A DNA stretch of 64,000 nt from Caldithrix abyssi DSM 13497 (GTDB lineage: Bacteria; Calditrichota; Calditrichia; Calditrichales; Calditrichaceae), in contig NZ_CP018099.1 in the NCBI RefSeq assembly GCF_001886815.1, forward strand, positions 1,300,501 through 1,364,500, given 5' to 3'. Under the pieces are notes generated by a model that was given only the letters and a program-made list of their open reading frames with translations, searched no databases and was not told the DNA's origin. Shown piece by piece: positions 1 to 64,000 of this stretch (positions are counted from its first letter, which is position 1; every line of letters starts with the position of its first letter). The position numbers were made by a program, and so were the translations under genes.

Positions 1-2
1 AG

Positions 3-569
3 CTGCGCTGGCGTGTGGTTCTGGCGCTGATAGGAGGCGCCATACTGGTCTTTAGCCTGTCCAACGAACAGTTCTGGGAAAGGCAAAGCACGATTGATGA
101 ATATCACGAATCAGGCTCCCGGCTTCATTTGTGGCGCGGGGCCATTGAAATGTGGAAAGATCATCCCATGGGCCTTGGAGGAGAAGGCTATCAGGCGCTG
201 GTAATGGACTATGTGCCTGAATTAAGAGAGATCATGGAAGAAAAGGGCACAAAAACGGTACATAACACCTTTTTGTTGGTTTTAGTGGAATGGGGCTTTG
301 TGGGCATCATTTTATTTTTTGGCCTTTTAATTCATACGTTTGTCATTCTGGGCAAAATTAGGAGAGACCGCCTGAAAGCGCCGGGCTACAGGTATTATGT
401 GGACGCCATGGCCATCCAGATGGGGCTTATCGGTATTCTGGTGGCCGGCATCTTTCACAACCGGTTGTACTCGGAGGTTATTTACTGGTTCAGCGCCTTT
501 GCCGTGGCCCTTAGAAATATTCAGGTAAATGAAATTTATGAAAATGCGCAATTAAGCGAAGAAGTTTAA
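3..569 (+). CDS. O-antigen ligase/polymerase family protein, C-terminal part (partial)
   Basis: The frame is open to the left edge, so this is the C-terminal 188 residues of a longer inner-membrane protein. The first GTG at 15 is not a convincing start. The visible part has the usual tail of the Wzy_C/O-antigen ligase family: a periplasmic loop with R-x-HLW-x-GAIEMWKDHP, then GLGGEGY, then KTVHNTFL, followed by membrane segments (about LVLVEWGFVGIILFFGLL and MGLIGILVAGIF). Such proteins polymerise or transfer undecaprenyl-linked glycan repeat units at the periplasmic face. It is followed after 20 bases by a glycosyltransferase, which fits a polysaccharide operon. Polymerase versus ligase cannot be decided from this fragment. 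Confidence 0.8.
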   Translation: MRWRVVLALIGGAILVFSLSNEQFWERQSTIDEYHESGSRLHLWRGAIEMWKDHPMGLGGEGYQALVMDYVPELREIMEEKGTKTVHNTFLLVLVEWGFVGIILFFGLLIHTFVILGKIRRDRLKAPGYRYYVDAMAIQMGLIGILVAGIFHNRLYSEVIYWFSAFAVALRNIQVNEIYENAQLSEEV

Positions 570-589
570 TCTTTGTTAAAGGTTTAATA

Positions 590-1963
590 ATGAGCCATAA
601 GAAAAATATATTGTTTTTAACGACCAACTTTCCCCCCAATCCGTCGGTCGGCACCAGGCGGGTGGCTAAAATCTTAAAATACATGGATCATTCGCGGTTT
701 AATTTTTTTGTTTTAACCTTAAAGGAAGAATATTACAACCGGGAACTGGGAGAACGCATGGGGAATCAGGATAAGATTCCCGCATCCGTTAAGGTTTTTA
801 GAACGGATAAAAGCGATTTAACGCGCATTTTTACTTTTGCCAAGCAAAAATTAGGACATTTTTTAAAAAAGCGAAAAACCAATAAAGCCTCTCCGGCAAA
901 AAAAGAGAAAAAGACAGAAAGCGCCGGCAACGGGCAAGCGAGCGGATGGAAAGCGGTATTGATCGATAAACTCCGGAGCTTTTTCTTCGCCTTTTTTGAA
1001 TTCCCCGATAAATACATTGGCTGGCTGCCCCACGCCGTTGCCCAGGGCGCGCGCATCATTAAACATGAAAAAATCGATATCATTTTAACCACGGCTCCGC
1101 CGCATTCACTGTTTTTGATCGCCCTTATTCTAAAAAAAATAACGCACAAAAAATTGGTGCTCGATTTTCGCGATCCGTGGGCCATCTCGCGCTGGGACCG
1201 GGGAAATATTTTCCGCTACGGGATGGAGCGCCTGGTAGAAAAATTATGCGTGCAGGGGGCAGATCAGTTATTTTTTGTTACGCCTAAAATGCGCGACGAA
1301 TATTTAAAGTTGTACCCCGGTGAAAAAAAAGAAAAGTTTCAGCTTTTTTACAATGGCTTTGATCCCGACGATTTTCAGGTTGAAGTAGAAGAAGATGAAC
1401 GCGACGTCCGGGGGCCTTTTCGCTTTGTTCATCTGGGCACGCTTTACAAACGGCGAAATCCGGAAACCCTGTTTATGGCCATCAAAAATCTGCACGAACA
1501 AAAACAAATTTCTCCCGGAAAGGTGAGATTTGAGTTTATCGGCAGCGTGGTGTCTGAATTGCAATTTATCTTTAAAAAAGTAAAAGAATTACAGATAGAA
1601 GATTACGTTACCTTTAAACCGCCTGTTAGCTTTCAGGAAAGCATCCGAACCATGTTCCAGGCCGATGCGCTTTTGTTAATTCAGCCGGAAACCGATTTGC
1701 AGATTCCCGCGAAAATGTTTGAATATATTTACATCGGCAAACCCATTCTGGCCATTGCCGAAGAGAACAGCGCAACGCATCAGTTATTGCAGGAAGCCAA
1801 CGCGGGTATTCTGGCGCCTTCTAATGATATTGAAAAGATAGGGCAGGCCGTTTTGACAATTTTAAGGGAAGAAACTTCTTTTAAACCGCGCGCCGAGTAC
1901 GTGGCCCTGTTTAATTACCAGAAATACGCTAAAAAATTTGAAAGAATATTAGATGGTCTCTAA
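590..1963 (+). CDS. GT4-like glycosyltransferase
   Basis: This is a 457-residue GT-B fold glycosyltransferase, cytoplasmic or membrane-associated. The N-terminus has the FLTTNFPPNPSVGTRR loop that begins many GT4 enzymes. The C-terminal half has HLGTLYKRRNP and the donor-site region PAKMFEYIYIGKPILAIAEENS. Between about residues 90 and 115 there is a lysine-rich, low-complexity insertion (KKRKTNKASPAKKEKK and similar), probably a flexible loop. The stop overlaps the next glycosyltransferase by 11 bases, indicating translational coupling. Family assignment is firm; donor and acceptor sugars cannot be read from sequence. Confidence 0.85.
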   Translation: MSHKKNILFLTTNFPPNPSVGTRRVAKILKYMDHSRFNFFVLTLKEEYYNRELGERMGNQDKIPASVKVFRTDKSDLTRIFTFAKQKLGHFLKKRKTNKASPAKKEKKTESAGNGQASGWKAVLIDKLRSFFFAFFEFPDKYIGWLPHAVAQGARIIKHEKIDIILTTAPPHSLFLIALILKKITHKKLVLDFRDPWAISRWDRGNIFRYGMERLVEKLCVQGADQLFFVTPKMRDEYLKLYPGEKKEKFQLFYNGFDPDDFQVEVEEDERDVRGPFRFVHLGTLYKRRNPETLFMAIKNLHEQKQISPGKVRFEFIGSVVSELQFIFKKVKELQIEDYVTFKPPVSFQESIRTMFQADALLLIQPETDLQIPAKMFEYIYIGKPILAIAEENSATHQLLQEANAGILAPSNDIEKIGQAVLTILREETSFKPRAEYVALFNYQKYAKKFERILDGL

Positions 1964-3107
1964 AAAAATCAAAGTCGCACATCTGATTAATTATCTTTCG
2001 CCAGCCGGCAAAGAAGTCGGAATCGTAAAACTGTTGAACGGGCTAAATCCGGATGTTTTTGCCCCGGTATTAATTGTGATGGGCAAGGTTTTTGACACCA
2101 TGGGGCTGGATGTGGATAAAACCAAATTGCTGGAAATTGTAAAAGGCGAAGGGAATGATTTTTCTTTAATTTTTAAATTAAAAAAGATCTTTAAAGAGGA
2201 AGGCCTCGATATTGTGCACACCCATTCCTGGGGCACCCTGGTTGAAGGAATTACGGCCGCCAGGCTGGCGCGCGTTCCGATTGTCATCCATGGCGAACAC
2301 GGTTCTTATCATAAAGATTTTAAGAGGAAATGGGTGCAAAAAATCATGTTTAGCTGGTCTGATCAGGTGTTGTCCGTTTCCGCGCTGCTGGCCGATGATT
2401 TAAGCCGCACCCTGGGCGTAAAGCGGGAAAAGATTTTACCCATATTGAACGGCGTGGATACCGAAAAATTTAAACCGCAGCCCGAAAAAAGAGAATTTTA
2501 CCGAAAGAAACTTAATGTAAACGCCGATTCGATTATCATTGGAACGATCGGTCGGCCAATGAAGGTGAAAAATCATCAGTTAATGATTAAAGCGCTGGCC
2601 AGGCTAAAAAAGAAAAATCGCTCTGTAAAGTTCATCATCATCGGAGATACGCCCAGGTATTCGTTACGCGAAGAACTGGAAAAACTGGCGCGGGAACTGC
2701 GCGTTCTGGAAGATGTGCTTTTCCTGGGCTATCGGGATGACATCCCGGGATATTTAAACGCCTTCGATATTTTTGTGCTGCCGTCATTAAGCGAGGGCTG
2801 TTCCAATGTAATTCAAGAAGCCATGGCCACGGGCCTGCCCATTGTAGCCAGCAGAGTGGGCGGTAATCCCGAATTGATCGAGCATGAGCGCGAGGGACTA
2901 CTGTTCACCTCCAATTCGCTTGAAGAATTGGTGACCGCGATCCAATATTTAATCGAAAATCCGCAGAGGGCTAAACAGTTAGGGCAAAATGCCTTAAAAA
3001 AAGCCAGACGGCAATTTGCCTTACCGGTAATGATCAAAAGTTATGAAGAACTTTATCTAAAGTGGTATGAGACTAAAGTAGGTAAGATCGATGCGCGACG
3101 CACTTAA
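1953..3107 (+). CDS. GT4 glycosyltransferase
   Basis: This 384-residue retaining glycosyltransferase is a typical GT4. The N-terminal Rossmann half has VAHLINYLSPAGKEVGIVKLL, a glycine-poor variant of the usual GG loop, and DIVHTHSWGTL. The C-terminal half has IIGTIGRPMKVKNHQLMIKAL and the E-x7-E type region, LPSLSEGCSNVIQEAMATG followed by PIVASRVGGNPELIE. The protein resembles the EpsH/PEP-CTERM-associated sugar transferases, but no exosortase is visible here. It overlaps the upstream gene by 11 bases and the downstream deacetylase by 17, so it belongs to one polysaccharide operon. Sugar specificity is unknown. Confidence 0.9.
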   Translation: MVSKKIKVAHLINYLSPAGKEVGIVKLLNGLNPDVFAPVLIVMGKVFDTMGLDVDKTKLLEIVKGEGNDFSLIFKLKKIFKEEGLDIVHTHSWGTLVEGITAARLARVPIVIHGEHGSYHKDFKRKWVQKIMFSWSDQVLSVSALLADDLSRTLGVKREKILPILNGVDTEKFKPQPEKREFYRKKLNVNADSIIIGTIGRPMKVKNHQLMIKALARLKKKNRSVKFIIIGDTPRYSLREELEKLARELRVLEDVLFLGYRDDIPGYLNAFDIFVLPSLSEGCSNVIQEAMATGLPIVASRVGGNPELIEHEREGLLFTSNSLEELVTAIQYLIENPQRAKQLGQNALKKARRQFALPVMIKSYEELYLKWYETKVGKIDARRT

Positions 3108-4122
3108 AAAGATTTATTTTGGTCTGATAGACCTTATCGGAAAAAATAAAAGAACGCTGGAAAAAAAACGACCGTCCGTTACCATTTTGACGTACCATTC
3201 GGTTGTGTCCGACAGCGCGCCGATTTTTGAATATGAATACAGAAATTGCGTTACGGTGTCCGCCTTTGATAATCAGATAAAAATGTTGAAAAAGATATTT
3301 AAGGTTATTCCCCTGCAAGAAGCGGTCGAACGTTTACAGACGGGAAAGCTTACGGAAAATTATGCGGTTGTAACCTTTGACGACGGCTACAGAAATAATT
3401 TTGACTACGCTTTTTCGGTCTTAAAAAAACATGCGGTCAGCGCCGCCTTTTTTGTTACAACCGGCTTAATTGGTGGGAACGATTGTTTGTGGACCGATTG
3501 GGTTACTTATTTAGTCTTTCACTCCACCAATAAAACCATCGAGTTGAACTTTAACGGCTGGCACAGAGCGTTTACCCTGAACTCGGAAGAACAAAAAATT
3601 CGTGCTTCCATCGAAATCAGAGATTTGATGAAATCGGCCACTTTAAGCGAAGAAGAAATGTTATTAAAACAATTGAAAGCGCAGGTATCTATAGACGCCC
3701 ATCCCGTTGCCGCCAATCCCGATCGGTATGCCTTTATGAACTGGGAACAGGTGAAGACCATGGCCGATCAGGGCATGGAAATTGGCTCGCACACACACCG
3801 CCACGCCCTGTTAAACATGCTGAGTAATGAAGAAGCGCAAAGGGAGTTGGCCGAATCAAAACGGATGATTGAAGAAAAGACCAATGCCAGCTGTAAATTT
3901 TTTGCCTATCCCAACGGACAATTAAAAGACTTCAATGATGCTCATATTGAAATGATGCGCGAAATGGGCTATCTGGCTGCCTTAACCCAGGTGCCGGGCA
4001 GCAACAAAGTGGGAGAAGACCTGTTCCGCCTGAAAAGAATCAATATTTCCAATAAAATGTTTCCCCCCATTTTTAAAGCGTATGTTTGCGGTACCATTGA
4101 ACACAACGGACACCATTATTGA
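3091..4122 (+). CDS. Polysaccharide deacetylase (CE4/NodB-like)
   Basis: This 343-residue protein has the NodB homology motifs: motif 1 VTFDDGYRNN (the two aspartates are about residues 97-98) and motif 2 SHTHRH at about 233-238. These bind the catalytic metal and acetate. CE4 enzymes remove N- or O-acetyl groups from N-acetylated sugars. No clear signal peptide is visible, so it may act on lipid-linked or nascent glycan in the cytoplasm or be membrane-associated. It overlaps the preceding GT4 gene by 17 bases. The substrate is presumably the polymer made by this island, which is inference. Confidence 0.88.
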   Translation: MRDALKKIYFGLIDLIGKNKRTLEKKRPSVTILTYHSVVSDSAPIFEYEYRNCVTVSAFDNQIKMLKKIFKVIPLQEAVERLQTGKLTENYAVVTFDDGYRNNFDYAFSVLKKHAVSAAFFVTTGLIGGNDCLWTDWVTYLVFHSTNKTIELNFNGWHRAFTLNSEEQKIRASIEIRDLMKSATLSEEEMLLKQLKAQVSIDAHPVAANPDRYAFMNWEQVKTMADQGMEIGSHTHRHALLNMLSNEEAQRELAESKRMIEEKTNASCKFFAYPNGQLKDFNDAHIEMMREMGYLAALTQVPGSNKVGEDLFRLKRINISNKMFPPIFKAYVCGTIEHNGHHY

Positions 4123-4144
4123 TCGACATAAAAAAGGAGCAGGA

Positions 4145-5206
4145 TTGTTAAAAGCCAAAGCCGAACGGAAATTTAAAAAATATTTTGCACAGGGGCTTCT
4201 GGCGCTTCCTTATGGACAGTTGATCGAAAAAATTGTGCCGGTTCTGCAAGCCCCAAAAGATTCTCTGGAAATACGGCAGATCATTGACCGTCCGTTTTCT
4301 GTGATCATGGAAGTGGTAACGGATGAAGGTCGTTCGTTCTTCGTTAAGGTTTATAAACTGCGCAATCCGGAGAAACAAAGAGCTGAGCTTGAAAGAGAGT
4401 TTGCCGTCAGTCGCTTCTGGTTCGATAAGTTTAAAGACGATCCAGAACATCGCGTCATCGAACCCATCTGGCTTGATGTGGAAAATCTGATACTCATCAC
4501 GCGAAAAAGCGAGGGCGAGAATTTATTGAAGTTGACGGGCCGATTACACCTGTTCCCCGCAAAGCGCGTGCAGCAAAGAGTGCATCGTTCGCTGAGTCAG
4601 GCCGGGCAGTGGTTAAAAAAGTTCCAGTCCTTTTCCATTGTTGAGGAAGTGCCTTATGTTAAGCCGCCGGTGGAATTGACCTTCTCTTTTCTGCAAGACT
4701 ACATTTTGATTCGCCTGCAGCGCATGGTGCAGAACCCGAAGCTGGACTTTGACGAACATTTTCAACAAAAAATAATCGATTATCTAAAAAGTTTGTGGCA
4801 AAAGGCCGGCGCGCAAAGCGAACGCCTGACCTTTGCCCACACCGATTTTTCGCTCTCCAATATTCTGGCGGCAGAAGACAAAGTTACCGTGCTGGATTTT
4901 AACAAATGCGAGATCAATTCCCCTTACAAGGATTTGTCGCGTTTTTACCATCAGCTCTATTTATTGAGTTTTAAGCCCACCTTTCAAAAAAGCGTGATCG
5001 AAGAGATGAAAGCTTCGTTTTTGCAGGGCTATGGCGCGCCGCTGGCAAAGGATCATCCTATGTTTCAGATCTTTTTTATCATCCATCAGGTCACGCATCT
5101 GGGCAAAATATCTCGCTTCTGGGAGCGAGGACTGCTGGAAAATGTTTACAACCACTATCTTGTTTCCCGCGTGCTTAAAGATTTAAAACAAACGGTGCTG
5201 GTATGA
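4145..5206 (+). CDS. APH/LPS-kinase-fold phosphotransferase-like protein
   Basis: I place the start at the TTG at 4145, giving 353 residues. A strong ribosome-binding site (AAAAGGAG, ending at 4139) lies 5 bases upstream. The longer reading from 4082 would overlap the deacetylase gene by 41 bases and has no such site. The C-terminal half carries the aminoglycoside phosphotransferase-type catalytic loop, FAHTDFSLSNIL, and the metal-binding VLDFNKCE. Relatives phosphorylate small molecules or sugars such as lipid A core heptose, so a sugar kinase acting on the glycan or its lipid carrier is plausible. The stop overlaps the following lyase gene by 4 bases (ATGA). Confidence 0.75.
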   Translation: MLKAKAERKFKKYFAQGLLALPYGQLIEKIVPVLQAPKDSLEIRQIIDRPFSVIMEVVTDEGRSFFVKVYKLRNPEKQRAELEREFAVSRFWFDKFKDDPEHRVIEPIWLDVENLILITRKSEGENLLKLTGRLHLFPAKRVQQRVHRSLSQAGQWLKKFQSFSIVEEVPYVKPPVELTFSFLQDYILIRLQRMVQNPKLDFDEHFQQKIIDYLKSLWQKAGAQSERLTFAHTDFSLSNILAAEDKVTVLDFNKCEINSPYKDLSRFYHQLYLLSFKPTFQKSVIEEMKASFLQGYGAPLAKDHPMFQIFFIIHQVTHLGKISRFWERGLLENVYNHYLVSRVLKDLKQTVLV

Positions 5207-7473
5207 GTATTAAAACAAAATTAAAAAAGCTGAGCAGAGTGACTGCGGCGGAACTGCTTTTTCGTTTAAAGGAAAAATGGATCATCGTCCGTGAAAAAAA
5301 AGCCTATCCGGCCATTCTGGATCAATATTTTGATGATGATTTCAGCCTGTTTATGGACGATGCGGCGCAGATGTTAAAACCGATTGATGAAGGGAGCCCC
5401 GCACAAATCTTTCATTCTCCAGGGCGCAGACCATTGCTGTCGGAGCCGCTGAGCGAAAAGAAGAAGGAAATCTTTAAAAAACAGTTTAACCGACAATTCA
5501 AAAAAACCATTGAGAGAGCGGACGATTTTCTGCAGCACAAATTTCGCTTTCTGGGCGTTTCTTTTCAATTGCCTGATCCCATCCCCTGGCAGTCCGATCC
5601 GGTATCTTTAAAACCGTTTCCCACAGGCTTTTATGACGAGGTGGATATTTTTACGAATCAAAATCCCGGCGATATTAAACATGTGTGGGAAGTCAATCGT
5701 TTACAGTTTTTAATCGAAGTGGCTAAAGCCTATTATTTAACCGACGACGAGAAATACCGCCGCAAAATCGATGCGCTGCTTGACGACTGGTACCGTAAAA
5801 ATCCTTACCAGACAGGCATTGCCTGGGCCAGCGCGCTGGAGGTGGGCGTGCGCGCTCTGGCCCTGATATGGACGCTCCATTTCTATTCGGCCGGCAACAA
5901 TCCCAACCCGCAAACCATCAAAACGATTCTTAAAATTCTTTACTGGAGCGGGCTTTTTTTGAACGACCATCTTTCCATCTATTTTAGCCCGTACAACCAT
6001 TTGATCGGCGAAACCGCCGCTCTGTTTGCCATTGGCTTTTTATTCCCGGAATTTAAAGGCGCGGATCGCTGGCGGCAGAAGGCTTTGCGCGTTCTTAAAG
6101 AACAGGTGGAAAAACAATTTCACGCGGACGGCGGCAGCGTGGAACAGGCCACGTTTTATCACCATTTTACCCTGGGTTTTTACCTGCAGGCCATCGCCTT
6201 ACTCAGGCATAACCGGAAGGCGGTTCCGCCAGAGATGCTGCAACGCGTGGAAAAGGCGCTCGAGTTTTCCATGCACATGATGCGCCCGGACGGAACGTTT
6301 CCCTACATTGGCGATATTGACGACGCGCGCTCCATCTATTTTTCCGATCCGACCAGCTGGGATTTCCGTTCTTACCAGTGTTTTGGCGCCGTATGGTTTA
6401 AACGCAGCGATATGAAATTCATGTCCGGCGGCTTGCAGGAAGACGCCTTCTGGATGCTTTCTGAACAGGAGCTAAAGGACTTTGAAACCCTTAAAACAGA
6501 AAAGCCGCGGGCCAAAACCATATTTCTGGATCAATCCGGCTATTACGTTTTTCGCTCCGGGTTTGAAGAATCTTCTCATTTTTCATTGATGGACTGCGGG
6601 CCATTGGCCGACGGCGTTTTTTACGACGAAACCCCGTCTGCGGCTCACGGACATGCCGACCTGCTGCAAATTGAGATCGCGCCCTGTGGCGAACCGCTGT
6701 TGATTGATCCCGGATTTTCCAACTATCGCGGCGAGTATGACTGGCATACCTACTTTCGCAGCACGGCCGCTCACAACACCGTAACCATTAACGGCCAGTC
6801 GCAGGCCAGGCAAACGGGTATTTTAAAATGGAGCTTTGCGCCGCGTTTTAAACGTTTAAGCGTTGTACAGCAAAATGGATTCTCCGGCGTGTGCGGCGAA
6901 CATTACGGCTACCAGAAATTGACCGGAAAACCCGTCCACCGCCGTTATTTTTTGTTTATCGATCAAACGTTCTGGCTGGCGGTGGATTATTTGTACGCAG
7001 AAGAAAACACCGCGTTTAACCTGGAGTTGAACTGGCATTTTAACCATTTTGTGCAGGTGGAAAAATTAGCCGGTCAAACGGGCTTTAAGGCCAGCGGCCG
7101 AAATTCCGCCTTGCTCATTTTGCCGGCCCTTCCCGCGAACCTGCAAACGGCAGTGGAACTGAAAAAGGGCGGAAAAAATCCGGACGAAGGCTGGATTTCG
7201 CCAACCTATCGCAGGCGTCTGCCGGCGCCGCTGTTATCCTACCAAATTAAAACATCGCTGCCGCTCATTGTGCCGACCGTTTTTCTGCCGGAAAAGCAGG
7301 ACGCCAGGTGGGAAATCCGGCAAACGGAATCGGATTATTCCCTGCGACTGGGCAGGCAGAGCTACCAGATTAAACGAGCGGAGCGTCCGGACAGCGACGA
7401 GATTTTAACCGTAACCGTCGGTAATCAAACCCTGTATGTGACCGGGCGCGAACCTTATTTTCGACAGTCATAA
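5203..7473 (+). CDS. Heparinase II/III family polysaccharide lyase-like protein
   Basis: The protein has 756 residues and two recognisable parts. The first is an alpha-toroid of the alginate lyase/heparinase N-terminal type, with NHLIGE at about 265-270 and EQATFYHHF near 314. The second is a heparinase II/III-like beta-sandwich with HGHAD at about 482-486 and FRSTAAHNT at about 518-526. These tyrosine, histidine and asparagine positions are those used for beta-elimination on uronic acid polymers. There is no signal peptide. Relatives without one are common inside exopolysaccharide operons, where their job is uncertain (trimming, quality control or length control). It is coupled to the kinase-like gene by a 4-base overlap. 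Confidence 0.87.
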   Translation: MSIKTKLKKLSRVTAAELLFRLKEKWIIVREKKAYPAILDQYFDDDFSLFMDDAAQMLKPIDEGSPAQIFHSPGRRPLLSEPLSEKKKEIFKKQFNRQFKKTIERADDFLQHKFRFLGVSFQLPDPIPWQSDPVSLKPFPTGFYDEVDIFTNQNPGDIKHVWEVNRLQFLIEVAKAYYLTDDEKYRRKIDALLDDWYRKNPYQTGIAWASALEVGVRALALIWTLHFYSAGNNPNPQTIKTILKILYWSGLFLNDHLSIYFSPYNHLIGETAALFAIGFLFPEFKGADRWRQKALRVLKEQVEKQFHADGGSVEQATFYHHFTLGFYLQAIALLRHNRKAVPPEMLQRVEKALEFSMHMMRPDGTFPYIGDIDDARSIYFSDPTSWDFRSYQCFGAVWFKRSDMKFMSGGLQEDAFWMLSEQELKDFETLKTEKPRAKTIFLDQSGYYVFRSGFEESSHFSLMDCGPLADGVFYDETPSAAHGHADLLQIEIAPCGEPLLIDPGFSNYRGEYDWHTYFRSTAAHNTVTINGQSQARQTGILKWSFAPRFKRLSVVQQNGFSGVCGEHYGYQKLTGKPVHRRYFLFIDQTFWLAVDYLYAEENTAFNLELNWHFNHFVQVEKLAGQTGFKASGRNSALLILPALPANLQTAVELKKGGKNPDEGWISPTYRRRLPAPLLSYQIKTSLPLIVPTVFLPEKQDARWEIRQTESDYSLRLGRQSYQIKRAERPDSDEILTVTVGNQTLYVTGREPYFRQS

Positions 7474-7537
7474 AATCTTAAATGGCTACAAAACAACGCT
7501 ATTAAAGGGGTAATCATTCTTAAAAGGAGAGGAAACA

Positions 7538-8605
7538 TTGAAGCGTAAGCAGATTAAAGTGCTTGAGATATCTTCCTATCCGCCGCCGCGCGCCGGATGG
7601 GGTATGCGCATCTATTTTCTGAAGCAGGAGATGGAAAAGCAGGGACACATTTGCGAGGTGTTGAATACCGGCAAAGGTCGTTTTTTAACCGGCAGAGATT
7701 TTATCCCTGTTTTTAGCGGACTGGATTACGTGAAAAAGGTATTCAAGTACAGGCTTAAGGGCTACCTGATTCACATGCATTTGAACGGCGATTCGCCCAA
7801 AGGCTTTGTTTTAACGACCCTGGCGCTGCTTATTTCGCTGCTCACCTTTCGGCGGCCGGTCATTACCTTTCATGCCGGGCCGGTGCAAAAATACTTTCCG
7901 CAATCACAGGCGCCGTTGCTGACGCCGTTGTACAAGTTCATTTTTACGGCGCCCCGCCATATTATTTGCAACAACGAAGCGGTTAAAGAAAAGATCGCCG
8001 GATATGGCATCAATCCGCATAAAATCATTCCCATTCAGGCCTTTAGCAAGCAGTACTTGAATTTTGAGAAGGTAGAACTAAAGCCAGAGGTGGAAACCTT
8101 CTTTTCCGACCACGATCCGGTCATTTGCAGCTATGTGTTTTTTCGGCCGGAATTTTTTATTGAAGATATGATTCACGCCGTGGCGAAATTGGTTAAACAC
8201 TATCCAAAGTTCGGACTGATTATTATGGGATCGGATATGGGCTCAGAAGAAATACAGGCCCTGATTAAACAGCTGGGCATCGAAGATCACGTCATTCTGG
8301 CCGGCGATCAGGATCACGACGCATTTTTAACCATTATGACGCGTTCCAGATTGTATTTACGAACGCCCTTTAAAGACGGCATCGCATCTTCGGTGCTGGA
8401 GGCCCTGGCCTTAAAAGTGCCGGTGGTTGCCTGCGATAATGGCAGTCGGCCCGCCGGCACGGTTACCTACGAAAACCGCAATGTGGATGACATGGTCGAA
8501 AAATTACGCTATGTGCTGGATAATCATGCGCAGGTGGTGCGGCAAATTAAGCCGCCGGAAATAAAAGATACCATTGTCGATGAAATCAGGATTCTTGGCC
8601 TATGA
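7538..8605 (+). CDS. GT4-like glycosyltransferase (TTG start)
   Basis: This 355-residue glycosyltransferase starts at TTG 7538, preceded by AAAAGGAGAGG at a normal distance, so the rare start is well supported. The N-terminus reads LEISSYPPPRAGWGMRI, the acceptor-side loop of GT4 enzymes. The C-terminal half contains the donor-binding segment RTPFKDGIASSVLEALALKVPVVAC and then DNGSRPAG. The 64-base gap from the lyase gene is the largest in this part of the operon, and a separate translation start signal is present. The stop overlaps the next glycosyltransferase by 4 bases. Specificity is unknown. Confidence 0.82.
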   Translation: MKRKQIKVLEISSYPPPRAGWGMRIYFLKQEMEKQGHICEVLNTGKGRFLTGRDFIPVFSGLDYVKKVFKYRLKGYLIHMHLNGDSPKGFVLTTLALLISLLTFRRPVITFHAGPVQKYFPQSQAPLLTPLYKFIFTAPRHIICNNEAVKEKIAGYGINPHKIIPIQAFSKQYLNFEKVELKPEVETFFSDHDPVICSYVFFRPEFFIEDMIHAVAKLVKHYPKFGLIIMGSDMGSEEIQALIKQLGIEDHVILAGDQDHDAFLTIMTRSRLYLRTPFKDGIASSVLEALALKVPVVACDNGSRPAGTVTYENRNVDDMVEKLRYVLDNHAQVVRQIKPPEIKDTIVDEIRILGL

Positions 8606-9774
8606 GGATTTTATATCATCACCGAACTCTGGGCGATGGGGCGGAAGGCATTCATATTCAGTCTATTGTAAATGGTCTGATTCAGTTAGGGCATCAGGTT
8701 AAGGTGGTTTCGCTGGTTGGCGAAAAGACGCAGTTCCGCAAGGCGCAGGATGCCAGAGAATCGAAATGGGATTGGGTGCGCAAACACATTCCGCAGCCCG
8801 TGTACGAGCTGGCCGAAATCGGCTACAATCTCAAAGGGCGGCGTATGCTGCAAAAGGCGATTGATTCATTCCGCCCGGACATTATTTACGACCGCTACGC
8901 GCATTTTAGTTTTGCCGCCTTGTGGGCGGCCAAAAAGAACAACCTGCCGCTTATCTTAGAAGTAAATTCGCCGTACTCCATCCAGAAGCGGCAGTGGGAA
9001 AAGTTGTACTTCCCCTGGCTGTCGCAATACGGCGAAAAGAAGATATTTAACGCGGCGCCCCACATTATTGTGGTTTCCACGCCGCTAAAAAAGATTGTGA
9101 TGGATTACGGCGTGCCGGAAGAAAAAATCACGGTTTTGCCCAACGGCACAGATCCGGAGCGCTTTAATCCCGATATTGACGATCAGCCTTTGCGAAAAAA
9201 ACTGAAACTAACAGGAAAAATTGTGCTGGGTTTTGTGGGCATTTTACGGCGCTGGCATAATATTGATCAGTTGATTACCGTGCTGGAAGAACTGAACCTG
9301 CCGCGTCTGAATGCGGCCATGATCTTTTTAGGAGACGGACCCAGCTATCAGGAGCTGGTTGAATTCAACAGGGCAAAAGGCCATGAAGCATGGATTCGCT
9401 TTTTAGGGCGCATTCCCCATTCCGAAATTCAGCAGTACATTGCCATGATGGATGTGGCCATCAGTCCGCACGCCACGCCCTATTCGTCGCCCATGAAGAT
9501 TCTGGAATACATGGCCATGGAAAAGGCCATTCTGGCGCCGGATATGGAAAATATCCGGGATATTTTGCGGGACGGAGAAAATGCTCTGCTATTCAAACCA
9601 GACGACGCCCGGTCATTAAAAGAAAAATTATTGCTTTTAATTCAAAACGAAGATTTGCGCAGGCGGTTGGGCAAAACCGCACGCCAGGACGTTGTGCAAA
9701 AATTTACCTGGCTGGGAAATGCGCGTAAAACCGCGGAAATTGCGCAAAAGTTGGTTGATGCACACCGCCTGTAA
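8602..9774 (+). CDS. GT4 glycosyltransferase
   Basis: This 390-residue GT4 enzyme has a well preserved fold. The N-terminus reads MRILYHHRTLGDGAEGIHIQS, DIIYDRYAHFSFAALWAA follows in the first half, and VLPNGTDPERFNP opens the second half. GFVGILRRWHNID lies in the donor domain, with the E-x7-E type region near SSPMKILEYMAMEKAILAPD. It is coupled to the preceding GT4 gene by ATGA overlap. It ends the first tight gene block; the next gene begins 78 bases further with its own signal peptide. Confidence 0.88.
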   Translation: MRILYHHRTLGDGAEGIHIQSIVNGLIQLGHQVKVVSLVGEKTQFRKAQDARESKWDWVRKHIPQPVYELAEIGYNLKGRRMLQKAIDSFRPDIIYDRYAHFSFAALWAAKKNNLPLILEVNSPYSIQKRQWEKLYFPWLSQYGEKKIFNAAPHIIVVSTPLKKIVMDYGVPEEKITVLPNGTDPERFNPDIDDQPLRKKLKLTGKIVLGFVGILRRWHNIDQLITVLEELNLPRLNAAMIFLGDGPSYQELVEFNRAKGHEAWIRFLGRIPHSEIQQYIAMMDVAISPHATPYSSPMKILEYMAMEKAILAPDMENIRDILRDGENALLFKPDDARSLKEKLLLLIQNEDLRRRLGKTARQDVVQKFTWLGNARKTAEIAQKLVDAHRL

Positions 9775-9852
9775 ATGTTATGGCATTGCTTTTGCAATGT
9801 TTTGTGGACATATTAAACAGCGGCCTGTAAAATCAGTAAAAACGGGAAACAA

Positions 9853-12369
9853 ATGAATAAAATCAATGTAACACTGTGTCTAATTTTTACAATCGTTTTG
9901 CTCTTTTCGGCGCAAGTTTTGGCCTTTACGCCTAAAGCGGATTCGCCGCTGGCTAAACGCGAACATCCGCGCCTGCACATCACAGTCGATAAGCTTGCCT
10001 TCTGGCGTCAGACGCTCTCTCAGCAGTACAGAAGCGAATTTCAGGATTACGTGAACTGGGCGGCTGAGATGTCGGACAATGATGATTACAATATTCTCTC
10101 CGAAGCGGGGCACGATCCCCTGCGCGCCGTGATGGTTCATCAGGCCTTTATTGCGGCCATTGGACAGGTGGACGGCATCTCTTACCCGATTTCACTGGCT
10201 AAATACGCCGAGCGGGCCATTAACAGTTTGATTCGCCGCCTGAATGCCGGCGACGACCTGGCCTATGTGGCCGCCTTAACCTATGACTGGACGTACAATT
10301 ACATGACTGACGACCAGAGGCGACAAATAGCCGACATGGTCAAAACGCGAACCGTTACGCACAAGGTCTTTAACCATAGTTTAAGCAATCCGTCTTTTAC
10401 GCCGGAGCAGATGTTTAGTAGCAAATATTACGAAGGTTGTTACGCCTGGTACATCGGGCTGGCCTTTTGGGGCGACGGGCTGATCGACGCCGAGGCCGAT
10501 CAGGCGCTGGACAGCTTTAGTCAGGTCATGCTGAATTACGGCTACCTGGATGCCCATAATTTTGTGGCAGGGCAGAGCGGCGGCTGGTCGGAGTGGATCG
10601 GTTACTCCAGCTGGCATCCGCGCACTCATTTTTTGAATATCGACGCCTGGTACACCGCCACCGGTGAAGATTATATTTCAAACTCTTCCACGGTTGATGG
10701 AAGCGCCATCGCCCATTATCCAACGTTCATGTACTACATGTTAGACCCGCACAAATATTTTGATCGCCACTACAGTTTTATTCGCACCGGCATTGCAGAA
10801 GCCACCGATCCTTCTTTTGAACATCGTTCCATGCGCGAGCAGATGTACAATTTGCCGCGTCTTTTAAATCAGGTCGGTTTAGGCGAAACGGCCGGATTAA
10901 TGCGCCATTTAATTGAAACTTACCAGGTGGAGTGGCACAGCTACGAACACCATTACCTTTGGGGATTTTTGGGCTTGCACAAATCCGTTTCGCCCAGAAC
11001 GCCGCAGGAGCTGGGATTGCCCCATTCCCTGTGGGCCAAAAATACGGGAGTTTTTGTGGCCCGCACTGGCTTTGATAATCCGGCCGACGGCGTGTTTATG
11101 GTTATGGACGGACATTACCGATTTGAAGGTCACGGCGGAGCAGACGATACCCCGGGTTTTGCGCTGGCCAAGTTTGGCGAGCTGGTCAACACGCGCAATG
11201 TGGCGCATCGTGGTTACGGCAACCTCGACGATTATCCCGGCGCGCGCAAAAACAACATCGTGTATTTTGAAGGGGGACACACGCTGAGTCATCAATCCAT
11301 GGCCGATCAGGCGGACTTAGAGGCCGCGGCCAATGGGCAGGGAGATTACGACTGGGGCGGCATTGAGCAGGTAACGCAAAGAGAGGGCATTTTTTACCAT
11401 GTGCGCGTCAACCGCTCGCCCATGTTTCAGGATGGCGTACAGCATGTTCGGGAGTACGTCTGGTTTCCCGGCGAAAATCCGGCAACCGATTCCGATTTTT
11501 TAGTGGTGTTTGACCGCGCCGTGGCGCCCAGTCGAGCCGAGTGGGTTTACCATGTTCCCTGGAAGCCCGAAGCGTTCAATTATCAGTCGTCAGAAGACCT
11601 GACAACCGGTACCGGTACCAGCGACCGCATCGGCACTGCCTATACAGGCCAGCAGGTGATTATCAAGGAATTTAACGGGCTGGGCGGAGAAAAAGACGGC
11701 GATGGCGGAGACGGCGATTATGTGGGCGGCGCCAATGCCCACGGCGTCGTTTTTTGTCAGACCTTTTTACCCCAACAGGCCAGAGTAGAAGTTACGCGAG
11801 TGGCCAGCTTTGACAGCGACGTTCTGAAAAGACAACACCACCTGGCCATTAAAACGCATCGCTGGCAGGTTTCCGTAAAACCAACGGAATTTAATCAGGA
11901 TCAACTCTTTTTGAATGTCTTTCAGGCAGCGGACGCCAATACCACGCAGCAGATGGCTTCCATACAAGCCATTCGCAGCGGAACCGTGATGCAGGGCGTG
12001 TTTATTGAAAAAGAGAGCGCAAATCGCCCTAACTTTTTAACGCTTTTCTACCAGAAAGACAGCCTGAATACCGGAACGGTTACCTACACCATCAACGGCC
12101 AGGGAAGAACGATTCACGTCATTAGCGGATTGCTGCCCGACATGGTTTATGAGGTCAAACGCCTTTACGGTTCGCAAAGCGAAACCTTTATGACGCGCAG
12201 CGAACGATCCATGCAAACCTGGGATTACCAGGGCCAGCGCGAGCTGATTAAAAGCGGCGTCCTTTATTTTGAAAGCGATTTAACCGGTTCCGAGACGTAC
12301 ATCATCAATCCTCTTGGCAATAGAGACGACGTGCCTCCGGCCAGACCGGGAGGATTGAAAATTAGATAA
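9853..12369 (+). CDS. Secreted heparinase II/III-like (DUF4962-type) protein
   Basis: The protein has 838 residues with an N-terminal signal peptide (hydrophobic run up to QVLAF, about residues 5-25). The mature part begins with the HPRLHITVDKLAFWRQ segment seen at the start of heparinase II/III and DUF4962-type proteins. A toroid follows with YDWTYNYMTDDQRRQ and SGGWSEWIGYSSWHPRTHF. The second half has GHGGADDTPGFALAKFG, which occupies the place of the catalytic HxHxD motif of heparinases but has glycine instead of the second histidine. It may be a periplasmic or secreted lyase for the polymer made by the cluster, or a binding relative with altered catalysis. No sorting tail is present. Confidence 0.75.
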   Translation: MNKINVTLCLIFTIVLLFSAQVLAFTPKADSPLAKREHPRLHITVDKLAFWRQTLSQQYRSEFQDYVNWAAEMSDNDDYNILSEAGHDPLRAVMVHQAFIAAIGQVDGISYPISLAKYAERAINSLIRRLNAGDDLAYVAALTYDWTYNYMTDDQRRQIADMVKTRTVTHKVFNHSLSNPSFTPEQMFSSKYYEGCYAWYIGLAFWGDGLIDAEADQALDSFSQVMLNYGYLDAHNFVAGQSGGWSEWIGYSSWHPRTHFLNIDAWYTATGEDYISNSSTVDGSAIAHYPTFMYYMLDPHKYFDRHYSFIRTGIAEATDPSFEHRSMREQMYNLPRLLNQVGLGETAGLMRHLIETYQVEWHSYEHHYLWGFLGLHKSVSPRTPQELGLPHSLWAKNTGVFVARTGFDNPADGVFMVMDGHYRFEGHGGADDTPGFALAKFGELVNTRNVAHRGYGNLDDYPGARKNNIVYFEGGHTLSHQSMADQADLEAAANGQGDYDWGGIEQVTQREGIFYHVRVNRSPMFQDGVQHVREYVWFPGENPATDSDFLVVFDRAVAPSRAEWVYHVPWKPEAFNYQSSEDLTTGTGTSDRIGTAYTGQQVIIKEFNGLGGEKDGDGGDGDYVGGANAHGVVFCQTFLPQQARVEVTRVASFDSDVLKRQHHLAIKTHRWQVSVKPTEFNQDQLFLNVFQAADANTTQQMASIQAIRSGTVMQGVFIEKESANRPNFLTLFYQKDSLNTGTVTYTINGQGRTIHVISGLLPDMVYEVKRLYGSQSETFMTRSERSMQTWDYQGQRELIKSGVLYFESDLTGSETYIINPLGNRDDVPPARPGGLKIR

Positions 12370-12398
12370 ACCTTACCTGCTGCGCCAAAGATGGAGAG

Positions 12399-12508
12399 CG
12401 GGGACAGAAGATCGTCGTACCGGCAGGCGTCGCTATCTAACGATGTAAGGCATTCTCATCGCGGCGTCATGACAGTCCAGTAACCATGCAACCATTCAAC
12501 TATTGAAC
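12399..12508. repeat. Direct repeat, copy 1, flanking a MITE-like element
   Basis: About 110 bases beginning GGGGACAGAAG and containing GTAAGGCATTCTCATC and GGCGTCATGACAG recur at 12716-12825 in the same orientation with scattered differences. The two copies bracket the hairpin element at 12540-12713. No coding potential is seen. Confidence 0.8.
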
Positions 12509-12539
12509 CAGGCTGGCCCTCACCCCCTGCACCCCCTGC

Positions 12540-12713
12540 GGGGGTCTCAAAAGCGACATCTAATGAATTATTATACAAAGACAGTAAAAAGCTTACAGTA
12601 GCCCTCATCCCCTGCCCCCCTCTCCCGAAAATCGGGGAGAGGGGGAATTAAAGGGGGTGAGGGAAAGAAAAAATGTAAAAAAATACATTGCCTTTGACTT
12701 TTGGGACAGCCCC
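12540..12713. mobile_element. MITE-like hairpin element, copy 1
   Basis: This 174-base non-coding element has imperfect terminal inverted repeats: the left end reads GGGGGTCTCAAAAG and the right end reads as GGGGCTGTCCCAAAAG on the other strand. Inside is a strong G/C-rich palindrome (CCCCTCTCCCG, short loop, CGGGGAGAGGGGG; then GGGGGTGAGGG). A second copy of exactly the same length lies at 22684-22857. The whole element can fold as one long hairpin, and the inner stem could also act as a transcription terminator. It carries no transposase, so it would need one in trans. Its ends differ from those of the IS1182-family element in this window. Confidence 0.75.
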
Positions 12714-12715
12714 AG

Positions 12716-12825
12716 GGGGGACAGAAGAACGTCGTTCCGGCAGGCGGCAGTATGTAATGATGTAAGGCATTCTCATCACGGCGTCATGACAGGCTGGTGA
12801 CCATTCACCCATTCAACTATTGAAC
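12716..12825. repeat. Direct repeat, copy 2, flanking a MITE-like element
   Basis: This is the second copy of the approximately 110-base repeat at 12399-12508, starting GGGGACAGAAGAACG right after the right end of the hairpin element. It runs into the ATTCAACC-type short tandem array. Together the two copies and the element fill most of the 532-base gap 12370-12901, in which I see no gene. Confidence 0.78.
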
Positions 12826-12891
12826 TATTCAACCATTCAACCATTCAACTATTGAACTATTCAACCAATCAGCCATTCAACCATCAGGATT
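12801..12891. repeat. Short tandem array of ATTCAACC/ATTGAACT units
   Basis: About ten degenerate 8-10 base units of the type ATTCAACC, ATTCAACT, ATTGAACT and AATCAGCC run directly up to the start of the next gene. The same units recur at about 23425-23458, 34205-34255, 38128-38165, 38340-38375, 52490-52535 and 56270-56305. The units are too short and too variable for a CRISPR array. Confidence 0.8.
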
Positions 12892-12901
12892 ACCATAGAT
12901 T

Positions 12902-13864
12902 ATGATCCATTTTTTAGTAACCATCGACACCGAAGAAGAGCGCGAATGGGGCGCGGAATACAACGACCATTCGCAATACACCGTGCGCAATATCCAGTTT
13001 CTGGAGCCGTTGCAAAAGCTGTTTGACCGGCACGGAGTAAAGGCCACCTATTTAATCGACTACCCGGTGGCGGCCGATCAGAAGGCCATGCAGATTTTAA
13101 GCGACTTCCGGAAAAATCGCCAGGCCGAAATCGGTTTGCACTTACATCCCTGGGTGAACCCGCCTTACGAAGAAGAGCGCACTCTGGCTAATACCTTTCC
13201 GGCCAATCTGCCGCCGGAGTTGCAGCTAAAAAAGCTGAAAATTTTATCCGATTTGATTTCGCAAACGCTGGGCGAGCAGCCGCTTTCCTACCGGGCGGGA
13301 CGCTATGGCTTTAACGAGAGCTCAGTGCCTGTGCTTGAAGAGTTGGGCGTTTTGGTGGATTCCAGCGTGGTGCCCTTTCGCAAAGGAAAACAACCCTTCG
13401 AGCCGTCGTTCGGTTATCTTGCTTCCATTGAACCCTATCGTTTGAACCGCGGCAATATCAAAGAAAAAGGGGATTCTTCCGTTCTGGAAGTGCCCGTTAC
13501 CGTGGGCTTTAATAAAAAGCTGCCGCAATGGCTGGCCAAAAATTACATCGATCTGCCCAACATCGGGTTGCGCCGTCTGTTGAAAAAATTCTGGGGACTC
13601 GATCTGTACTGGCTGCGGCCATCGTACGCCAATTTAAACCAGATGATCGAATTAAGCGAACATCTGATTCGCTCCGGCGTGAGCTTTTTAAATATGATGT
13701 TTCATTCCAACGAATTAATGCCCGGCGGATCGAAGTATTGCAAAACTCAGGACGACGTCGATCGTTATCTGAAGCGGCTGGACGATTATTTTACCTATTT
13801 GAACGCCAACCATTCGGTCCGCTATGTGCAACTGCGCGAGATGTACCAGATTTACAGCGGATAG
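12902..13864 (+). CDS. Polysaccharide deacetylase-like protein (WalW-type)
   Basis: This 320-residue protein belongs to the NodB-like deacetylase superfamily in the variant where motif 1 is TIDTEEE near the N-terminus rather than TFDDG, and motif 2 is GLHLHPW near residue 80. Additional core segments are SYRAGRYGFNESSVPVLEELG and NMMFHSNELMPG. No signal peptide is seen. It is the second deacetylase of the island, following a repeat-filled gap, and it starts a new tight gene block. Probably it deacetylates a sugar in a lipid-linked or surface glycan. Confidence 0.8.
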   Translation: MIHFLVTIDTEEEREWGAEYNDHSQYTVRNIQFLEPLQKLFDRHGVKATYLIDYPVAADQKAMQILSDFRKNRQAEIGLHLHPWVNPPYEEERTLANTFPANLPPELQLKKLKILSDLISQTLGEQPLSYRAGRYGFNESSVPVLEELGVLVDSSVVPFRKGKQPFEPSFGYLASIEPYRLNRGNIKEKGDSSVLEVPVTVGFNKKLPQWLAKNYIDLPNIGLRRLLKKFWGLDLYWLRPSYANLNQMIELSEHLIRSGVSFLNMMFHSNELMPGGSKYCKTQDDVDRYLKRLDDYFTYLNANHSVRYVQLREMYQIYSG

Positions 13865-13867
13865 AGT

Positions 13868-14818
13868 ATGCATGTTTTGTTGACCGGCGCCTCGGGCTTT
13901 ATGGGCAAAAACGTGGCGGAATATTTGCTAAAGAGCGGTTTTAAGGTAACGGCGCCGGTAAGAAAAGAATCATTACAGCGCATAAGCCCATTAAAAAGTT
14001 ACGCGCGCTTCAACGCGGTGGGAGGCGCTTTCTGGGATATTGTAGCGTTAAAGGCCCTTGAGGAGACACCGGATGTCATCGTGCATCTGGCGGCCATCAG
14101 AGGCGCGGGAAAGGCTTCGGCGCGAGCCTACGAACGGATTAATGTGCGGGGCACGCAAAATCTGCTGGATTGGGCAAGGGCGCACGAGGTGCAGCGCTTT
14201 TTGTACGTTAGCACGGTTGGCGTTTTAGGCACCATTCCGCATCGTCTGCCGGGGCGCGCCGACGATCCGCCGCTTCCGGACGGTGTGTACCATCAAACCA
14301 AATTTCTGGCCGAAAAATGCCTCCGTCAGATTAACGACGCCCGTTTTAAGAGTTTAATTTTACGTCCCACCATAACCTATGGCCCGCAGGACGACGGCTT
14401 TTTGAGCAGAATGGCGCAATTGATCCGCGGCGGAAAAATGATTCTGCCCGAAAAAGAAGTGCGCATCCATCTGCTGGATGTTTTTGCCTTTGCGCAGTTG
14501 ATCAAACAGGCCATCGAAGGCGATCTCTTTAACAACCAGACCTATCTGGTTGCCGATGAAGCGCCGATTTCTCTTGAGCGTCTGGCTAATATGATTCGCG
14601 ACTTTAAGGGAGGAAGAGTCTGGCGCCTGCCCGATTTGATCTTTCAGGCGGGAAAAAAGGTGAGCGGGGCGCTGCGCTTAAATGCCCTGAAAACCAGTCT
14701 GCAGCTCATTAGCGAGTCCTGGTACTACGATATCGCGCCGGCCGTGAAAGAGTTGGAGTATCGGCCGGTGCAAACAGAGGCAAAAATAAAGGAATACCTA
14801 CAAGCCCATGTCTATTAA
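13868..14818 (+). CDS. NAD-dependent epimerase/dehydratase (extended SDR)
   Basis: This 316-residue extended short-chain dehydrogenase has the nucleotide-binding LTGASGFMG at residues 4-12, a VIVHLAA segment, the STVGVLG strand with the catalytic serine/threonine region, and the catalytic YxxxK as YHQTK. LRPTITYGP follows. Family members epimerise, dehydrate or reduce NDP-sugars. It starts 3 bases after the deacetylase stop and overlaps the methyltransferase gene by 11 bases. Likely it prepares a sugar donor for the glycosyltransferases nearby; the exact reaction is not determinable here. Confidence 0.87.
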   Translation: MHVLLTGASGFMGKNVAEYLLKSGFKVTAPVRKESLQRISPLKSYARFNAVGGAFWDIVALKALEETPDVIVHLAAIRGAGKASARAYERINVRGTQNLLDWARAHEVQRFLYVSTVGVLGTIPHRLPGRADDPPLPDGVYHQTKFLAEKCLRQINDARFKSLILRPTITYGPQDDGFLSRMAQLIRGGKMILPEKEVRIHLLDVFAFAQLIKQAIEGDLFNNQTYLVADEAPISLERLANMIRDFKGGRVWRLPDLIFQAGKKVSGALRLNALKTSLQLISESWYYDIAPAVKELEYRPVQTEAKIKEYLQAHVY

Positions 14819-15683
14819 ATCCCACGCATCAAATTTTTTCTTTCCCATCATTGACAATTGGCCCGAATATTTTGACGATCCGCACGAAGGGCTGGGCACC
14901 ACCTATGAGCGCTTTTTGCTGCACGAATTTTTCGCGTGGCTGGATAAAAATTTTCACATCGAGCGCGTTTTAGAGGCTCCCAGCTTTGGCATGACCGGCG
15001 CCAGCGGCATTAATAGCTTGTGGTGGGCAAAAAAAGGCCGCCAGGTAACCGTTGTGGATAACCATGAAACTCGCCTGAATAAAGCCAGAGCGTTGTGGCA
15101 GGGATTAAATCTTAAAGCGCAGTTTTGTTTGACCGGGCAATTCGAAGCGCTGCCGTTTAAAGATCAGGCTTTTGATCTGAGCTGGAATTTTGCCAGCCTG
15201 TGGTTTGTGGCCAATTTGACGCAATTTGCAAAAGAGCTGGATCGGTTGACGCGGCGTGTTATTTTCATTTGTGTGCCCAATCGCTTTGGGCTGGGCTATC
15301 AGTTACGTTTGCACTGGCCGGGTTCAACCAGGCCTGATTTAAATTTTGAAGCGGTTAAAACTTCGAATATCCGACAGCAATTCGAAAAGCACGGCTGGCA
15401 ACTGCGGCGCAAGGGATATTTTGACATTCCGCCCTGGCCAGATTTTCCTTTAAAAAAAGAGGTTTTGTTCGATAAGTTAAAATTAGGTTTTTTGTTGAAA
15501 TGGCTTTCGAAGAACAGGGCAAACGCTTCGCAGGCGGAGCGTATGACCATCCTGGATTATTTTTCGGGTAAACGTCCCGACTTGAAAGAAGAAGTTTTCA
15601 GATTTCGATTTTTGGAGGGAGCGCCGCTTCCCATTCGTTGGTTGTGGGCGCATCATCAGTATCTGATTTTTAGCAGGGATTAA
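14808..15683 (+). CDS. SAM-dependent methyltransferase (class I)
   Basis: This 291-residue protein has a Rossmann methyltransferase core: RVLEAPSFGMTGASGI takes the place of motif I, VTVVDNHETRLNKA contains the acidic residue after strand 2, and FEALPFKDQAFDLSWNFASLW represents motifs II-III. The C-terminal 90 residues resemble no domain I recognise. Overlap with the epimerase gene suggests methylation of a sugar or a lipid-linked sugar within the same pathway. The substrate is unknown. Confidence 0.78.
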   Translation: MSIKSHASNFFFPIIDNWPEYFDDPHEGLGTTYERFLLHEFFAWLDKNFHIERVLEAPSFGMTGASGINSLWWAKKGRQVTVVDNHETRLNKARALWQGLNLKAQFCLTGQFEALPFKDQAFDLSWNFASLWFVANLTQFAKELDRLTRRVIFICVPNRFGLGYQLRLHWPGSTRPDLNFEAVKTSNIRQQFEKHGWQLRRKGYFDIPPWPDFPLKKEVLFDKLKLGFLLKWLSKNRANASQAERMTILDYFSGKRPDLKEEVFRFRFLEGAPLPIRWLWAHHQYLIFSRD

Positions 15684-15684
15684 T

Positions 15685-16581
15685 ATGATTTCAGTGGTTA
15701 TTCCGTCCTACAATTCGGAAAAAACGATTGCCCGTTGTTTGCTTTCGTTAAAAACGCAAACCCTGGATGAAGAGTACGAAATTATTGTGGCCGATAGTTC
15801 TCATGATCGGACGCCGCAGATCATTCGCGAACGTTTTCCGGAAGTACAGCTCATTCATTTCGAAAAGAAAACGGATCCCGGCAGCGCCAGGAACGCGGGC
15901 GTTAAATTGAGCAAGGGCGAAATCATCTGTTTCATCGATTCCGACTGCGAGGCCGCGCCGGACTGGCTGGATCAGTTGGTCTCGGTTCATCGCCATTACG
16001 CATACGAGGCCATAGGCGGCGCGGTCGAAAACGGCAACGAGCAGGACAACAACGTGGCCTGGGCTGGCTACATGGCCGAATTCCGCGAATTTTTACCGCA
16101 ATATCCCCCGGGCGAACGGGAGCATATTCCCACCTGCAACATCTCTTACAAACGGCAGGTCTTTGAAAAATTAGGAGGTTTTAATCCGCGCTATTATCCG
16201 CAAGAGGATCTGGAGTTCAATTATCGTTTAAGGCAGAGCGGCGGGAAGATATTCTTTATCCCATCAGCAAAGATTTACCATAATCACCGCAGCGAACTGC
16301 ATTCTTTTTTACGGCATCAAAAGCGCGTGGGGCAAATTACGGCCAGAATGCTACGTATTTTGCCACTGGAGGGCTCGGCCATTGCCCGAAGCAGATTACT
16401 GGCAACCATGGCGGCGCCGCTTCTGCCGGCGGTCAAATGGTGGCGGACGGTGCATGTTTTTCGTCGATGGCGCGCCGATGTGATTCGCAATCATTCCGGA
16501 GCGTTGTTTATTCTGGCGCTGGGCTTAATCCCCTGGGGTGTCGGATTTTTAAAGGGGGCATGGGAGGCAGGCGATGTCTGA
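15685..16581 (+). CDS. GT2 family glycosyltransferase
   Basis: This 298-residue inverting glycosyltransferase has ISVVIPSYNSEKTIARCL at the N-terminus, the nucleotide-binding EIIVADSSHDRTPQII, KTDPGSARNAGV, and the DXD-equivalent FIDSDCEAAPDWLD. The acceptor/catalytic region is PQEDLEFNYRLRQSGG (ED motif). A C-terminal hydrophobic stretch (about residues 270-290) may anchor it to the membrane. It begins one base after the methyltransferase stop and overlaps the next gene by 8 bases. Confidence 0.9.
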   Translation: MISVVIPSYNSEKTIARCLLSLKTQTLDEEYEIIVADSSHDRTPQIIRERFPEVQLIHFEKKTDPGSARNAGVKLSKGEIICFIDSDCEAAPDWLDQLVSVHRHYAYEAIGGAVENGNEQDNNVAWAGYMAEFREFLPQYPPGEREHIPTCNISYKRQVFEKLGGFNPRYYPQEDLEFNYRLRQSGGKIFFIPSAKIYHNHRSELHSFLRHQKRVGQITARMLRILPLEGSAIARSRLLATMAAPLLPAVKWWRTVHVFRRWRADVIRNHSGALFILALGLIPWGVGFLKGAWEAGDV

Positions 16582-18292
16582 CGTTCGACCATTGGTGATC
16601 ATTCCCACCTGGAATGAAGCCGGACATATTGAAGCCATTTTGCGTGAAATCGTGCGTGATTACCCGCAGGTTGATGTGCTGGTGGTGGACGCTTCTTCCG
16701 AAGACGGAACGGGCAGGATTGTGGAAAGGCTGGCAAAGGATTTTCCGCAAATTCACATTATCTATCAAAAAGAGCCGGGAAAATTTGGCGAAGCCCTGCG
16801 CATGGGATTTAAATATGCCCTGGAGCATGACTACGATCCGGTCATTACCATGGATGGCGATCAATCGCACTCTCCCTGTTACATCAAAGATTTTTTACAG
16901 GCCTCCCACAAATATGATCTGGTGATTGGCAGCCGTTACATCGATGGGGTGCGCGTTGAAGGCTGGCGTTTTCGAAAACTGCTGGTCAGTAAACTGGCTA
17001 ACATGTTTGTCTCTTACATTCTGGTGAAACCGATCTGGGATTTTACCTCCGGTTTTCGCTGTTATCGCCGAAGATTTTTAGAAAAAATCAACATCGATGA
17101 AATTTACAATGAAGCGTACATTGCGCAAATCCAGTTGCTTCATCTGGCCTATCAATCCCATTTCAGAGTTAAAGAAATCCCCTTCATCTATCGCGGCACG
17201 CCGCTGGCTTTTTCTAAAGTCAGCCAACATACACGCCGCAAGACCCTGCGTTATGTGTTTAAATTTCGCGCGCCCTGGTGGGAAATTTTCCGCCATCTGG
17301 TCTATTTAAAACGCGAGTACGAACGGTTTGTGGATGAGTATGATGAATTTGTAAATCCTCCTGAATTAAAAAACGAAGGCCGATTTGAGGTAAAGGATTT
17401 TTACGAGATTAGCGTGGGCGTTATGGCTTACAATGAGGAAAAAAATATTGCTAAATGCCTTTACGCTCTGCAGCGTCAGAAACTCAAAAGCGGCCGGATC
17501 AAAGAGATTCTCGTTGTCTCGTCCGGCTCAACAGACCGCACCGACGCCATTGTGCAGCAGTTTGCGCAAAAAGACGCGCGTATTCGATTGATTCGCCAGG
17601 CCCGGCGCATGGGGAAGGCCAGCGCCATCAATGAATTTTTAAAGCGCGCCAGCGGCGACATTGTGGTGCTGGAAAGCGCAGACACCATTGCCCATGAACA
17701 TACCGTGGAAGAATTGATAAAGCCATTCCGACATCCGGAAGTGGGCATGGTTGGGGCGCATCCCGTGCCGGTGAACAGAAAAAATAGCTTTGTAGGCTTT
17801 TGCGTCCACAAGCTGTGGGAGCTGCATCATCACATGGCGCTGCAATCGCCCAAGTGCGGCGAGATGGTCGCCTTCAGGAACATTGTAACGCGCATCCCCA
17901 GGTACACGGCTGTGGACGAGGCGGCCATTGAGGCCATCATTTCCAAAGCCGGTTTAAAGCTGGCTTACGCTTCACGCGCTCTGGTAACCAATAAAGGCCC
18001 GGAAACGTTTGGCGATTTTTTTAAGCAGCGCAGACGCATCGCCTCGGGTCATCGGCATTTAAAGGCCTTAATCGGCTATGAGGTAACCACCCTTAAAACT
18101 TCGAAAATTCTGAAACTGGTCTGGCAATTACAACGCTGGACGCCCAGAGAAACGCTGTTTATGTTCCTGTTGATCCTGGTGGAAGCTTTTGCCCGCTTTA
18201 TGGGATTGCTTGATTTTTATATCAGGGACAAAAATCCTTTTATCTGGGATATTTCGGTCACCACCAAAGACGTATACATCTTAGATGAATAA
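16574..18292 (+). CDS. Double GT2 glycosyltransferase (polyprenol-P-mannose synthase-like domain + second GT2)
   Basis: This 572-residue protein has two GT-A domains in tandem. Domain 1 (about residues 5-240) resembles dolichol/polyprenol-phosphate mannose synthase: VIIPTWNEAGHIEAIL, VLVVDASSEDGTGRIV, then the metal-binding MDGDQSHSP and SRYIDG. Domain 2 (about 275-510) begins SVGVMAYNEEKNIAKCL, with ILVVSSGSTDRTDAIV and a DXD-like ESADTI. C-terminal hydrophobic segments near residue 530 may be membrane-associated. The PMT/ArnT-like gene follows with an 8-base overlap. This supports a scheme in which domain 1 makes polyprenyl-phosphate sugar and the next protein uses it as donor outside the membrane. 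Confidence 0.85.
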   Translation: MSDVRPLVIIPTWNEAGHIEAILREIVRDYPQVDVLVVDASSEDGTGRIVERLAKDFPQIHIIYQKEPGKFGEALRMGFKYALEHDYDPVITMDGDQSHSPCYIKDFLQASHKYDLVIGSRYIDGVRVEGWRFRKLLVSKLANMFVSYILVKPIWDFTSGFRCYRRRFLEKINIDEIYNEAYIAQIQLLHLAYQSHFRVKEIPFIYRGTPLAFSKVSQHTRRKTLRYVFKFRAPWWEIFRHLVYLKREYERFVDEYDEFVNPPELKNEGRFEVKDFYEISVGVMAYNEEKNIAKCLYALQRQKLKSGRIKEILVVSSGSTDRTDAIVQQFAQKDARIRLIRQARRMGKASAINEFLKRASGDIVVLESADTIAHEHTVEELIKPFRHPEVGMVGAHPVPVNRKNSFVGFCVHKLWELHHHMALQSPKCGEMVAFRNIVTRIPRYTAVDEAAIEAIISKAGLKLAYASRALVTNKGPETFGDFFKQRRRIASGHRHLKALIGYEVTTLKTSKILKLVWQLQRWTPRETLFMFLLILVEAFARFMGLLDFYIRDKNPFIWDISVTTKDVYILDE

Positions 18293-19913
18293 TATCTTTG
18301 CCTTTGCGCGAAAAAATCCCCTGCTTTACCTGGCTCTGATATCCGGCGTTTTTTTACGGTTGATCTTTGTTTTTGCCGGGCATTACATCTCGCCGGATGG
18401 CACGCATTACGCCTTGCTCGGTTTTAACTGGCTTCACCACGGGCACTATGTGAGCGGCGGCAGTCAATTCCCGGATGTTATTCAACCGCCTCTGTATCCT
18501 TTGCTGTTAGGCCTGTTTTCATTCGTCGTTTCGCCGGAACTGGGCGGCAAATTGGTGTCTTTAATTTTTGGCCTGGGCTTAATCGCCATGGCCTATTGGT
18601 TTGTGGTTAGTCTTTCGCAGAATCGGAAGTTGGCTGGCGTTACGGCCCTGCTGGTTGCGTTTAGTCCGGCGCTGGTTGCCGTGTCTTCTCAGGTGGCCAC
18701 TGAATCGCTTTTTCTATTTTTGTTGTTCAGCGTCTTCAGTACGCTCTCTCTTTTTATTAAAGATGAACATCCTAAAGCGCGCCGTTTTTTGATTCTGGCC
18801 GGCATGTGCAGCGGCCTGGCCTATTTAACGCGCCCTGAAATGATTGTCTACATTTTTATGGTGGTCATCATTTTACTGGTGTGGCGCAAAAAAATTTACA
18901 GCGTGCTGCTGTACGGAACGATGGTAGGATTTTTCGTTTTACTGTACGCCCTGTTTGTTTTTTCCGTTTCGGGCCGCTGGGCGCTTTATCCAAAGATCGA
19001 TTTTGTTAGAGTTCACGGCCAGCTTTCCAGATATTATTTGCAGCAGGACGCTTTAAAGGGCGAGGAAACAGATTTTAAAGAACATCTGCAGCGCTTTCGT
19101 TATTCGCTGGCGCCGGATAAAAAAGAGTTGTTTGTCAATGCCGTGTTTGAAGGAAGAATTAAAGCGCCTGTTGTTCGCACAAAGGAACAGAATAAGACAG
19201 AGAAGGTCCAATCATTCCTTATTTTTGCCGGCAAAAATTGGATGAACGCCGTTAAAAAATTTTTGTGGGGATTAATTCTGCCGCCCGGTTATCTTTTATT
19301 TTTACTGGTTGGCCTGCTGCGCTTTCCATGGAAAAAGCACAAAGGATTGGCGCTGTACACGGCCATATTTTTGTTGCCGACCTTAAATGTTTTGTTTGTT
19401 TACGTGGAGCAGCGTTTTCTCTATTTTCCGGGATTGATTTTAATGCCCCTGGTAGCCTTTGGCGTTTTTAAATTTGCGGAGCTGGTTTCGAAAGAGGGTA
19501 AAACGTCTGCCCGGGAAAAGCGAGCTGTAATATTGATTGTGGTTTTTCTTCTTACAACGGCGGTTCCCGGCTATGTGCAGCTACATTCAAATGTGCGCAG
19601 CAAAGCGTACTATTACCAGGCAGGTCAGTGGTTAAAACAAAAGACGGAAGATGGGGCAAAAATTGCGGCAATAACGCCCCAGGCAGTGTACTTTGCCAGA
19701 AGACCGTTTGTCGTTTTGCCCTATGCTCCTCTCGATTCCTTGCAATTATATTTGCGTGAAAATCAAGTAAATTATATTTTAAAGGAATACAAGAGAAGAA
19801 GCCGCACGGCGGAAGGGGCTAAGCTTGAGTCCTGGCCCCGCTTTCTGCAGCCTGTTTCATCAAAAGTTTTTGACGGGCATACAATGATACTTTTGCGTGT
19901 AAAAAAGGAGTGA
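18285..19913 (+). CDS. PMT/ArnT-like (GT39/GT83-type) membrane glycosyltransferase
   Basis: This 542-residue polytopic protein has many hydrophobic segments in its first 400 residues and a soluble C-terminal part. The first external loop contains ISPDGTHYALLGFNWL, where the aspartate sits at the place of the catalytic acidic residue of GT-C enzymes. QPPLYPLLLG follows, a pattern frequent in this family. GT-C enzymes take sugars from polyprenyl-phosphate and add them to proteins, lipids or glycans on the outer face of the membrane. The preceding protein supplies a plausible donor synthase. The acceptor is unknown. Confidence 0.82.
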   Translation: MNNIFAFARKNPLLYLALISGVFLRLIFVFAGHYISPDGTHYALLGFNWLHHGHYVSGGSQFPDVIQPPLYPLLLGLFSFVVSPELGGKLVSLIFGLGLIAMAYWFVVSLSQNRKLAGVTALLVAFSPALVAVSSQVATESLFLFLLFSVFSTLSLFIKDEHPKARRFLILAGMCSGLAYLTRPEMIVYIFMVVIILLVWRKKIYSVLLYGTMVGFFVLLYALFVFSVSGRWALYPKIDFVRVHGQLSRYYLQQDALKGEETDFKEHLQRFRYSLAPDKKELFVNAVFEGRIKAPVVRTKEQNKTEKVQSFLIFAGKNWMNAVKKFLWGLILPPGYLLFLLVGLLRFPWKKHKGLALYTAIFLLPTLNVLFVYVEQRFLYFPGLILMPLVAFGVFKFAELVSKEGKTSAREKRAVILIVVFLLTTAVPGYVQLHSNVRSKAYYYQAGQWLKQKTEDGAKIAAITPQAVYFARRPFVVLPYAPLDSLQLYLRENQVNYILKEYKRRSRTAEGAKLESWPRFLQPVSSKVFDGHTMILLRVKKE

Positions 19914-19916
19914 CCC

Positions 19917-20777
19917 ATGAGAGAAAAAATGCAAATGATTAAACGCCTGATCGATGAAGAAATTGACCAGAGATTGCAAAACGACAATCCATTGATCGAG
20001 GCTTTGTACAAATCGGCGGCCTATTCCGCCGCCGGCGGTAAGCGGATTCGGGCTGTTTTTGTGTTCTACACGGGCGAACTGTTTGATGTGCCGCAGGAAA
20101 AGTTAATCAATGCCGCCTGTTCCATCGAATTGATCCATGCCGCCTCGTTGATTATGGACGATTTGCCCTACATGGATGACTCGCAGTTGCGGCGTGGTAA
20201 ACCGGCCAATCATGTGGTGTTCGGGCAGGATGTGGCTTTGCTGGCCAGCATAGGTCTGATCTCCGAAGGCATTCAGATGATTTTATCTGACGCCCATTTA
20301 ACGGAAGACGAGCGATTGAAGGCCGCGCAGGTGCTGAGCGCTTCGTTTGGATTTAACGGCCTGGCTGCCGGGCAGTTTGTTGATCTTAAAATCAAAGATA
20401 AAAATGTTAACTTTGAAATTATTGAGTTTATCAATCAAAAAAAGACCGCGGCGCTTTTTTCCGCAGCCGGCAAGGTGGCGGCCATTATCGGCCATGCAAA
20501 CGAAGACCAGGCCGCGGCCATTCAAAAATTTTCCGAGGACATCGGTTTTGCTTTCCAGATTGTGGACGATATGCTCGATGTGATTGGCGAAGAGAAGCTG
20601 GTTGGCAAAAATATCGGACAGGATCGCATGAATTTTGTCAAGCTGGTGGGCATGGAACAGGCCAGAAAATACCTGGCCGAATACCACCAGAAAGCGGTGA
20701 AATCTCTGGAAATTTTTGGCGATAAAGCCGCCGGTTTAAAAGAACTAAGCGATTATTTAATTCAGCGTGTTCGTTAA
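19917..20777 (+). CDS. Short-chain polyprenyl diphosphate synthase (FPP/GGPP-type)
   Basis: This 286-residue trans-isoprenyl diphosphate synthase has the first aspartate-rich motif in the bacterial form DDLPYMDD (residues 81-88, two extra residues between the aspartates) and the second as DDMLD (about 217-221). GGKRIRAVF, RRGKPANH and the K-T pair after INQKK bind the diphosphates. It makes C15-C20 allylic diphosphates from IPP. The start follows AAAAAGGAGTGACCC, a strong ribosome-binding site. Its place between a PMT-like enzyme and a UbiA prenyltransferase suggests supply of a prenyl donor for the cluster product, but housekeeping isoprenoid synthesis is equally possible. Confidence 0.9.
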   Translation: MREKMQMIKRLIDEEIDQRLQNDNPLIEALYKSAAYSAAGGKRIRAVFVFYTGELFDVPQEKLINAACSIELIHAASLIMDDLPYMDDSQLRRGKPANHVVFGQDVALLASIGLISEGIQMILSDAHLTEDERLKAAQVLSASFGFNGLAAGQFVDLKIKDKNVNFEIIEFINQKKTAALFSAAGKVAAIIGHANEDQAAAIQKFSEDIGFAFQIVDDMLDVIGEEKLVGKNIGQDRMNFVKLVGMEQARKYLAEYHQKAVKSLEIFGDKAAGLKELSDYLIQRVR

Positions 20778-22278
20778 TATTAATCATTTTTCCAAACAAT
20801 TTTATTCTGGATTGAGAAGGCCCGGGGCAAACGGCTTCGGGTCTGTTTCTATTTTATCCCTTCTGATCATATCTTTTTTGGCCGTTGCGCTTGATGCGCA
20901 GGATGGCATCCCGCCTGTTAAATTAGATGATTTCAATAAAATACACGCCTGGTGGGATTACCACAAAGACGGTAGCGCCGCTCTGGACGACCGGGCCATG
21001 GTTAACGGTCGCGGTTATTTGCTGTTGCGCTTATCAAATCCCAACGCTGAGCAAGAGTGCAATGTGGCCATCTCCGAATTTCAGAATATTTACGGTAAGG
21101 CCATTAAGCGGCTTCTGGTCGAAACGCGCGTTAAACTGCTAACGCCCATGAAACCAGGCAGCCGGGGCTGGGGGTTCTGGAAAAGCGCTAAAGGCGCCGC
21201 TTTGCAGTCTTTATGCTGGTTTATGGAACAGATGGACGCCGGCGATGCGAGGCTGAGCTGGAAGATGATGGGCGTTGTGGCCAAAAAACAGCGCCAGACG
21301 CACCCCTGGAAGCCGGAGATCAATGTGTGGCATGTGTATCGTATTGAGCGCGACCTGGTCTCCAATACCACACGTTTCTGGATTGACGACTCATTGCTTT
21401 TGCAAACCGCGCAGCTCGCCCCCGCCGATCGGCTTTCCTTCCACCTGTGGATCGACAATCAGGTCTATTCGAAAAAGGGACTTGTGCGGGCCGCCTGGAA
21501 CGGTGAAAGCGCGCTGCTGGTCGATTACGTTAAAATTGTTACGCAACACAGAAAAAAATCTACGTCTGACGTAAAACATCCGGCGCTTCTTCTCTACAAA
21601 GCGTGGAACGATGTGCTGGTTGGCTCTGGAGAGTACGTCATTGGCGATTTCTCTTTTCAAACCAGCGGTCCCACGGTGTATGGCCTTTTAACGGCCCGCC
21701 TGGAAAGCTACGATGGCTTTGATGAAGACGACGCCCTGATGCTTTATCTGGATGATGATACTGCGCCCGTAAAAAAATGGAGCGGCAAAGATTTAAAAGG
21801 AGCCACGCGCACTTTTTTCTTTGAGTTAGAGGCAGAGCCGGGCAGCCATCGTTTGCGTTTAAGCGGGAAAAACACACCGACGCTGTACGACCTTTTGCTG
21901 GTGGACGGCGGCAAGGCCCGAATTTTGTTCAACAAAGCGCTGCAGCCCCTGTCGCCCGACTCCATGGAAATAATCATCCGGAAAGAACCGGACGCGGCGC
22001 TGCTGGGATATGCCGCCGCAACGCTGGATGAATCGCCCGAGTTCAATCATATTCTGCCTGTCGGTCGGCTCGAAGAGAGCGATCAGGATTTGCAGATCCG
22101 CATGCTTGATCAGCAGAGCAATTTACTTAAAGCCTTTTTCTTTTGCGGGAATGAAAGTCTGGGAGAATGCCGGACAAAGCTGTGGACGATCCGGGGCGAT
22201 GCGTCGGAAGTTTTAGTAAAACTCAGGCAGCAGGGAAATCCTGAGCTGCACCGCCTGATTTTTTTCCAATCGTATTAA
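20767..22278 (+). CDS. Secreted jelly-roll-like protein, paralogue 1 of 3
   Basis: This protein of about 503 residues has no named function that I recognise. The reading starts at GTG 20767, overlapping the synthase gene by 11 bases; there is no good ribosome-binding site, so the start is uncertain. A signal-peptide-like run (SILSLLIISFLAVALDAQ) lies at about residues 28-45. The body shares with the proteins at 24628 and 26530 a first module (PGSRGWGFWKS, CWFMEQ, NVWHVYRIER, LLVDYVKIV) that looks like a concanavalin-type beta-sandwich. A second module has YDGFDEDDALMLYLDD ending in PGSHRLRLSGKNTPTLYD. Only one copy of module 2 is present and there is no sorting tail, unlike the other two. Confidence 0.7.
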   Translation: MFVNINHFSKQFYSGLRRPGANGFGSVSILSLLIISFLAVALDAQDGIPPVKLDDFNKIHAWWDYHKDGSAALDDRAMVNGRGYLLLRLSNPNAEQECNVAISEFQNIYGKAIKRLLVETRVKLLTPMKPGSRGWGFWKSAKGAALQSLCWFMEQMDAGDARLSWKMMGVVAKKQRQTHPWKPEINVWHVYRIERDLVSNTTRFWIDDSLLLQTAQLAPADRLSFHLWIDNQVYSKKGLVRAAWNGESALLVDYVKIVTQHRKKSTSDVKHPALLLYKAWNDVLVGSGEYVIGDFSFQTSGPTVYGLLTARLESYDGFDEDDALMLYLDDDTAPVKKWSGKDLKGATRTFFFELEAEPGSHRLRLSGKNTPTLYDLLLVDGGKARILFNKALQPLSPDSMEIIIRKEPDAALLGYAAATLDESPEFNHILPVGRLEESDQDLQIRMLDQQSNLLKAFFFCGNESLGECRTKLWTIRGDASEVLVKLRQQGNPELHRLIFFQSY

Positions 22279-22344
22279 GCCATGTTCCGCCCTTTCTCTT
22301 TGGGGAAAAGATTGGCATGAAGGCGAGATTTTATTTAAACCCCA

Positions 22345-22534
22345 TCCCCCCAGATGGGAATTCGAAATGAACGGCCGGTGACTAATTTAATTTTTGAACC
22401 AGGATTTGCTTGATTTTTGGATTACCAGGATTTGCTTTTTAACTTTTTCATTAAATTTAGAGAATAAAGTCGCATCGAGCGCATAAAATCAAGGCAATCC
22501 TGTAATCCTTTTAATCAAGGTTCAAAAACTACCT
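22345..22534. repeat. Intergenic repeat C, copy 1
   Basis: About 190 bases beginning TCCCCCCAGATGGGAATTCG recur in the same orientation at 22901-23098. The part after GTGACTAATTTAATTTTTG has rough inverted ends (TTTTTGAACCAGGATTTG at the left, AATCAAGGTTCAAAAAC at the right). No gene is visible. Confidence 0.75.
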
Positions 22535-22546
22535 CCAAACTCCCAG

Positions 22547-22680
22547 AGTAGCACAGCCGCAACCCAAAACAACCGTAACGCGCGCAGAATAATTTTCTCG
22601 CAGATTACGCCAATCATCGCAGAAAATGATTGAACAAATTATTTTGAGAGCAAAGTTAAGCAAATCGCCACAATTGCTCC
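22547..22680. repeat. Intergenic repeat A
   Basis: This block, beginning AGTAGCACAGCCGCAACC and containing TCGCAGATTACGCCAATCAT, matches blocks at 37762-37860 and 51982-52100 in the same orientation, and at 34510-34621 and 34680-34784 in the opposite orientation. The MITE-like element follows directly at 22684, so this copy may be interrupted by it. Confidence 0.75.
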
Positions 22681-22683
22681 CGA

Positions 22684-22857
22684 GGGTGTCTCAAAAGCGA
22701 CATTAAATGTATTTTTATGCAAATATAGGTAAAAGTTTACGATAGCCCTCACCCCCTTTCCCCCTCTCCCGATTTTCGGGAGAGGGGGAACTAAAGGGGG
22801 TGAGGGAAAGAAAAAACTTTATAAAAATACATTTTCTTTGACTTTTGGGACAGCCCC
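22684..22857. mobile_element. MITE-like hairpin element, copy 2
   Basis: This 174-base element is the second copy of the one at 12540-12713. The left end is GGGTGTCTCAAAAG; the right end reads GGGCTGTCCCAAAAG on the opposite strand. ATGTATTTTTAT occurs about 26 bases inside both ends, so the terminal inverted repeats extend over roughly 35 bases with mismatches. The centre is a near-perfect stem (CCCCCTCTCCCGA, TTTT loop, CGGGAGAGGGGG), flanked by CCCTCACCCCC and GGGGGTGAGGG. No open frame is present. Confidence 0.78.
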
Positions 22858-22900
22858 GGGCTGGGGGATGAGTTTTTAAAACAGCACAAAAATTTTCAAA

Positions 22901-23098
22901 TCCCCCCAGATGGGAATTCGAAATGAACGGCCGGTGACTAATTTAATTTTTGACCCAGGATTTACTTGATTTTGGGATTACCAGGATTATTTTTTCTGCA
23001 TTCCAAAATTTATCTTTAAAATGGAATACATCGTTTAATTGTAGTAAAAAATCAAGAAAATCCTGTAATCCTGAAAATCAAGGTTCAAAAACTATCTC
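22901..23098. repeat. Intergenic repeat C, copy 2
   Basis: This is the second copy of the repeat at 22345-22534, in the same orientation and about 560 bases downstream. Its internal part has drifted (ATTCCAAAATTTATC is not in copy 1), while both ends are well kept. Confidence 0.75.
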
Positions 23099-23100
23099 TA

Positions 23101-23460
23101 AAGCAGCATAGCAGCAAACAAAAACATTCCCAAAGGAATTTAAGCAACCACTGAGAGCGCAGAGAACTCACAAAAGGCGCAAAGAATGTTTTAAATTAAA
23201 TTGCCCTTGCCTGCTCGATCCTCACTCCCAGACAAAAGATCAGGAATGAACGTACTTGTAAGGGCGAAGGATTTCCAACCCTATTTTATCCAGAGTGTTT
23301 TTTTTATCTGACTAAAGATTAATGCTTACCAGCGCTGAATTGTTCCTGGGAAATCCTTCGCCACTACATAAACGGTGGTAGGAATTCACTGTATTTGCAG
23401 AAACAAATTTGGAATGACAGACTAACCATTCAATCATTCAACCATTCAACCAATCAACAG
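23101..23460. repeat. Intergenic repeat B with embedded palindromic element
   Basis: This block starts AAGCAGCATAGCAGCAAAC and contains GATCCTCACTCCCAGACAAA. It is nearly the same as 52146-52535 and overlaps in content with 37859-38140 and, inverted, 34262-34530. At 23258-23368 it contains a palindromic unit whose arms read TGTAAGGGCGAAGGATTTCC and, inverted, GGAAATCCTTCGCC. The gap 22279-23584 is filled by these repeats and I see no gene in it. Confidence 0.78.
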
Positions 23461-23584
23461 CCCTGGCAGGACAGATGCTACGAAGGAAGTATCCTAAAAA
23501 ACAAATTTTGAGAATCTCGTGACCTGCAACATGGATGGTTGAAACCAGGACGGCTAAATTAGCACAGACATTTTAAAACAAAAG

Positions 23585-24631
23585 TTGATTATGTTACAGG
23601 CAATTCAACATTATATCGGCTGGCGCAATTGGGCGGTTTTTCGCTACAACTCGGTGTTTGAGAATTTTTTTGTCTTGCTGATCATTGCCTTATTGCAGCA
23701 GGCCTTTCACTGGAATTTTGTGCTGCGCAGTTTGGTGTTCATCCTGTTCAGTATTCTGGCCACAACTTACGGTTATTTGATCAATGATTACTCGGACAGG
23801 GAACTGGATCGACAGCACGGCAAGCCCAATACGTTTGAGAAGGATTCGGCGGTTAAAGCCAGAATGGTTCTTTTGAGTGTTTTATTGCTGTTTGTTGTAG
23901 CCGGTATTCCATTCTGGAATCAGCCTTATTTTTTACCGTTAATTGCTTTGTGGTTTTTGATTACAACGTTTTACAGTTTGCCGCCCATTCGCCTTAAAGA
24001 ACGCGGGGCCTTAAATATTGTGTTCGTAACCATGGCTCAGCGTTTGCTGCCCATCTTAATTCTATTTTCGGCCTTCGATTTTTGGGAAGCCAAATATGTA
24101 TTGCCGATCTCTTTGTACGTTCTGCTGCGCGGGCTGTCTTCAGATATCAATCACCAGCTGGAAGATTACAAAAATGACGTCAAAACGGGAACCAGAACGT
24201 TTGTGGTCAGTATGGGTTATCAGCGGGTAAAAAAACTATTCAATATCAATCTTCATCTGGAAAAAATCATGTTAGCCGTTCTGTTGGTTCAATTTTCGCT
24301 GGACTTAAGTTTTTCAGCAATCATTTTAAACGGTTTGTGGTGGCTAACCGCGGCGCTTTATTTTTTGGCCCTGTTCTGGTTTTTGCTGGATAAACGGCAG
24401 TGGCAAACCAATCCCTTTGATGCGCAGAGTCGGAGTCTGTCTCAGTTTTTGCATCACGCCTATCCTTCGGTGGGGCTGCCGCTCATGTTGAACGTAATTC
24501 TGAGTGTTTTGTATTTTCCATTCATACTGTTGTTAATCTTCCAGATTATCATCCGCCGTTTATATTCGCTGGAGATGATCGGCGGAAATTTTTTGGTCAG
24601 GTTTTTAATTCAAAGGTTTAGGGGGGAATGA
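23585..24631 (+). CDS. UbiA family prenyltransferase
   Basis: This 348-residue polytopic membrane protein has both aspartate motifs of the UbiA superfamily: NDYSDRELD at about residues 67-75 and DINHQLEDYKND at about 187-198. These bind prenyl diphosphate through magnesium. Eight or nine hydrophobic segments are visible. UbiA enzymes join prenyl chains to aromatic rings, glycerol phosphate or ribose phosphate. The motifs alone do not choose among these. It overlaps the next gene by 4 bases, tying it to the secreted paralogue family and the rest of the island rather than to quinone genes. Confidence 0.88.
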   Translation: MIMLQAIQHYIGWRNWAVFRYNSVFENFFVLLIIALLQQAFHWNFVLRSLVFILFSILATTYGYLINDYSDRELDRQHGKPNTFEKDSAVKARMVLLSVLLLFVVAGIPFWNQPYFLPLIALWFLITTFYSLPPIRLKERGALNIVFVTMAQRLLPILILFSAFDFWEAKYVLPISLYVLLRGLSSDINHQLEDYKNDVKTGTRTFVVSMGYQRVKKLFNINLHLEKIMLAVLLVQFSLDLSFSAIILNGLWWLTAALYFLALFWFLLDKRQWQTNPFDAQSRSLSQFLHHAYPSVGLPLMLNVILSVLYFPFILLLIFQIIIRRLYSLEMIGGNFLVRFLIQRFRGE

Positions 24632-26514
24632 TGTTAAGGATATTAATTGTGCTTTGTCTGGTTGTTGCGTTAAGCGCCCAGACGTATATTATCCCCGATT
24701 TACAACGCGATGATTTCAAAGATTTTAAAACGTGGTGGTCCATAAATATTTCGGGCGAAAACCATACCTGGGGCGTATTCAACGGTTATTTTATGGCCAC
24801 GCTGAATAATCCTAATAACGGCCAGCAGGGCGGAGAGTTGCCAGTAGATATGACGGGAATGGAAAATATCGGCTTTAGCACCGCTTACCTGATGCATGTT
24901 TATTCCAAGGACGATACAATTCAGGCCATCATTCGCGTAAAAACCTTAAATGCCCTGCCGCCGGGCAGTCGGGGATGGGGCTTCTGGCGTTCTGAAGAGC
25001 TGCCAATCACCATCAATCAGGCCACCTGGGTGTTTGAACAAAAGGCCGATCCCATCTATAGCTGGGCGTCGCTTGAAACCTGGTGGCGCGCTCGTATCAC
25101 GCGCGGCCTTCAATTTCACAAAAGCGTGGATTTAACCGTTAATAATCAGAACTGGCATGTGTATCGCATTGTGCGTTTTGGCCGCCAGTATTACGAGATT
25201 TACGTCGATGATGACCCAACGCCGGTGGTGCGCGCCGACACCAGCGACCTTGGCGGTATTTTGAACGAAGATTACGGCTTTGATTGCTGGAACGACAATC
25301 TCATCTACCGTTACACGCAAAGCGCTACAACCGGCAACGACACCGTGGAAGTGTATTACGCCGGCTGGCTGGGATCGAGTTCGTTTGTGGTGGATTATGT
25401 GGAAATCATCAGTGGAAACTACAAGTACGGTCATACGGTTGCGCCGCAGGGCGCGGTGCGCTTAAGAGAAGTCATCAACGAAATTGACAACGGCGTGCAG
25501 GATGGCCTGTGGAAAGGACCGTATCAGTTTACAGTGGGCGGCGGCCCCTGTTTGATTTTGGCAACGGCCAAAGCGGAAGAGCTGGACGGCTACGGGGACG
25601 ACGACGATCTGAAAATTGTGCTGGATGGCAAGGATTTCGGTTACAATACGCCAAGAAGCTGGGATGGCGATACGGATCAGGGCCAGCCCAAAACCATTGT
25701 GATTGATACGGTGCTCAGCCCGGGAACGCATGAAATCTCTTTTTACAGCGAAGCCACGCCCATTTTGTACGACGCCACGGTTCTGGAAGCGCCCAACGGT
25801 CAGGTGGTGATTAATCAGACCTTAAACGAAAGCGCGCCGGCAGGCAGCGTCGATTTTCTGTGGAAGACTTTCGAGTTCGACTGCGACTCCGGTCAGGTGG
25901 CCATTTACATTAGCGGCAGCGCCGATGAGGAGCCGGGATGGAATTACCGAAATTATCCGGATCCCAACGGCGTTTTTGCGGATATTGACAGCACGGATGA
26001 TGATGAACTGCGCGTTGAGCTGGATAACTGGGATTATGGCTGGGGAACGGACAGCGCCATGATGGGCAATACGCTGTTTGGCGATAGTAAAACCATTTTG
26101 ATCATGCAGGACGTGCCGGCCGGGCATCATGTGTTGAAACTGTACGCCAACGAAACGCCCACCGTGTATAAAGTGATTGTTTACGTGGAAAATAAAGCGG
26201 CGGCCAGCCCTCTTGAACGCCGCACGGCGCTGGCGCAAAGTTTTGAACTGGGCGCCAATTATCCCAATCCTTTTAACCCGAGCACAACCATTCCTTTTAA
26301 AATACCACAGGCCGGGCACGTGGTGTTGCAAATTCTGGATGTTAACGGGCGAATCATTCAAACCTTAATTGACAAACGGTTGCAGCCAGGCGCTTACCAG
26401 GCGCGCTGGAGCGGCAACGACTTTTTAGGTAAACAGACGGCTTCCGGCATCTATTTTTATCGATTGAAATACAATAAACAGGTAACGACGCGGAAGTTAA
26501 TAAAGCTTAAATAA
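24628..26514 (+). CDS. Secreted jelly-roll-like protein with type IX sorting tail, paralogue 2 of 3
   Basis: This 628-residue protein has an N-terminal signal peptide (LRILIVLCLVVALSAQ). Module 1 (about 20-260) shares PGSRGWGFWRS, INQATWVFEQ, NWHVYRIVRFG and VVDYVEII with its paralogues and looks like a concanavalin-type beta-sandwich. Two copies of a second module follow (about 275-390 and 400-530), each with an acidic strand (DGYGDDDDLKIVLDGKDFGY; then DDDELRVELDNWDYGWG) and an end segment like AGHHVLKLYANETPTVYK. The last 85 residues are a FlgD-like Por sorting domain (NYPNPFNPSTTIPFKI to LIKLK). Secretion and cell-surface attachment are expected; ligand and activity are unknown. Confidence 0.8.
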   Translation: MMLRILIVLCLVVALSAQTYIIPDLQRDDFKDFKTWWSINISGENHTWGVFNGYFMATLNNPNNGQQGGELPVDMTGMENIGFSTAYLMHVYSKDDTIQAIIRVKTLNALPPGSRGWGFWRSEELPITINQATWVFEQKADPIYSWASLETWWRARITRGLQFHKSVDLTVNNQNWHVYRIVRFGRQYYEIYVDDDPTPVVRADTSDLGGILNEDYGFDCWNDNLIYRYTQSATTGNDTVEVYYAGWLGSSSFVVDYVEIISGNYKYGHTVAPQGAVRLREVINEIDNGVQDGLWKGPYQFTVGGGPCLILATAKAEELDGYGDDDDLKIVLDGKDFGYNTPRSWDGDTDQGQPKTIVIDTVLSPGTHEISFYSEATPILYDATVLEAPNGQVVINQTLNESAPAGSVDFLWKTFEFDCDSGQVAIYISGSADEEPGWNYRNYPDPNGVFADIDSTDDDELRVELDNWDYGWGTDSAMMGNTLFGDSKTILIMQDVPAGHHVLKLYANETPTVYKVIVYVENKAAASPLERRTALAQSFELGANYPNPFNPSTTIPFKIPQAGHVVLQILDVNGRIIQTLIDKRLQPGAYQARWSGNDFLGKQTASGIYFYRLKYNKQVTTRKLIKLK

Positions 26515-26529
26515 AGGCACAGATAAAAA

Positions 26530-28737
26530 ATGGTGCGAAAAATTGTTTTACTCCTTACGGTAAGCGGATCCCTGTTGTTCGGTCAAACCTACATCATCCC
26601 CGATTTGCAAAGAGATGACTTTACGGGAAGCGCTTTAAAAAGCTGGTGGTCAAATGTCAAAGCGCCGAGTTCTTCAACCAATCACACGTTGCAAGTGTTG
26701 AATGGCTACCTGGAAGCCGTTCTGAAAGATCCGCTAAACGGCGGGCCGGGCGGACGTTTACAGGCGGATTACAATGGGATGGAAAACATTGGCATCGCAA
26801 CCGCCTACAATACGAACTTGTATTCCAAACACCTGCAGATGACCGCTGTAATGCGCGTTAAAACATTGAATGATTTAAATCCCGGAACGCGGGGCTGGGG
26901 ATTCTGGCGAGCGGAGGGCCTGCCGGTTACCATCAATCAGGCTACCTGGTTTTTTGAACAAATGGCCGTGCCCGACTCTTCCTGGGCTGCGGCTGAAACA
27001 TACTGGCGGGCGCAGACTCTTAAGGGCATTTCTACCGATTACAGAAAGGAAAGCGATTTAACGGCCAGCAATCAAATCTGGCATGTGTACAAAGTAAAAC
27101 GCTACAGCGGCACCAGCAGCGAAGCGTATTACGAACACTATATTGACGGTGTGCTGGTTCAGCGCATTGTGCCTGCCGACTTCCCTGACGGTAATATTTT
27201 AAATGAAGATTATTCTTTCCATGCCTGGAATGACAATCTGGTCTATCATCACACTACAACCGCCTCGGGGCAGGACACCATCGAGGTGTTTTACAACGGC
27301 TGGTTGGGCGCCAGCGCCTTTGTTATCGATTTTATTGAGATCACCAAAAACGGTTACGATCCGGGGTACATGGTGACGCCAGTTGACGCTTCGGATTTTT
27401 TACGTTTAAGAGCCTATGAGAGCGAAATGGATCAGGGCATCTCAGACGGCTTGTGGAAAAGTTACTCTTTTGAAACGCAAGTGGGCAATACGTTTGTCAT
27501 TGTCACCGCCAAAGCCGAAAACTACGATACCTACGATGGCGATGACAATTTGAAGATTGTGGTGGATGCCACCGATTACGGTTATGATACGGTGAACAGC
27601 TGGAACGGCGATGTGGACGACGGTTTGCCTAAAACACTGGTTTTTACGCCTGCTTTATCGGCCGGCAGTCACACTCTGGAAGTTCATAGCCAGAATACGC
27701 CCGTTTTGTACGACGTTAATGTTTTAAACGCGCTGGAAGGCGCCCTGGTTTTAGATCAAACTTTAAACGAAACCGCTCCCGCCGGCAGCCAGAATAATTT
27801 GTGGAAGGAATTTACCTTTAACTGCGATGCCGGGCCCATCGCCATTTACGTCAGCGCCAGCGCCGATGAAGAGCCGGGCTGGGATTACATCAACGCCAAT
27901 ATCGATAGCTCTGATGATGACGAACTGCGCATTGAGCTGGATAATACCGATTTTGGCTGGGGCGGAGACTATGGTTTTGAAGGGAACGGGCTATTTGGCG
28001 ACGTTAAAACTGTGCTGATTAAAGATACGGTTGCCGGCGGTACGCATACCCTAAAACTTTACGCCAATGAAACGCCGACCGTTTACCGCGTTCTTGTTTT
28101 TGCGGAAAACGGAGATTATTCTCTGCCGGTAGCGCTTTCTACGTTCGAAGCCGCGCGGACGAACGCAGGCGTGCTTTTGCGCTGGACCACGGAAAGCGAA
28201 GTCGATAACCACGGCTTCAATATCTACCGCGCGGAATCTGCAGACAGTTTGCTGCCCGGGGACGAAACGTTTGTTAAAATTAACGAAACCATCATTACCG
28301 GCCAGGGCAGCCGCTCCACTAAACATAGTTATGAATTTATCGACAACGATCAGACCAATCAGACCTGGCTGTGGTATCGATTGGAATCTGTCAGCCTTGA
28401 TGGAAAAACGACCGTTCATAAAACGGTAGCGCTCGCGCCGCGCGAAACGCCCGCTCTTCAAGCATTTCGCCTGTGGCAAAACTTTCCCAATCCGTTCAAT
28501 CCCATGACCGCAATTCGCTTTGCCATTCCACAGGAAATGTTTGTGACGGTGGAAATTTTTAACGTACATGGTCAAAAGATCCGAACCCTTTGGGAGGGAC
28601 AATTAACGGACGGAGAGCACCGCTTTTACTGGGACGGGCGTAACGACCAGAGTGAACAGCAAAGCTCTGGCGTGTACATCTACCGCATTAAAACGCCGCG
28701 CCGCATGCAATCAGGTAAAATGACCTTGCTCAGATAA
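26530..28737 (+). CDS. Secreted jelly-roll-like protein with type IX sorting tail, paralogue 3 of 3
   Basis: The 735 residues have the same layout as the preceding protein: signal peptide (IVLLLTVSGSLLFGQ), module 1 (PGTRGWGFWRAEG, INQATWFFEQM, IWHVYKVKRYSG, VIDFIEIT), and two acidic modules (YDGDDNLKIVVDATDYGYD; DDDELRIELDNTDFGWG). It then adds a region absent from paralogue 2 (about 535-640, LSTFEAARTNAGVLLRWTTESEVDNHGFNIYR). That is the common fibronectin-like domain found before type IX sorting tails. The tail is NFPNPFNPMTAIRFAI to GKMTLLR. It starts 15 bases after its neighbour, which supports tandem duplication. Confidence 0.8.
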   Translation: MVRKIVLLLTVSGSLLFGQTYIIPDLQRDDFTGSALKSWWSNVKAPSSSTNHTLQVLNGYLEAVLKDPLNGGPGGRLQADYNGMENIGIATAYNTNLYSKHLQMTAVMRVKTLNDLNPGTRGWGFWRAEGLPVTINQATWFFEQMAVPDSSWAAAETYWRAQTLKGISTDYRKESDLTASNQIWHVYKVKRYSGTSSEAYYEHYIDGVLVQRIVPADFPDGNILNEDYSFHAWNDNLVYHHTTTASGQDTIEVFYNGWLGASAFVIDFIEITKNGYDPGYMVTPVDASDFLRLRAYESEMDQGISDGLWKSYSFETQVGNTFVIVTAKAENYDTYDGDDNLKIVVDATDYGYDTVNSWNGDVDDGLPKTLVFTPALSAGSHTLEVHSQNTPVLYDVNVLNALEGALVLDQTLNETAPAGSQNNLWKEFTFNCDAGPIAIYVSASADEEPGWDYINANIDSSDDDELRIELDNTDFGWGGDYGFEGNGLFGDVKTVLIKDTVAGGTHTLKLYANETPTVYRVLVFAENGDYSLPVALSTFEAARTNAGVLLRWTTESEVDNHGFNIYRAESADSLLPGDETFVKINETIITGQGSRSTKHSYEFIDNDQTNQTWLWYRLESVSLDGKTTVHKTVALAPRETPALQAFRLWQNFPNPFNPMTAIRFAIPQEMFVTVEIFNVHGQKIRTLWEGQLTDGEHRFYWDGRNDQSEQQSSGVYIYRIKTPRRMQSGKMTLLR

Positions 28738-28738
28738 A

Positions 28739-29182
28739 ATGTCTAAATTCAGAATTTTTGTTGGGATATCGGTTTTGATAATTACGCCGCTGGGCTTTTT
28801 AACCAAAGCCTACCACGGCATCGGGGCGGACTGGGTGAACAATTCGCTGGGGGGCGTGCTTTACGTTGTTTTCTGGTGCCTGGTGGCTGCCTTTTTAAAA
28901 CCGCAGTGGAAAGAAAAGTTTATTGCCATTGGCGTTTTTACGGTAACTTCTCTGCTGGAAGCAGCTCAGTTGTGGCATCCTCCCGTTCTTGAGTGGTTAC
29001 GTTCGTTTTATCTGGGGAAGGTGCTATTAGGCACAACCTTTGCCCTGAGCGATTTTCCGCATTACGCGGCGGGGGCTTTGCTGGGCGCCCTGTGGATAAA
29101 AAGATTGCGAATTTTTACCGCACGCCCAATGGGGGTGGATTCCAACAACGCGAATGCGTTAAAAGAAAAAGGAGAATTTTAA
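28739..29182 (+). CDS. DUF2809-like small membrane protein
   Basis: This 147-residue protein has four hydrophobic segments (about 5-22, 33-55, 62-80, 103-122) and the PLGFLTKAYHG start and GGVLYVVFWCL segment typical of DUF2809/VanZ-like proteins. The function is unknown in the family. It starts one base after the stop of the secreted paralogue. The hydrophilic C-terminal 25 residues add no known motif. Confidence 0.6.
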   Translation: MSKFRIFVGISVLIITPLGFLTKAYHGIGADWVNNSLGGVLYVVFWCLVAAFLKPQWKEKFIAIGVFTVTSLLEAAQLWHPPVLEWLRSFYLGKVLLGTTFALSDFPHYAAGALLGALWIKRLRIFTARPMGVDSNNANALKEKGEF

Positions 29183-29209
29183 CGAACCTTAAAACTTTGA
29201 GAATGAACA

Positions 29210-30163
29210 ATGCCTGAGCGATTTTTTGAATGGTACTACATCGATATCCACCAGGACGATGGATACGATCTGGTCTTTAGTCTGCACACACACCCTTTTA
29301 TGTCGCAGTTTAACATCAGCATTCTGGACGCCTTTGTCTATTTTGGGAAGCGCCAGATTTTTCATAAATTTCTGATCCTTCCCCGGGATGAAATGCTAAA
29401 ACAAGGCGAAGGAACCGTTGCCTTCCGAAACCGAAAAATTAGGCTGGATATGGAGAAAAGGCGCGCCGTGTTTAAAGTAGAATCCGAAAAATTCCATTTA
29501 GACCTTACTCTGCAAAATGAAATGGAGGCAGACCTGCCGCTCTCCATGGATTTGTACGAAAAGAACGCGGAAAAGTCGTTTGAATGGAAAGTATTCATGC
29601 CCCTGGCTCGCGCTTCCGGGCGCTTTTCATACATCGATCCGCAGACCAACCGACAAAAAATGTTGACCCTTACAGGCCGCGCCTACTTTGATTCCAACAG
29701 GGGCACCATAAATCTCAAAAAAGAGATGGATCACTGGCACTGGGCCAAGCTGTATTTTAAAGACGCCCTGTGGATTGTGGGCAAGGTGGTCGATAAACGG
29801 GGCAGGGCCGTAAATATTGTAGTAAACTGTTCGCCAGAACAGATGAGCGTTGATCGACAGGCTAAAATAGCTTTTCAAAAAAATGAACTGCACATTGACT
29901 GCGTTTTTGGCAATAAACATCTACATTTTAAAAAAGAATTTATTCTGGACGATCAGCGCTTTTTGATTGCCACCTGGCCAGAAATGTTTTCTTTACCCGG
30001 CAAAATCATTGAGGCGGTTGCCGGGGTGGCCGTGCAAAAACAATCGCTGCGCTGGCTGGCAAGGATTTTAACCAACGGACGCTATTTTCGTAAACGCTGG
30101 CTGGCAGAAGCGCAGAACGGCGAGCAAGTCTTAATTTTTGGCGAAGAGATGCTTTTAAAATGA
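29210..30163 (+). CDS. CrtC-like (hydroxyneurosporene synthase/lipocalin-fold) protein
   Basis: This 317-residue protein begins FFEWYYIDIHQDDGYDLVFSLH, the EWYYxD start of the carotenoid 1,2-hydratase (CrtC) and tocopherol cyclase-like lipocalin families. DHWHWAKLYFKDALWIVGKVVDKRG in the middle matches the second lipocalin-like repeat, where catalytic aspartate and histidines lie in CrtC. Family members add water to isoprenoid double bonds or bind hydrophobic ligands. Its position after a polyprenyl synthase and a UbiA enzyme makes an isoprenoid substrate attractive, but this is inference. It overlaps the next gene by 4 bases. Confidence 0.6.
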   Translation: MPERFFEWYYIDIHQDDGYDLVFSLHTHPFMSQFNISILDAFVYFGKRQIFHKFLILPRDEMLKQGEGTVAFRNRKIRLDMEKRRAVFKVESEKFHLDLTLQNEMEADLPLSMDLYEKNAEKSFEWKVFMPLARASGRFSYIDPQTNRQKMLTLTGRAYFDSNRGTINLKKEMDHWHWAKLYFKDALWIVGKVVDKRGRAVNIVVNCSPEQMSVDRQAKIAFQKNELHIDCVFGNKHLHFKKEFILDDQRFLIATWPEMFSLPGKIIEAVAGVAVQKQSLRWLARILTNGRYFRKRWLAEAQNGEQVLIFGEEMLLK

Positions 30164-32628
30164 GGCAAACGATCTTTGATTTAAAACAGGTAAAGGCGGT
30201 AAAAAAGTTTGGCCGCAAAGCGGTTAATCTGGCCGGCCTGCAGCGATGGGGCTTTAATGTGCCCTTAACCGGGGCGCTTTCCAGCGACGCCCTGCAGTAC
30301 GTGTTAAAGCGTATCCCTGCGGTTAAACAACTAAAAGAAGATCATCCGCTATTAGAGGCGGCGTTAAACCAAATCCGGGAAGAAATCCTGAAATTCTCCC
30401 TGCCCGGAAATCTGGAGCGGGAGCTCGGTCATTTAATCGATCGTTTTGCCAGCGCAGGCATTCAACGCATTGCGGTGCGCTCTTCGGCGGTGAGCGAGGA
30501 TCGGGCCGATTTTTCGTTTGCCGGACAATACGCAACCGTTCTGGACGTTCCACTACAAATAAATGAAATTTGGCAGGCTGTTAAAACAGTATGGGCCTCT
30601 TTGTTCAATCCGGCCATCTGGGAATATTGCCAGAAGATCGGTCTGCCGTCGCCCGGTTTGCAAATGGGCGTTATTTTACAGGCCATGGTCGAGGCGCGCT
30701 TTGCGGGCGTTGCCTTTTCTGTAGATCCCAATCATCCGGAAAATGAAAGAGTGGTCGTCGAATATGTGCCGCAAAAAGGCGACGGACTGGTTAGCGGCGA
30801 GGTCACACCGCAACATCTGGAAATTGTGCGCCAGGATTTTCATTTAAATCGGCACGATAACCGCGCATTGGACTGGTTAAATCCGCTGATTAAAGAACTG
30901 CTCCGGCTGGAAAAATTGGCAGGCCAGCCTGTGGATGTGGAATGGGCGGTCAGCGAACAGCAGGTGTATTTTTTACAGTACAGGCCCATTACCACCTTGC
31001 GGCGAGTCATCATCTGGACGCGGGAAAATGTGGGCGAGGTGATCCCCGATGTGGTTACGCCCTTTACCTGGAGCATTCTGGAGCCCATTACCAACGGCGC
31101 CTACCGATACTTCTTGAAAAAAACAGGGCTAAAGATCGGAGCGCAAAAATTGTTTACCCTGTATCACGGCAGGGTTTATTTTAATCACAACGCCTATCAA
31201 AAAATGGTCAACGCATTTTATGTTTCCAGCTATATTGTGCCCGGGCGCCGTAAAATCATTAATCTTTTAAAGGCGTCAAAATTGCTGCTTTTGTTGGCGC
31301 GGTTGTGGTATTTAAGTTTTCGTTTGCCCGGCCAGATTGAGGGCATTCTTAAAAAGCAGGAAAAAAAGTTCAGGGCTTTAAAAAATAGCGCCAGAGGTAA
31401 AGGCGATTTCCGCGCGGTAAAAACGGCGATTAAAATGATCGACCGGTTGATGAAGGTTCATGTTTGCGCCACCATTCTGGCCGAATTTTATTATCAACTG
31501 CTAAATAAGATTTGCCATGAAACATTGGACGATGCGCAAATCGACGCCAGTCGCTTGCTGCAGGGTGTTGGACAAGTGGAAAGTACAAAGTCTGCCCTGG
31601 CTCTGTGGGAGATCGCTCACTGGATCCGCCAGAATAAACGCTATCGCGCTATTTTTGAAAAAGAAAGCGTTGAGCAATTAATAAAATGGTGGCGTCAATT
31701 ACCATCCAGCGATGTGTTTAAACAACAGCTCGAACTGTTCATGGAAAATTTTGGGTACGCCGCCCTGCATGAGTTCGAAATAAGTTATCCGCGCTGGCAC
31801 GAAGAGCCCGCCTACGTGTTTGGCGCCTTAAAACAGTACGTACGATCGGAAGAGGGGTACGCCGCTGTCAATCGGCAGTACAAACAGATGGAGCGGGAAC
31901 GGCAGATCATTGTGGAAAGAGTTCGAAATGAGATCGGCTCCAGGGATTCTCGCGCAAAACTGCTGCTGTTTAATTATTTGCTTAAAAAGGCGGAATATCT
32001 TAGCTTTCAGCGCGAATTTTTAAAACAAAAAATTCTCAGATGGCTTGATCTGTTAAAACAAAATCTGCTTTCGATTGGCGAGCGAATGGCCGGAGACGGA
32101 AGCGAAATTTTTTATCTGGAATTGAAAGAAGTGGAAATGCTATTGAAAAACCAGCAAGCGCAAGAACGTCTTAATTTGCTGATTAAGCAGAGGAAAGCGC
32201 AGAGAAAAAAATACTTGCGGGAAAAATATCCGCCAAAAATCAGGCAGATCGGGGCGCAGTGGACGCCCATTTTTGAAAAATCGGCGGCTGATAGCGGATT
32301 GCGCGGCCTGGCCTGCAGCGCGGGCGTGGTGGAAGGCCGGGCCTGCGTTATTGTGGATGTGGAGCGAGAAGGTTCGCGCTTTACCCCGGGCGATATTCTG
32401 GTGACCAGAGCTACCAATCCGGGCTGGACGCCCGTTCTGGCATTGGCCGGCGGAATTATTACGGAGCTGGGCGGCGCTCTTTCCCACGGCGCCATTATTG
32501 CCCGCGAATTTGGCATTCCTATGGTGGCTGCCGTGTCAGGCGCCACGGAAAAGATTCAAACCGGCCAATGGATTAAGCTGAACGGTCAAAGCGGAACGAT
32601 TGAGATTGTGAAGGAGGTTGTTGAATAG
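30160..32628 (+). CDS. PEP-utilising/ATP-grasp phosphotransferase (PEP synthase or rifampicin phosphotransferase-like)
   Basis: The 822-residue protein has the pyruvate phosphate dikinase N-terminal ATP-grasp domain (about residues 5-290: KAVNLAGLQRWGFNVP, RIAVRSSAVSEDRADFSFAGQYATVL, VDVEWAVSEQQVYFLQYRPI). At the C-terminus is the swivelling phosphohistidine domain (GDILVTRATNPGWTPVLALAGG, then GGALSHGAIIAREFGIPMV; catalytic His about 776). The PEP/pyruvate barrel is absent; about 450 residues of other sequence lie between. That layout matches rifampicin phosphotransferase and PigC-like enzymes, which pass ATP beta-phosphate through histidine to a small molecule or condense two substrates. 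The 4-base overlap with the CrtC-like gene suggests both act on one product. Confidence 0.82.
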   Translation: MRQTIFDLKQVKAVKKFGRKAVNLAGLQRWGFNVPLTGALSSDALQYVLKRIPAVKQLKEDHPLLEAALNQIREEILKFSLPGNLERELGHLIDRFASAGIQRIAVRSSAVSEDRADFSFAGQYATVLDVPLQINEIWQAVKTVWASLFNPAIWEYCQKIGLPSPGLQMGVILQAMVEARFAGVAFSVDPNHPENERVVVEYVPQKGDGLVSGEVTPQHLEIVRQDFHLNRHDNRALDWLNPLIKELLRLEKLAGQPVDVEWAVSEQQVYFLQYRPITTLRRVIIWTRENVGEVIPDVVTPFTWSILEPITNGAYRYFLKKTGLKIGAQKLFTLYHGRVYFNHNAYQKMVNAFYVSSYIVPGRRKIINLLKASKLLLLLARLWYLSFRLPGQIEGILKKQEKKFRALKNSARGKGDFRAVKTAIKMIDRLMKVHVCATILAEFYYQLLNKICHETLDDAQIDASRLLQGVGQVESTKSALALWEIAHWIRQNKRYRAIFEKESVEQLIKWWRQLPSSDVFKQQLELFMENFGYAALHEFEISYPRWHEEPAYVFGALKQYVRSEEGYAAVNRQYKQMERERQIIVERVRNEIGSRDSRAKLLLFNYLLKKAEYLSFQREFLKQKILRWLDLLKQNLLSIGERMAGDGSEIFYLELKEVEMLLKNQQAQERLNLLIKQRKAQRKKYLREKYPPKIRQIGAQWTPIFEKSAADSGLRGLACSAGVVEGRACVIVDVEREGSRFTPGDILVTRATNPGWTPVLALAGGIITELGGALSHGAIIAREFGIPMVAAVSGATEKIQTGQWIKLNGQSGTIEIVKEVVE

Positions 32629-32629
32629 T

Positions 32630-33946
32630 ATGAAACGCGTATTGCTCATTCCCAGCGATCATGGCGGCGGACGCGGACACGTAAGCCGGTGCATCTATCT
32701 GGCTAAAAAATTGCAGGCTGGAGGCAGCGAGACGGCCATTGTGCTGGAACAAAAGCACTACCAGGATGGTATTGACGCCGGCATTCCGTCTTACCTGCTG
32801 GACACCAAAAAAGAACGATTTCTGAAATTTCAATTTAAAAAGCCTTTTTGGCCGCGTATTAAAATGATTGAGCGCGTGGAGCGTCCCCCCGTCTTTCTGG
32901 TATTTAACGGCGTGGCTTATCAGGTGCCGCGCGACGAATACCTTTCCACACGCATTGTGCTCATGCGTTTTAAAAAACTGGTGAAAATAGTAGAACAATT
33001 TAAGCCCGACGTTTTGATCGGCGATACGCATTTTTTGACCTTTTTGCTGGGAAAAAAGTTTTCTCTCCCGGTTATTCAAATTACGCGACTGGCCGCTTTT
33101 CCGCCCGCGCCCCGCTTCTTCTGGTGGCTGCAGGATGAACCGCGGTTAGTGGAGCCCAACGCCATAGAACCATTTGCGCCCCTGCTGGAAAAATTAGCCA
33201 TCAACGACGTGCGCAAGGCGGAAGATTTGTTAAGGGGCGATCTGTACCTGATTCCCGCTTCCGATCAGATCGAACCCGTGGATGGCGGGCGGGATGATGT
33301 GCTGTTTTGCGGACCACTGACGGAAAATTACCGGGGAGATCAAAAAATTCCGTTTTTTGATTTGCCGGTGGATGTGCCCAAGATTTATGTTACCGCCGGA
33401 GGAGGCGCCAATCGCTTTGGGCAGCAGGCCTTTTTTGAAGCCCTTTTAAAAATATTTGACCGGCGCGATTTTAAAGTTCTGGTTTCCACAGGCGGACTCT
33501 ATCCGGCCAAAAACCTGAACGGTCAATCGACCAACGTGTTGTTTGTGGATTGGATCGATGGAATGAGCGCCATTCGTAAAAGCGATCTGGTCATTCATCA
33601 CGGCGGTTATGGCTCGATGATGGAAACGCTATCTGCGGCCAAGCCTTCCATTGTCATCCCCTTTCATTCGGAACAGGAAGGAAACGGCAGGCGGCTGAAG
33701 GAGCTGCAGGTTGGCGATTTGCATCTGCCGTACGCCGGTAAGCTGCAAGACCTGCTTTTTTCGTGGCCCTTTGGCGTGTACTCGATGATGGCCGGCACAG
33801 AACTGGCGCTGGATGCGGAGCAAATCATCTCGATGATTGATGGGATTTACGACCAGTCGCTTTACGCTCGCCTGCAAAAGATCAGCGAAGAATTATTGCG
33901 TTTACAGAAAAATTTCGATGCGCTTAAAATGCTGGAAAGGGTTTGA
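32630..33946 (+). CDS. UGT/MurG-like glycosyltransferase
   Basis: I choose ATG 32630, giving 438 residues beginning MKRVLLIPSDHGGGRGHVSRC; the TTG at 32618 touches the AAGGAGG ribosome-binding site and cannot be used well. The fold is GT-B of the GT1/GT28 type: the N-terminal GGGRGHVSR loop binds the acceptor, and the C-terminal donor site has HHGGYGSMMETLSAAKPSIVIP followed by FHSEQEGNGRRL. Such enzymes glycosylate lipids and small hydrophobic molecules. It is the last gene of the plus-strand island, right after the phosphotransferase. Confidence 0.85.
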   Translation: MKRVLLIPSDHGGGRGHVSRCIYLAKKLQAGGSETAIVLEQKHYQDGIDAGIPSYLLDTKKERFLKFQFKKPFWPRIKMIERVERPPVFLVFNGVAYQVPRDEYLSTRIVLMRFKKLVKIVEQFKPDVLIGDTHFLTFLLGKKFSLPVIQITRLAAFPPAPRFFWWLQDEPRLVEPNAIEPFAPLLEKLAINDVRKAEDLLRGDLYLIPASDQIEPVDGGRDDVLFCGPLTENYRGDQKIPFFDLPVDVPKIYVTAGGGANRFGQQAFFEALLKIFDRRDFKVLVSTGGLYPAKNLNGQSTNVLFVDWIDGMSAIRKSDLVIHHGGYGSMMETLSAAKPSIVIPFHSEQEGNGRRLKELQVGDLHLPYAGKLQDLLFSWPFGVYSMMAGTELALDAEQIISMIDGIYDQSLYARLQKISEELLRLQKNFDALKMLERV

Positions 33947-33980
33947 TGTTGGGCGAAAATGCGACTGCTTGATACCGCCC

Positions 33981-34621
33981 TCTGGCGGGATTCCAAAAAT
34001 TTTTATGCCGCAGAAATGGTTGAATAGTTGATTAGTTGAATGGCAACTGTCCACGTTCAGCGTTCATCTCTCCCAGACTTTTATTCTGGGAAGGGGGGCA
34101 GGCGGTGAGGGCCAGCCTGGTTGAATGGTTGATTAGGATACTTCCTCTGGAAGATCTAATGGAAAAGCGTTTGAAACTTTCTGTGCTGTTTTAAAAACTC
34201 ATCCCCCGTCCATGGATTGGTTGAATAGTTGATTAGTTGAATGGTTGAATAGTTTGTCTGCCATTTCAAACCTGTTTCTGCAAATGTGGTGAATTCCTGC
34301 CACCGTTTATGTAGGGGCGAAGGATTTCCAATAACAATTCAGCGATGGTAAGCATTCATCTTTAGTCATATAAAAAAAACGCTCTGGATAAAGTAGGGTT
34401 GGAAATCCTTCGCCCTTACAAGTACGTTCATTCCTGATCTTTTGTCTGGGAGTGAGGATCGAGCGAGCAAGGGTAGTTTAATTTAAAACATTCTTTGCGC
34501 TCTTTGTGACTTCTCTGGTTGCTTGAAATAATTTGTTCAATCATTTTCTGCGATTATTGGCGTAATCTGCAAGAAAATTACTTTGCGCGCGTTGCGGTTG
34601 ATTTTGGTTGCGGCTGTGCTG
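33981..34621. repeat. Long inverted repeat, left copy
   Basis: About 641 bases here are the reverse complement of 37762-38410, with minor differences. Shared landmarks are TTTTTATGCCGCAGAAATGG, CAACTGTCCACGTTCAGCG, GCCAGCCTGGTTGAATGG, CTTCCTCTGGAAGATCTAAT, GATCCTCACTCCCAGACAAA (inverted) and GGTTGCGGCTGTGCTG. The embedded palindromic unit lies at 34310-34420. The GWxTD/TPR gene lies between the two copies. No gene is visible inside. Confidence 0.88.
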
Positions 34622-34784
34622 TACTACAATTAAAAATTACGAATTACGGATTACGAATAGTAGAGTGACGGTTTGCTTAGCTTTTGTCTTAAATGTTAAA
34701 TAATTTTCTGCGATGATTGGCGTAATCTGCGAAAAAATTACTTTGCGCGCGTTGCGGTTGATTTTGGTTGCGGCTGTGCTGCCT
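34622..34784. repeat. Intergenic repeat A2, inverted copy of 51982-52148
   Basis: This stretch, with AAAAATTACGAATTACGGAT, GTTTGCTTAGCTTT and GATGATTGGCGTAATCTGCG, reads as the reverse complement of the block just downstream of the REC-kinase gene. It contains a second, adjacent copy of repeat A in the same orientation as the one ending at 34621. Confidence 0.75.
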
Positions 34785-34881
34785 TAGATTGAACTCAAAT
34801 ACTCCAGGATTGGGGACATTCCCAACAAACCATTCAACCATTCAACTACCCACCCCGTTCCTTCTAAAAAATTCCCACTGC

Positions 34882-37182
34882 TTAATCCACCAATTCCAAT
34901 TCAATTTTGTTGCTGACCTTTTCTCCGCTATTGAGGTCTTTTACCGTAATTACCAGTTCCTTTTTGCCGGCCGGCAGGGCGGAAAAATCGAAAGCCGAGT
35001 ACTCCGTTGCCGTGGGCGAAGCGCCTACCTGGGTGCGCGTAATCAGGATCTCTTTAGTTCCAATTCCAAATAAGCGTTTTAAATTGGTAAACAGATTGCG
35101 AGATTTTAGCGGCCGCACGGCCTGTTCAATTTCATACTCGGTTTGTCCGTTTTTTAACGTAAGATTGTACAATTCAAAATACAGGTAAACCAGTTGATTG
35201 CGTTTAAATTTGTAGCCGATGTTCGGTTCGATAAACATGTTGTGGAAAACAAAAGGCGACTTTTCGGTTGATGGTTCAATTTTTAGGCCGAGCACCAGGT
35301 CGCTCATGTCCAGCTTTTCAGGATCAAAAGGCTGAGCATCCAGCGCAAAACGAAAACCGCCCAGCTGGTTGCCTTTTGGATTGCGTACATGCGTCGCCAG
35401 ATACAGTTTGCTCAGCTCAGATTCGAAAGCGTAGGGCACAATGTACCGCTGATCGAAAATGTGAACGGTGTCTCCCATAAAAACAGGAATATTTTTTAGA
35501 AATCGACTGCGTTGATTCCAGGTCGAGTCAAATATGGCCAGGCCGGTTTCCAGAGTAACGGTATCATCCGGGCTTTTTAAATTGTCGATGGAATTCAGAT
35601 CAATGCTCAACCAGACCAGGTAATCATTTTTCAGGTTAACCGAGCGGAAGCGGGCGGACATCAGATTGATGGTAATGGGCTTTAAGGTGTCGCTCCAGGT
35701 CGGGCGTTCACGCTCCATGGCGGCGGCAATGGTGTTTTCGGCCTGGATTCTCAATTCATGCAGGGCGGAGCGCGCTTCCAGTTCGTTGTTGGCGAACAAG
35801 TAACGATCGAGCGTGGGATCCCATCCCAGACGCGACTCTAACATGTTGCGATCCGAAGGCACGGGAATCAGTCGCCAGTCACCCGGCGGTGCGTGTTCGG
35901 CGATTTCGAAATGAAAGATTAATTTGGGATTGTAAACGGTTGGATAATAGAGCCAGGACTCATTGGATGTCATACCGTCGCTTAATGAAACGGCGCGGTC
36001 GTCAGGTTCCCCGTAGCGGATATAAACCAATCCCTTGTCGTTAAATTTGGTGTTACGCAAGACCACCTGCGGCAGTCTGAGCACGTTCAGCCGATCGGGA
36101 TTATTAATCTCAAGGCGAATCCGATCGTAAACAAAATCTTTTTCGGCTTTGATCAAACGTTTGTAATGTTCGGCCAGCCGCGGATTGTAGGGCAGGCTTC
36201 CCAGCGGATTGTGCTTATTCCAGAAGCGGTGGTAAAAATCTTTAACCGCCTGCAGCGATTTAAAGCGTTGCTGTAAATCGTGATCGGTCATGATGTACTT
36301 GATGTCGTCGAAGATGAAGCGCATTTCCCAGAAGTGTTTTAGCTGATTGACGGCCGTCCAGTAGGTCTTTTCCGCTTTTTCAGGTTGATCGGTCTGGTAG
36401 TACAAACGAACCAGCGAAAGGTAGATGGGCACTTTGGGAAAGGGAAGCAAGCGCTTTAGCAGGGCGTGAAAAATGGAGTCGGCTTTTTCGAATTGACCCA
36501 AGCGGCGGTATTTTTCGCCCAGGAAATATTGATCGTAGGGGCCGTTTCTGCTTTTTAACCACTTAATCTGATAGGCGTCTTTGTTGCGCAACTGAATGAC
36601 GGCCGTTTCGCCTCCGTGATAAAGAAAGGAATCGTAAAACTGGAAGATGTCGTACCGCGCTTTGCTCGCCTGCGGTTTAATTTTAAGCTGCCGCAAGCAG
36701 AGATTGACAGCGTCTTCATATTCTTCCTGCTGGAGTTTTAGATGAGCGAACTCGTTAAACACTTCTTTGTATGTGGAATCTAACTCAATCACTTTAAGAA
36801 AGTGTTTTTTTGAATTTTTCCACATGATCCGTTTCCATATCTGGTCGCGTCCGATGGCATCCTGGCGATCGGCGATGGCCATCTGATAATGCGCCTCAAT
36901 ATGGTTGGGATTGGCTTTAATGACCATGTTCAGGTAGGGCTTGGCGTCGTGCCACCTGCGCTGCATCATAAGCAACTTGCCCAGCTCAAGATAGGCTTCG
37001 GTGCGTTTGCTATCGATTTTGATGGCTTTGCGCAATGCCTCTTCCGCTTCTTTCCAGTAATAGTTGGAAATCAAATCCCGGGCATCGCGAACCAGGATGT
37101 CATAATCCGATAGCTGCGCTAATAATTGCAGGGGAAATAGAATTAAAAGAGTAAAGATGAGTACTTTTTTTAAGGATTGCAT
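34882..37182 (-). CDS. GWxTD-domain-like TPR protein, exported
   Basis: I start the protein at ATG 37182, giving 766 residues; the ribosome-binding site AGGAAGG lies 8 bases before, and the longer reading from 37215 would put 11 residues in front of a clear signal peptide (KKVLIFTLLILFPLQLLAQ). Residues about 35-180 form tetratricopeptide repeats (EAYLELGKLLMMQRRWHDAKPYL; HIEAHYQMAIADRQ). At about 380-400 comes KGLVYIRYGEPDDRA, then ESWLYY, the core of the GWxTD domain. The C-terminal 300 residues are beta-rich. GWxTD proteins are periplasmic or surface proteins of FCB and Acidobacteria genomes with no defined activity. The gene is isolated between inverted repeats. Confidence 0.8.
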   Translation of the reverse strand: MQSLKKVLIFTLLILFPLQLLAQLSDYDILVRDARDLISNYYWKEAEEALRKAIKIDSKRTEAYLELGKLLMMQRRWHDAKPYLNMVIKANPNHIEAHYQMAIADRQDAIGRDQIWKRIMWKNSKKHFLKVIELDSTYKEVFNEFAHLKLQQEEYEDAVNLCLRQLKIKPQASKARYDIFQFYDSFLYHGGETAVIQLRNKDAYQIKWLKSRNGPYDQYFLGEKYRRLGQFEKADSIFHALLKRLLPFPKVPIYLSLVRLYYQTDQPEKAEKTYWTAVNQLKHFWEMRFIFDDIKYIMTDHDLQQRFKSLQAVKDFYHRFWNKHNPLGSLPYNPRLAEHYKRLIKAEKDFVYDRIRLEINNPDRLNVLRLPQVVLRNTKFNDKGLVYIRYGEPDDRAVSLSDGMTSNESWLYYPTVYNPKLIFHFEIAEHAPPGDWRLIPVPSDRNMLESRLGWDPTLDRYLFANNELEARSALHELRIQAENTIAAAMERERPTWSDTLKPITINLMSARFRSVNLKNDYLVWLSIDLNSIDNLKSPDDTVTLETGLAIFDSTWNQRSRFLKNIPVFMGDTVHIFDQRYIVPYAFESELSKLYLATHVRNPKGNQLGGFRFALDAQPFDPEKLDMSDLVLGLKIEPSTEKSPFVFHNMFIEPNIGYKFKRNQLVYLYFELYNLTLKNGQTEYEIEQAVRPLKSRNLFTNLKRLFGIGTKEILITRTQVGASPTATEYSAFDFSALPAGKKELVITVKDLNSGEKVSNKIELELVD

Positions 37183-37761
37183 CAAAATGACCTTCCTGCA
37201 TTGACTTTTCAACATAGCCTATTGTACTAAAATAAATTTTTAATTACAAATTTTCACTGAAAACTTTTCTTCCATTTTTAAATTTAACGATTTATGTTTT
37301 ATATGTTTCCAAAAAATTAAGCGGCGGTTTACTATCAGGCGGAGGGTTCTGAAAGATGAAAGATTGGGGGGATTCATTTGATTTGAATTTTCCACCGATG
37401 ATATTGAGTTTAAGGAGAAAGAAAAGGTGGCGCTGAAGATGACAGGGAGCCAGCCAGAGCCTGATGTACTCAATTGCCTGAAGGAAAAGAAAAATAAAAA
37501 TCGTTTGCAAGAAAATGCCAGCAGGCTTTTGTGTTTCCCCCATCATGATCAGGCGTAAAATTCTCAATTTTATTTGAAAAATGTAAGAAATTTATGGTGA
37601 AGCCAGGCGCTCAACCAGAGAGCTGAAACCAGCGCCGCCCTGACTCTTATCGAGGTGACCGTGGCCTTTTAGATCGCCAGCTTGCCGCCCAGGCGGCTTT
37701 ACCGAAGGTTTGTACTGAATCAGGAAATAACAGCGGAAAAAATCGAAATGACCTCCGACAG

Positions 37762-38410
37762 CAGCACAGCCGCAACCAAAATCAACCGCAACGCGCGCAA
37801 AGTAATTTTCTTGCAGATTACGCCAATCATCGCAGAAAATGATTGAACAAATTATTTCAAGCAACCAGAGAAGTCACAAAGAGCGCAAAGAATATTTTAA
37901 ATTAAATTACCCTTGCTCGCTCGATCCTCACTCCCAGACAAAAGATCAGGAATGAACGTACTTGTAAGGGCGAAGGATTTCTAACCCTACTTTATCCAGA
38001 GCGCTTTTTTTATATGACTAAAGATGAATGCTTACCAGCGCTGAATTGTTCCTGGGAAATCCTTCGCCCCTACATAAACGGTGGCAGGAATTCACCACAT
38101 TTGCAGAAACAGGTTTGAAATGGCAGACCAACTATTCAACCATTCAACTAATCAACTATTCAACCAATCCATGGACGGGGGATGAGTTTTTAAAACAGCA
38201 CAGAAAGTTTCAAACGCTTTTCCATTAGATCTTCCAGAGGAAGTATCCTAATCAACCATTCAACCAGGCTGGCCTTCACCGCCTGCCACCCTTCCCAGGC
38301 TAAAAGTCTGGGAGAGATGAACGCTGAACGTGGACAGTTGCCATTCAACCATTCAACCATTCAACCAATCAGCCATTTCTGCGGCATAAAAATTTTCAAA
38401 TCCCGCCAGG
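37762..38410. repeat. Long inverted repeat, right copy
   Basis: About 649 bases form the inverted partner of 33981-34621. The palindromic unit (arms TGTAAGGGCGAAGGATTT and GGAAATCCTTCGCCCCTACA) lies at 37963-38074. Repeat A opens the block and ATTCAACC-type runs occur near its end. The remaining gap 37183-37761 contains the promoter side of the GWxTD gene and no convincing gene. Confidence 0.88.
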
Positions 38411-38441
38411 GAAGACCGAATCTTTCAAGGGAAGTATCCTG

Positions 38442-38470
38442 AAGAAAAAAAGCCCCGAATGCCCGGGGCT
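38442..38470 (-). terminator. Rho-independent terminator of the solute-binding protein gene
   Basis: Read on the minus strand, AGCCCCGGGCATTCGGGGCT forms a GC-rich hairpin followed by a run of seven T. It begins 9 bases after the stop codon of the gene ending at 38479. Confidence 0.9.
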
Positions 38471-38478
38471 TTATGCTT

Positions 38479-40236
38479 TTATTTTTTCTTTGCTTCGCGC
38501 CATTTTTCGATGGTGGAAAGCTGCGAGGCCACCCCGTAAATGTCGATGGATTCCGGATCGAACTGGGCGCTAAAATAAGCCAGAGAGGGCAAAGAGAATA
38601 ACCAGCTGCCCAGCGCAAGCTCCTGCTCCTGCTCGTCAATAAATCTGGCAAAGGCCTGTTTGTCACCGATTTCGCGTGTGGACATAAAGGTGTAAATATT
38701 CTGCAAAAGTCTGGCAATGGCTTCGCGGTCTTCAGCGGCATTGACGGCATCCAGCCGGAAAAAGTTTTTATCGGCCTGGAAGGATTGCAGGTTAATGGAG
38801 CGCTGACCAAATCCGTCAGAGTCGGTGATTAAGTGGATTTTGTGCGTTGAAAAATCCGGTTCGCGCAAAAAAATCTCATAAAGATCAAACATAAAATTAC
38901 TGCGGTAATTGGTAACCGGCACCAGCACCGCATCGTAATTGCCGCGTTTAATCTGCTCGTTGCTCACCGCCAGGGCCTTAATTTTGCCGCCTGTTACGGC
39001 AGGATCGTTTAAAATGCGAATCAGTTCCGCCAGCTCTTCGCGAAAACCAAAGTTCAGACAGGTGACGATTTTAACCGTGTCCGAAAGGGCGTGTGTTTCT
39101 GCCCCAGGCGGCGTTTTAGACGGCTGAACGATCTTTTCCTGAACATAATACGAAGAAGAGGGAAAAACGCTGTAATTCAGATAGTCGTCGTAATTATCGA
39201 AATTGCCCTGAAAATCGGTAATATGACGCTGCTGTTTGGTGCCGACCTTGTAAAAGCGGTTAATGATCGCTTTGTTGTTAATTAGAGCCTTCAGGGCTTT
39301 ACGTTGTTCTTTGTTTAAGCGTTGCGTATTAAAAAAGACCGCAAAAAAGGTGTTGCTGATATTCGATTTGTAGAAGAAATCCGTGCTGTCCTGCAGGATG
39401 GGCGACAACGCCCCGAACGGCGTGCTTAACAGGCAGTTGATGTTGCCGCCGCTTAGTTCCGAAGTGAAGGTGCTGTTATCGATGAAAGGTTTGAGCACCA
39501 CTCTGGAAATGTTGGCCGCCCCGGCCGGATTTTTAGGAAAATAGATAGCGTCTTTGTATTCGCCGGCGTACATGTAAGGGCCGGTGCCGTTGGTGTAATT
39601 GAGCTGATTATAAGTGGCGGTGTGCGGAATGATTTTAAAAGACAGCACTTCTTTGATGTCGTTTTCGTTCCAGATGCGATCGCCTTTAAATTTAAAGCGG
39701 ATTTCGTTGTTGTCGTCCGGGCCCATAAAATCAAAGCTTTCAACCGCCTGGCCCACCAGAACGTAGTCGGGCGAAAGACTGCCCAGGCGTTGAATCCGTT
39801 TCAGCGTAAAGCGTAAATCATTGGCGATAAAGTACACCGCTTCTGTGGGCGTAATTTCAATGTCCTCTTTGTGCAGTAGAACCTTAAAGCTTTGATGCCA
39901 CTTGACGGTCGGTTTTAACCGCACCGTCACCATGTTGTCGGCGTCGATTCCTACCAGTTCGCCCAGGCCATCTTCATAGGTAATGCCGCTGGGATTGGCA
40001 GAAATATTGAACAAGCCGTCGTAAAGCATTTCGTCCAGTTTGTCGGAAATGGGGATGTGGCTGGGAATGTGCGGATCCATGATCGGCTTTTGGTGTGAAA
40101 TGTACGGAATAACGATTTGATCTTTTAAATTGGGGGCGAACAGGAAATAAAGCGCCACGGCAACGACAACGATCAGCCCGCCGCCGATTAAAAGATACTT
40201 TTTATCAATAAAACCTTTTTGCGAAACGTAGTTCAT
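38479..40236 (-). CDS. Membrane-anchored family 5 extracellular solute-binding protein
   Basis: The 585 residues start with a short cytosolic segment and one membrane anchor (about residues 17-33, LIGGGLIVVVAVALYFLF) without a cleavage site. The rest resembles peptide/nickel-type SBP family 5: DKLDEMLYDGLFNI near the start, VTVRLKPTVKWHQ, TEAVYFIANDLRFTLKRI, and NGTGPYMYAGEY. No ABC permease or ATPase gene is nearby, so it may be a receptor or scaffold rather than a transporter part. The start has GGAGACC upstream. It lies 23 bases after the lipoprotein gene and is probably cotranscribed with it. Confidence 0.75.
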   Translation of the reverse strand: MNYVSQKGFIDKKYLLIGGGLIVVVAVALYFLFAPNLKDQIVIPYISHQKPIMDPHIPSHIPISDKLDEMLYDGLFNISANPSGITYEDGLGELVGIDADNMVTVRLKPTVKWHQSFKVLLHKEDIEITPTEAVYFIANDLRFTLKRIQRLGSLSPDYVLVGQAVESFDFMGPDDNNEIRFKFKGDRIWNENDIKEVLSFKIIPHTATYNQLNYTNGTGPYMYAGEYKDAIYFPKNPAGAANISRVVLKPFIDNSTFTSELSGGNINCLLSTPFGALSPILQDSTDFFYKSNISNTFFAVFFNTQRLNKEQRKALKALINNKAIINRFYKVGTKQQRHITDFQGNFDNYDDYLNYSVFPSSSYYVQEKIVQPSKTPPGAETHALSDTVKIVTCLNFGFREELAELIRILNDPAVTGGKIKALAVSNEQIKRGNYDAVLVPVTNYRSNFMFDLYEIFLREPDFSTHKIHLITDSDGFGQRSINLQSFQADKNFFRLDAVNAAEDREAIARLLQNIYTFMSTREIGDKQAFARFIDEQEQELALGSWLFSLPSLAYFSAQFDPESIDIYGVASQLSTIEKWREAKKK

Positions 40237-40259
40237 GCCTGGTCTCCTCGTTTGCTCGT

Positions 40260-42623
40260 TTAGTGTTTTTTAATGATCGGCTTTTGAGCCATCACGCTGA
40301 TCTGGTACACCTTAAACGCCTTTTTGGTGAAGCGCACTTCCAGAATATTGTTGCTGGTTTTAATAATTTGCAAGGGGCCCACCTGGCACTCGTAGTTGTT
40401 TTCCGGCCCCGGCGCAACAATGGTAAAGCGATCTTCATTTTTCAGTTCTTTGCCGTTAAAACGGATCGATTTGTACCACTGCGCGTTGGCGGCAGTTTGT
40501 GCCAGCTCTTTGGGTAATTTAATGTAAACGTCAAAAATAGGATACTGCGCCGGTGAAGGGATGCGTAAATTAACTTTGAACAAAAATTCATTTTCTCCCG
40601 CGCTGTTCGAGGTAACGGGCAGGGCAAAAATACGGCGGTAATCTTTGGGCTTGTTCAACAATTTGGGAATGTTCGGATCGCATTCGGCAATGCGGTTTTT
40701 GATGGAAGAATCGGTGCCCTTGTAATATTTGCCGTGAGCAACAATGGCCCGTGCTTTTAAAACGCCGTTTTGATCGGGATCGGCGATAAACTGAGCGTAG
40801 ATTTTTTTGATGGCCATTTCCGGAAAAACCACTGTTTTTAGACGATTGAGCTCTGCGTGCAGGGCTTTAATCTTTTGTTGATTTTGCTCTTTTTGGTAAG
40901 CGTAAAAGGTGGGCTCGTGCACCGGATAAAAAGCCGGATTGTTGTACAAATCGTCGATGCCCTGCAGGGTGGTTACATTTTCTTCGATGAATTTTAAGGC
41001 GCGCTGTCTGGACTGCGTGACAATGGCCGTAATCAAAGAATCCTGTAAATTGGCCAGAACTTTCTTCTTTTTGGGTAGAATGGATTGGTAATCCACAAAG
41101 TTTTTATCGTTGTAAAGCGACTTCAGCGTCAGTTCGGCAGCGGTAAAATCTCCTAATGAAAGCGCCTTGCGAATGCTATTGGCCTGCGATTTTAAGGAAC
41201 GCTCATCCAGCTCGCGGTACATGGGATACAAAAAGTCAAGATCGGGATTCTTTTTGAGTAAACCAAGCACGCCGCGAATATTGTTTTGATCGCGCATTAC
41301 GTTGATTTTGGGCACAATGGAATCGGCGCGGCGGTATTTATCTAACTTTATTTTTATTTGTGCAGCCAATTTTTGTAACTCTTTTTGTAAAAGTTTTACA
41401 CATTGGTAGTGGGCATACGGCCGCAGAGCCGGATGATTGACCCTGGGCAGGGTGTACTGTAGTTTGGAAAGTCTGGTTACGATTTCCGAGAAAAACATAT
41501 TGTCCGGCATGGTTTTTTTCTTTTCCGCCTGGTTGACAATGGTCTGGAATTTTTTCTTTGCCGTCCAGATCTGATCAACCGTCTGGTTGTAGCCCTCGAT
41601 AAAAGCGGCTAATTGTTTGAACTTTTCGTCAAAGGTTAAACCGGCCAGCGGAATGAGAGACTGCAATTGTGGAATGGCGGATTTGATGGCTTTGGCGTCG
41701 TTTTTTTGTGCCAGCCGCTGTTCGTAGTAGGGAACCACCTGGTCGATTCTTTTTTTGAGCACATCTCTGACCGCCATCCAGACATTTTTGCTAAAGTTTT
41801 CTTTTTGTTCAAAAAAATCAATAAATGCAGGAATGACGCCAAAAAAAGCTTCCATATCGCCGCGTGTTTGTCGCTCTTCGTTTAATAGGCGCGCCAGCTG
41901 CTGATATTTTTTCTGAAAGGCGACCTCGGCTTCCAGCGTTTCTTTTAAGGTAAGGTAATTCTGGTACGATTCGTCTGTGGTGTTCAAAATGTTTGGCGGA
42001 AAAATTTCTTCAATCTTTTTTAATCTTGAAGAAAGTTCTGTTAGCGCCTTTAGCTTTTGACTGACCTGATCGGCTTCTTTTTGCCAATCAACCTCGTCTG
42101 CTTTTACCGAAACGCCCAGCTTTTCGTAAAATTCGTGCGATATGGAGTTTTGCGCAAGAGTGCGGCTGAACGAGGCGTATTCGCGTTCAAAGGTGTAGCG
42201 CCAGCGGGCGGTGTAACGGTATTCCATCTCCAGCAAAACGTCCGATTTAACCAGGTCGATCACAAAATAGTAGCGCGGAACGTCGTTGGAAATGGGATAA
42301 ACGTTTTCTACCCCGGGCTCCGGGCTTTCATCGGGAATTTCAATGACACGCCCCTTGCCCTGATCAAATACCTCGGTAAGATAGTAGTTCAGCTGATCCC
42401 TGTTTTTAATCTTCAGGATCAGGTAAAAATTGGGTTGCATGGAAGGTGGAAAAACAATGAAATATTTTTTATCTTTTTTTAATTGGAATTGTTTGGCATC
42501 TTTCAGAATCTCGATGTAACCATTTTCCACCGGATTGATTTCCGGCTCTGGTTTTAGTTCTTTATACGCGGCGCAACCATAAAGCAACATCGAGATTAAA
42601 GAGATGGCGAGTAGTTTTTTCAT
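40260..42623 (-). CDS. Large lipoprotein of unknown function, partly coiled-coil
   Basis: I start at ATG 42623, giving 787 residues: AAGGGAG lies just upstream and the protein begins MKKLLAISLISMLLYGC, a lipoprotein signal with Cys17. The upstream alternative adds 24 residues without a binding site. After a beta-rich N-terminal 170 residues (FIVFPPSMQPNFYLILKI), there is a long lysine- and glutamine-rich helical region (about 180-630) with heptad-like patterns. A beta-rich C-terminal domain follows (LRIPSPAQYPIFDVYIKLP). I recognise no family. It is the first gene of a minus-strand pair with the solute-binding protein. Confidence 0.7.
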   Translation of the reverse strand: MKKLLAISLISMLLYGCAAYKELKPEPEINPVENGYIEILKDAKQFQLKKDKKYFIVFPPSMQPNFYLILKIKNRDQLNYYLTEVFDQGKGRVIEIPDESPEPGVENVYPISNDVPRYYFVIDLVKSDVLLEMEYRYTARWRYTFEREYASFSRTLAQNSISHEFYEKLGVSVKADEVDWQKEADQVSQKLKALTELSSRLKKIEEIFPPNILNTTDESYQNYLTLKETLEAEVAFQKKYQQLARLLNEERQTRGDMEAFFGVIPAFIDFFEQKENFSKNVWMAVRDVLKKRIDQVVPYYEQRLAQKNDAKAIKSAIPQLQSLIPLAGLTFDEKFKQLAAFIEGYNQTVDQIWTAKKKFQTIVNQAEKKKTMPDNMFFSEIVTRLSKLQYTLPRVNHPALRPYAHYQCVKLLQKELQKLAAQIKIKLDKYRRADSIVPKINVMRDQNNIRGVLGLLKKNPDLDFLYPMYRELDERSLKSQANSIRKALSLGDFTAAELTLKSLYNDKNFVDYQSILPKKKKVLANLQDSLITAIVTQSRQRALKFIEENVTTLQGIDDLYNNPAFYPVHEPTFYAYQKEQNQQKIKALHAELNRLKTVVFPEMAIKKIYAQFIADPDQNGVLKARAIVAHGKYYKGTDSSIKNRIAECDPNIPKLLNKPKDYRRIFALPVTSNSAGENEFLFKVNLRIPSPAQYPIFDVYIKLPKELAQTAANAQWYKSIRFNGKELKNEDRFTIVAPGPENNYECQVGPLQIIKTSNNILEVRFTKKAFKVYQISVMAQKPIIKKH

Positions 42624-42778
42624 TGCGGCTCCCTTTCGTTTGTTTTTATTAAAATTAGTCAAAATATGGGAAAAATACAACGTTCTTTTTTTCATCGAGC
42701 AAGTTTATTAAATTTATGAAATAAAACAATGCTTTAAAAGCGTTTAGACAGACTAAGTTCCGATTGATGGAGGTTTTT

Positions 42779-44317
42779 ATGAATACGTCTGAAGAAATTC
42801 TGGAACAGAAGATTGCGGCTATTTTAAGTGAAGCCGACCGCATGACCCTGGCCACTTCGGTGGATGGAAACAGTTCGGCTTCGTCGGTGTTTTTTGCCAG
42901 AGACGGAGAGGATTTGATCTTTTTTACGTTTAATCCCACGCGCAAAGCGGAGCAAATTCGCGTCAATCCACGGGTGCAGGCGGTGATCTGGCCCCGGGGC
43001 ATGGAAGGAATCCGCGGATTGCAAATCGAAGGTTTGTGCTTTAAAATTAAAGATGCGCAGGAAATTAAAAAGGCCCACGATTTAATTCTGCAAACCACAA
43101 CGGCTTTTAAAGAGTTCATGGATGATCCCTTCCTCATTAAAAATAAGGTGGTCGGGTATTACCGCATTAAACCGACCCTGATTAAGTACGTTGATTTTTA
43201 TGCAGACGAAAAATTTCAATTCAAAGAGTTCCCGCAAAATGAATGGTCTGCATTCAAAGAGGCCCTGCACGCCGCGGGGAAGCGTGCGCTGCTCTGGATC
43301 AGAGCGGTTCGGGCTCCGTTCTTTACTGCATCAATTGTGCCAATTTTGCTGGGAGCGGTGATTGCTTTTGGCGATTTAAAACATGCCGGCGCGGCTGCTC
43401 TGTGGAACTGGAAATTTTTCTGGCTGACGCTGATCGGCGGCATTCTGGCCCAGGCCGGCACCAATCTGTCCAATGATTATTTTGACCACACATCCCGAAA
43501 CGATGAGTACAATAAGTGGTTCAGTCCCTTTAACGGCGGCAGCCGCATGATTCAGGCCGGCCTGATTCGTCCTTACAAGATTTTGCTGGCGGCCGTGCTG
43601 GCCTTTGCCACAACTCTGGTAATCGGGTTTTATTTGAACGCCCGCATTACCGGCTCTGTTCTGGGCAACAGTCCGCTTTTGTGGATTGGTATTTTGGGCG
43701 TGCTTCTGGGCATGCTTTACACCTGGAATCCGGTTAGGCTGGGCTACCATGGCCTGGGCGAACTTTCCATTGCGCTTGGCTTTGGCCCCATCATGGTGCT
43801 GGGGACGCATTTTGTGTTGACCCAGCCGATCGTCCACAACGATCTGGCTAACTGGCACTACATGCGTCCCCTGCTGGCTTCGGTGCCGGTGGCGATTTTA
43901 ATCATGTTAGTGGTGTGGATCAACCAGTTTCAGGATGCCCCGGCCGATGCGCGCGTCGGGAAAAACACCTGGGTGGTGCGTCTGGCTAAAATCCAAAACA
44001 ATCAAATCCTTTACGAAGGGCCGTTTGCCTATTATGTGGCTTTTAATGTGTTTAGCTTTGCCTTCATCATTTTTCTGGCCGTGCTGGGCGTTATTCGTCC
44101 GGAGCTTTCTACGCCCTATGTGCTAATTGCTTTATTGCCGGCGGCGCTGCTCTACAAAGCGGTGCAGTGGGGCAGAGAATGGCTTAAAGCCTGGAGCGCG
44201 CCAGATTCCGATAGGTCCAGATTGCCCTATGAATTGTTGAAGGTCAATGTCTCGACCATCGGTTTGCATTTTTTCACAGGAATTTTATTGATCTTTGCCT
44301 TCTGGCTGGGCAGTTGA
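42779..44317 (+). CDS. menA: Flavin split-barrel (PNPOx-like)-MenA fusion; 1,4-dihydroxy-2-naphthoate polyprenyltransferase
   Basis: The start is ATG 42779 (512 residues), 5 bases after GGAGG; the TTG at 42764 lies before that site. Residues about 5-140 are a pyridoxamine phosphate oxidase-like split barrel (MTLATSVDGNSSASSVFFARDGEDLIFFT; YYRIKPTLIKYVDF). Residues about 175-510 are a UbiA-type prenyltransferase with NDYFDHTSRNDE at 232-243 and NQFQDAPAD at about 382-390, the pattern of MenA. MenA attaches the polyprenyl chain to DHNA in menaquinone synthesis. The fusion is unusual: the split barrel may bind FMN, F420 or heme, or only aid assembly. It is divergent from the lipoprotein gene, sharing 155 bases of upstream DNA. 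Confidence 0.83.
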   Translation: MNTSEEILEQKIAAILSEADRMTLATSVDGNSSASSVFFARDGEDLIFFTFNPTRKAEQIRVNPRVQAVIWPRGMEGIRGLQIEGLCFKIKDAQEIKKAHDLILQTTTAFKEFMDDPFLIKNKVVGYYRIKPTLIKYVDFYADEKFQFKEFPQNEWSAFKEALHAAGKRALLWIRAVRAPFFTASIVPILLGAVIAFGDLKHAGAAALWNWKFFWLTLIGGILAQAGTNLSNDYFDHTSRNDEYNKWFSPFNGGSRMIQAGLIRPYKILLAAVLAFATTLVIGFYLNARITGSVLGNSPLLWIGILGVLLGMLYTWNPVRLGYHGLGELSIALGFGPIMVLGTHFVLTQPIVHNDLANWHYMRPLLASVPVAILIMLVVWINQFQDAPADARVGKNTWVVRLAKIQNNQILYEGPFAYYVAFNVFSFAFIIFLAVLGVIRPELSTPYVLIALLPAALLYKAVQWGREWLKAWSAPDSDRSRLPYELLKVNVSTIGLHFFTGILLIFAFWLGS

Positions 44318-44452
44318 GGTTAACGTTCATCTAATCGATGTTTGGGTGGCAGAACTGAGTGTAAGCAGACGATCGAAAAATGCGGACAAAAAGGCGAATT
44401 TACAGGATAAAGTGTTACGCAGAAAAAACAAAATAAAAAACGGAGGTAAACC

Positions 44453-45589
44453 TTGAAAGTAGGAATCCCAAAAGAAATTCGGGAAGGCGAAACAAGAGTG
44501 GCGCTTGTTCCCGCGATGGTTTCCGTTCTTACGAAAATGGAGCATGAAGTGCTGGTGCAAAAGGGAGCCGGCGAAAGCGCTTCGTTTGCGGACGAAGCCT
44601 ACGAGCAGGCCGGCGCCCAATTAGTGGATGATGCGGCAAAGCTTTACGAGCAGGCTGATGTCGTTTTAAAGGTGCAGGCGCCGACCGTGGAAGAGGCAAA
44701 ACAGATTAAGGAGGGCGGTGTTTACGTCGGTTTTCTGGCGCCGCTGGCCAATCCGGACGTGGTTCGTGTTCTGGCGGAGCGAAAGGTGACCGCCTTTGCG
44801 CTGGAATTTGTGCCACGAATTTCCCGGGCGCAGAGCATGGACGCCTTAAGCGCCATGGCCACGGTGGCCGGCTACAAAGCGGTGCTGCTGGCGGCAAACA
44901 TGGTGGGCAAGATGTTCCCCCTGTTGATGACCGCAGCGGGCACCATTCCGCCGGCTAATGTGCTGGTTTTGGGCGCCGGGGTGGCTGGCTTGCAGGCCAT
45001 TGCCACGGCTCGTCGCCTGGGGGCAAGAGTAGAGGCCTTCGATCCGCGGCCGGCCGTACGGGAACAGGTGCAGAGTCTGGGCGCAACATTCATCGAAATG
45101 GAACTGCCGGAAGAGGACGTGGAAACCGAAGGCGGGTATGCGAAGGAACAATCGGAAGCCTTTCTGAAAAAAGAACAGGAAGCCATTGCCGGCAGGCTTT
45201 CCAGAATGGATGTGGTGGTGACCACCGCGCAAATTTTTGGCAAGCGCGCGCCGCTGTTGATTACGGAAGAGATGGTCAAACTGATGCCGGAAGGCGCGGC
45301 GATTATCGATCTGGCTGCCGAACAGGGCGGGAACTGCGAACTAACAGAAGCCGGCAAAACCGTCGAAAAACACGGCGTCAAAATTTATGGCGCGGTCAAT
45401 TTGCCGGCCATGGTGCCCGTACATGCCAGTCAGATGTACTCCAAAACGGTCACCAATTTGTTTAAACAATTATTTAAAGATCAAACGCTTAATTTTGAAG
45501 ATGAAATCACGTTAAAAGCTTGCATTACTCGTGACGGAGAAGTGGTTAACGAGTTAATAGCCAGCGCTTTGAAAGAAGGAGGCAGGTAA
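44453..45589 (+). CDS. pntAA: NAD(P) transhydrogenase subunit alpha part 1 (dI)
   Basis: This 378-residue NAD(H)-binding component of the proton-translocating transhydrogenase starts at TTG 44453, 6 bases after GGAGG. It begins MKVGIPKEIREGETRVALVP, the alanine dehydrogenase/PNT N-terminal motif, and carries the nucleotide loop GAGVAGL at 174-180 and AFDPRPAVREQV. YAKEQSEAFLKKEQ and GKRAPLLIT fill the usual PNT-specific loop. The next two genes supply the membrane and NADP parts, as in Rhodospirillum-type enzymes where alpha is split. The complex couples hydride transfer from NADH to NADP+ to proton movement, supplying NADPH. Confidence 0.95.
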   Translation: MKVGIPKEIREGETRVALVPAMVSVLTKMEHEVLVQKGAGESASFADEAYEQAGAQLVDDAAKLYEQADVVLKVQAPTVEEAKQIKEGGVYVGFLAPLANPDVVRVLAERKVTAFALEFVPRISRAQSMDALSAMATVAGYKAVLLAANMVGKMFPLLMTAAGTIPPANVLVLGAGVAGLQAIATARRLGARVEAFDPRPAVREQVQSLGATFIEMELPEEDVETEGGYAKEQSEAFLKKEQEAIAGRLSRMDVVVTTAQIFGKRAPLLITEEMVKLMPEGAAIIDLAAEQGGNCELTEAGKTVEKHGVKIYGAVNLPAMVPVHASQMYSKTVTNLFKQLFKDQTLNFEDEITLKACITRDGEVVNELIASALKEGGR

Positions 45590-45590
45590 A

Positions 45591-45887
45591 ATGGATGGTA
45601 TTTTAATTTCATTGTACATCTTTGTTCTGGCCATATTTGTGGGCTTTGAGGTTATTACAAAAGTTCCCCCATTGCTGCACACGCCGCTCATGTCCGGTTC
45701 CAATGCCATTTCGGGCATTACCATTGTGGGGGCTTTAATCAGCGCCGGCGCCGGGCACAATCAGGTGGCTAAAATTCTTGGGCTGCTGGCAGTGATTACC
45801 GCAACCATTAATGTGGTCGGCGGTTACCTGGTTACCGACCGTATGCTTGAGATGTTTAAAAAAGACAAAACCGGGCAAAAAAGGTAG
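45591..45887 (+). CDS. pntAB: NAD(P) transhydrogenase subunit alpha part 2 (membrane, dII)
   Basis: This 98-residue membrane protein has three hydrophobic segments. LYIFVLAIFVGFEVITKVPPLLHTPLMSGSNAISG is the conserved core of PntAB. It forms half of the proton channel together with the N-terminal part of PntB. It starts one base after pntAA stop, preceded by GGAGGCAGG. Confidence 0.95.
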   Translation: MDGILISLYIFVLAIFVGFEVITKVPPLLHTPLMSGSNAISGITIVGALISAGAGHNQVAKILGLLAVITATINVVGGYLVTDRMLEMFKKDKTGQKR

Positions 45888-45899
45888 GGGAGCTGAACT

Positions 45900-47273
<1,374 letters not shown>

Positions 47274-47334
47274 TTGCGAATTCAGAAAATGAACGGTTGC
47301 CGCGTTTGAAGATTAACATTTCACGGTAACGTTA

Positions 47335-47378
47335 AAAACAAAAACCCGGAATCCAGCAGATCCCGGGTTTTTGTTTTT
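47335..47378. terminator. Bidirectional terminator between pntB and comF
   Basis: The hairpin AAACCCGG, loop, CCGGGTTT is bordered by A-rich sequence on the left and TTTTTGTTTTT on the right, so it can end transcription from both pntB (plus) and comF (minus). The comF stop codon lies at its right edge. Confidence 0.88.
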
Positions 47379-48123
47379 ATCCATGGATTTGATTTAACAT
47401 CCGATCGCCAACATCCATTTGCGAGATGTCGTCCGACTGAAAAAAATCGGTTGGTGTGGCCAGCGCTGCCGCCGTAACCCAACTGGCGCCGTTCTTCTTC
47501 AATTCTCTGGCGCATTCGTTCAGTGTGCTGCCGGTGGTAATCACATCGTCGATCAGTAAAATGCGTTTTCCTTCCACCTCGCCGTTAATCGTAAAAGCGT
47601 CTTTGACGTTCTTTTTGCGTTCTTCGCGCGAGAGTTTGGTTTGCGATTGTGTGTTGCGCAGACGAATTAGGAGATTGGAAGATAGCGGAATACGCGTAAT
47701 GTTGGAAAGTTGTTTGGCGATCAGCTCGCTCTGATTGTAGCCGCGTTCTTTGTAGCGCGCAGGATTTAAAGGAACGGCGGTTACCAGGTCAAAATTAAGC
47801 GGGACAAAGTGGGCTAAGCGCTCTCCAAAAAGCTCCGCCACGGAAAATTGACGCTGATACTTAAGAAGATGGATTAAGTACTGAAACGTTTGATCGAATG
47901 GATAACAGACGATCAAATCGTCAAAATAGGGCGTACGGATTTCATCGCGCAAACTTTCCAGATAGGCCGGATCAAGCGGAGAAATTTTGCTGTAGCAGCT
48001 TTGACAAACAACTTTGTGGCTCTGCAATAGCGGTTCCCCGCAAATTAAACACTGAGCCGGCGCAACAAAAGACAGTACCGGCTCCACGACCCAGTCGTGC
48101 ACAACGTGTTTCAAATTAAACAT
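47377..48123 (-). CDS. comF: ComF family phosphoribosyltransferase-like protein
   Basis: From ATG 48123 the protein has 248 residues; GTG 48135 is a less likely start. The N-terminus has a zinc-ribbon (CLICGEPLLQSHKVVCQSCYSK). The C-terminal half has the phosphoribosyltransferase fold with RYKERGYNQSELIAKQL and the PRPP-binding loop RILLIDDVITTGSTLNECA. ComF/GntX proteins are linked to DNA uptake in naturally competent bacteria and to unexplained roles elsewhere. No other competence genes are in the window. Confidence 0.92.
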   Translation of the reverse strand: MFNLKHVVHDWVVEPVLSFVAPAQCLICGEPLLQSHKVVCQSCYSKISPLDPAYLESLRDEIRTPYFDDLIVCYPFDQTFQYLIHLLKYQRQFSVAELFGERLAHFVPLNFDLVTAVPLNPARYKERGYNQSELIAKQLSNITRIPLSSNLLIRLRNTQSQTKLSREERKKNVKDAFTINGEVEGKRILLIDDVITTGSTLNECARELKKNGASWVTAAALATPTDFFQSDDISQMDVGDRMLNQIHG

Positions 48124-48255
48124 AGTGGCCCCCACCCATGGATTAAACTTTATCTAATTAAATTAATCTATTTACAAATCTCCGCTTCTTTGGAACATAA
48201 TAATTTTTAGAGTCAAAATCCAGCGTTCACCCAACCATTCAACCATCCCTTCACC

Positions 48256-49560
48256 TTAGAACGGCATGGAAAAACTAACCTGCGGCATTACGCGTTCGAT
48301 TGGTTTGTATTCGCCTGTTTCTTCATCGTAAATGAAATTCCAGCGATAGACCATGGAAACCAACAGATATTTAAACGTCCGATAGCCAATGATAGCCTGT
48401 GCCACAGAGCGATAATCGAGCGTGAATACATCGCCAAACTCGCCAATACCGACCTTATCATAAGTGTACTTTAATTCAAAGTTGGGCACCAGGTCTCTGG
48501 AACGCGCTTCCAGATGGAGGATGCCGCTATTTTTGACGTTTTCGTTTTGCTGGTAATTACCGACCAGACGAATTTTACCCAGAATTTGTCCGGCTAATTC
48601 GCCAAAGATACCCTGGGTCGCTTCAACATAATCCAGGTACTGGGCTTTGGTTAAAACGCTTCTGGTAGGATCATCAATTCCATAATAATCGGCTGGCAGG
48701 GCATTTCGTTCCAGTTCATAAAGACTGTTAAAGTAATTGGGTAAAAAGCCTGCGCTCAAAAAGCGGCGTTCCAGTTTAGCGTAAATGCCAAAAACGCCGA
48801 TTACATTGGGAATGTAAGCCATAATGCCGACTGCCTTACCGTCGCCGTGGTTGTTGATTTTGGCGTAATCAGCATAAATGGTGGTGGTTATTAATTTGTT
48901 CTTTATGATTGGCAACCCCACATCTAAGCCCCACTCGGTAATGGCGTCGTGCGTGCTTTTTCGATTGTCCGGATTAAAATCGCCGATGTAGGTGGCGCCC
49001 ATTTCAAAATTTTTGAGAATGGGAATGCCGCTTGCAGCCAGCGGTCTGTAGTAAAAACGGCCGCCTAAAATTTCCAGGTTGCCCAGATTGCTGGTTACCG
49101 ACTCAAAACCAAACTTTTTAAAATCGATGTCCAGCGCCATGCCGATTTTTCGGTAATCGTAATTGGCCTGATTGGTGTAGTAGCCCATGATAAAACCATG
49201 ACCCAAAATGGCGCCATCCAGCGTACCGATTCGCGTGTAAACGGGATCGGTTTTATGCCCCCAGCTGATGTAGCGAATCATGCGTAAAGCGCCGGCGCCT
49301 TTGTCCCAGCCGGTTTTACGAAATTTAAAGCCTTCTGAATTGTTGAACAACAATTCAATGTTTAAGCCCACTCCGAATTTGCCAAAGGAAAATTCAGGCG
49401 TCAGGGTGAAAGTGGTATAGGCGGTGCCGTCGATCCAGGTCATGCCAAATCCGCCGTTGAAGTAATTTTCATTTTCATCATTAAAAGCATTCATCGACTG
49501 AGCCATTAAAAAACTAGAACTTAAAAGAATAACAACCAAAACAAAACTGAAGCGATTCAT
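48256..49560 (-). CDS. Predicted outer-membrane beta-barrel protein
   Basis: This 434-residue protein has a signal peptide (FSFVLVVILLSSSFLMAQ), alternating hydrophobic/aromatic strands throughout, and a terminal phenylalanine (QVSFSMPF), as expected for outer-membrane barrel assembly. The ribosome-binding site AAAGGGGAA precedes the ATG. No plug, OmpA-like or transporter domain is seen. It could be a porin or a small structural barrel. It is monocistronic: comF downstream is 132 bases away. Confidence 0.72.
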   Translation of the reverse strand: MNRFSFVLVVILLSSSFLMAQSMNAFNDENENYFNGGFGMTWIDGTAYTTFTLTPEFSFGKFGVGLNIELLFNNSEGFKFRKTGWDKGAGALRMIRYISWGHKTDPVYTRIGTLDGAILGHGFIMGYYTNQANYDYRKIGMALDIDFKKFGFESVTSNLGNLEILGGRFYYRPLAASGIPILKNFEMGATYIGDFNPDNRKSTHDAITEWGLDVGLPIIKNKLITTTIYADYAKINNHGDGKAVGIMAYIPNVIGVFGIYAKLERRFLSAGFLPNYFNSLYELERNALPADYYGIDDPTRSVLTKAQYLDYVEATQGIFGELAGQILGKIRLVGNYQQNENVKNSGILHLEARSRDLVPNFELKYTYDKVGIGEFGDVFTLDYRSVAQAIIGYRTFKYLLVSMVYRWNFIYDEETGEYKPIERVMPQVSFSMPF

Positions 49561-49965
49561 AAGTATTCCCCTTTAATTTGATCCTGTGCGGTTATAAAAA
49601 ACGCCAAAGACTTGCGGTATATTAAACAGGCGATCATTTTAATCTCCGGAAAATATTGATGAGTAAGAATAGTAAAATGATTGAAAAAACGCAAGTCCTA
49701 AATCAAAAAAAATGGCCTCAAAAAAATTTTTTTTGCATTCCATTTTTATATGCACCAAATCAGCCCGGTCGATACTATGACAGCCCTGTTAATATTCCAT
49801 TCTTTTTAAAACAAGTGACTAAAATTCATACACCAAATTGTTCATTATTTGGACGATTTTAAGGCAGTGGCCGAAATATCAACGCCATCTATTTTGCGAT
49901 GTCTTTTTTGTAACTCATTTTAAAACAATGGTTAAAGTGTCGTTGTAAGAACAAATCTTCGCCGT

Positions 49966-49984
49966 TTGGCATAGAAAATGCATA
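49966..49984 (+). promoter_or_regulatory. Candidate sigma-54 promoter upstream of the FliA-type sigma gene
   Basis: TTTGGCATAGAAAATGCAT has the GG and GC dinucleotides (49968-49969 and 49980-49981) separated by exactly 10 bases, with TGGCA and TGCA context, as in -24/-12 promoters. The predicted start of transcription is about 30 bases before ATG 50022. The rest of the gap 49561-50021 shows no convincing gene. Confidence 0.45.
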
Positions 49985-50021
49985 ATAAATAACTGAGCAA
50001 ATAAAAATGGAGGAGTGAGTA

Positions 50022-50780
50022 ATGATGAGTAATTCTATAGACGCCATGTGGTTAGACTACAAAACCCAACGCAATCTTAAAATCCGCCAACAACTTCTGC
50101 TTAAGTACATGGGACTTGTAAAATATGTTGTGCGTAAGATGATTAAAAACTATCCCCAAGCATTAGAAGAAAATGATCTTTATCAAATTGGCGTGGTGGG
50201 CCTGGCAGAAGCCATTGATCGTTTCGATCCGGAATACGGAATTAAGTTTGAAACCTATGCCATTCCTCGTATTAAAGGATCAATCATTGATGAGCTGCGC
50301 AAGCTGGACTGGATTCCAAGGTCGTTAAGGGCAAAGTTGAATCATTTTCGTGATAAAAGCGTAGAGTTGGAACAAAAATTTTCTGGAAATTATACGGATG
50401 AAGAAGTTGCCAACGGCCTGGGCTTAAACGAAAAAGATGTTAAAAATATTAAAAGAGATTTAAACTCCGCCACTCTGTATTCATTGGATAAACCTTTAGA
50501 TAATAACGGCAAGCAAAACCTTTACGATCTTATTGAAGATCAGGATTATGTAAGAGCAGATGAAATAATTGAAGAAGAAGAGATGAAAAGAGTGTTATTA
50601 AAGGCCATTAAAAAATTGCCGGAGAAAACGCGTTTAGCCATCACTCTGTATTATTACGAGAAATTAACCTTCAAAGAAATCGGAAAGATATTAAATGTTT
50701 CCGAATCACGAATTTCTCAGATCCATTCAGAGACCATGGCCAAGTTGCGTAAAGAAATTACAAAAATGCTCTACGTTTAA
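50022..50780 (+). CDS. FliA/WhiG-type sigma-70 family sigma factor
   Basis: The 252 residues contain region 2 (LLKYMGLVKYVVRKMI; DLYQIGVVGLAEAIDRFDPEYGIKFETYAIPRIKGSIIDELRKLDWIPRSLRA), region 3 (YTDEEVANGLGLNEKDVKNI) and region 4 (LPEKTRLAITLYYYEKLTFKEIGKILNVSESRISQIHSETMAKLR). The missing region 1 and the IDELRKLDW-PRSLR stretch mark the FliA/WhiG/SigB group, which directs flagellar, developmental or stress genes. No flagellar gene is nearby. GGAGGAG lies 5 bases before tandem ATG codons. It may be transcribed from the sigma-54-like site upstream. A two-component protein follows 66 bases later. Confidence 0.9.
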   Translation: MMSNSIDAMWLDYKTQRNLKIRQQLLLKYMGLVKYVVRKMIKNYPQALEENDLYQIGVVGLAEAIDRFDPEYGIKFETYAIPRIKGSIIDELRKLDWIPRSLRAKLNHFRDKSVELEQKFSGNYTDEEVANGLGLNEKDVKNIKRDLNSATLYSLDKPLDNNGKQNLYDLIEDQDYVRADEIIEEEEMKRVLLKAIKKLPEKTRLAITLYYYEKLTFKEIGKILNVSESRISQIHSETMAKLRKEITKMLYV

Positions 50781-50846
50781 ACTTGAAGTCAAAGAAAAAT
50801 CTTCATAAGTTGATGTCCTGAATTAACAGTGGAAAGAAACCTGGCG

Positions 50847-51977
50847 ATGGATACGCAACCCAAAGTATTAATTGTTGATGACGACAAGGAAAACGTAGAT
50901 TTAATAGCCTATTTTTTAAAGCCGCAAAACTACAAAATCATTACCGCGCATAATGGGGTGGATGCTCTTAAGTTAGTAGAAAAAGAGAATCCGGATCTTA
51001 TTCTTCTGGATATTAAGCTGCCTAAGATGGATGGTTTTGAGGTGTGCGAACGGATTAAGAAAAAGTCTCCCACCAAGTTTATCCCCATTATTATGATTAC
51101 TGCCTTAAAAGATTTAAAAAGTAAAATACGTAGCCTTGAGGCCGGTGCCGATGATTTTATCTCCAAGCCGTTTGAAAATATTGAACTGTTGACCAGAGTA
51201 AAATCTTTGTTACGCATAAAAAAATATCATGATGAATTAGAACAAAAAAATAAGGAGCTTGAAGAAAAAAATCAAAGCTTGCTACGGATGGACCAGTTCA
51301 AAGAGGAACTGAATCATCTGATCATTCATGATATGAAGAATCCCATTTTTGTGATTCAGGGTAACTTGCAAATGTTGATGATGGGCCTCGATGACAGTAT
51401 GTCCAATCTTAAAAAATATGTAGATCGCATTGATCGCAGCACACAAAATTTACTGCGCATGGTTATGAACCTGATCGACATCACCAAAATAGAGACGGGT
51501 TCCATGTCGCTAAAACTGGAACTGGCCAGCCTGAATGACGTGGTGGAGAACAGTCTGGCGCGGATTAAAGACTTTCCGGAAGCTGCAGATAAACAGATTA
51601 ATGTGGATTTTGTCGAACAGATGCCTTACATAAAGCTTGATGTCTCCGTAATGGAACGGGTTGTTGATAACCTGTTGAGTTTTGCCCTGGCAAACGTTCC
51701 GACGGATGGGCGCGTGGATGTTAAGACGTTTAAAACAGAACATACAGTGGGCGCCTCTATTCATGATTATGGTCAGCAGATTCCGTTAAAGTATGGCAAT
51801 AATGTATTTAACAAATTTCGTCAAATAGAAATCAAAAAAGAAGGATACCGCGTTGGTCGCGGTCTTGGGCTCACCTTCTGCAATCTGGCCGTTGAAGCGC
51901 ACGGCGGTAAAATGTATCTGGATGAAAAGAATGAAATTGGCAATAAAATAATTTTTGAGATTCCCATTAACAACTAA
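50847..51977 (+). CDS. Response-regulator receiver-histidine kinase hybrid (REC N-terminal)
   Basis: I use ATG 50847 (376 residues). Residues 1-120 are a receiver: VLIVDDDKENVDL, phospho-acceptor Asp55 in LILLDIKLPKMDG, MITA and the lysine in FISKPFENIELL. A coiled-coil (HDELEQKNKELEEKNQSL) links to a HisKA domain with His161 in LIIHDMKNPIF. The HATPase has VVDNLLSFA (N box), HDYGQQIP and GRGLGLTFC (G boxes), but the spacing is short and the domain partly degenerate. REC-first kinases usually take a phosphate from another kinase or sense a phosphorelay state. Its closeness to the sigma gene suggests a joint regulatory circuit. Confidence 0.87.
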   Translation: MDTQPKVLIVDDDKENVDLIAYFLKPQNYKIITAHNGVDALKLVEKENPDLILLDIKLPKMDGFEVCERIKKKSPTKFIPIIMITALKDLKSKIRSLEAGADDFISKPFENIELLTRVKSLLRIKKYHDELEQKNKELEEKNQSLLRMDQFKEELNHLIIHDMKNPIFVIQGNLQMLMMGLDDSMSNLKKYVDRIDRSTQNLLRMVMNLIDITKIETGSMSLKLELASLNDVVENSLARIKDFPEAADKQINVDFVEQMPYIKLDVSVMERVVDNLLSFALANVPTDGRVDVKTFKTEHTVGASIHDYGQQIPLKYGNNVFNKFRQIEIKKEGYRVGRGLGLTFCNLAVEAHGGKMYLDEKNEIGNKIIFEIPINN

Positions 51978-51981
51978 GGCA

Positions 51982-52148
51982 GCACAACCGCAACGTACGT
52001 AAAGTAATTTTCTCGCAGATTACGCCAATAAGCGTAGAAAATTATTTAACATTTAAGACTAAAGCTAAGCAAATCGGCACTCTACTATTCGTAATTCGTA
52101 ATTCGGGCACAGCCTCCCGCTCCGCGTGATAATTTTTAATTCTAGTAC
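51982..52148. repeat. Intergenic repeat A2, direct copy
   Basis: The block begins GCAGCACAACCGCAACG immediately after the kinase stop and continues with TCGCAGATTACGCCAATAAG and ATTCGTAATTCGTAATTCG. It is the inverted partner of 34622-34784 and a relative of 22547-22680. Confidence 0.75.
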
Positions 52149-52535
52149 AGCATAGCAGCAAACAAAAACATTCCCGCAGAGGAATTTAAGCAACCACAGA
52201 GCGCACGGCGCGCAGCGCGCAGCGCACAGAGAAGTCACAAAGGGCGCAATGAATGTTTTAAATTAAATTGCCCTTGCCCGCTCGATCCTCACTCCCAGAC
52301 AAAAGATCAGGAATGAACGTACTTGCAAAGGCGATGGATTTCCAACCCTATTTTATTCAGAGCGCTTTTTTTATATGACTAAAGATTAATGCTTACCAGC
52401 GCTGAATTATCCCTGAAAATCCTTCGCCCCTACATAAACGGTGGTAGGAATTCACTATATTTACAGAAACAAATTTGGAATGACAGACTAACTATTCAAC
52501 CATTCAACTAATTAACTAATCAACCATTCAACCAC
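52146..52535. repeat. Intergenic repeat B with palindromic unit
   Basis: This stretch is nearly the same as 23101-23460, starting ACAGCATAGCAGCAAAC. It includes an extra GCGCGCAGCGCGCAGCGCA run near 52205 and the palindromic unit at 52324-52434. ATTCAACC-type units end it. I see no gene between 51978 and 52655. Confidence 0.78.
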
Positions 52536-52655
52536 ACCGCCATAAATATGAAGTATTCTAATAATTGCCACCTTTCCGATCTTCCCCTAAAGTTCTCTTT
52601 AAGCCATCCGAATATTTAAAACAGTTTAATAAAGCCTTTGTTAGCAAGAGGTAAA

Positions 52656-52829
52656 ATGTTAATGGTTTACAATAAATCTTTTAGCAAAAGAGATGATGAT
52701 ATGAGTGAATTAGAGAGAAAAAAAATCGAATTAATCAAAATGAGAATAAAAAATAAATTTTATGATCGAGCGGAAATTTTAGAAAGAGTGGTCAGCGAAA
52801 TAATTAAAAGCGAAGTTAAAAAAAACTAA
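52656..52829 (+). CDS. Small protein of 57 residues, unknown
   Basis: ATG 52656 is preceded 5 bases earlier by AAGAGG; a shorter reading from 52701 (MSELERKK) is possible. The sequence is highly charged (SELERKKIELIKMRIKNKF then RAEILERVVSEIIKSEVKKN) and probably forms two helices, like small regulators of the anti-sigma (FlgM-like) or Spo0E-like type, though no diagnostic motif is present. A good terminator follows at 52937-52972, which supports a real transcript. Coding looks likely because third positions are A/T-rich like the AT-rich surroundings, but this is weak evidence. Confidence 0.5.
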   Translation: MLMVYNKSFSKRDDDMSELERKKIELIKMRIKNKFYDRAEILERVVSEIIKSEVKKN

Positions 52830-52936
52830 ACAAGTATCTTTTGCGCGGCCCTTTAGTAATATAGATGCAAGTTTTTGCATAAACATACATAACGCCTTCT
52901 GCTACATACCCGGTCTTTTATTTGTTTATTTGATTT

Positions 52937-52972
52937 AGTCTCCTTATTAGTAAGGGGACTTTTATTTTTTTA
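52937..52972 (+). terminator. Rho-independent terminator after the 57-residue gene
   Basis: AGTCTCCTTA, loop TTAG, TAAGGGGACT form a 10-base stem with one G-U pair, followed by TTTATTTTTTT. It ends the transcript of the small gene and separates it from the TonB receptor. The leader 52973-53118 is AT-rich with no further clear signal. Confidence 0.8.
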
Positions 52973-53118
52973 TGCATAGGTTAGTTTTGTTTGATAGGAT
53001 TTGTCTTTGACCTCATTTTTTTTTAATATGATTTTAACACAAATCTAATAATCTGGGTTGAACTTTGTTAACTCAGTTAAGAGTAGTTGTTTCACTAACC
53101 ATTTATTAAGGGGGTTCT

Positions 53119-55854
53119 ATGAAGACCTATTTACTTTTTTTCCTCACACTCTTTGTTGCCTCTAATCTGTTTGCCGGGTCGATTGCCGGTAAGGTGATTG
53201 ATAAGGCAACGGGTGAACCATTGGCCGGAGCCAATGTCTATTTAAAAGGTACCACGATGGGCGCCGCTTCTGATCAGGATGGAATGTATTATTTTAAAGC
53301 TCCTGATGGCGTTTACACTCTGGTCTGTAACTTTGTCGGTTATGCCGATCAGGAGGTGGAAATTGTGGTTAAGGGAGACGTCAGGCACGACTTTGCCCTG
53401 ACCGAATTTTTGTTTACCAAAACCATTGAAGTATTAGCCGATCGCGCTAAAGAGCGTGAAACGCCGGTGGCTTTTACCAACATTGAAAAAGAAGCGATGG
53501 AGCTTCGTCTTGGTTCGCGGGACATTCCTATGGTATTGAACACGACGCCCAGTGTTTATGCCACGCAGCAGGGTGGCGGAGCTGGCGATGCACGCATCAA
53601 TGTTCGTGGTTTTAATCAGAGAAATGTGGCCATCATGATCAATGGTGTGCCGGTAAATGATATGGAAAATGGTTGGGTTTACTGGTCAAACTGGGATGGC
53701 GTTGGCGATGCCACGGCCTCCATTCAGGTTCAGCGCGGTTTGAGCGCCATTAACCTGGCTACGCCTTCCATTGGCGGTACGATGAATGTGATTACCGATC
53801 CTACCAAAACCAAGCCCGGTCTTAAATTTAAGCAAGAATACGGAACGGGTATGTTCTTAAAGACCACGGTTGTGGCCAATACCGGTTTAATTGCCAACAA
53901 GTTTGCCTTTAATGCCGCATTGGTGCGCAAAACTGGCGACGGCTTGATTGATAAAACCTGGACCGATGCCTGGGCCTATTATCTGGGCGCTTCGTGGGAT
54001 ATTAATAAAAATAATCGCATAGAAATTTACGCCCTGGGCGCGCCGCAACGCCACGGACAAAATTTGTATAAACAGAATATCGCCGTTTATGACAGCGCCT
54101 ATGCCGCCGGTTTGTCCGATTATGATCCGGCCGCTTTTAGTAAATTTAAAGAACGCGGCAGAGAGTACAATCAGAACTGGGCGCCGGTAAATCCTGCTTA
54201 TAAAGGCAAACAGGCCTGGAACGAAAGTACGCATGATCGTTACAGCGCTAATTTTATCAATGAGCGTGAAAACTTTTTCCACAAGCCGATTGTGAACTTG
54301 AACTGGTATTCAAATTTGACCGACCGCATGACACTGTATAACGTATTCTATTATTCTGGCGGGCACGGCGGCGGAACCGGCACGTATGGAAAGGTTTATC
54401 GTCGCGATGCCAATGGCGTTCTGGGCGGTGAAAATTATAAGTTCTATTATGGCCCGTCGCCTTGGATTTATGATTGGGATCAAACCATCGAAATGAATAG
54501 AGGACCTGCGGGAACTTACTATGTGGACAAAAAAGCATTGACCAAAGAAAACGGTCAGTCGCTGGGTATTTTGCGCAATAGCCGCAATAACCAGTGGACC
54601 ATTGGAGCCATTTCTAAGATTAATTATAAGGTATCTGATAATATCAAATCTACAATCGGTATTGACTGGCGCAAGGCCGAGATCGACCACTATCGTGAAG
54701 TGCGCGATCTGTTGGGCGGCGAATACTACATCGATAATTCCGATGAATTTAATCCCAATAAAAAAGTTGGGCTGGGCGATAAAATTGCCTATTATTTTAC
54801 CAATGATGTGGACTGGCTGGGCGGCTTTGTTCAGGCTGAATACTCCAAAGATCGTACAACGGCCTATGGTATGTTCGGTTATTCCGGAATTAAATACTCT
54901 TATCTGAACCACTTCAAAAAAGGACCGGATGGCGGTAAGTTAAAAGCCGAAACCGACGTGTTGCCGGGCTATCAGATTAAGGGCGGCGTTAGTTATCGTT
55001 CTACCGATCAGACACAGGTTTATGCCAATGCCGGTTATGTTTCTAAAGTACCCATTTTTGATGATGTAATTGACGATTACAATGGAATTAAAAATGAGGA
55101 TTACAAAAATTCCACTTTTACCTCTGTGGAATTTGGTATGAATTATACTTCGGCCAATCGCCAGTTTGTTTTAAAAACCAATGTCTATTACACCAAATGG
55201 AATAACCGCACTTTCCGCGAAAGTTCTTTTCCGTTCGAAGGCGAAGAATATCTGGTCTATCTCTCCGGTGTGAATCAGGAGCATTACGGTATTGAATTTG
55301 AAGGCGCCTATCAACCTTCGCGCTTATGGCGTCTGGACTTTGCCGGATCTATCGGACACTGGATGTACACAAAAGATGTTCAGGGCGAGGCGCGCTACAT
55401 CGAAACCGGACTCCGTATTCCGTACAGCATCTACATCCGCGACCTGATGGTGGGCGATGCTCCGCAAACGCAGTTGGCTCTTGCCGGCTCATTCTTCCCA
55501 ATTCGCGGTTTGAATACGCAGATAGTTTATAGATATTATGCCCGTTACTGGTCAGACTTTAATCCGTTTGACAGAATAGATCTGGCCGATCGCGCTCAAC
55601 CATGGAGAGTGCCGGATTATGGCGTGATGGATTTGCACGTGATGTATGATCTGCCTTTCCATTTTCAGGGCGTGAAATTCAGAGTTTTTGCCCATGTTTA
55701 CAATGTATTTGATCAGATTTACATACAGGATGCCACGGACAATAGCCAGTACAATGCTTATACCAGCAATGGCAAAACCCACTCTGCAGACGACGCAGAA
55801 GTATTTATGGGCCTGCCGCGCTTTTTTAACATAGGCATTACGGTTCGCTATTAA
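53119..55854 (+). CDS. TonB-dependent receptor with carboxypeptidase-like N-domain
   Basis: This 911-residue outer-membrane receptor has a signal peptide (YLLFFLTLFVASNLFAG). A carboxypeptidase-regulatory-like domain covers about 20-105 (SIAGKVIDKATGEPLAGANVYLKGTTMGAASDQDG), and the plug about 115-230 (DIPMVLNTTPSVYATQQGG; DARINVRGFNQRNVAIMINGVPVND; GGTMNVI). The remaining part is the barrel, ending FFNIGITVRY with terminal aromatic residue. This is the SusC/CirA-like organisation of Bacteroidetes-type receptors. No SusD lipoprotein gene follows. The ribosome-binding site is AAGGGGG before ATG. The substrate (siderophore, vitamin, sugar) cannot be predicted. Confidence 0.93.
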   Translation: MKTYLLFFLTLFVASNLFAGSIAGKVIDKATGEPLAGANVYLKGTTMGAASDQDGMYYFKAPDGVYTLVCNFVGYADQEVEIVVKGDVRHDFALTEFLFTKTIEVLADRAKERETPVAFTNIEKEAMELRLGSRDIPMVLNTTPSVYATQQGGGAGDARINVRGFNQRNVAIMINGVPVNDMENGWVYWSNWDGVGDATASIQVQRGLSAINLATPSIGGTMNVITDPTKTKPGLKFKQEYGTGMFLKTTVVANTGLIANKFAFNAALVRKTGDGLIDKTWTDAWAYYLGASWDINKNNRIEIYALGAPQRHGQNLYKQNIAVYDSAYAAGLSDYDPAAFSKFKERGREYNQNWAPVNPAYKGKQAWNESTHDRYSANFINERENFFHKPIVNLNWYSNLTDRMTLYNVFYYSGGHGGGTGTYGKVYRRDANGVLGGENYKFYYGPSPWIYDWDQTIEMNRGPAGTYYVDKKALTKENGQSLGILRNSRNNQWTIGAISKINYKVSDNIKSTIGIDWRKAEIDHYREVRDLLGGEYYIDNSDEFNPNKKVGLGDKIAYYFTNDVDWLGGFVQAEYSKDRTTAYGMFGYSGIKYSYLNHFKKGPDGGKLKAETDVLPGYQIKGGVSYRSTDQTQVYANAGYVSKVPIFDDVIDDYNGIKNEDYKNSTFTSVEFGMNYTSANRQFVLKTNVYYTKWNNRTFRESSFPFEGEEYLVYLSGVNQEHYGIEFEGAYQPSRLWRLDFAGSIGHWMYTKDVQGEARYIETGLRIPYSIYIRDLMVGDAPQTQLALAGSFFPIRGLNTQIVYRYYARYWSDFNPFDRIDLADRAQPWRVPDYGVMDLHVMYDLPFHFQGVKFRVFAHVYNVFDQIYIQDATDNSQYNAYTSNGKTHSADDAEVFMGLPRFFNIGITVRY

Positions 55855-55881
55855 AAAATTGCCTGATTTAATAATTTAATT

Positions 55882-55908
55882 AAAGCCCCCTTTCCGGGGG
55901 CTTTTTTA
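55882..55908 (+). terminator. Rho-independent terminator after the TonB receptor gene
   Basis: AAAGCCCCC, TTTC loop, GGGGGCTTTTTT is a strong hairpin with T-run beginning 28 bases after the receptor stop. Confidence 0.93.
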
Positions 55909-56078
55909 GTTTTACGGCTGGATCTGGACATCGTTCAAGCTAATCATTAACAGAACGGCAGGTATGTTCATTGTGGGGGACAACAGGAAAGGACGCCGAA
56001 GACTAAACACCGACACAAATGCATTGACCTTAAAAGGAAAAGTAAATAGCCGCCTGCCGAATGAATACTTTAATTTCC

Positions 56079-56305
56079 ATGGCGGCAACCAAAAAAATTT
56101 CCGCAGGGGGTTAAGCAACCACAGAGCGCACAGCACACAGCGCGCAGAGAAGTCACAAAGGGCGCAAAGAGTGTTTTAAATTAAAAATAATTTCAAATGC
56201 CCTCACTACCTGCCCCCCTTCTTCCAGAATAAAGTCTGGGAGAGGGGAACGCTGAATGTGGACAGTTGTCATTCAACCATTCAACTAATCAACTATTCAA
56301 CCATT
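56079..56305. repeat. Intergenic repeat fragments (B and relatives)
   Basis: GTTAAGCAACCACAGAGCGCA and GAAGTCACAAAGGGCGCAAAGA are the start of repeat B, here cut short after TTTTAAATTAAA. It is followed by CAGAATAAAGTCTGGGAGAG and GAATGTGGACAGTTG, as found near 34045 and 38300, and by ATTCAACC-type units. This block leads straight to the left end of the IS element. Confidence 0.7.
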
Positions 56306-56337
56306 TCTGCGGCACAAAAATTTTCGCATCCCGCCAT

Positions 56338-58046
56338 GGAGGCTGTTGCATGGGGGGGAGGAATTAATGCTTATATTCTCCGATATTGATAATTTTTTCT
56401 CATTCTTAAGCGTTGGGCAAAATATAGAATTAAAAACGCCAAAATATTCTTTGAAAATAAAATTAATAGATCATCTTTTTCTTGTGATGCTGTTATAAAC
56501 GCTGCTAAACGTTTCCCTAACATATTTTTAAATAGAACATTAATATTATGCCCAATACACATTAACGTAAATTCACTACGAACATTATTAAGACCAGATA
56601 AGGAAAATCCACGATAGCCTAAATTATGCTTCAAGTTACCAAAAACAGGTTCAACTGTCACCGAACGCTTCTTTAGTCGTTCCTGCGCCGCTGAAGTTTG
56701 TAACTTTTTCGCCATACGTTCGCAATAACTCTCATTAACTGAACGATGGATTTGCTTAACTTTCTTTTTACTGGAAATACATAAATTAATTAAGGGACAG
56801 TCCTGACAATCATTGGAACGATATACGATCCGTTCGCTATTCCTCTCAACTGGAAAAAGCTTCTTACCCGTCGGACATTCATAGTAATCTCCCTGTTCAT
56901 GATACACAAAATCACTTCGTTTTAGTTTTCTTTCTTCTTTTTGCAATTCTTCCTTGGAGGTTGGTGTCTCCTTTATCGAACGATTGGATAACTGGGGATC
57001 GGCTATTACGGCATCAATCTGCTTTTCTTCCAATTCTTTTAGGTCTGTGCTATTGTGATAACCGGAATCGGCCGTGTAAGATCGCTTATCATCTGAACCA
57101 AGATTCTTCTCTACTTGTTCTTGAATCGGTATGAATTGACCCTGGTCGTTGGGCTGGCTTACGACTTCATGAGCTACTATTAAATGACTGGACATATCTA
57201 CGCCTAATTGTGCGTTATAGCCCGGTCCATCCACCGAAGGCATCATGCGGGCATCCGGCTCTTTTACATTTATTTGATGTCTTGAACGGTGTTCTGATTT
57301 GAGCTGTTTCTTACGCTCTTTCAATTGGGCTTTACGTTCTAATATCTCTTTCTCTAAGCGCTCAAGCCGTTCTTTCTCCGCTCGAAGAGTTTCTAAATCT
57401 AATTCATCCGTGGCCCCCTGTTCTACAAAATTACAGCGCTGCATGTATTGCTTGATCTCTGCTCTTAACTTCTCTATACGTTTGTCTAATTGATCCTCAG
57501 TGTAGCCATGACGCTTACTGCTGTGCGCTTTGATTTTCGTGCCATCTATGGCTATCTGGTTGAAACTACTTATGCCTTCGGCCTGGGCAATTAAAAGTAT
57601 CTCTACAAAATATTGGTCTAATAAATCCAAATGTGCCTTGCGAAAACGACTTAATGTACTATGATCCGGATGCTGATTCCCAGTGATATAAATGTAGCGC
57701 GTATCATATTTACACAATTCCTCCAGCTTACGGGTGCTGGTAATGCCGTTACTATAAGCATAAAACCATAAGGCAAGCATCATGTCTGGGGCATAAGAAT
57801 CACCGCCTTGTGAACTATAACGGGAATAAAGTGCACTTAAATCAAGGCGCGAAACCAACTCCACTACAAATCGACTCTTTGGATCGTCTCTGGCAAAATC
57901 TTCCACACTATAGCCAAAGAGATTCATTTGTGAGCGATTATAAGTAATAAAACTCATGGAATTCCTTTGTTATTACTTGTTTTATCTGTCGCCCAGAATT
58001 TACAAATTTTTTGAATTTTACTCAAACTGAATTTGCAACAGCCTCC
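56338..58046 (-). mobile_element. Complete IS1182-family insertion sequence
   Basis: The element is 1709 bases long with perfect 13-base terminal inverted repeats, GGAGGCTGTTGCA at 56338-56350 and TGCAACAGCCTCC at 58034-58046. One transposase gene fills the minus strand. The outer flanks read CGCCAT before and ATGGCG after, so the target was itself a palindrome (CGCCATGGCG when rejoined); IS1182 relatives are known to prefer palindromic targets. No other duplicated target bases are obvious. The right end lies 115 bases before the ccm operon. Confidence 0.9.
56371..57957 (-). CDS. IS1182 family transposase
   Basis: This intact 528-residue DDE transposase has a DUF772-type N-domain (LVSRLDLSALYSRYSSQGGDSYAPDMMLALWFYAYSNGITSTRKLE). 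HPDHSTLSRFRKAHLDLL follows, then the first catalytic aspartate in AIDGTKIKAHSSKRH. The second aspartate is in TADSGYHNSTDL, and a C-terminal zinc-like cluster of cysteines (YECPTGKKLFPVERN; CQDCPLINLC) precedes RSVTVEPVFGNLKHNLGYRGFSL with the glutamate. The full reading frame suggests an active or recently active element. Confidence 0.93.
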   Translation of the reverse strand: MSFITYNRSQMNLFGYSVEDFARDDPKSRFVVELVSRLDLSALYSRYSSQGGDSYAPDMMLALWFYAYSNGITSTRKLEELCKYDTRYIYITGNQHPDHSTLSRFRKAHLDLLDQYFVEILLIAQAEGISSFNQIAIDGTKIKAHSSKRHGYTEDQLDKRIEKLRAEIKQYMQRCNFVEQGATDELDLETLRAEKERLERLEKEILERKAQLKERKKQLKSEHRSRHQINVKEPDARMMPSVDGPGYNAQLGVDMSSHLIVAHEVVSQPNDQGQFIPIQEQVEKNLGSDDKRSYTADSGYHNSTDLKELEEKQIDAVIADPQLSNRSIKETPTSKEELQKEERKLKRSDFVYHEQGDYYECPTGKKLFPVERNSERIVYRSNDCQDCPLINLCISSKKKVKQIHRSVNESYCERMAKKLQTSAAQERLKKRSVTVEPVFGNLKHNLGYRGFSLSGLNNVRSEFTLMCIGHNINVLFKNMLGKRLAAFITASQEKDDLLILFSKNILAFLILYFAQRLRMRKNYQYRRI

Positions 58047-58161
58047 ATGGCGAGACAGATCTTAGGAAAGAAGCTTTCCAAAAACTTTCTGATTTATTTG
58101 TCTCATTCTCTAAATTTGTTTAATTTAAATTTTTTATTTAATAAGAGGTTCTGTTAAGGTT

Positions 58162-58791
58162 TTGTCAGATTTTAAAATGGAATTGATCGCTGAGAAAATT
58201 GTTAAACGATTCGGAAACTTTCTGGTTCTGAGAAATATTAGCTTCCAGGTCAAAAGCGGCTCATCCATTGCCATTACCGGGGCAAACGGTTCAGGGAAAA
58301 CGACGCTTGTCAAAATTCTCTGTAATTTAATGGCTCCGACGCGTGGAAAGGTAATTTACCGTAATAATGGGAATGTTATTGAACGGGGCGAGATTTACCG
58401 GTACATTGGTCTGGTAGGCCCTTATTTGCAACTTTATCAGGAATTAACCGCTCAGGAAAATATTGATTTTTTTGCCCGCATGCGTAATCTGAAAAATTAT
58501 TCGGAAAAAATCAGAAAGATGATGGAGTTATTTAAGCTGGCCGGTCGTGAGGACGATCCCGTCAAAACATATTCTTCCGGTATGCAGCAGCGTCTGAAAT
58601 ACATTTGCGCCTTAATGCATGATCCTGAAATTCTGTTTGTTGATGAACCGCGTTCAAATCTGGATCAGGAAGGGATACAGGCTGTTTATCGTATTTTAGA
58701 AGAACATAAAAAAGAAAAAATTTTGGTAATTTCTACCAATGATCAGGACGATTTATTGCTGGCAGATCAAATAATTAAAGTGGGAAACTGA
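58162..58791 (+). CDS. ccmA: CcmA-like heme exporter ATP-binding protein
   Basis: This is a 209-residue ABC ATPase from TTG 58162; ATG 58177 is the alternative start, five codons later. Walker A is GANGSGKTT (40-48), the signature SSGMQQR (138-144), and Walker B ILFVDEP followed by RSNLD. The length and the cytochrome c maturation genes behind it identify CcmA, which drives release of heme-CcmE from CcmC at the periplasmic side together with CcmB. It overlaps ccmB by one base. The IS1182-family element ends 115 bases upstream, so the promoter lies in, or is close to, the AT-rich stretch 58080-58150. Confidence 0.87.
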   Translation: MSDFKMELIAEKIVKRFGNFLVLRNISFQVKSGSSIAITGANGSGKTTLVKILCNLMAPTRGKVIYRNNGNVIERGEIYRYIGLVGPYLQLYQELTAQENIDFFARMRNLKNYSEKIRKMMELFKLAGREDDPVKTYSSGMQQRLKYICALMHDPEILFVDEPRSNLDQEGIQAVYRILEEHKKEKILVISTNDQDDLLLADQIIKVGN

Positions 58792-59450
58792 TGAAACAGG
58801 TCTGGCTTATTTTTCTTAAAGATATTCAGCAGGAATTTAAAACGCGTTACGCGATTAATGCCATTTTGCTTTTTGCCATTGTAACCCTGAGCGCGGTTTC
58901 CTTTTCTATTGGCACCTATACGGCTACGGCGCGTATTCTGGCATCGCTGTTCTGGATCATCTTATTCTTTTCATCGATGTCCGGACTTTCGCATATTTTT
59001 ATAAGAGAAGAAGAGACGCACACGGCCGATACGCTTAAATTAGTTGCCCGGCCGACCAGTATTTATCTGGGCAAGTTTCTTTTTAATCTGATCTTATTGA
59101 TGTTATTAGAAGTTATTTTAATCCCTTTATTTATAGCGGTGATGAATTTTAAGATTTTAAATTATCAAATATTTTTACTCACCCTTTTAATCGGCAATTT
59201 TGGTTTGGCTGCCGGAGGGACAATGGTTGCGGCGATCATCTCCAAAGCCAGCACAAAGGGAGCGTTATTTACCGTTCTATCGTTTCCCATTCTTTTACCC
59301 GTGCTGATCAGTGGAATTAGCGCCACGCGCAAAGCGTCTGAATCCGTAAAACTAATGGAAGCGCAAAACGAACTACAGGCGCTGTTTGCTTATGGGGTTA
59401 TCATCATTGTAACCAGTGTTTTGTTGTTCGATTTTGTCTGGAATGAATGA
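58791..59450 (+). CDS. ccmB: CcmB-like heme exporter membrane subunit
   Basis: This 219-residue protein has six hydrophobic segments (from about 20-35 to 195-213), with FIREEETHTADTLKLVARPTSIYLGKF between segments 2 and 3, a conserved CcmB stretch. LTLLIGNFGLAAGGTMVAAIISKASTKGALFTVLSFPILLPVLIS is typical as well. It pairs with CcmA (one-base overlap). Confidence 0.88.
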   Translation: MKQVWLIFLKDIQQEFKTRYAINAILLFAIVTLSAVSFSIGTYTATARILASLFWIILFFSSMSGLSHIFIREEETHTADTLKLVARPTSIYLGKFLFNLILLMLLEVILIPLFIAVMNFKILNYQIFLLTLLIGNFGLAAGGTMVAAIISKASTKGALFTVLSFPILLPVLISGISATRKASESVKLMEAQNELQALFAYGVIIIVTSVLLFDFVWNE

Positions 59451-59514
59451 GGCGCGGAAGAAATGTGACCGTTAAATCGTTACAAAGATAAATAAAACGG
59501 GGGATGGATTGAAG

Positions 59515-60195
59515 ATGTCTAAATTATGGAAAATAATTATTTACCCTGGGATTGTTCTGGTCATTATTGGGGCGTTTACCTGGGCGCCTCTGGAACCCAG
59601 AGTGTTAAAAGAATACACGCGTGTCTTCTATTTTCATGTGCCGGTAGCCTGGATATGTGTGGTTTTCTTTTTTATGGCGGCCTATTATAGTTTTATGTAC
59701 CTGCGCACTAAAGATTTGTTGTACGATGCCTATGCCCAGATTAGCAATGAACTGGGCATTCTGTTTGCCATTCTGGCGACCGTAACCGGCTCGATCTGGG
59801 CAAAAGTTACCTGGGGCTCATTCTGGAACTGGGATCCGCGTCAAACATCGATCTTTATCCTGCTATTGATTTATGGCGCCTATTTTTCGTTACGCTCTGC
59901 CGTGGAGCAGGAGGATCGTAAAGCGCGATTGTCTGCAGTCTATTCTTTGTTGGCCTTTGTAACCGTACCGTTTTTTATTTTCATCGTGCCGCGCATCTAC
60001 TTTTCATTGCATCCTGACCCGGTAATTAATACCCAGGGGAAAATTCATCTGGAATTTCGCCAACGCATCGTCTTCTTTTCTTCTCTGTTTTTTCATACGC
60101 TTTTATATTTCTGGTTGTTTAAGGTGCGTAAGGCTCAGGTAAAATTACAGATGCTTTTACGTTTACATGAAGAAAATAAACTTTTGGAGGAATAA
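59515..60195 (+). CDS. ccmC: CcmC-like heme-handling protein
   Basis: From ATG 59515 the protein has 226 residues; TTG 59509 is a possible start. It has six membrane segments and the tryptophan-rich heme-binding motif WGSFWNWDPRQT at 100-111. HVP in RVFYFHVPVAWICV supplies one conserved histidine. A second lies in FSLHPDPV. CcmC loads heme on CcmE at the outer face of the membrane. Confidence 0.93.
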   Translation: MSKLWKIIIYPGIVLVIIGAFTWAPLEPRVLKEYTRVFYFHVPVAWICVVFFFMAAYYSFMYLRTKDLLYDAYAQISNELGILFAILATVTGSIWAKVTWGSFWNWDPRQTSIFILLLIYGAYFSLRSAVEQEDRKARLSAVYSLLAFVTVPFFIFIVPRIYFSLHPDPVINTQGKIHLEFRQRIVFFSSLFFHTLLYFWLFKVRKAQVKLQMLLRLHEENKLLEE

Positions 60196-60196
60196 A

Positions 60197-60340
60197 ATGA
60201 ATCCCGAATATGTGGTTATGATCATCAATCTGGTTATCTGGAGCGGTATTTTTGTTTATTTATGGAAAACAGACCGCGCCGTAAAAAAATTGGAACAAGA
60301 GATTAAACATCTACATTCAAACGAGAAATCGGATTCTTAA
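60197..60340 (+). CDS. ccmD: CcmD-like small membrane protein
   Basis: This 47-residue protein begins one base after the ccmC stop and has GGAGGAATAAA before the ATG. It contains one membrane segment (VVMIINLVIWSGIFVYLW) followed by a basic, coiled-coil tail (TDRAVKKLEQEIKHLHS). This size, topology and position between ccmC and ccmE fit CcmD, which helps release heme-CcmE from the CcmABC complex. Sequence alone is too short for proof. Confidence 0.72.
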   Translation: MNPEYVVMIINLVIWSGIFVYLWKTDRAVKKLEQEIKHLHSNEKSDS

Positions 60341-60368
60341 AAGTTAAACGAAAAAAGGAGCGCCAGAT

Positions 60369-60740
60369 ATGCGTTCAAAATATATCATTGGTGGGTTAAT
60401 CATTGTTGGTTTCACCATCTGGGCCGCAATATCTTTTAACAGTTCGCTTACGCCTTACGTTACCATTGGCGAGGCCAGGCAAAGTAATGAAACGGTGCAG
60501 GTTAAAGGCGAACGCGTGGGGAGCGGGCATTTCGACGTGAAGACCAATCAGTTCAGGTTTCAGATCCGGGATGAAAACGGCGAATTGCTGGATGTCGTTT
60601 ATGATGGAGCCAAACCCGGTAATTTTGATCAGGCCTCGCACATTGTTTGTGTAGGCAAGTATGAAAACGGCGTATTTCATGCCAAAGAACTTCTGGTCAA
60701 ATGCCCTTCCAAGTATCAACCAGAAGGGAGCGAGCTATGA
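60369..60740 (+). CDS. ccmE: CcmE heme chaperone, cysteine (CxxxY) type
   Basis: This 123-residue protein has an N-terminal membrane anchor (YIIGGLIIVGFTIWAAISF) and a small OB-like beta-barrel (TVQVKGERVGSGHF, FRFQIRDENGELLDVVYDGAKPGNF, VGKYENGVFHAKELLVKC). The heme-binding motif is CPSKY at about 112-116: a cysteine stands where most proteins of this family have the HxxxY histidine. CxxxY proteins are known from archaea and sulfate reducers. Heme is carried on this residue to CcmF. The stop overlaps ccmF by 4 bases. Confidence 0.9.
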   Translation: MRSKYIIGGLIIVGFTIWAAISFNSSLTPYVTIGEARQSNETVQVKGERVGSGHFDVKTNQFRFQIRDENGELLDVVYDGAKPGNFDQASHIVCVGKYENGVFHAKELLVKCPSKYQPEGSEL

Positions 60741-62956
60741 TTACTGGCATTATGGCTACCGTACTAACGTTTGTAGCCCTGATGTTGAGCGTGGTCGCCT
60801 ATTATTTGTACGACCGGCGCAGAGAGGAATCTTTACTTACATTCGCCCGTACCGCTTTTTACGCGGCTGGCGTCTTAATCGTATTTCAAACGGTATTGTT
60901 GTTGTATGGTATTTTAGCGCATCATTTTGAATGGAGCTATGTTTTTAGTTATTCTTCACGAGATTTAAGCCTTTTTTATCTGATCTCCACATTCTGGGCA
61001 GGCCAGGAAGGCACTTTATTATTGTGGCTTCTTTTTGGCGTGATTTACGGCTTGTGGATTCTGCACCTGCGCAAAGAAGACGAGCCTATGGTGATGAGTT
61101 TTTTTAATTTGATTATGGCTTTTATTGCCATGATTCTAATTAAGAAAAATCCTTTTACCTATGTCTGGGAAATTAATCCTATCAACTTTGCTGTAGGTGT
61201 AATCCCCCCTGATGGCGCGGGGTTAAACCCGTTGTTGCAGGACCCCTGGATGGTTATCCATCCGCCGGTTATGTTTGCCGGTTATTCTGCCACCATGCTG
61301 CCGTTTTCTTTTGCCCTTACCGCTCTGGTTAAGAGAAATTATGACAAGTGGGTTAAACCGGCCTTCCCATTTGTCGTTTTTACGGCAATGACCCTGGGCG
61401 CCGGTATTATCTTAGGCGGTTACTGGGCCTACACCACCCTCGGTTGGGGCGGTTATTGGGCTTGGGACCCGGTTGAAAATAGTTCGCTCATTCCGTGGCT
61501 ATTTAGCCTTGCTTTGATTCATGGATTGTTAATTCAGAAACGGCAGGGCGGGATGAAGAAGATCAATTTATTGTTGTCCATTATGACCTTTATTCTTGTG
61601 CTCTGGGGAAGCTTTTTAACCAGGAGCGGCATTCTGACTGATTTTTCGGTGCACTCTTTCGGAGAATCGGAAATCAGCTCCTATCTGATTGGCTTTGTGC
61701 TGTTGTTTATGACGATTGGACTGCTGATCTTTTTATTCCGCGTTAATGAAGTTAAATATCACCCCGTTCACACCGACCTGGCCACGCGCGAGAGTTTTAT
61801 GAATCTGGGAATCCTGATTTTGGTTTTAATGGGTATTTTTACCCTTGTTGGAACTTCGTGGCCGTTGCTTAGCGGGCTTTTTAAAGAAAAAGCGGAAAGT
61901 TTTGCCATCGAATATTACAATTACATGGCTGGGCCGTTTGCCGTTTTAATGGCCGTTTTGATCGCCATATCTCCTCTTTTGCGCTGGAAAAGTTCAAGCT
62001 GGGACAAATTACGCACGGTTGCTGTGCATGCCGTAATCAGCATTGTTCTGGGAATCATCTTCTTCTTTGCCGGTGTAAAACAGATCATCCCTCTGCTAAT
62101 CATGACATTATCCGTGTTTATGATTTTAATTAACGGACAGCTTGTAATTAAGATGTTGCGCAAAAAGAATTGGGGATTTGGGGGGTATCTGGTTCATACC
62201 GGTCTTGGATTGATGATGATAGGTATCATCACCTCTTCGGTTTACGATCATTCTGTTAAAACAACTTTTCCTAAAGATATGCCCAAAGAAGTATTTGGAT
62301 ATGAAATCGTTTATCAAGGGCGAATGCCGGCCGCCAACGGTAAAGACCATGTGGTATTAATGGTTGACGGAAAGAAAACCATGGGCAAGTTTTACTGGAG
62401 CGACTACAGCCAGGCCTGGATGGTTGGCCCTTCTGTTGAGAATAAATGGATACGCGATCTTTATATTTCTCCCATTCAAATTATTCCGCCGGAAGATACC
62501 ATGACCTCGGGACACACGGTGACATTAATTAAAGGGCAAAAAACAGATTTCCATAATTTCCTGTTGCTATTCAAAGCCTATGATATGAATTCGCATCAGA
62601 TGGGTGCGGATGAAATGATGTTAAAAGCGATTGTGGAAATTTACGACAAAAATAGCGGAGAACTGGTAGGAGAAATACGGCCGGGCATTTCTATCAAAGG
62701 AGATGACCGACAACCCCTACCAGCCACCTTTGTGGACAATAAATCAAAAGTTTTCTTAAATGGAATAAATGTCGAACAAAAGTCAATTACCATTGTGGTG
62801 AACGAGGCCAATGAAACTCCGGAGGCCGGAAAAGAAATACTGGCTGCGGAGGTTACCATTAAACCCTTTATCAACATCCTGTGGTTGGGCACGGTCATCA
62901 TGCTTGTCGGCTTTTTATTTTCCCTGTATTACCGTTTTAATGAACGCAGGAAATAA
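60737..62956 (+). CDS. ccmF: CcmF cytochrome c heme lyase subunit
   Basis: I use ATG 60737 (739 residues), overlapping ccmE by 4 bases with GAAGGGAG upstream; the earlier ATG at 60701 lies inside ccmE. It has many membrane segments, WAGQEGTLLLWLLFG, PPVMFAGYSATMLPF, and the tryptophan-rich motif WGGYWAWDPVENSS at 237-250. CcmF transfers heme from CcmE to apocytochrome. The C-terminal 200 residues are an external domain ending in a final membrane helix. No ccmG or ccmH follows; the operon ends here. Confidence 0.94.
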   Translation: MITGIMATVLTFVALMLSVVAYYLYDRRREESLLTFARTAFYAAGVLIVFQTVLLLYGILAHHFEWSYVFSYSSRDLSLFYLISTFWAGQEGTLLLWLLFGVIYGLWILHLRKEDEPMVMSFFNLIMAFIAMILIKKNPFTYVWEINPINFAVGVIPPDGAGLNPLLQDPWMVIHPPVMFAGYSATMLPFSFALTALVKRNYDKWVKPAFPFVVFTAMTLGAGIILGGYWAYTTLGWGGYWAWDPVENSSLIPWLFSLALIHGLLIQKRQGGMKKINLLLSIMTFILVLWGSFLTRSGILTDFSVHSFGESEISSYLIGFVLLFMTIGLLIFLFRVNEVKYHPVHTDLATRESFMNLGILILVLMGIFTLVGTSWPLLSGLFKEKAESFAIEYYNYMAGPFAVLMAVLIAISPLLRWKSSSWDKLRTVAVHAVISIVLGIIFFFAGVKQIIPLLIMTLSVFMILINGQLVIKMLRKKNWGFGGYLVHTGLGLMMIGIITSSVYDHSVKTTFPKDMPKEVFGYEIVYQGRMPAANGKDHVVLMVDGKKTMGKFYWSDYSQAWMVGPSVENKWIRDLYISPIQIIPPEDTMTSGHTVTLIKGQKTDFHNFLLLFKAYDMNSHQMGADEMMLKAIVEIYDKNSGELVGEIRPGISIKGDDRQPLPATFVDNKSKVFLNGINVEQKSITIVVNEANETPEAGKEILAAEVTIKPFINILWLGTVIMLVGFLFSLYYRFNERRK

Positions 62957-62986
62957 AAGTCTGGTTTGATTGAAGCTATTTGAAAG

Positions 62987-63026
62987 GCGCCTCCCGAGAA
63001 ATGTAGATTTTCGGGAGGCTTTTTTA
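62987..63026 (+). terminator. Rho-independent terminator of the ccm operon
   Basis: GCCTCCCGAGAAA, short loop, TTTTCGGGAGGC form a long stem followed by TTTTTT, 30 bases after the ccmF stop. Confidence 0.93.
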
Positions 63027-63041
63027 TTTTACAGGCATAAT

Positions 63042-63066
63042 AAAAAAAGGGGCGTTAAGCCCCTTT
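63042..63066 (-). terminator. Rho-independent terminator of the glutamate dehydrogenase gene
   Basis: On the minus strand AAGGGGC, TTAAC, GCCCCTT is followed by a run of seven T starting inside the stem base. It begins 31 bases after the stop codon of the dehydrogenase. Confidence 0.88.
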
Positions 63067-63097
63067 TCGTGTTTTAAGTATTTAGAGAATTCAGGAA

Positions 63098-64000
63098 TTA
63101 AACCACACCTTGATCCAGCATGGCGTTGGCTACCTTCAAAAAGCCGCCGATATTGGCGCCGTTTACGTAATTGCCAGGCGTGCCGTAACGTTCTGCCGTT
63201 TCAACACAGGTTTTGTGGATGCTCTTCATGATGTGACGCAGACGATTGTCCACCTCTTCGCGCGACCAGGGCAGACGCATGCTGTTTTGTACCATTTCCA
63301 GGCCGGATACGGCTACACCGCCGGCATTGGCAGCTTTACCCGGGCCGTAGAGTACGTTATTTTCCAGGAATACCCTGACGCCTTCGATGGTGGTGGGCAT
63401 GTTAGCGCCTTCGCTGACCAGAAATACGCCGTTTTTAACCATGTTTTCAGCGTCTTTGCCGTTGATTTCGTTTTGCGTTGCGCTCGGGAAGGCACAGTCG
63501 GCTTTGATATCCCACATCGGATTGTGATCGAGGTTCGGATCGGCCGGCGTGTAAACCGCGCTCTTGAATTCTTCGGCATATTCTTTAATGCGACCGCGGC
63601 GCAGGTTCTTTAATTCCATCACAAAATCTAATTTTTCACGGGTGATGCCTTCTTCGTCGTAAATAAAGCCGCCGGAATCGGACAGGGTAACCACTTTAGC
63701 GCCTAATTCAAGCAGCTTTTCGGTGGTGTACTGAGCGACGTTGCCGCTGCCGGAAACGAGACATACTTTGCCTTCCAGCGTTTCGCCGCGTGTGGCTAAC
63801 ATTTCTGCCGCAAAATACACAGCGCCATAACCGGTTGCTTCCGGGCGAATCAGAGAACCGCCCCAGTTGATGCCTTTACCCGTCAAAACACCGGTGAACT
63901 CATTTCTGATTCGTTTGTACTGCCCGAACAGGTAACCGATTTCGCGTGCGCCCACGCCAATGTCGCCGGCCGGCACGTCGGTATTGGCGCCAATATGGCG
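63098..64000 (-). CDS. gdhA: Glutamate dehydrogenase, C-terminal part (partial)
   Basis: The frame is open to the right edge (RHIGANTDVPAGDIGVG reads through the GTG at 63976), so this is the C-terminal 300 residues. DVPAGDIGVGAREIGYLFGQY and GVLTGKGINWGGSLIRPEATGYG are diagnostic of hexameric glutamate dehydrogenase, with the nucleotide loop SGSGNVAQY and SDSGGFIYD. FPSATQNEINGKDAENMVK matches the NADP-type enzymes with about 450 residues. It reversibly aminates 2-oxoglutarate and is oriented toward the ccm operon, with separate terminators. The end is GGFLKVANAMLDQGVV. Confidence 0.95.
   Translation of the reverse strand, partial: RHIGANTDVPAGDIGVGAREIGYLFGQYKRIRNEFTGVLTGKGINWGGSLIRPEATGYGAVYFAAEMLATRGETLEGKVCLVSGSGNVAQYTTEKLLELGAKVVTLSDSGGFIYDEEGITREKLDFVMELKNLRRGRIKEYAEEFKSAVYTPADPNLDHNPMWDIKADCAFPSATQNEINGKDAENMVKNGVFLVSEGANMPTTIEGVRVFLENNVLYGPGKAANAGGVAVSGLEMVQNSMRLPWSREEVDNRLRHIMKSIHKTCVETAERYGTPGNYVNGANIGGFLKVANAMLDQGVV

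Follow-up and report, generated by a model that had tools for sequence, protein, structure and literature searches.

Results

Gene content and spacing of the locus

The window, a stretch of 64,000 nucleotides of the Caldithrix abyssi DSM 13497 genome (NZ_CP018099.1, positions 1,300,501–1,364,500), carries a conserved block of about 20 genes that extends from about position 590 to position 33946 and is composed as follows (positions are those of the window).

590–12369, + strand: upstream polysaccharide gene group, gene order common to relatives
Starts 590, 1953, 7538 and 8602, + strand: GT4 glycosyltransferases (Pfam/NCBIfam)
Start 3091, + strand: polysaccharide deacetylase (Pfam/NCBIfam)
Start 4082, + strand: APH-like kinase (Pfam/NCBIfam)
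Start 5203, + strand: heparinase II/III-like lyase (Pfam/NCBIfam)
Start 9853, + strand: 838-amino-acid protein with a weak HepB-like end (Pfam/NCBIfam)
12902–13864, + strand: deacetylase-like protein, conserved at 50–76% in the block
13868–14818, + strand: NAD-dependent epimerase/reductase (HpnA/OleD/3beta-HSD-like), also conserved in Chloroflexota loci
14808–15683, + strand: methyltransferase
15685–16581, + strand: GT2 glycosyltransferase, with a relative of 48% identity in Chloroflexota locus L074
16574–18292, + strand: tandem GT2-GT2 glycosyltransferase
18285–19913, + strand: PMT/ArnT-like membrane glycosyltransferase
19917–20777, + strand: short-chain polyprenyl diphosphate synthase, FPP/GGPP type (polyprenyl_synt 8.8e-48)
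20767–22278, + strand: secreted GH16-fold paralogue 1, no T9SS tail
22279–23584, no strand: repeat-bearing non-coding gap of 1.3 kb
23585–24631, + strand: UbiA-family prenyltransferase (PF01040, 6.1e-19); start more likely the ATG at 23591
24628–26514, + strand: secreted GH16-fold paralogue 2, T9SS type A tail (C-terminal FlgD_ig/Por_Secre_tail)
26530–28737, + strand: secreted GH16-fold paralogue 3, T9SS type A tail (C-terminal FlgD_ig/Por_Secre_tail)
28739–29182, + strand: DUF2809 membrane protein, confined to loci within the genus
29210–30163, + strand: CrtC/AttH-fold protein (NCBIfam CrtC weakly, 1.6e-6)
30160–32628, + strand: phosphotransferase/ligase with PPDK_N and phospho-His mobile domains, no PEP barrel (Rph/PigC-like)
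32618–33946, + strand: GT1/GT28 (MGT-like) glycosyltransferase (UGT), the last gene conserved beyond the genus

The five enzyme genes on which the original prediction was built, encoding the polyprenyl synthase, the UbiA protein, the CrtC-like protein, the PEP-type phosphotransferase and the UGT, are real and all lie on the + strand. The close spacing that it described holds over 19917–33946 (overlaps of 4–11 bases, gaps of 1–27 bases) except at one junction, the non-coding gap in front of the UbiA gene, which had not been mentioned. This gap is filled with copies of a dispersed repeat of about 200 bp, and the same junction measures about 0.35 kb in the congener G002. The DUF2809 gene (28739) sits between 26530 and 29210.

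Conservation of the block

Conservation was analysed in 40 Calditrichota genomes, gene order being read from the stretches around the loci. Co-occurrence in relatives, which had been proposed as a check, came out positive: all five enzymes are present in 17 of the 40 genomes and none in 16, with Fisher p values, uncorrected for kinship, of 8e-6 to 1.5e-10. Co-inheritance inside one phylum is confounded by descent. In half of the relatives sampled the block has stayed together, and parts of it occur even in Chloroflexota; its gene order is kept across genera, families and orders. In each of the 20 genomes that carry orthologues of both 30160 and 32618, the two lie side by side; the 29210 orthologue lies directly before the 30160 orthologue in 18 cases out of 18, and the upstream polysaccharide genes keep the same order in G002, G019, G016 and G020, within the stretches read; some members are absent from G030 and from G031. 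A fortuitous run of unrelated co-directional genes might be imagined, as dense co-directional regions are common and the 1.3 kb gap breaks this one, but synteny refutes it and we give it practically no weight: the retention of order in other genera, families and orders places the clustering beyond chance, order and co-occurrence are conserved over two phyla, and genes further downstream do not behave in this way. TPR34882 is still near the UGT in G002 and was not found near it in other genera, families and orders, and SBP38479 is not kept near it outside the genus. Scattering of the genes in relatives or a housekeeping role for them elsewhere would have told against the original prediction; the genes stay together, and the genome has further copies of both the UbiA and the polyprenyl synthase gene elsewhere, so that neither objection applies. 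These observations support the proposal that 20767–33946 belongs to one conserved, dedicated set, but the conserved block is larger than proposed and takes in the polysaccharide genes.

In Anaerolineae (Chloroflexota), the UbiA gene is followed by the phosphotransferase gene within 1.4 kb in seven of the seven contigs that reach that far. The CrtC-like and UGT genes join this core in two loci (G040 and G270) and are missing from some others (G377, G088). The Chloroflexota version contains flippases, and prenyl-modifying flavoproteins, geranylgeranyl-reductase-like and CrtI-like, are encoded in variant loci, the CrtI-like one in one Chloroflexota locus. The genome-wide scan used one UbiA query, and other phyla may have been missed.

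Prenyl diphosphate synthase and UbiA protein

Two further polyprenyl synthases are encoded elsewhere in the genome, 19917 being a dedicated copy. The 23585 protein belongs to the UbiA superfamily by its domain and its two Asp-rich motifs, NDxxDxxLD and HQxEDYxND, which are conserved in the Calditrichota family, the second varying to RDxxRD in Chloroflexota. It falls under every curated NCBIfam UbiA cut-off (best 47.2 versus 205 bits), not every acceptor class having a model, and its score does not make it a MenA, ChlG, DGGGPS or lycopene elongase; because these scores are far below all curated cut-offs, we assign no known acceptor class to it. The core lacks genes that would provide an aromatic or otherwise obvious acceptor for UbiA.

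The conserved block also contains heparinase-like, deacetylase, GT4, GT2 and PMT-like genes, and its Chloroflexota version contains flippases. This content would suit an EPS- or LPS-like polysaccharide locus in which the prenyl genes serve a lipid carrier only, with no separate prenylated product, and in which 30160 phosphorylates the prenol or the glycan, as glucan water dikinase does starch. We consider this explanation unlikely, since to our knowledge neither a UbiA transferase nor a CrtC-fold enzyme has a place in the synthesis of undecaprenyl-phosphate carriers, and since variant loci carry the geranylgeranyl-reductase-like and CrtI-like genes.

The CrtC-like protein

The structural model of 29210 (pLDDT 93.6) adopts, over its full length, the CrtC/AttH two-barrel lipocalin-like fold. 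Foldseek matched it to AttH (2ich, 2.0e-10), and VIA gave Z values of 18–23 over 250–278 residues to pericyclases, AttH, 25-phosphosteroid lyase and kievitone hydratase, the next, unrelated match standing at Z 6.2. A search of solved structures with the single sequence gave no match, and one with a profile gave AttH 2ich only. W8, W126, Y159, D161, W176 and W178 are invariant in the family, and the spacing F-x-W ... Y-x-D-(14)-W-x-W equals that in RgCrtC. In RgCrtC the motifs are H239-x-W241, Y266-x-D268 and W283-x-W285, with Asp268 as proton donor and also Trp110, and His239 is essential and conserved in 100 CrtCs. When residues are mapped by published numbers, with no direct alignment, 29210 retains the pattern of the proton donor Asp268 and of Tyr266, Trp241, Trp110, Trp283 and Trp285, and all 17 members have Phe124 at the position of His239. 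With this essential residue replaced, 29210 is not classed as a carotenoid 1,2-hydratase. A plasmid-borne 'carotenoid 1,2-hydratase' was dropped as a yardstick for CrtC: it also has Phe at this position and is thus not a verified CrtC.

The full-length fold, the Trp box and the Asp at CrtC spacing are shared with CrtC, AttH, the pericyclases Fsa2 and CghA, kievitone hydratase and 25-phosphosteroid lyase, a fold family with several members whose reactions take place at prenyl or isoprenoid termini; 29210 differs from it by the Phe substitution, by an identity of only about 10% to solved members and by having no carotenoid synthesis genes nearby. The modelled fold and the active-site residues thus strengthen the prenyl-modifying role originally predicted. 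The CrtC-type active site and the CrtI-like gene of one Chloroflexota locus could also be read as signs of a carotenoid route, with UbiA as lycopene elongase, 29210 as a bisanhydrobacterioruberin-type hydratase and the UGT as carotenoid glycosyltransferase, yielding a C50 carotenoid glycoside. This is very improbable, given that His239 is not kept, that phytoene synthase and desaturase are absent from the locus in this genome, and that the sole SQS_PSY gene of the genome lies 2.6 Mb away, genomes free of the locus having such genes too.

The phosphotransferase

The 30160 protein contains PPDK_N (3.9e-48) and the PEP-utilizers mobile domain (1e-23) and ends after the latter, Pfam showing no PEP-binding TIM barrel such as PEP synthase and PPDK have; the barrel had rightly been reported as missing. 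Its VRSS and RP motifs and the phospho-His in GG..SH.A..ARE place it in the PEP-synthase-type phosphotransferase superfamily. The phospho-His motif is found in every member whose sequence covers that site and VRSS..ED in all members but two Chloroflexota copies; a recognisable ATP domain is absent from two Chloroflexota phosphotransferases. The best solved homologue is 5fbs (3.6e-51), a rifampin phosphotransferase, and the scores lie below the NCBIfam equivalog cut-offs for rifamycin phosphotransferase (343.8 versus 883 bits), PigC (313 versus 1300) and PEP synthase (272 versus 999). The original description, a PEP-utilising enzyme, can thus be made more precise: among the PEP-synthase homologues, the protein is Rph/PigC-like. 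ATP-binding and phospho-His mobile domains are common to 30160, Rph, the PigC/RedH ligases and PEP synthase, and the barrel is absent as in Rph; 30160 differs from all these in that its gene is linked to a UbiA gene and mostly also to CrtC-like and UGT genes. The match to 5fbs, and the fact that PigC/RedH and MGT models score, might suggest an antibiotic natural-product or resistance island, with 30160 as rifamycin phosphotransferase or prodigiosin-type ligase and the UGT as a macrolide-inactivating enzyme. Every score falls far short of its equivalog cut-off, the UGT occurs as a single copy, and the genes have been conserved phylum-wide, not sporadically, together with UbiA and the secreted paralogues, which makes such an island highly improbable.

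The secreted paralogues

The secreted proteins 20767, 24628 and 26530 are indeed paralogues (25–52% identity). They have a domain with a GH16 beta-jelly-roll fold (VIA Z 18.9, 3.4 A, 197 residues), and the ExDxE/ExDxxE catalytic motif is absent from 25 of 25 paralogues and orthologues. A T9SS type A sorting domain is present on 24628 and 26530 (TIGR04183, 2.3e-11 and 2e-5, above the 23-bit cut-off) and lacking in 20767. The latter has a second domain, at about 280–500. Paralogues occur in 19 of the 40 Calditrichota genomes, nearly all matches being at the locus, so that their predicted link to the enzymes holds within this phylum; it does not extend to the Chloroflexota version, where none was seen. 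These GH16-like proteins are an element added in Calditrichota.

Discussion

In this work we describe a conserved gene block that probably constitutes one dedicated locus, whose product we take to be an isoprenoid glycoconjugate in the cell envelope with a link to a surface glycan. Our analysis establishes the conserved block, the co-occurrence, the folds and the conserved catalytic residues, whereas we infer every substrate, the product, the order of reactions and the binding role of the secreted proteins. The polyprenyl synthase 19917 would make a C15–C20 prenyl diphosphate, from which UbiA 23585 would move the prenyl group, in the membrane, onto a polar acceptor that the epimerase, methyltransferase and GT2 genes upstream would provide. 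The isoprenoid chain would then be protonated, hydrated, cyclised or eliminated by 29210 through Asp161 and the tryptophan box, and 30160, with ATP and its phospho-histidine, would phosphorylate a hydroxyl of the same molecule or condense this molecule with a partner. Finally, the UGT 32618 and the GT2/PMT-like enzymes would glycosylate the product, which would be exported and tied to the polysaccharide of the upstream genes. In Calditrichota, the motif-less secreted GH16-fold proteins, two of them with T9SS tails, would act at the surface as binders of this product or of its glycan.

The position of the 30160 gene directly after the CrtC-like gene, together with the similarity of folds, raises the idea that 29210 and 30160 may be a phosphorylation–elimination pair, like the 25-hydroxysteroid kinase and 25-phosphosteroid lyase of Sterolibacterium denitrificans, in which a phosphotransferase and a CrtC-fold enzyme also act on an isoprenoid side chain. 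Such a pair would act in sequence on a tertiary alcohol. The 25-hydroxysteroid kinase has a mass of 43 kDa and forms ADP (PMC8449060), whereas 30160 is of the PEP-synthase type, and there are no steroid genes at the locus. The open papers searched contained no description of the pathway. Nothing relevant was found in the open literature searched on pathways combining UbiA with a PEP-utilising enzyme or PEP synthase, the only parallel being the ebo operon, nor on Calditrichota glycolipids or biosynthesis, and both UbiA and prenyltransferases go unmentioned in the Caldithrix genome paper. Like the block described here, the ebo operon (EboA–F) is a conserved set of several genes; it encodes an enzyme of the UbiA superfamily, EboC, and has a putative isoprenoid hybrid product (PMC5133447). 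Its partners differ, namely the cyclitol-synthase-like EboD and the phosphodiesterase-like EboF, and phosphotransferase, CrtC-like and GH16-fold members are not described there.

More tentatively, the locus could specify a new class of surface isoprenoid glycoconjugate, with a core of UbiA, CrtC-fold, phospho-histidine phosphotransferase and GT1 enzymes in two phyla, in which phosphotransferase and CrtC-fold protein would form an ATP-driven phosphorylation–elimination or cyclisation module that modifies the prenyl chain; in Calditrichota, GH16-fold lectins exported by the T9SS would bind the product at the surface. We regard this full scheme as possible, and rather doubtful. Little is known about which lipids and glycans make up the envelope of Calditrichota and of many Anaerolineae. 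The association of UbiA, a CrtC fold with an altered site and a phospho-histidine phosphotransferase points to isoprenoid-chain chemistry beyond any curated family, and as Caldithrix abyssi is cultivated, the product can be sought directly.

The gene set and its junctions

All the reading frames of the original prediction are present and co-directional in the window, and most of its family assignments stand, except that the sequence of the CrtC-like protein 29210 resembles CrtC only weakly and the first secreted paralogue, 20767, could be placed in no family. The tight junctions that it described are overlaps or gaps of less than 30 bases in nearly all cases, the exception being 22279–23584, a non-coding stretch of 1.3 kb in which a repeat occurs twice:
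window 22344–22553 and 22900–23116, dispersed repeat of ~200 bp, inside the operon, before the UbiA gene
This repeat family occurs at 40 or more sites of the genome (4.98 Mb, single contig), some in closely spaced groups. As the equivalent junction of the congener is only ~0.35 kb, the gap before UbiA looks like a local insertion.

Conservation within Calditrichota

Conserved co-occurrence in related genomes, proposed as a check of the prediction, was found: all five enzymes are present in 17 of the 40 Calditrichota genomes of the collection and none in 16. Individually, the phosphotransferase 30160 (counted by long match) was found in 21, UbiA (23585) in 21, one of them weak, the UGT (32618) in 20, the polyprenyl synthase (19917) orthologue in 19 and the CrtC-like protein in 18, with pairwise Fisher p values, uncorrected for kinship, of 8e-6 to 1.5e-10. 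The phosphotransferase and UGT genes adjoin in all 20 genomes having both, and the CrtC-like gene lies immediately upstream of the phosphotransferase in 18/18 genomes carrying it. The succession epimerase, methyltransferase, GT2, GT2-GT2, PMT-like, polyprenyl synthase, secreted 1, UbiA, secreted 2/3, CrtC-like, phosphotransferase, UGT is found again across further genera, families and orders, accompanied by the polysaccharide genes that begin at 590. Downstream, TPR34882 is near the UGT in the congener, but neither TPR34882 nor SBP38479 turned up next to the UGT at loci from other genera, families or orders; the widely conserved block therefore ends at the UGT.

This genome has six UbiA genes and, besides the synthase of the cluster, two further polyprenyl synthases, which makes the cluster copies additional ones. 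Its sole squalene/phytoene-synthase-family gene is 2.6 Mb from the locus, and such genes also occur in relatives without the locus. A second UbiA in the window (42764–44317, +), a PNPOx-like N-terminal domain fused to a UbiA domain, lies outside the conserved block.

The secreted paralogues

Secreted paralogues are present in 19/40 Calditrichota genomes; the three copies of this genome all lie within the locus. Among 49 matches, some are on short contigs and one is plainly on another contig:
G016:C2:105648–106802, secreted-paralogue homologue off the locus contig
In the model of 20767 (pLDDT 88.2, from a 25-sequence alignment), residues 48–262 match GH16 glucanase folds, best the pseudo-beta-1,3-glucanase Rv0315 (Z 18.9). 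The ExDxE motif is absent from every family member, and two of the three proteins carry T9SS type A tails. We infer that the secreted proteins bind glycan at the surface.

The CrtC-like protein and the phosphotransferase

The 29210 model (pLDDT 93.6) matches over its full length the pericyclases Fsa2/Phm7/CghA (Z ~23), then AttH (19.3) and, both at 18.5, 25-phosphosteroid lyase and kievitone hydratase; after these CrtC/AttH-type folds, Z drops to 6.2 in the following row. The invariant residues of the family, W8, F124-x-W126, Y159-x-D161 and W176-x-W178, resemble W110, H239-x-W241, Y266-x-D268 and W283-x-W285 of Rubrivivax CrtC, as mapped via published residue numbers. Mutating these CrtC residues abolishes or severely reduces activity, and D268 has been proposed to protonate the terminal prenyl double bond (PMC4717167, PMC12402844). 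However, the essential His239 is replaced by Phe in 17/17 members. We therefore read 29210 as a CrtC-kind enzyme acting on an isoprenoid chain, with an outcome that is possibly altered, and, given this Phe, do not assign it as a carotenoid hydratase.

30160 has an ATP domain and a phospho-histidine domain, without barrel, and falls below every curated equivalog cut-off; its nearest solved structure is 5fbs, a rifampin phosphotransferase. VRSS..ED is conserved across the family, two Chloroflexota copies excepted. All members whose sequence extends over the His motif retain it, slightly altered in the distant copies of G025 and G030. The two Chloroflexota copies without VRSS..ED have no recognisable ATP domain, for example:
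L074 11171–12862, phosphotransferase homologue without recognisable ATP-binding domain, directly after UbiA
Another homologue, L101 8026–10158, may resemble the L074 copy. As homologues of 30160 either phosphorylate hydroxyls or join two substrates, both reactions are possible for it. Its position beside a CrtC-fold gene recalls the 25-hydroxysteroid kinase/25-phosphosteroid lyase tandem (PMC8449060, PMC11061730), a likeness that is functional only; that kinase is a 43 kDa enzyme producing ADP (PMC8449060), unlike enzymes of the PEP-synthase type.

The Chloroflexota version

When 84,980 species genomes were scanned once with UbiA, the matches were in Calditrichota and in three Chloroflexota genomes, in whose class 11 of 396 genomes have a match. 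In all seven Chloroflexota loci whose contigs extend far enough, the phosphotransferase gene comes no more than 1.4 kb after UbiA; CrtC-like and UGT genes come after it in G040 and G270 and are missing from the G377 and G088 loci. An epimerase gene and a GT2 gene lie upstream, and these loci also encode a radical SAM/SPASM protein, a flippase, an HprK-related kinase and an RtcB-like protein:
L074 6047–8564; L096 13812–16420; L098 7375–9766, neighbouring genes for the HprK-related kinase and the RtcB-like protein
No relatives of the secreted paralogues were seen in the Chloroflexota loci. The gene core thus spans two phyla, and the secreted proteins were added in Calditrichota. In two Chloroflexota genomes the main UbiA gene has a diverged UbiA-like neighbour (L096 11943–12824; L105 935–1488).

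Variant loci contain flavoproteins, geranylgeranyl-reductase-like in G030 and both CrtI-like and geranylgeranyl-reductase-like in G270, which strengthens the isoprenoid reading:
L077 14379–15707 (-); L097 2931–5366 (+), geranylgeranyl-reductase-like and CrtI-like flavoproteins

No published description of such a gene set was found in the open literature searched; the nearest described parallel is the ebo operon (PMC5133447), a conserved UbiA-superfamily cluster of unknown product. In conclusion, the gene set is real, conserved and dedicated and, with putative substrates, product and order of steps, it most likely serves to make an isoprenoid glycoconjugate that is linked with a surface polysaccharide.
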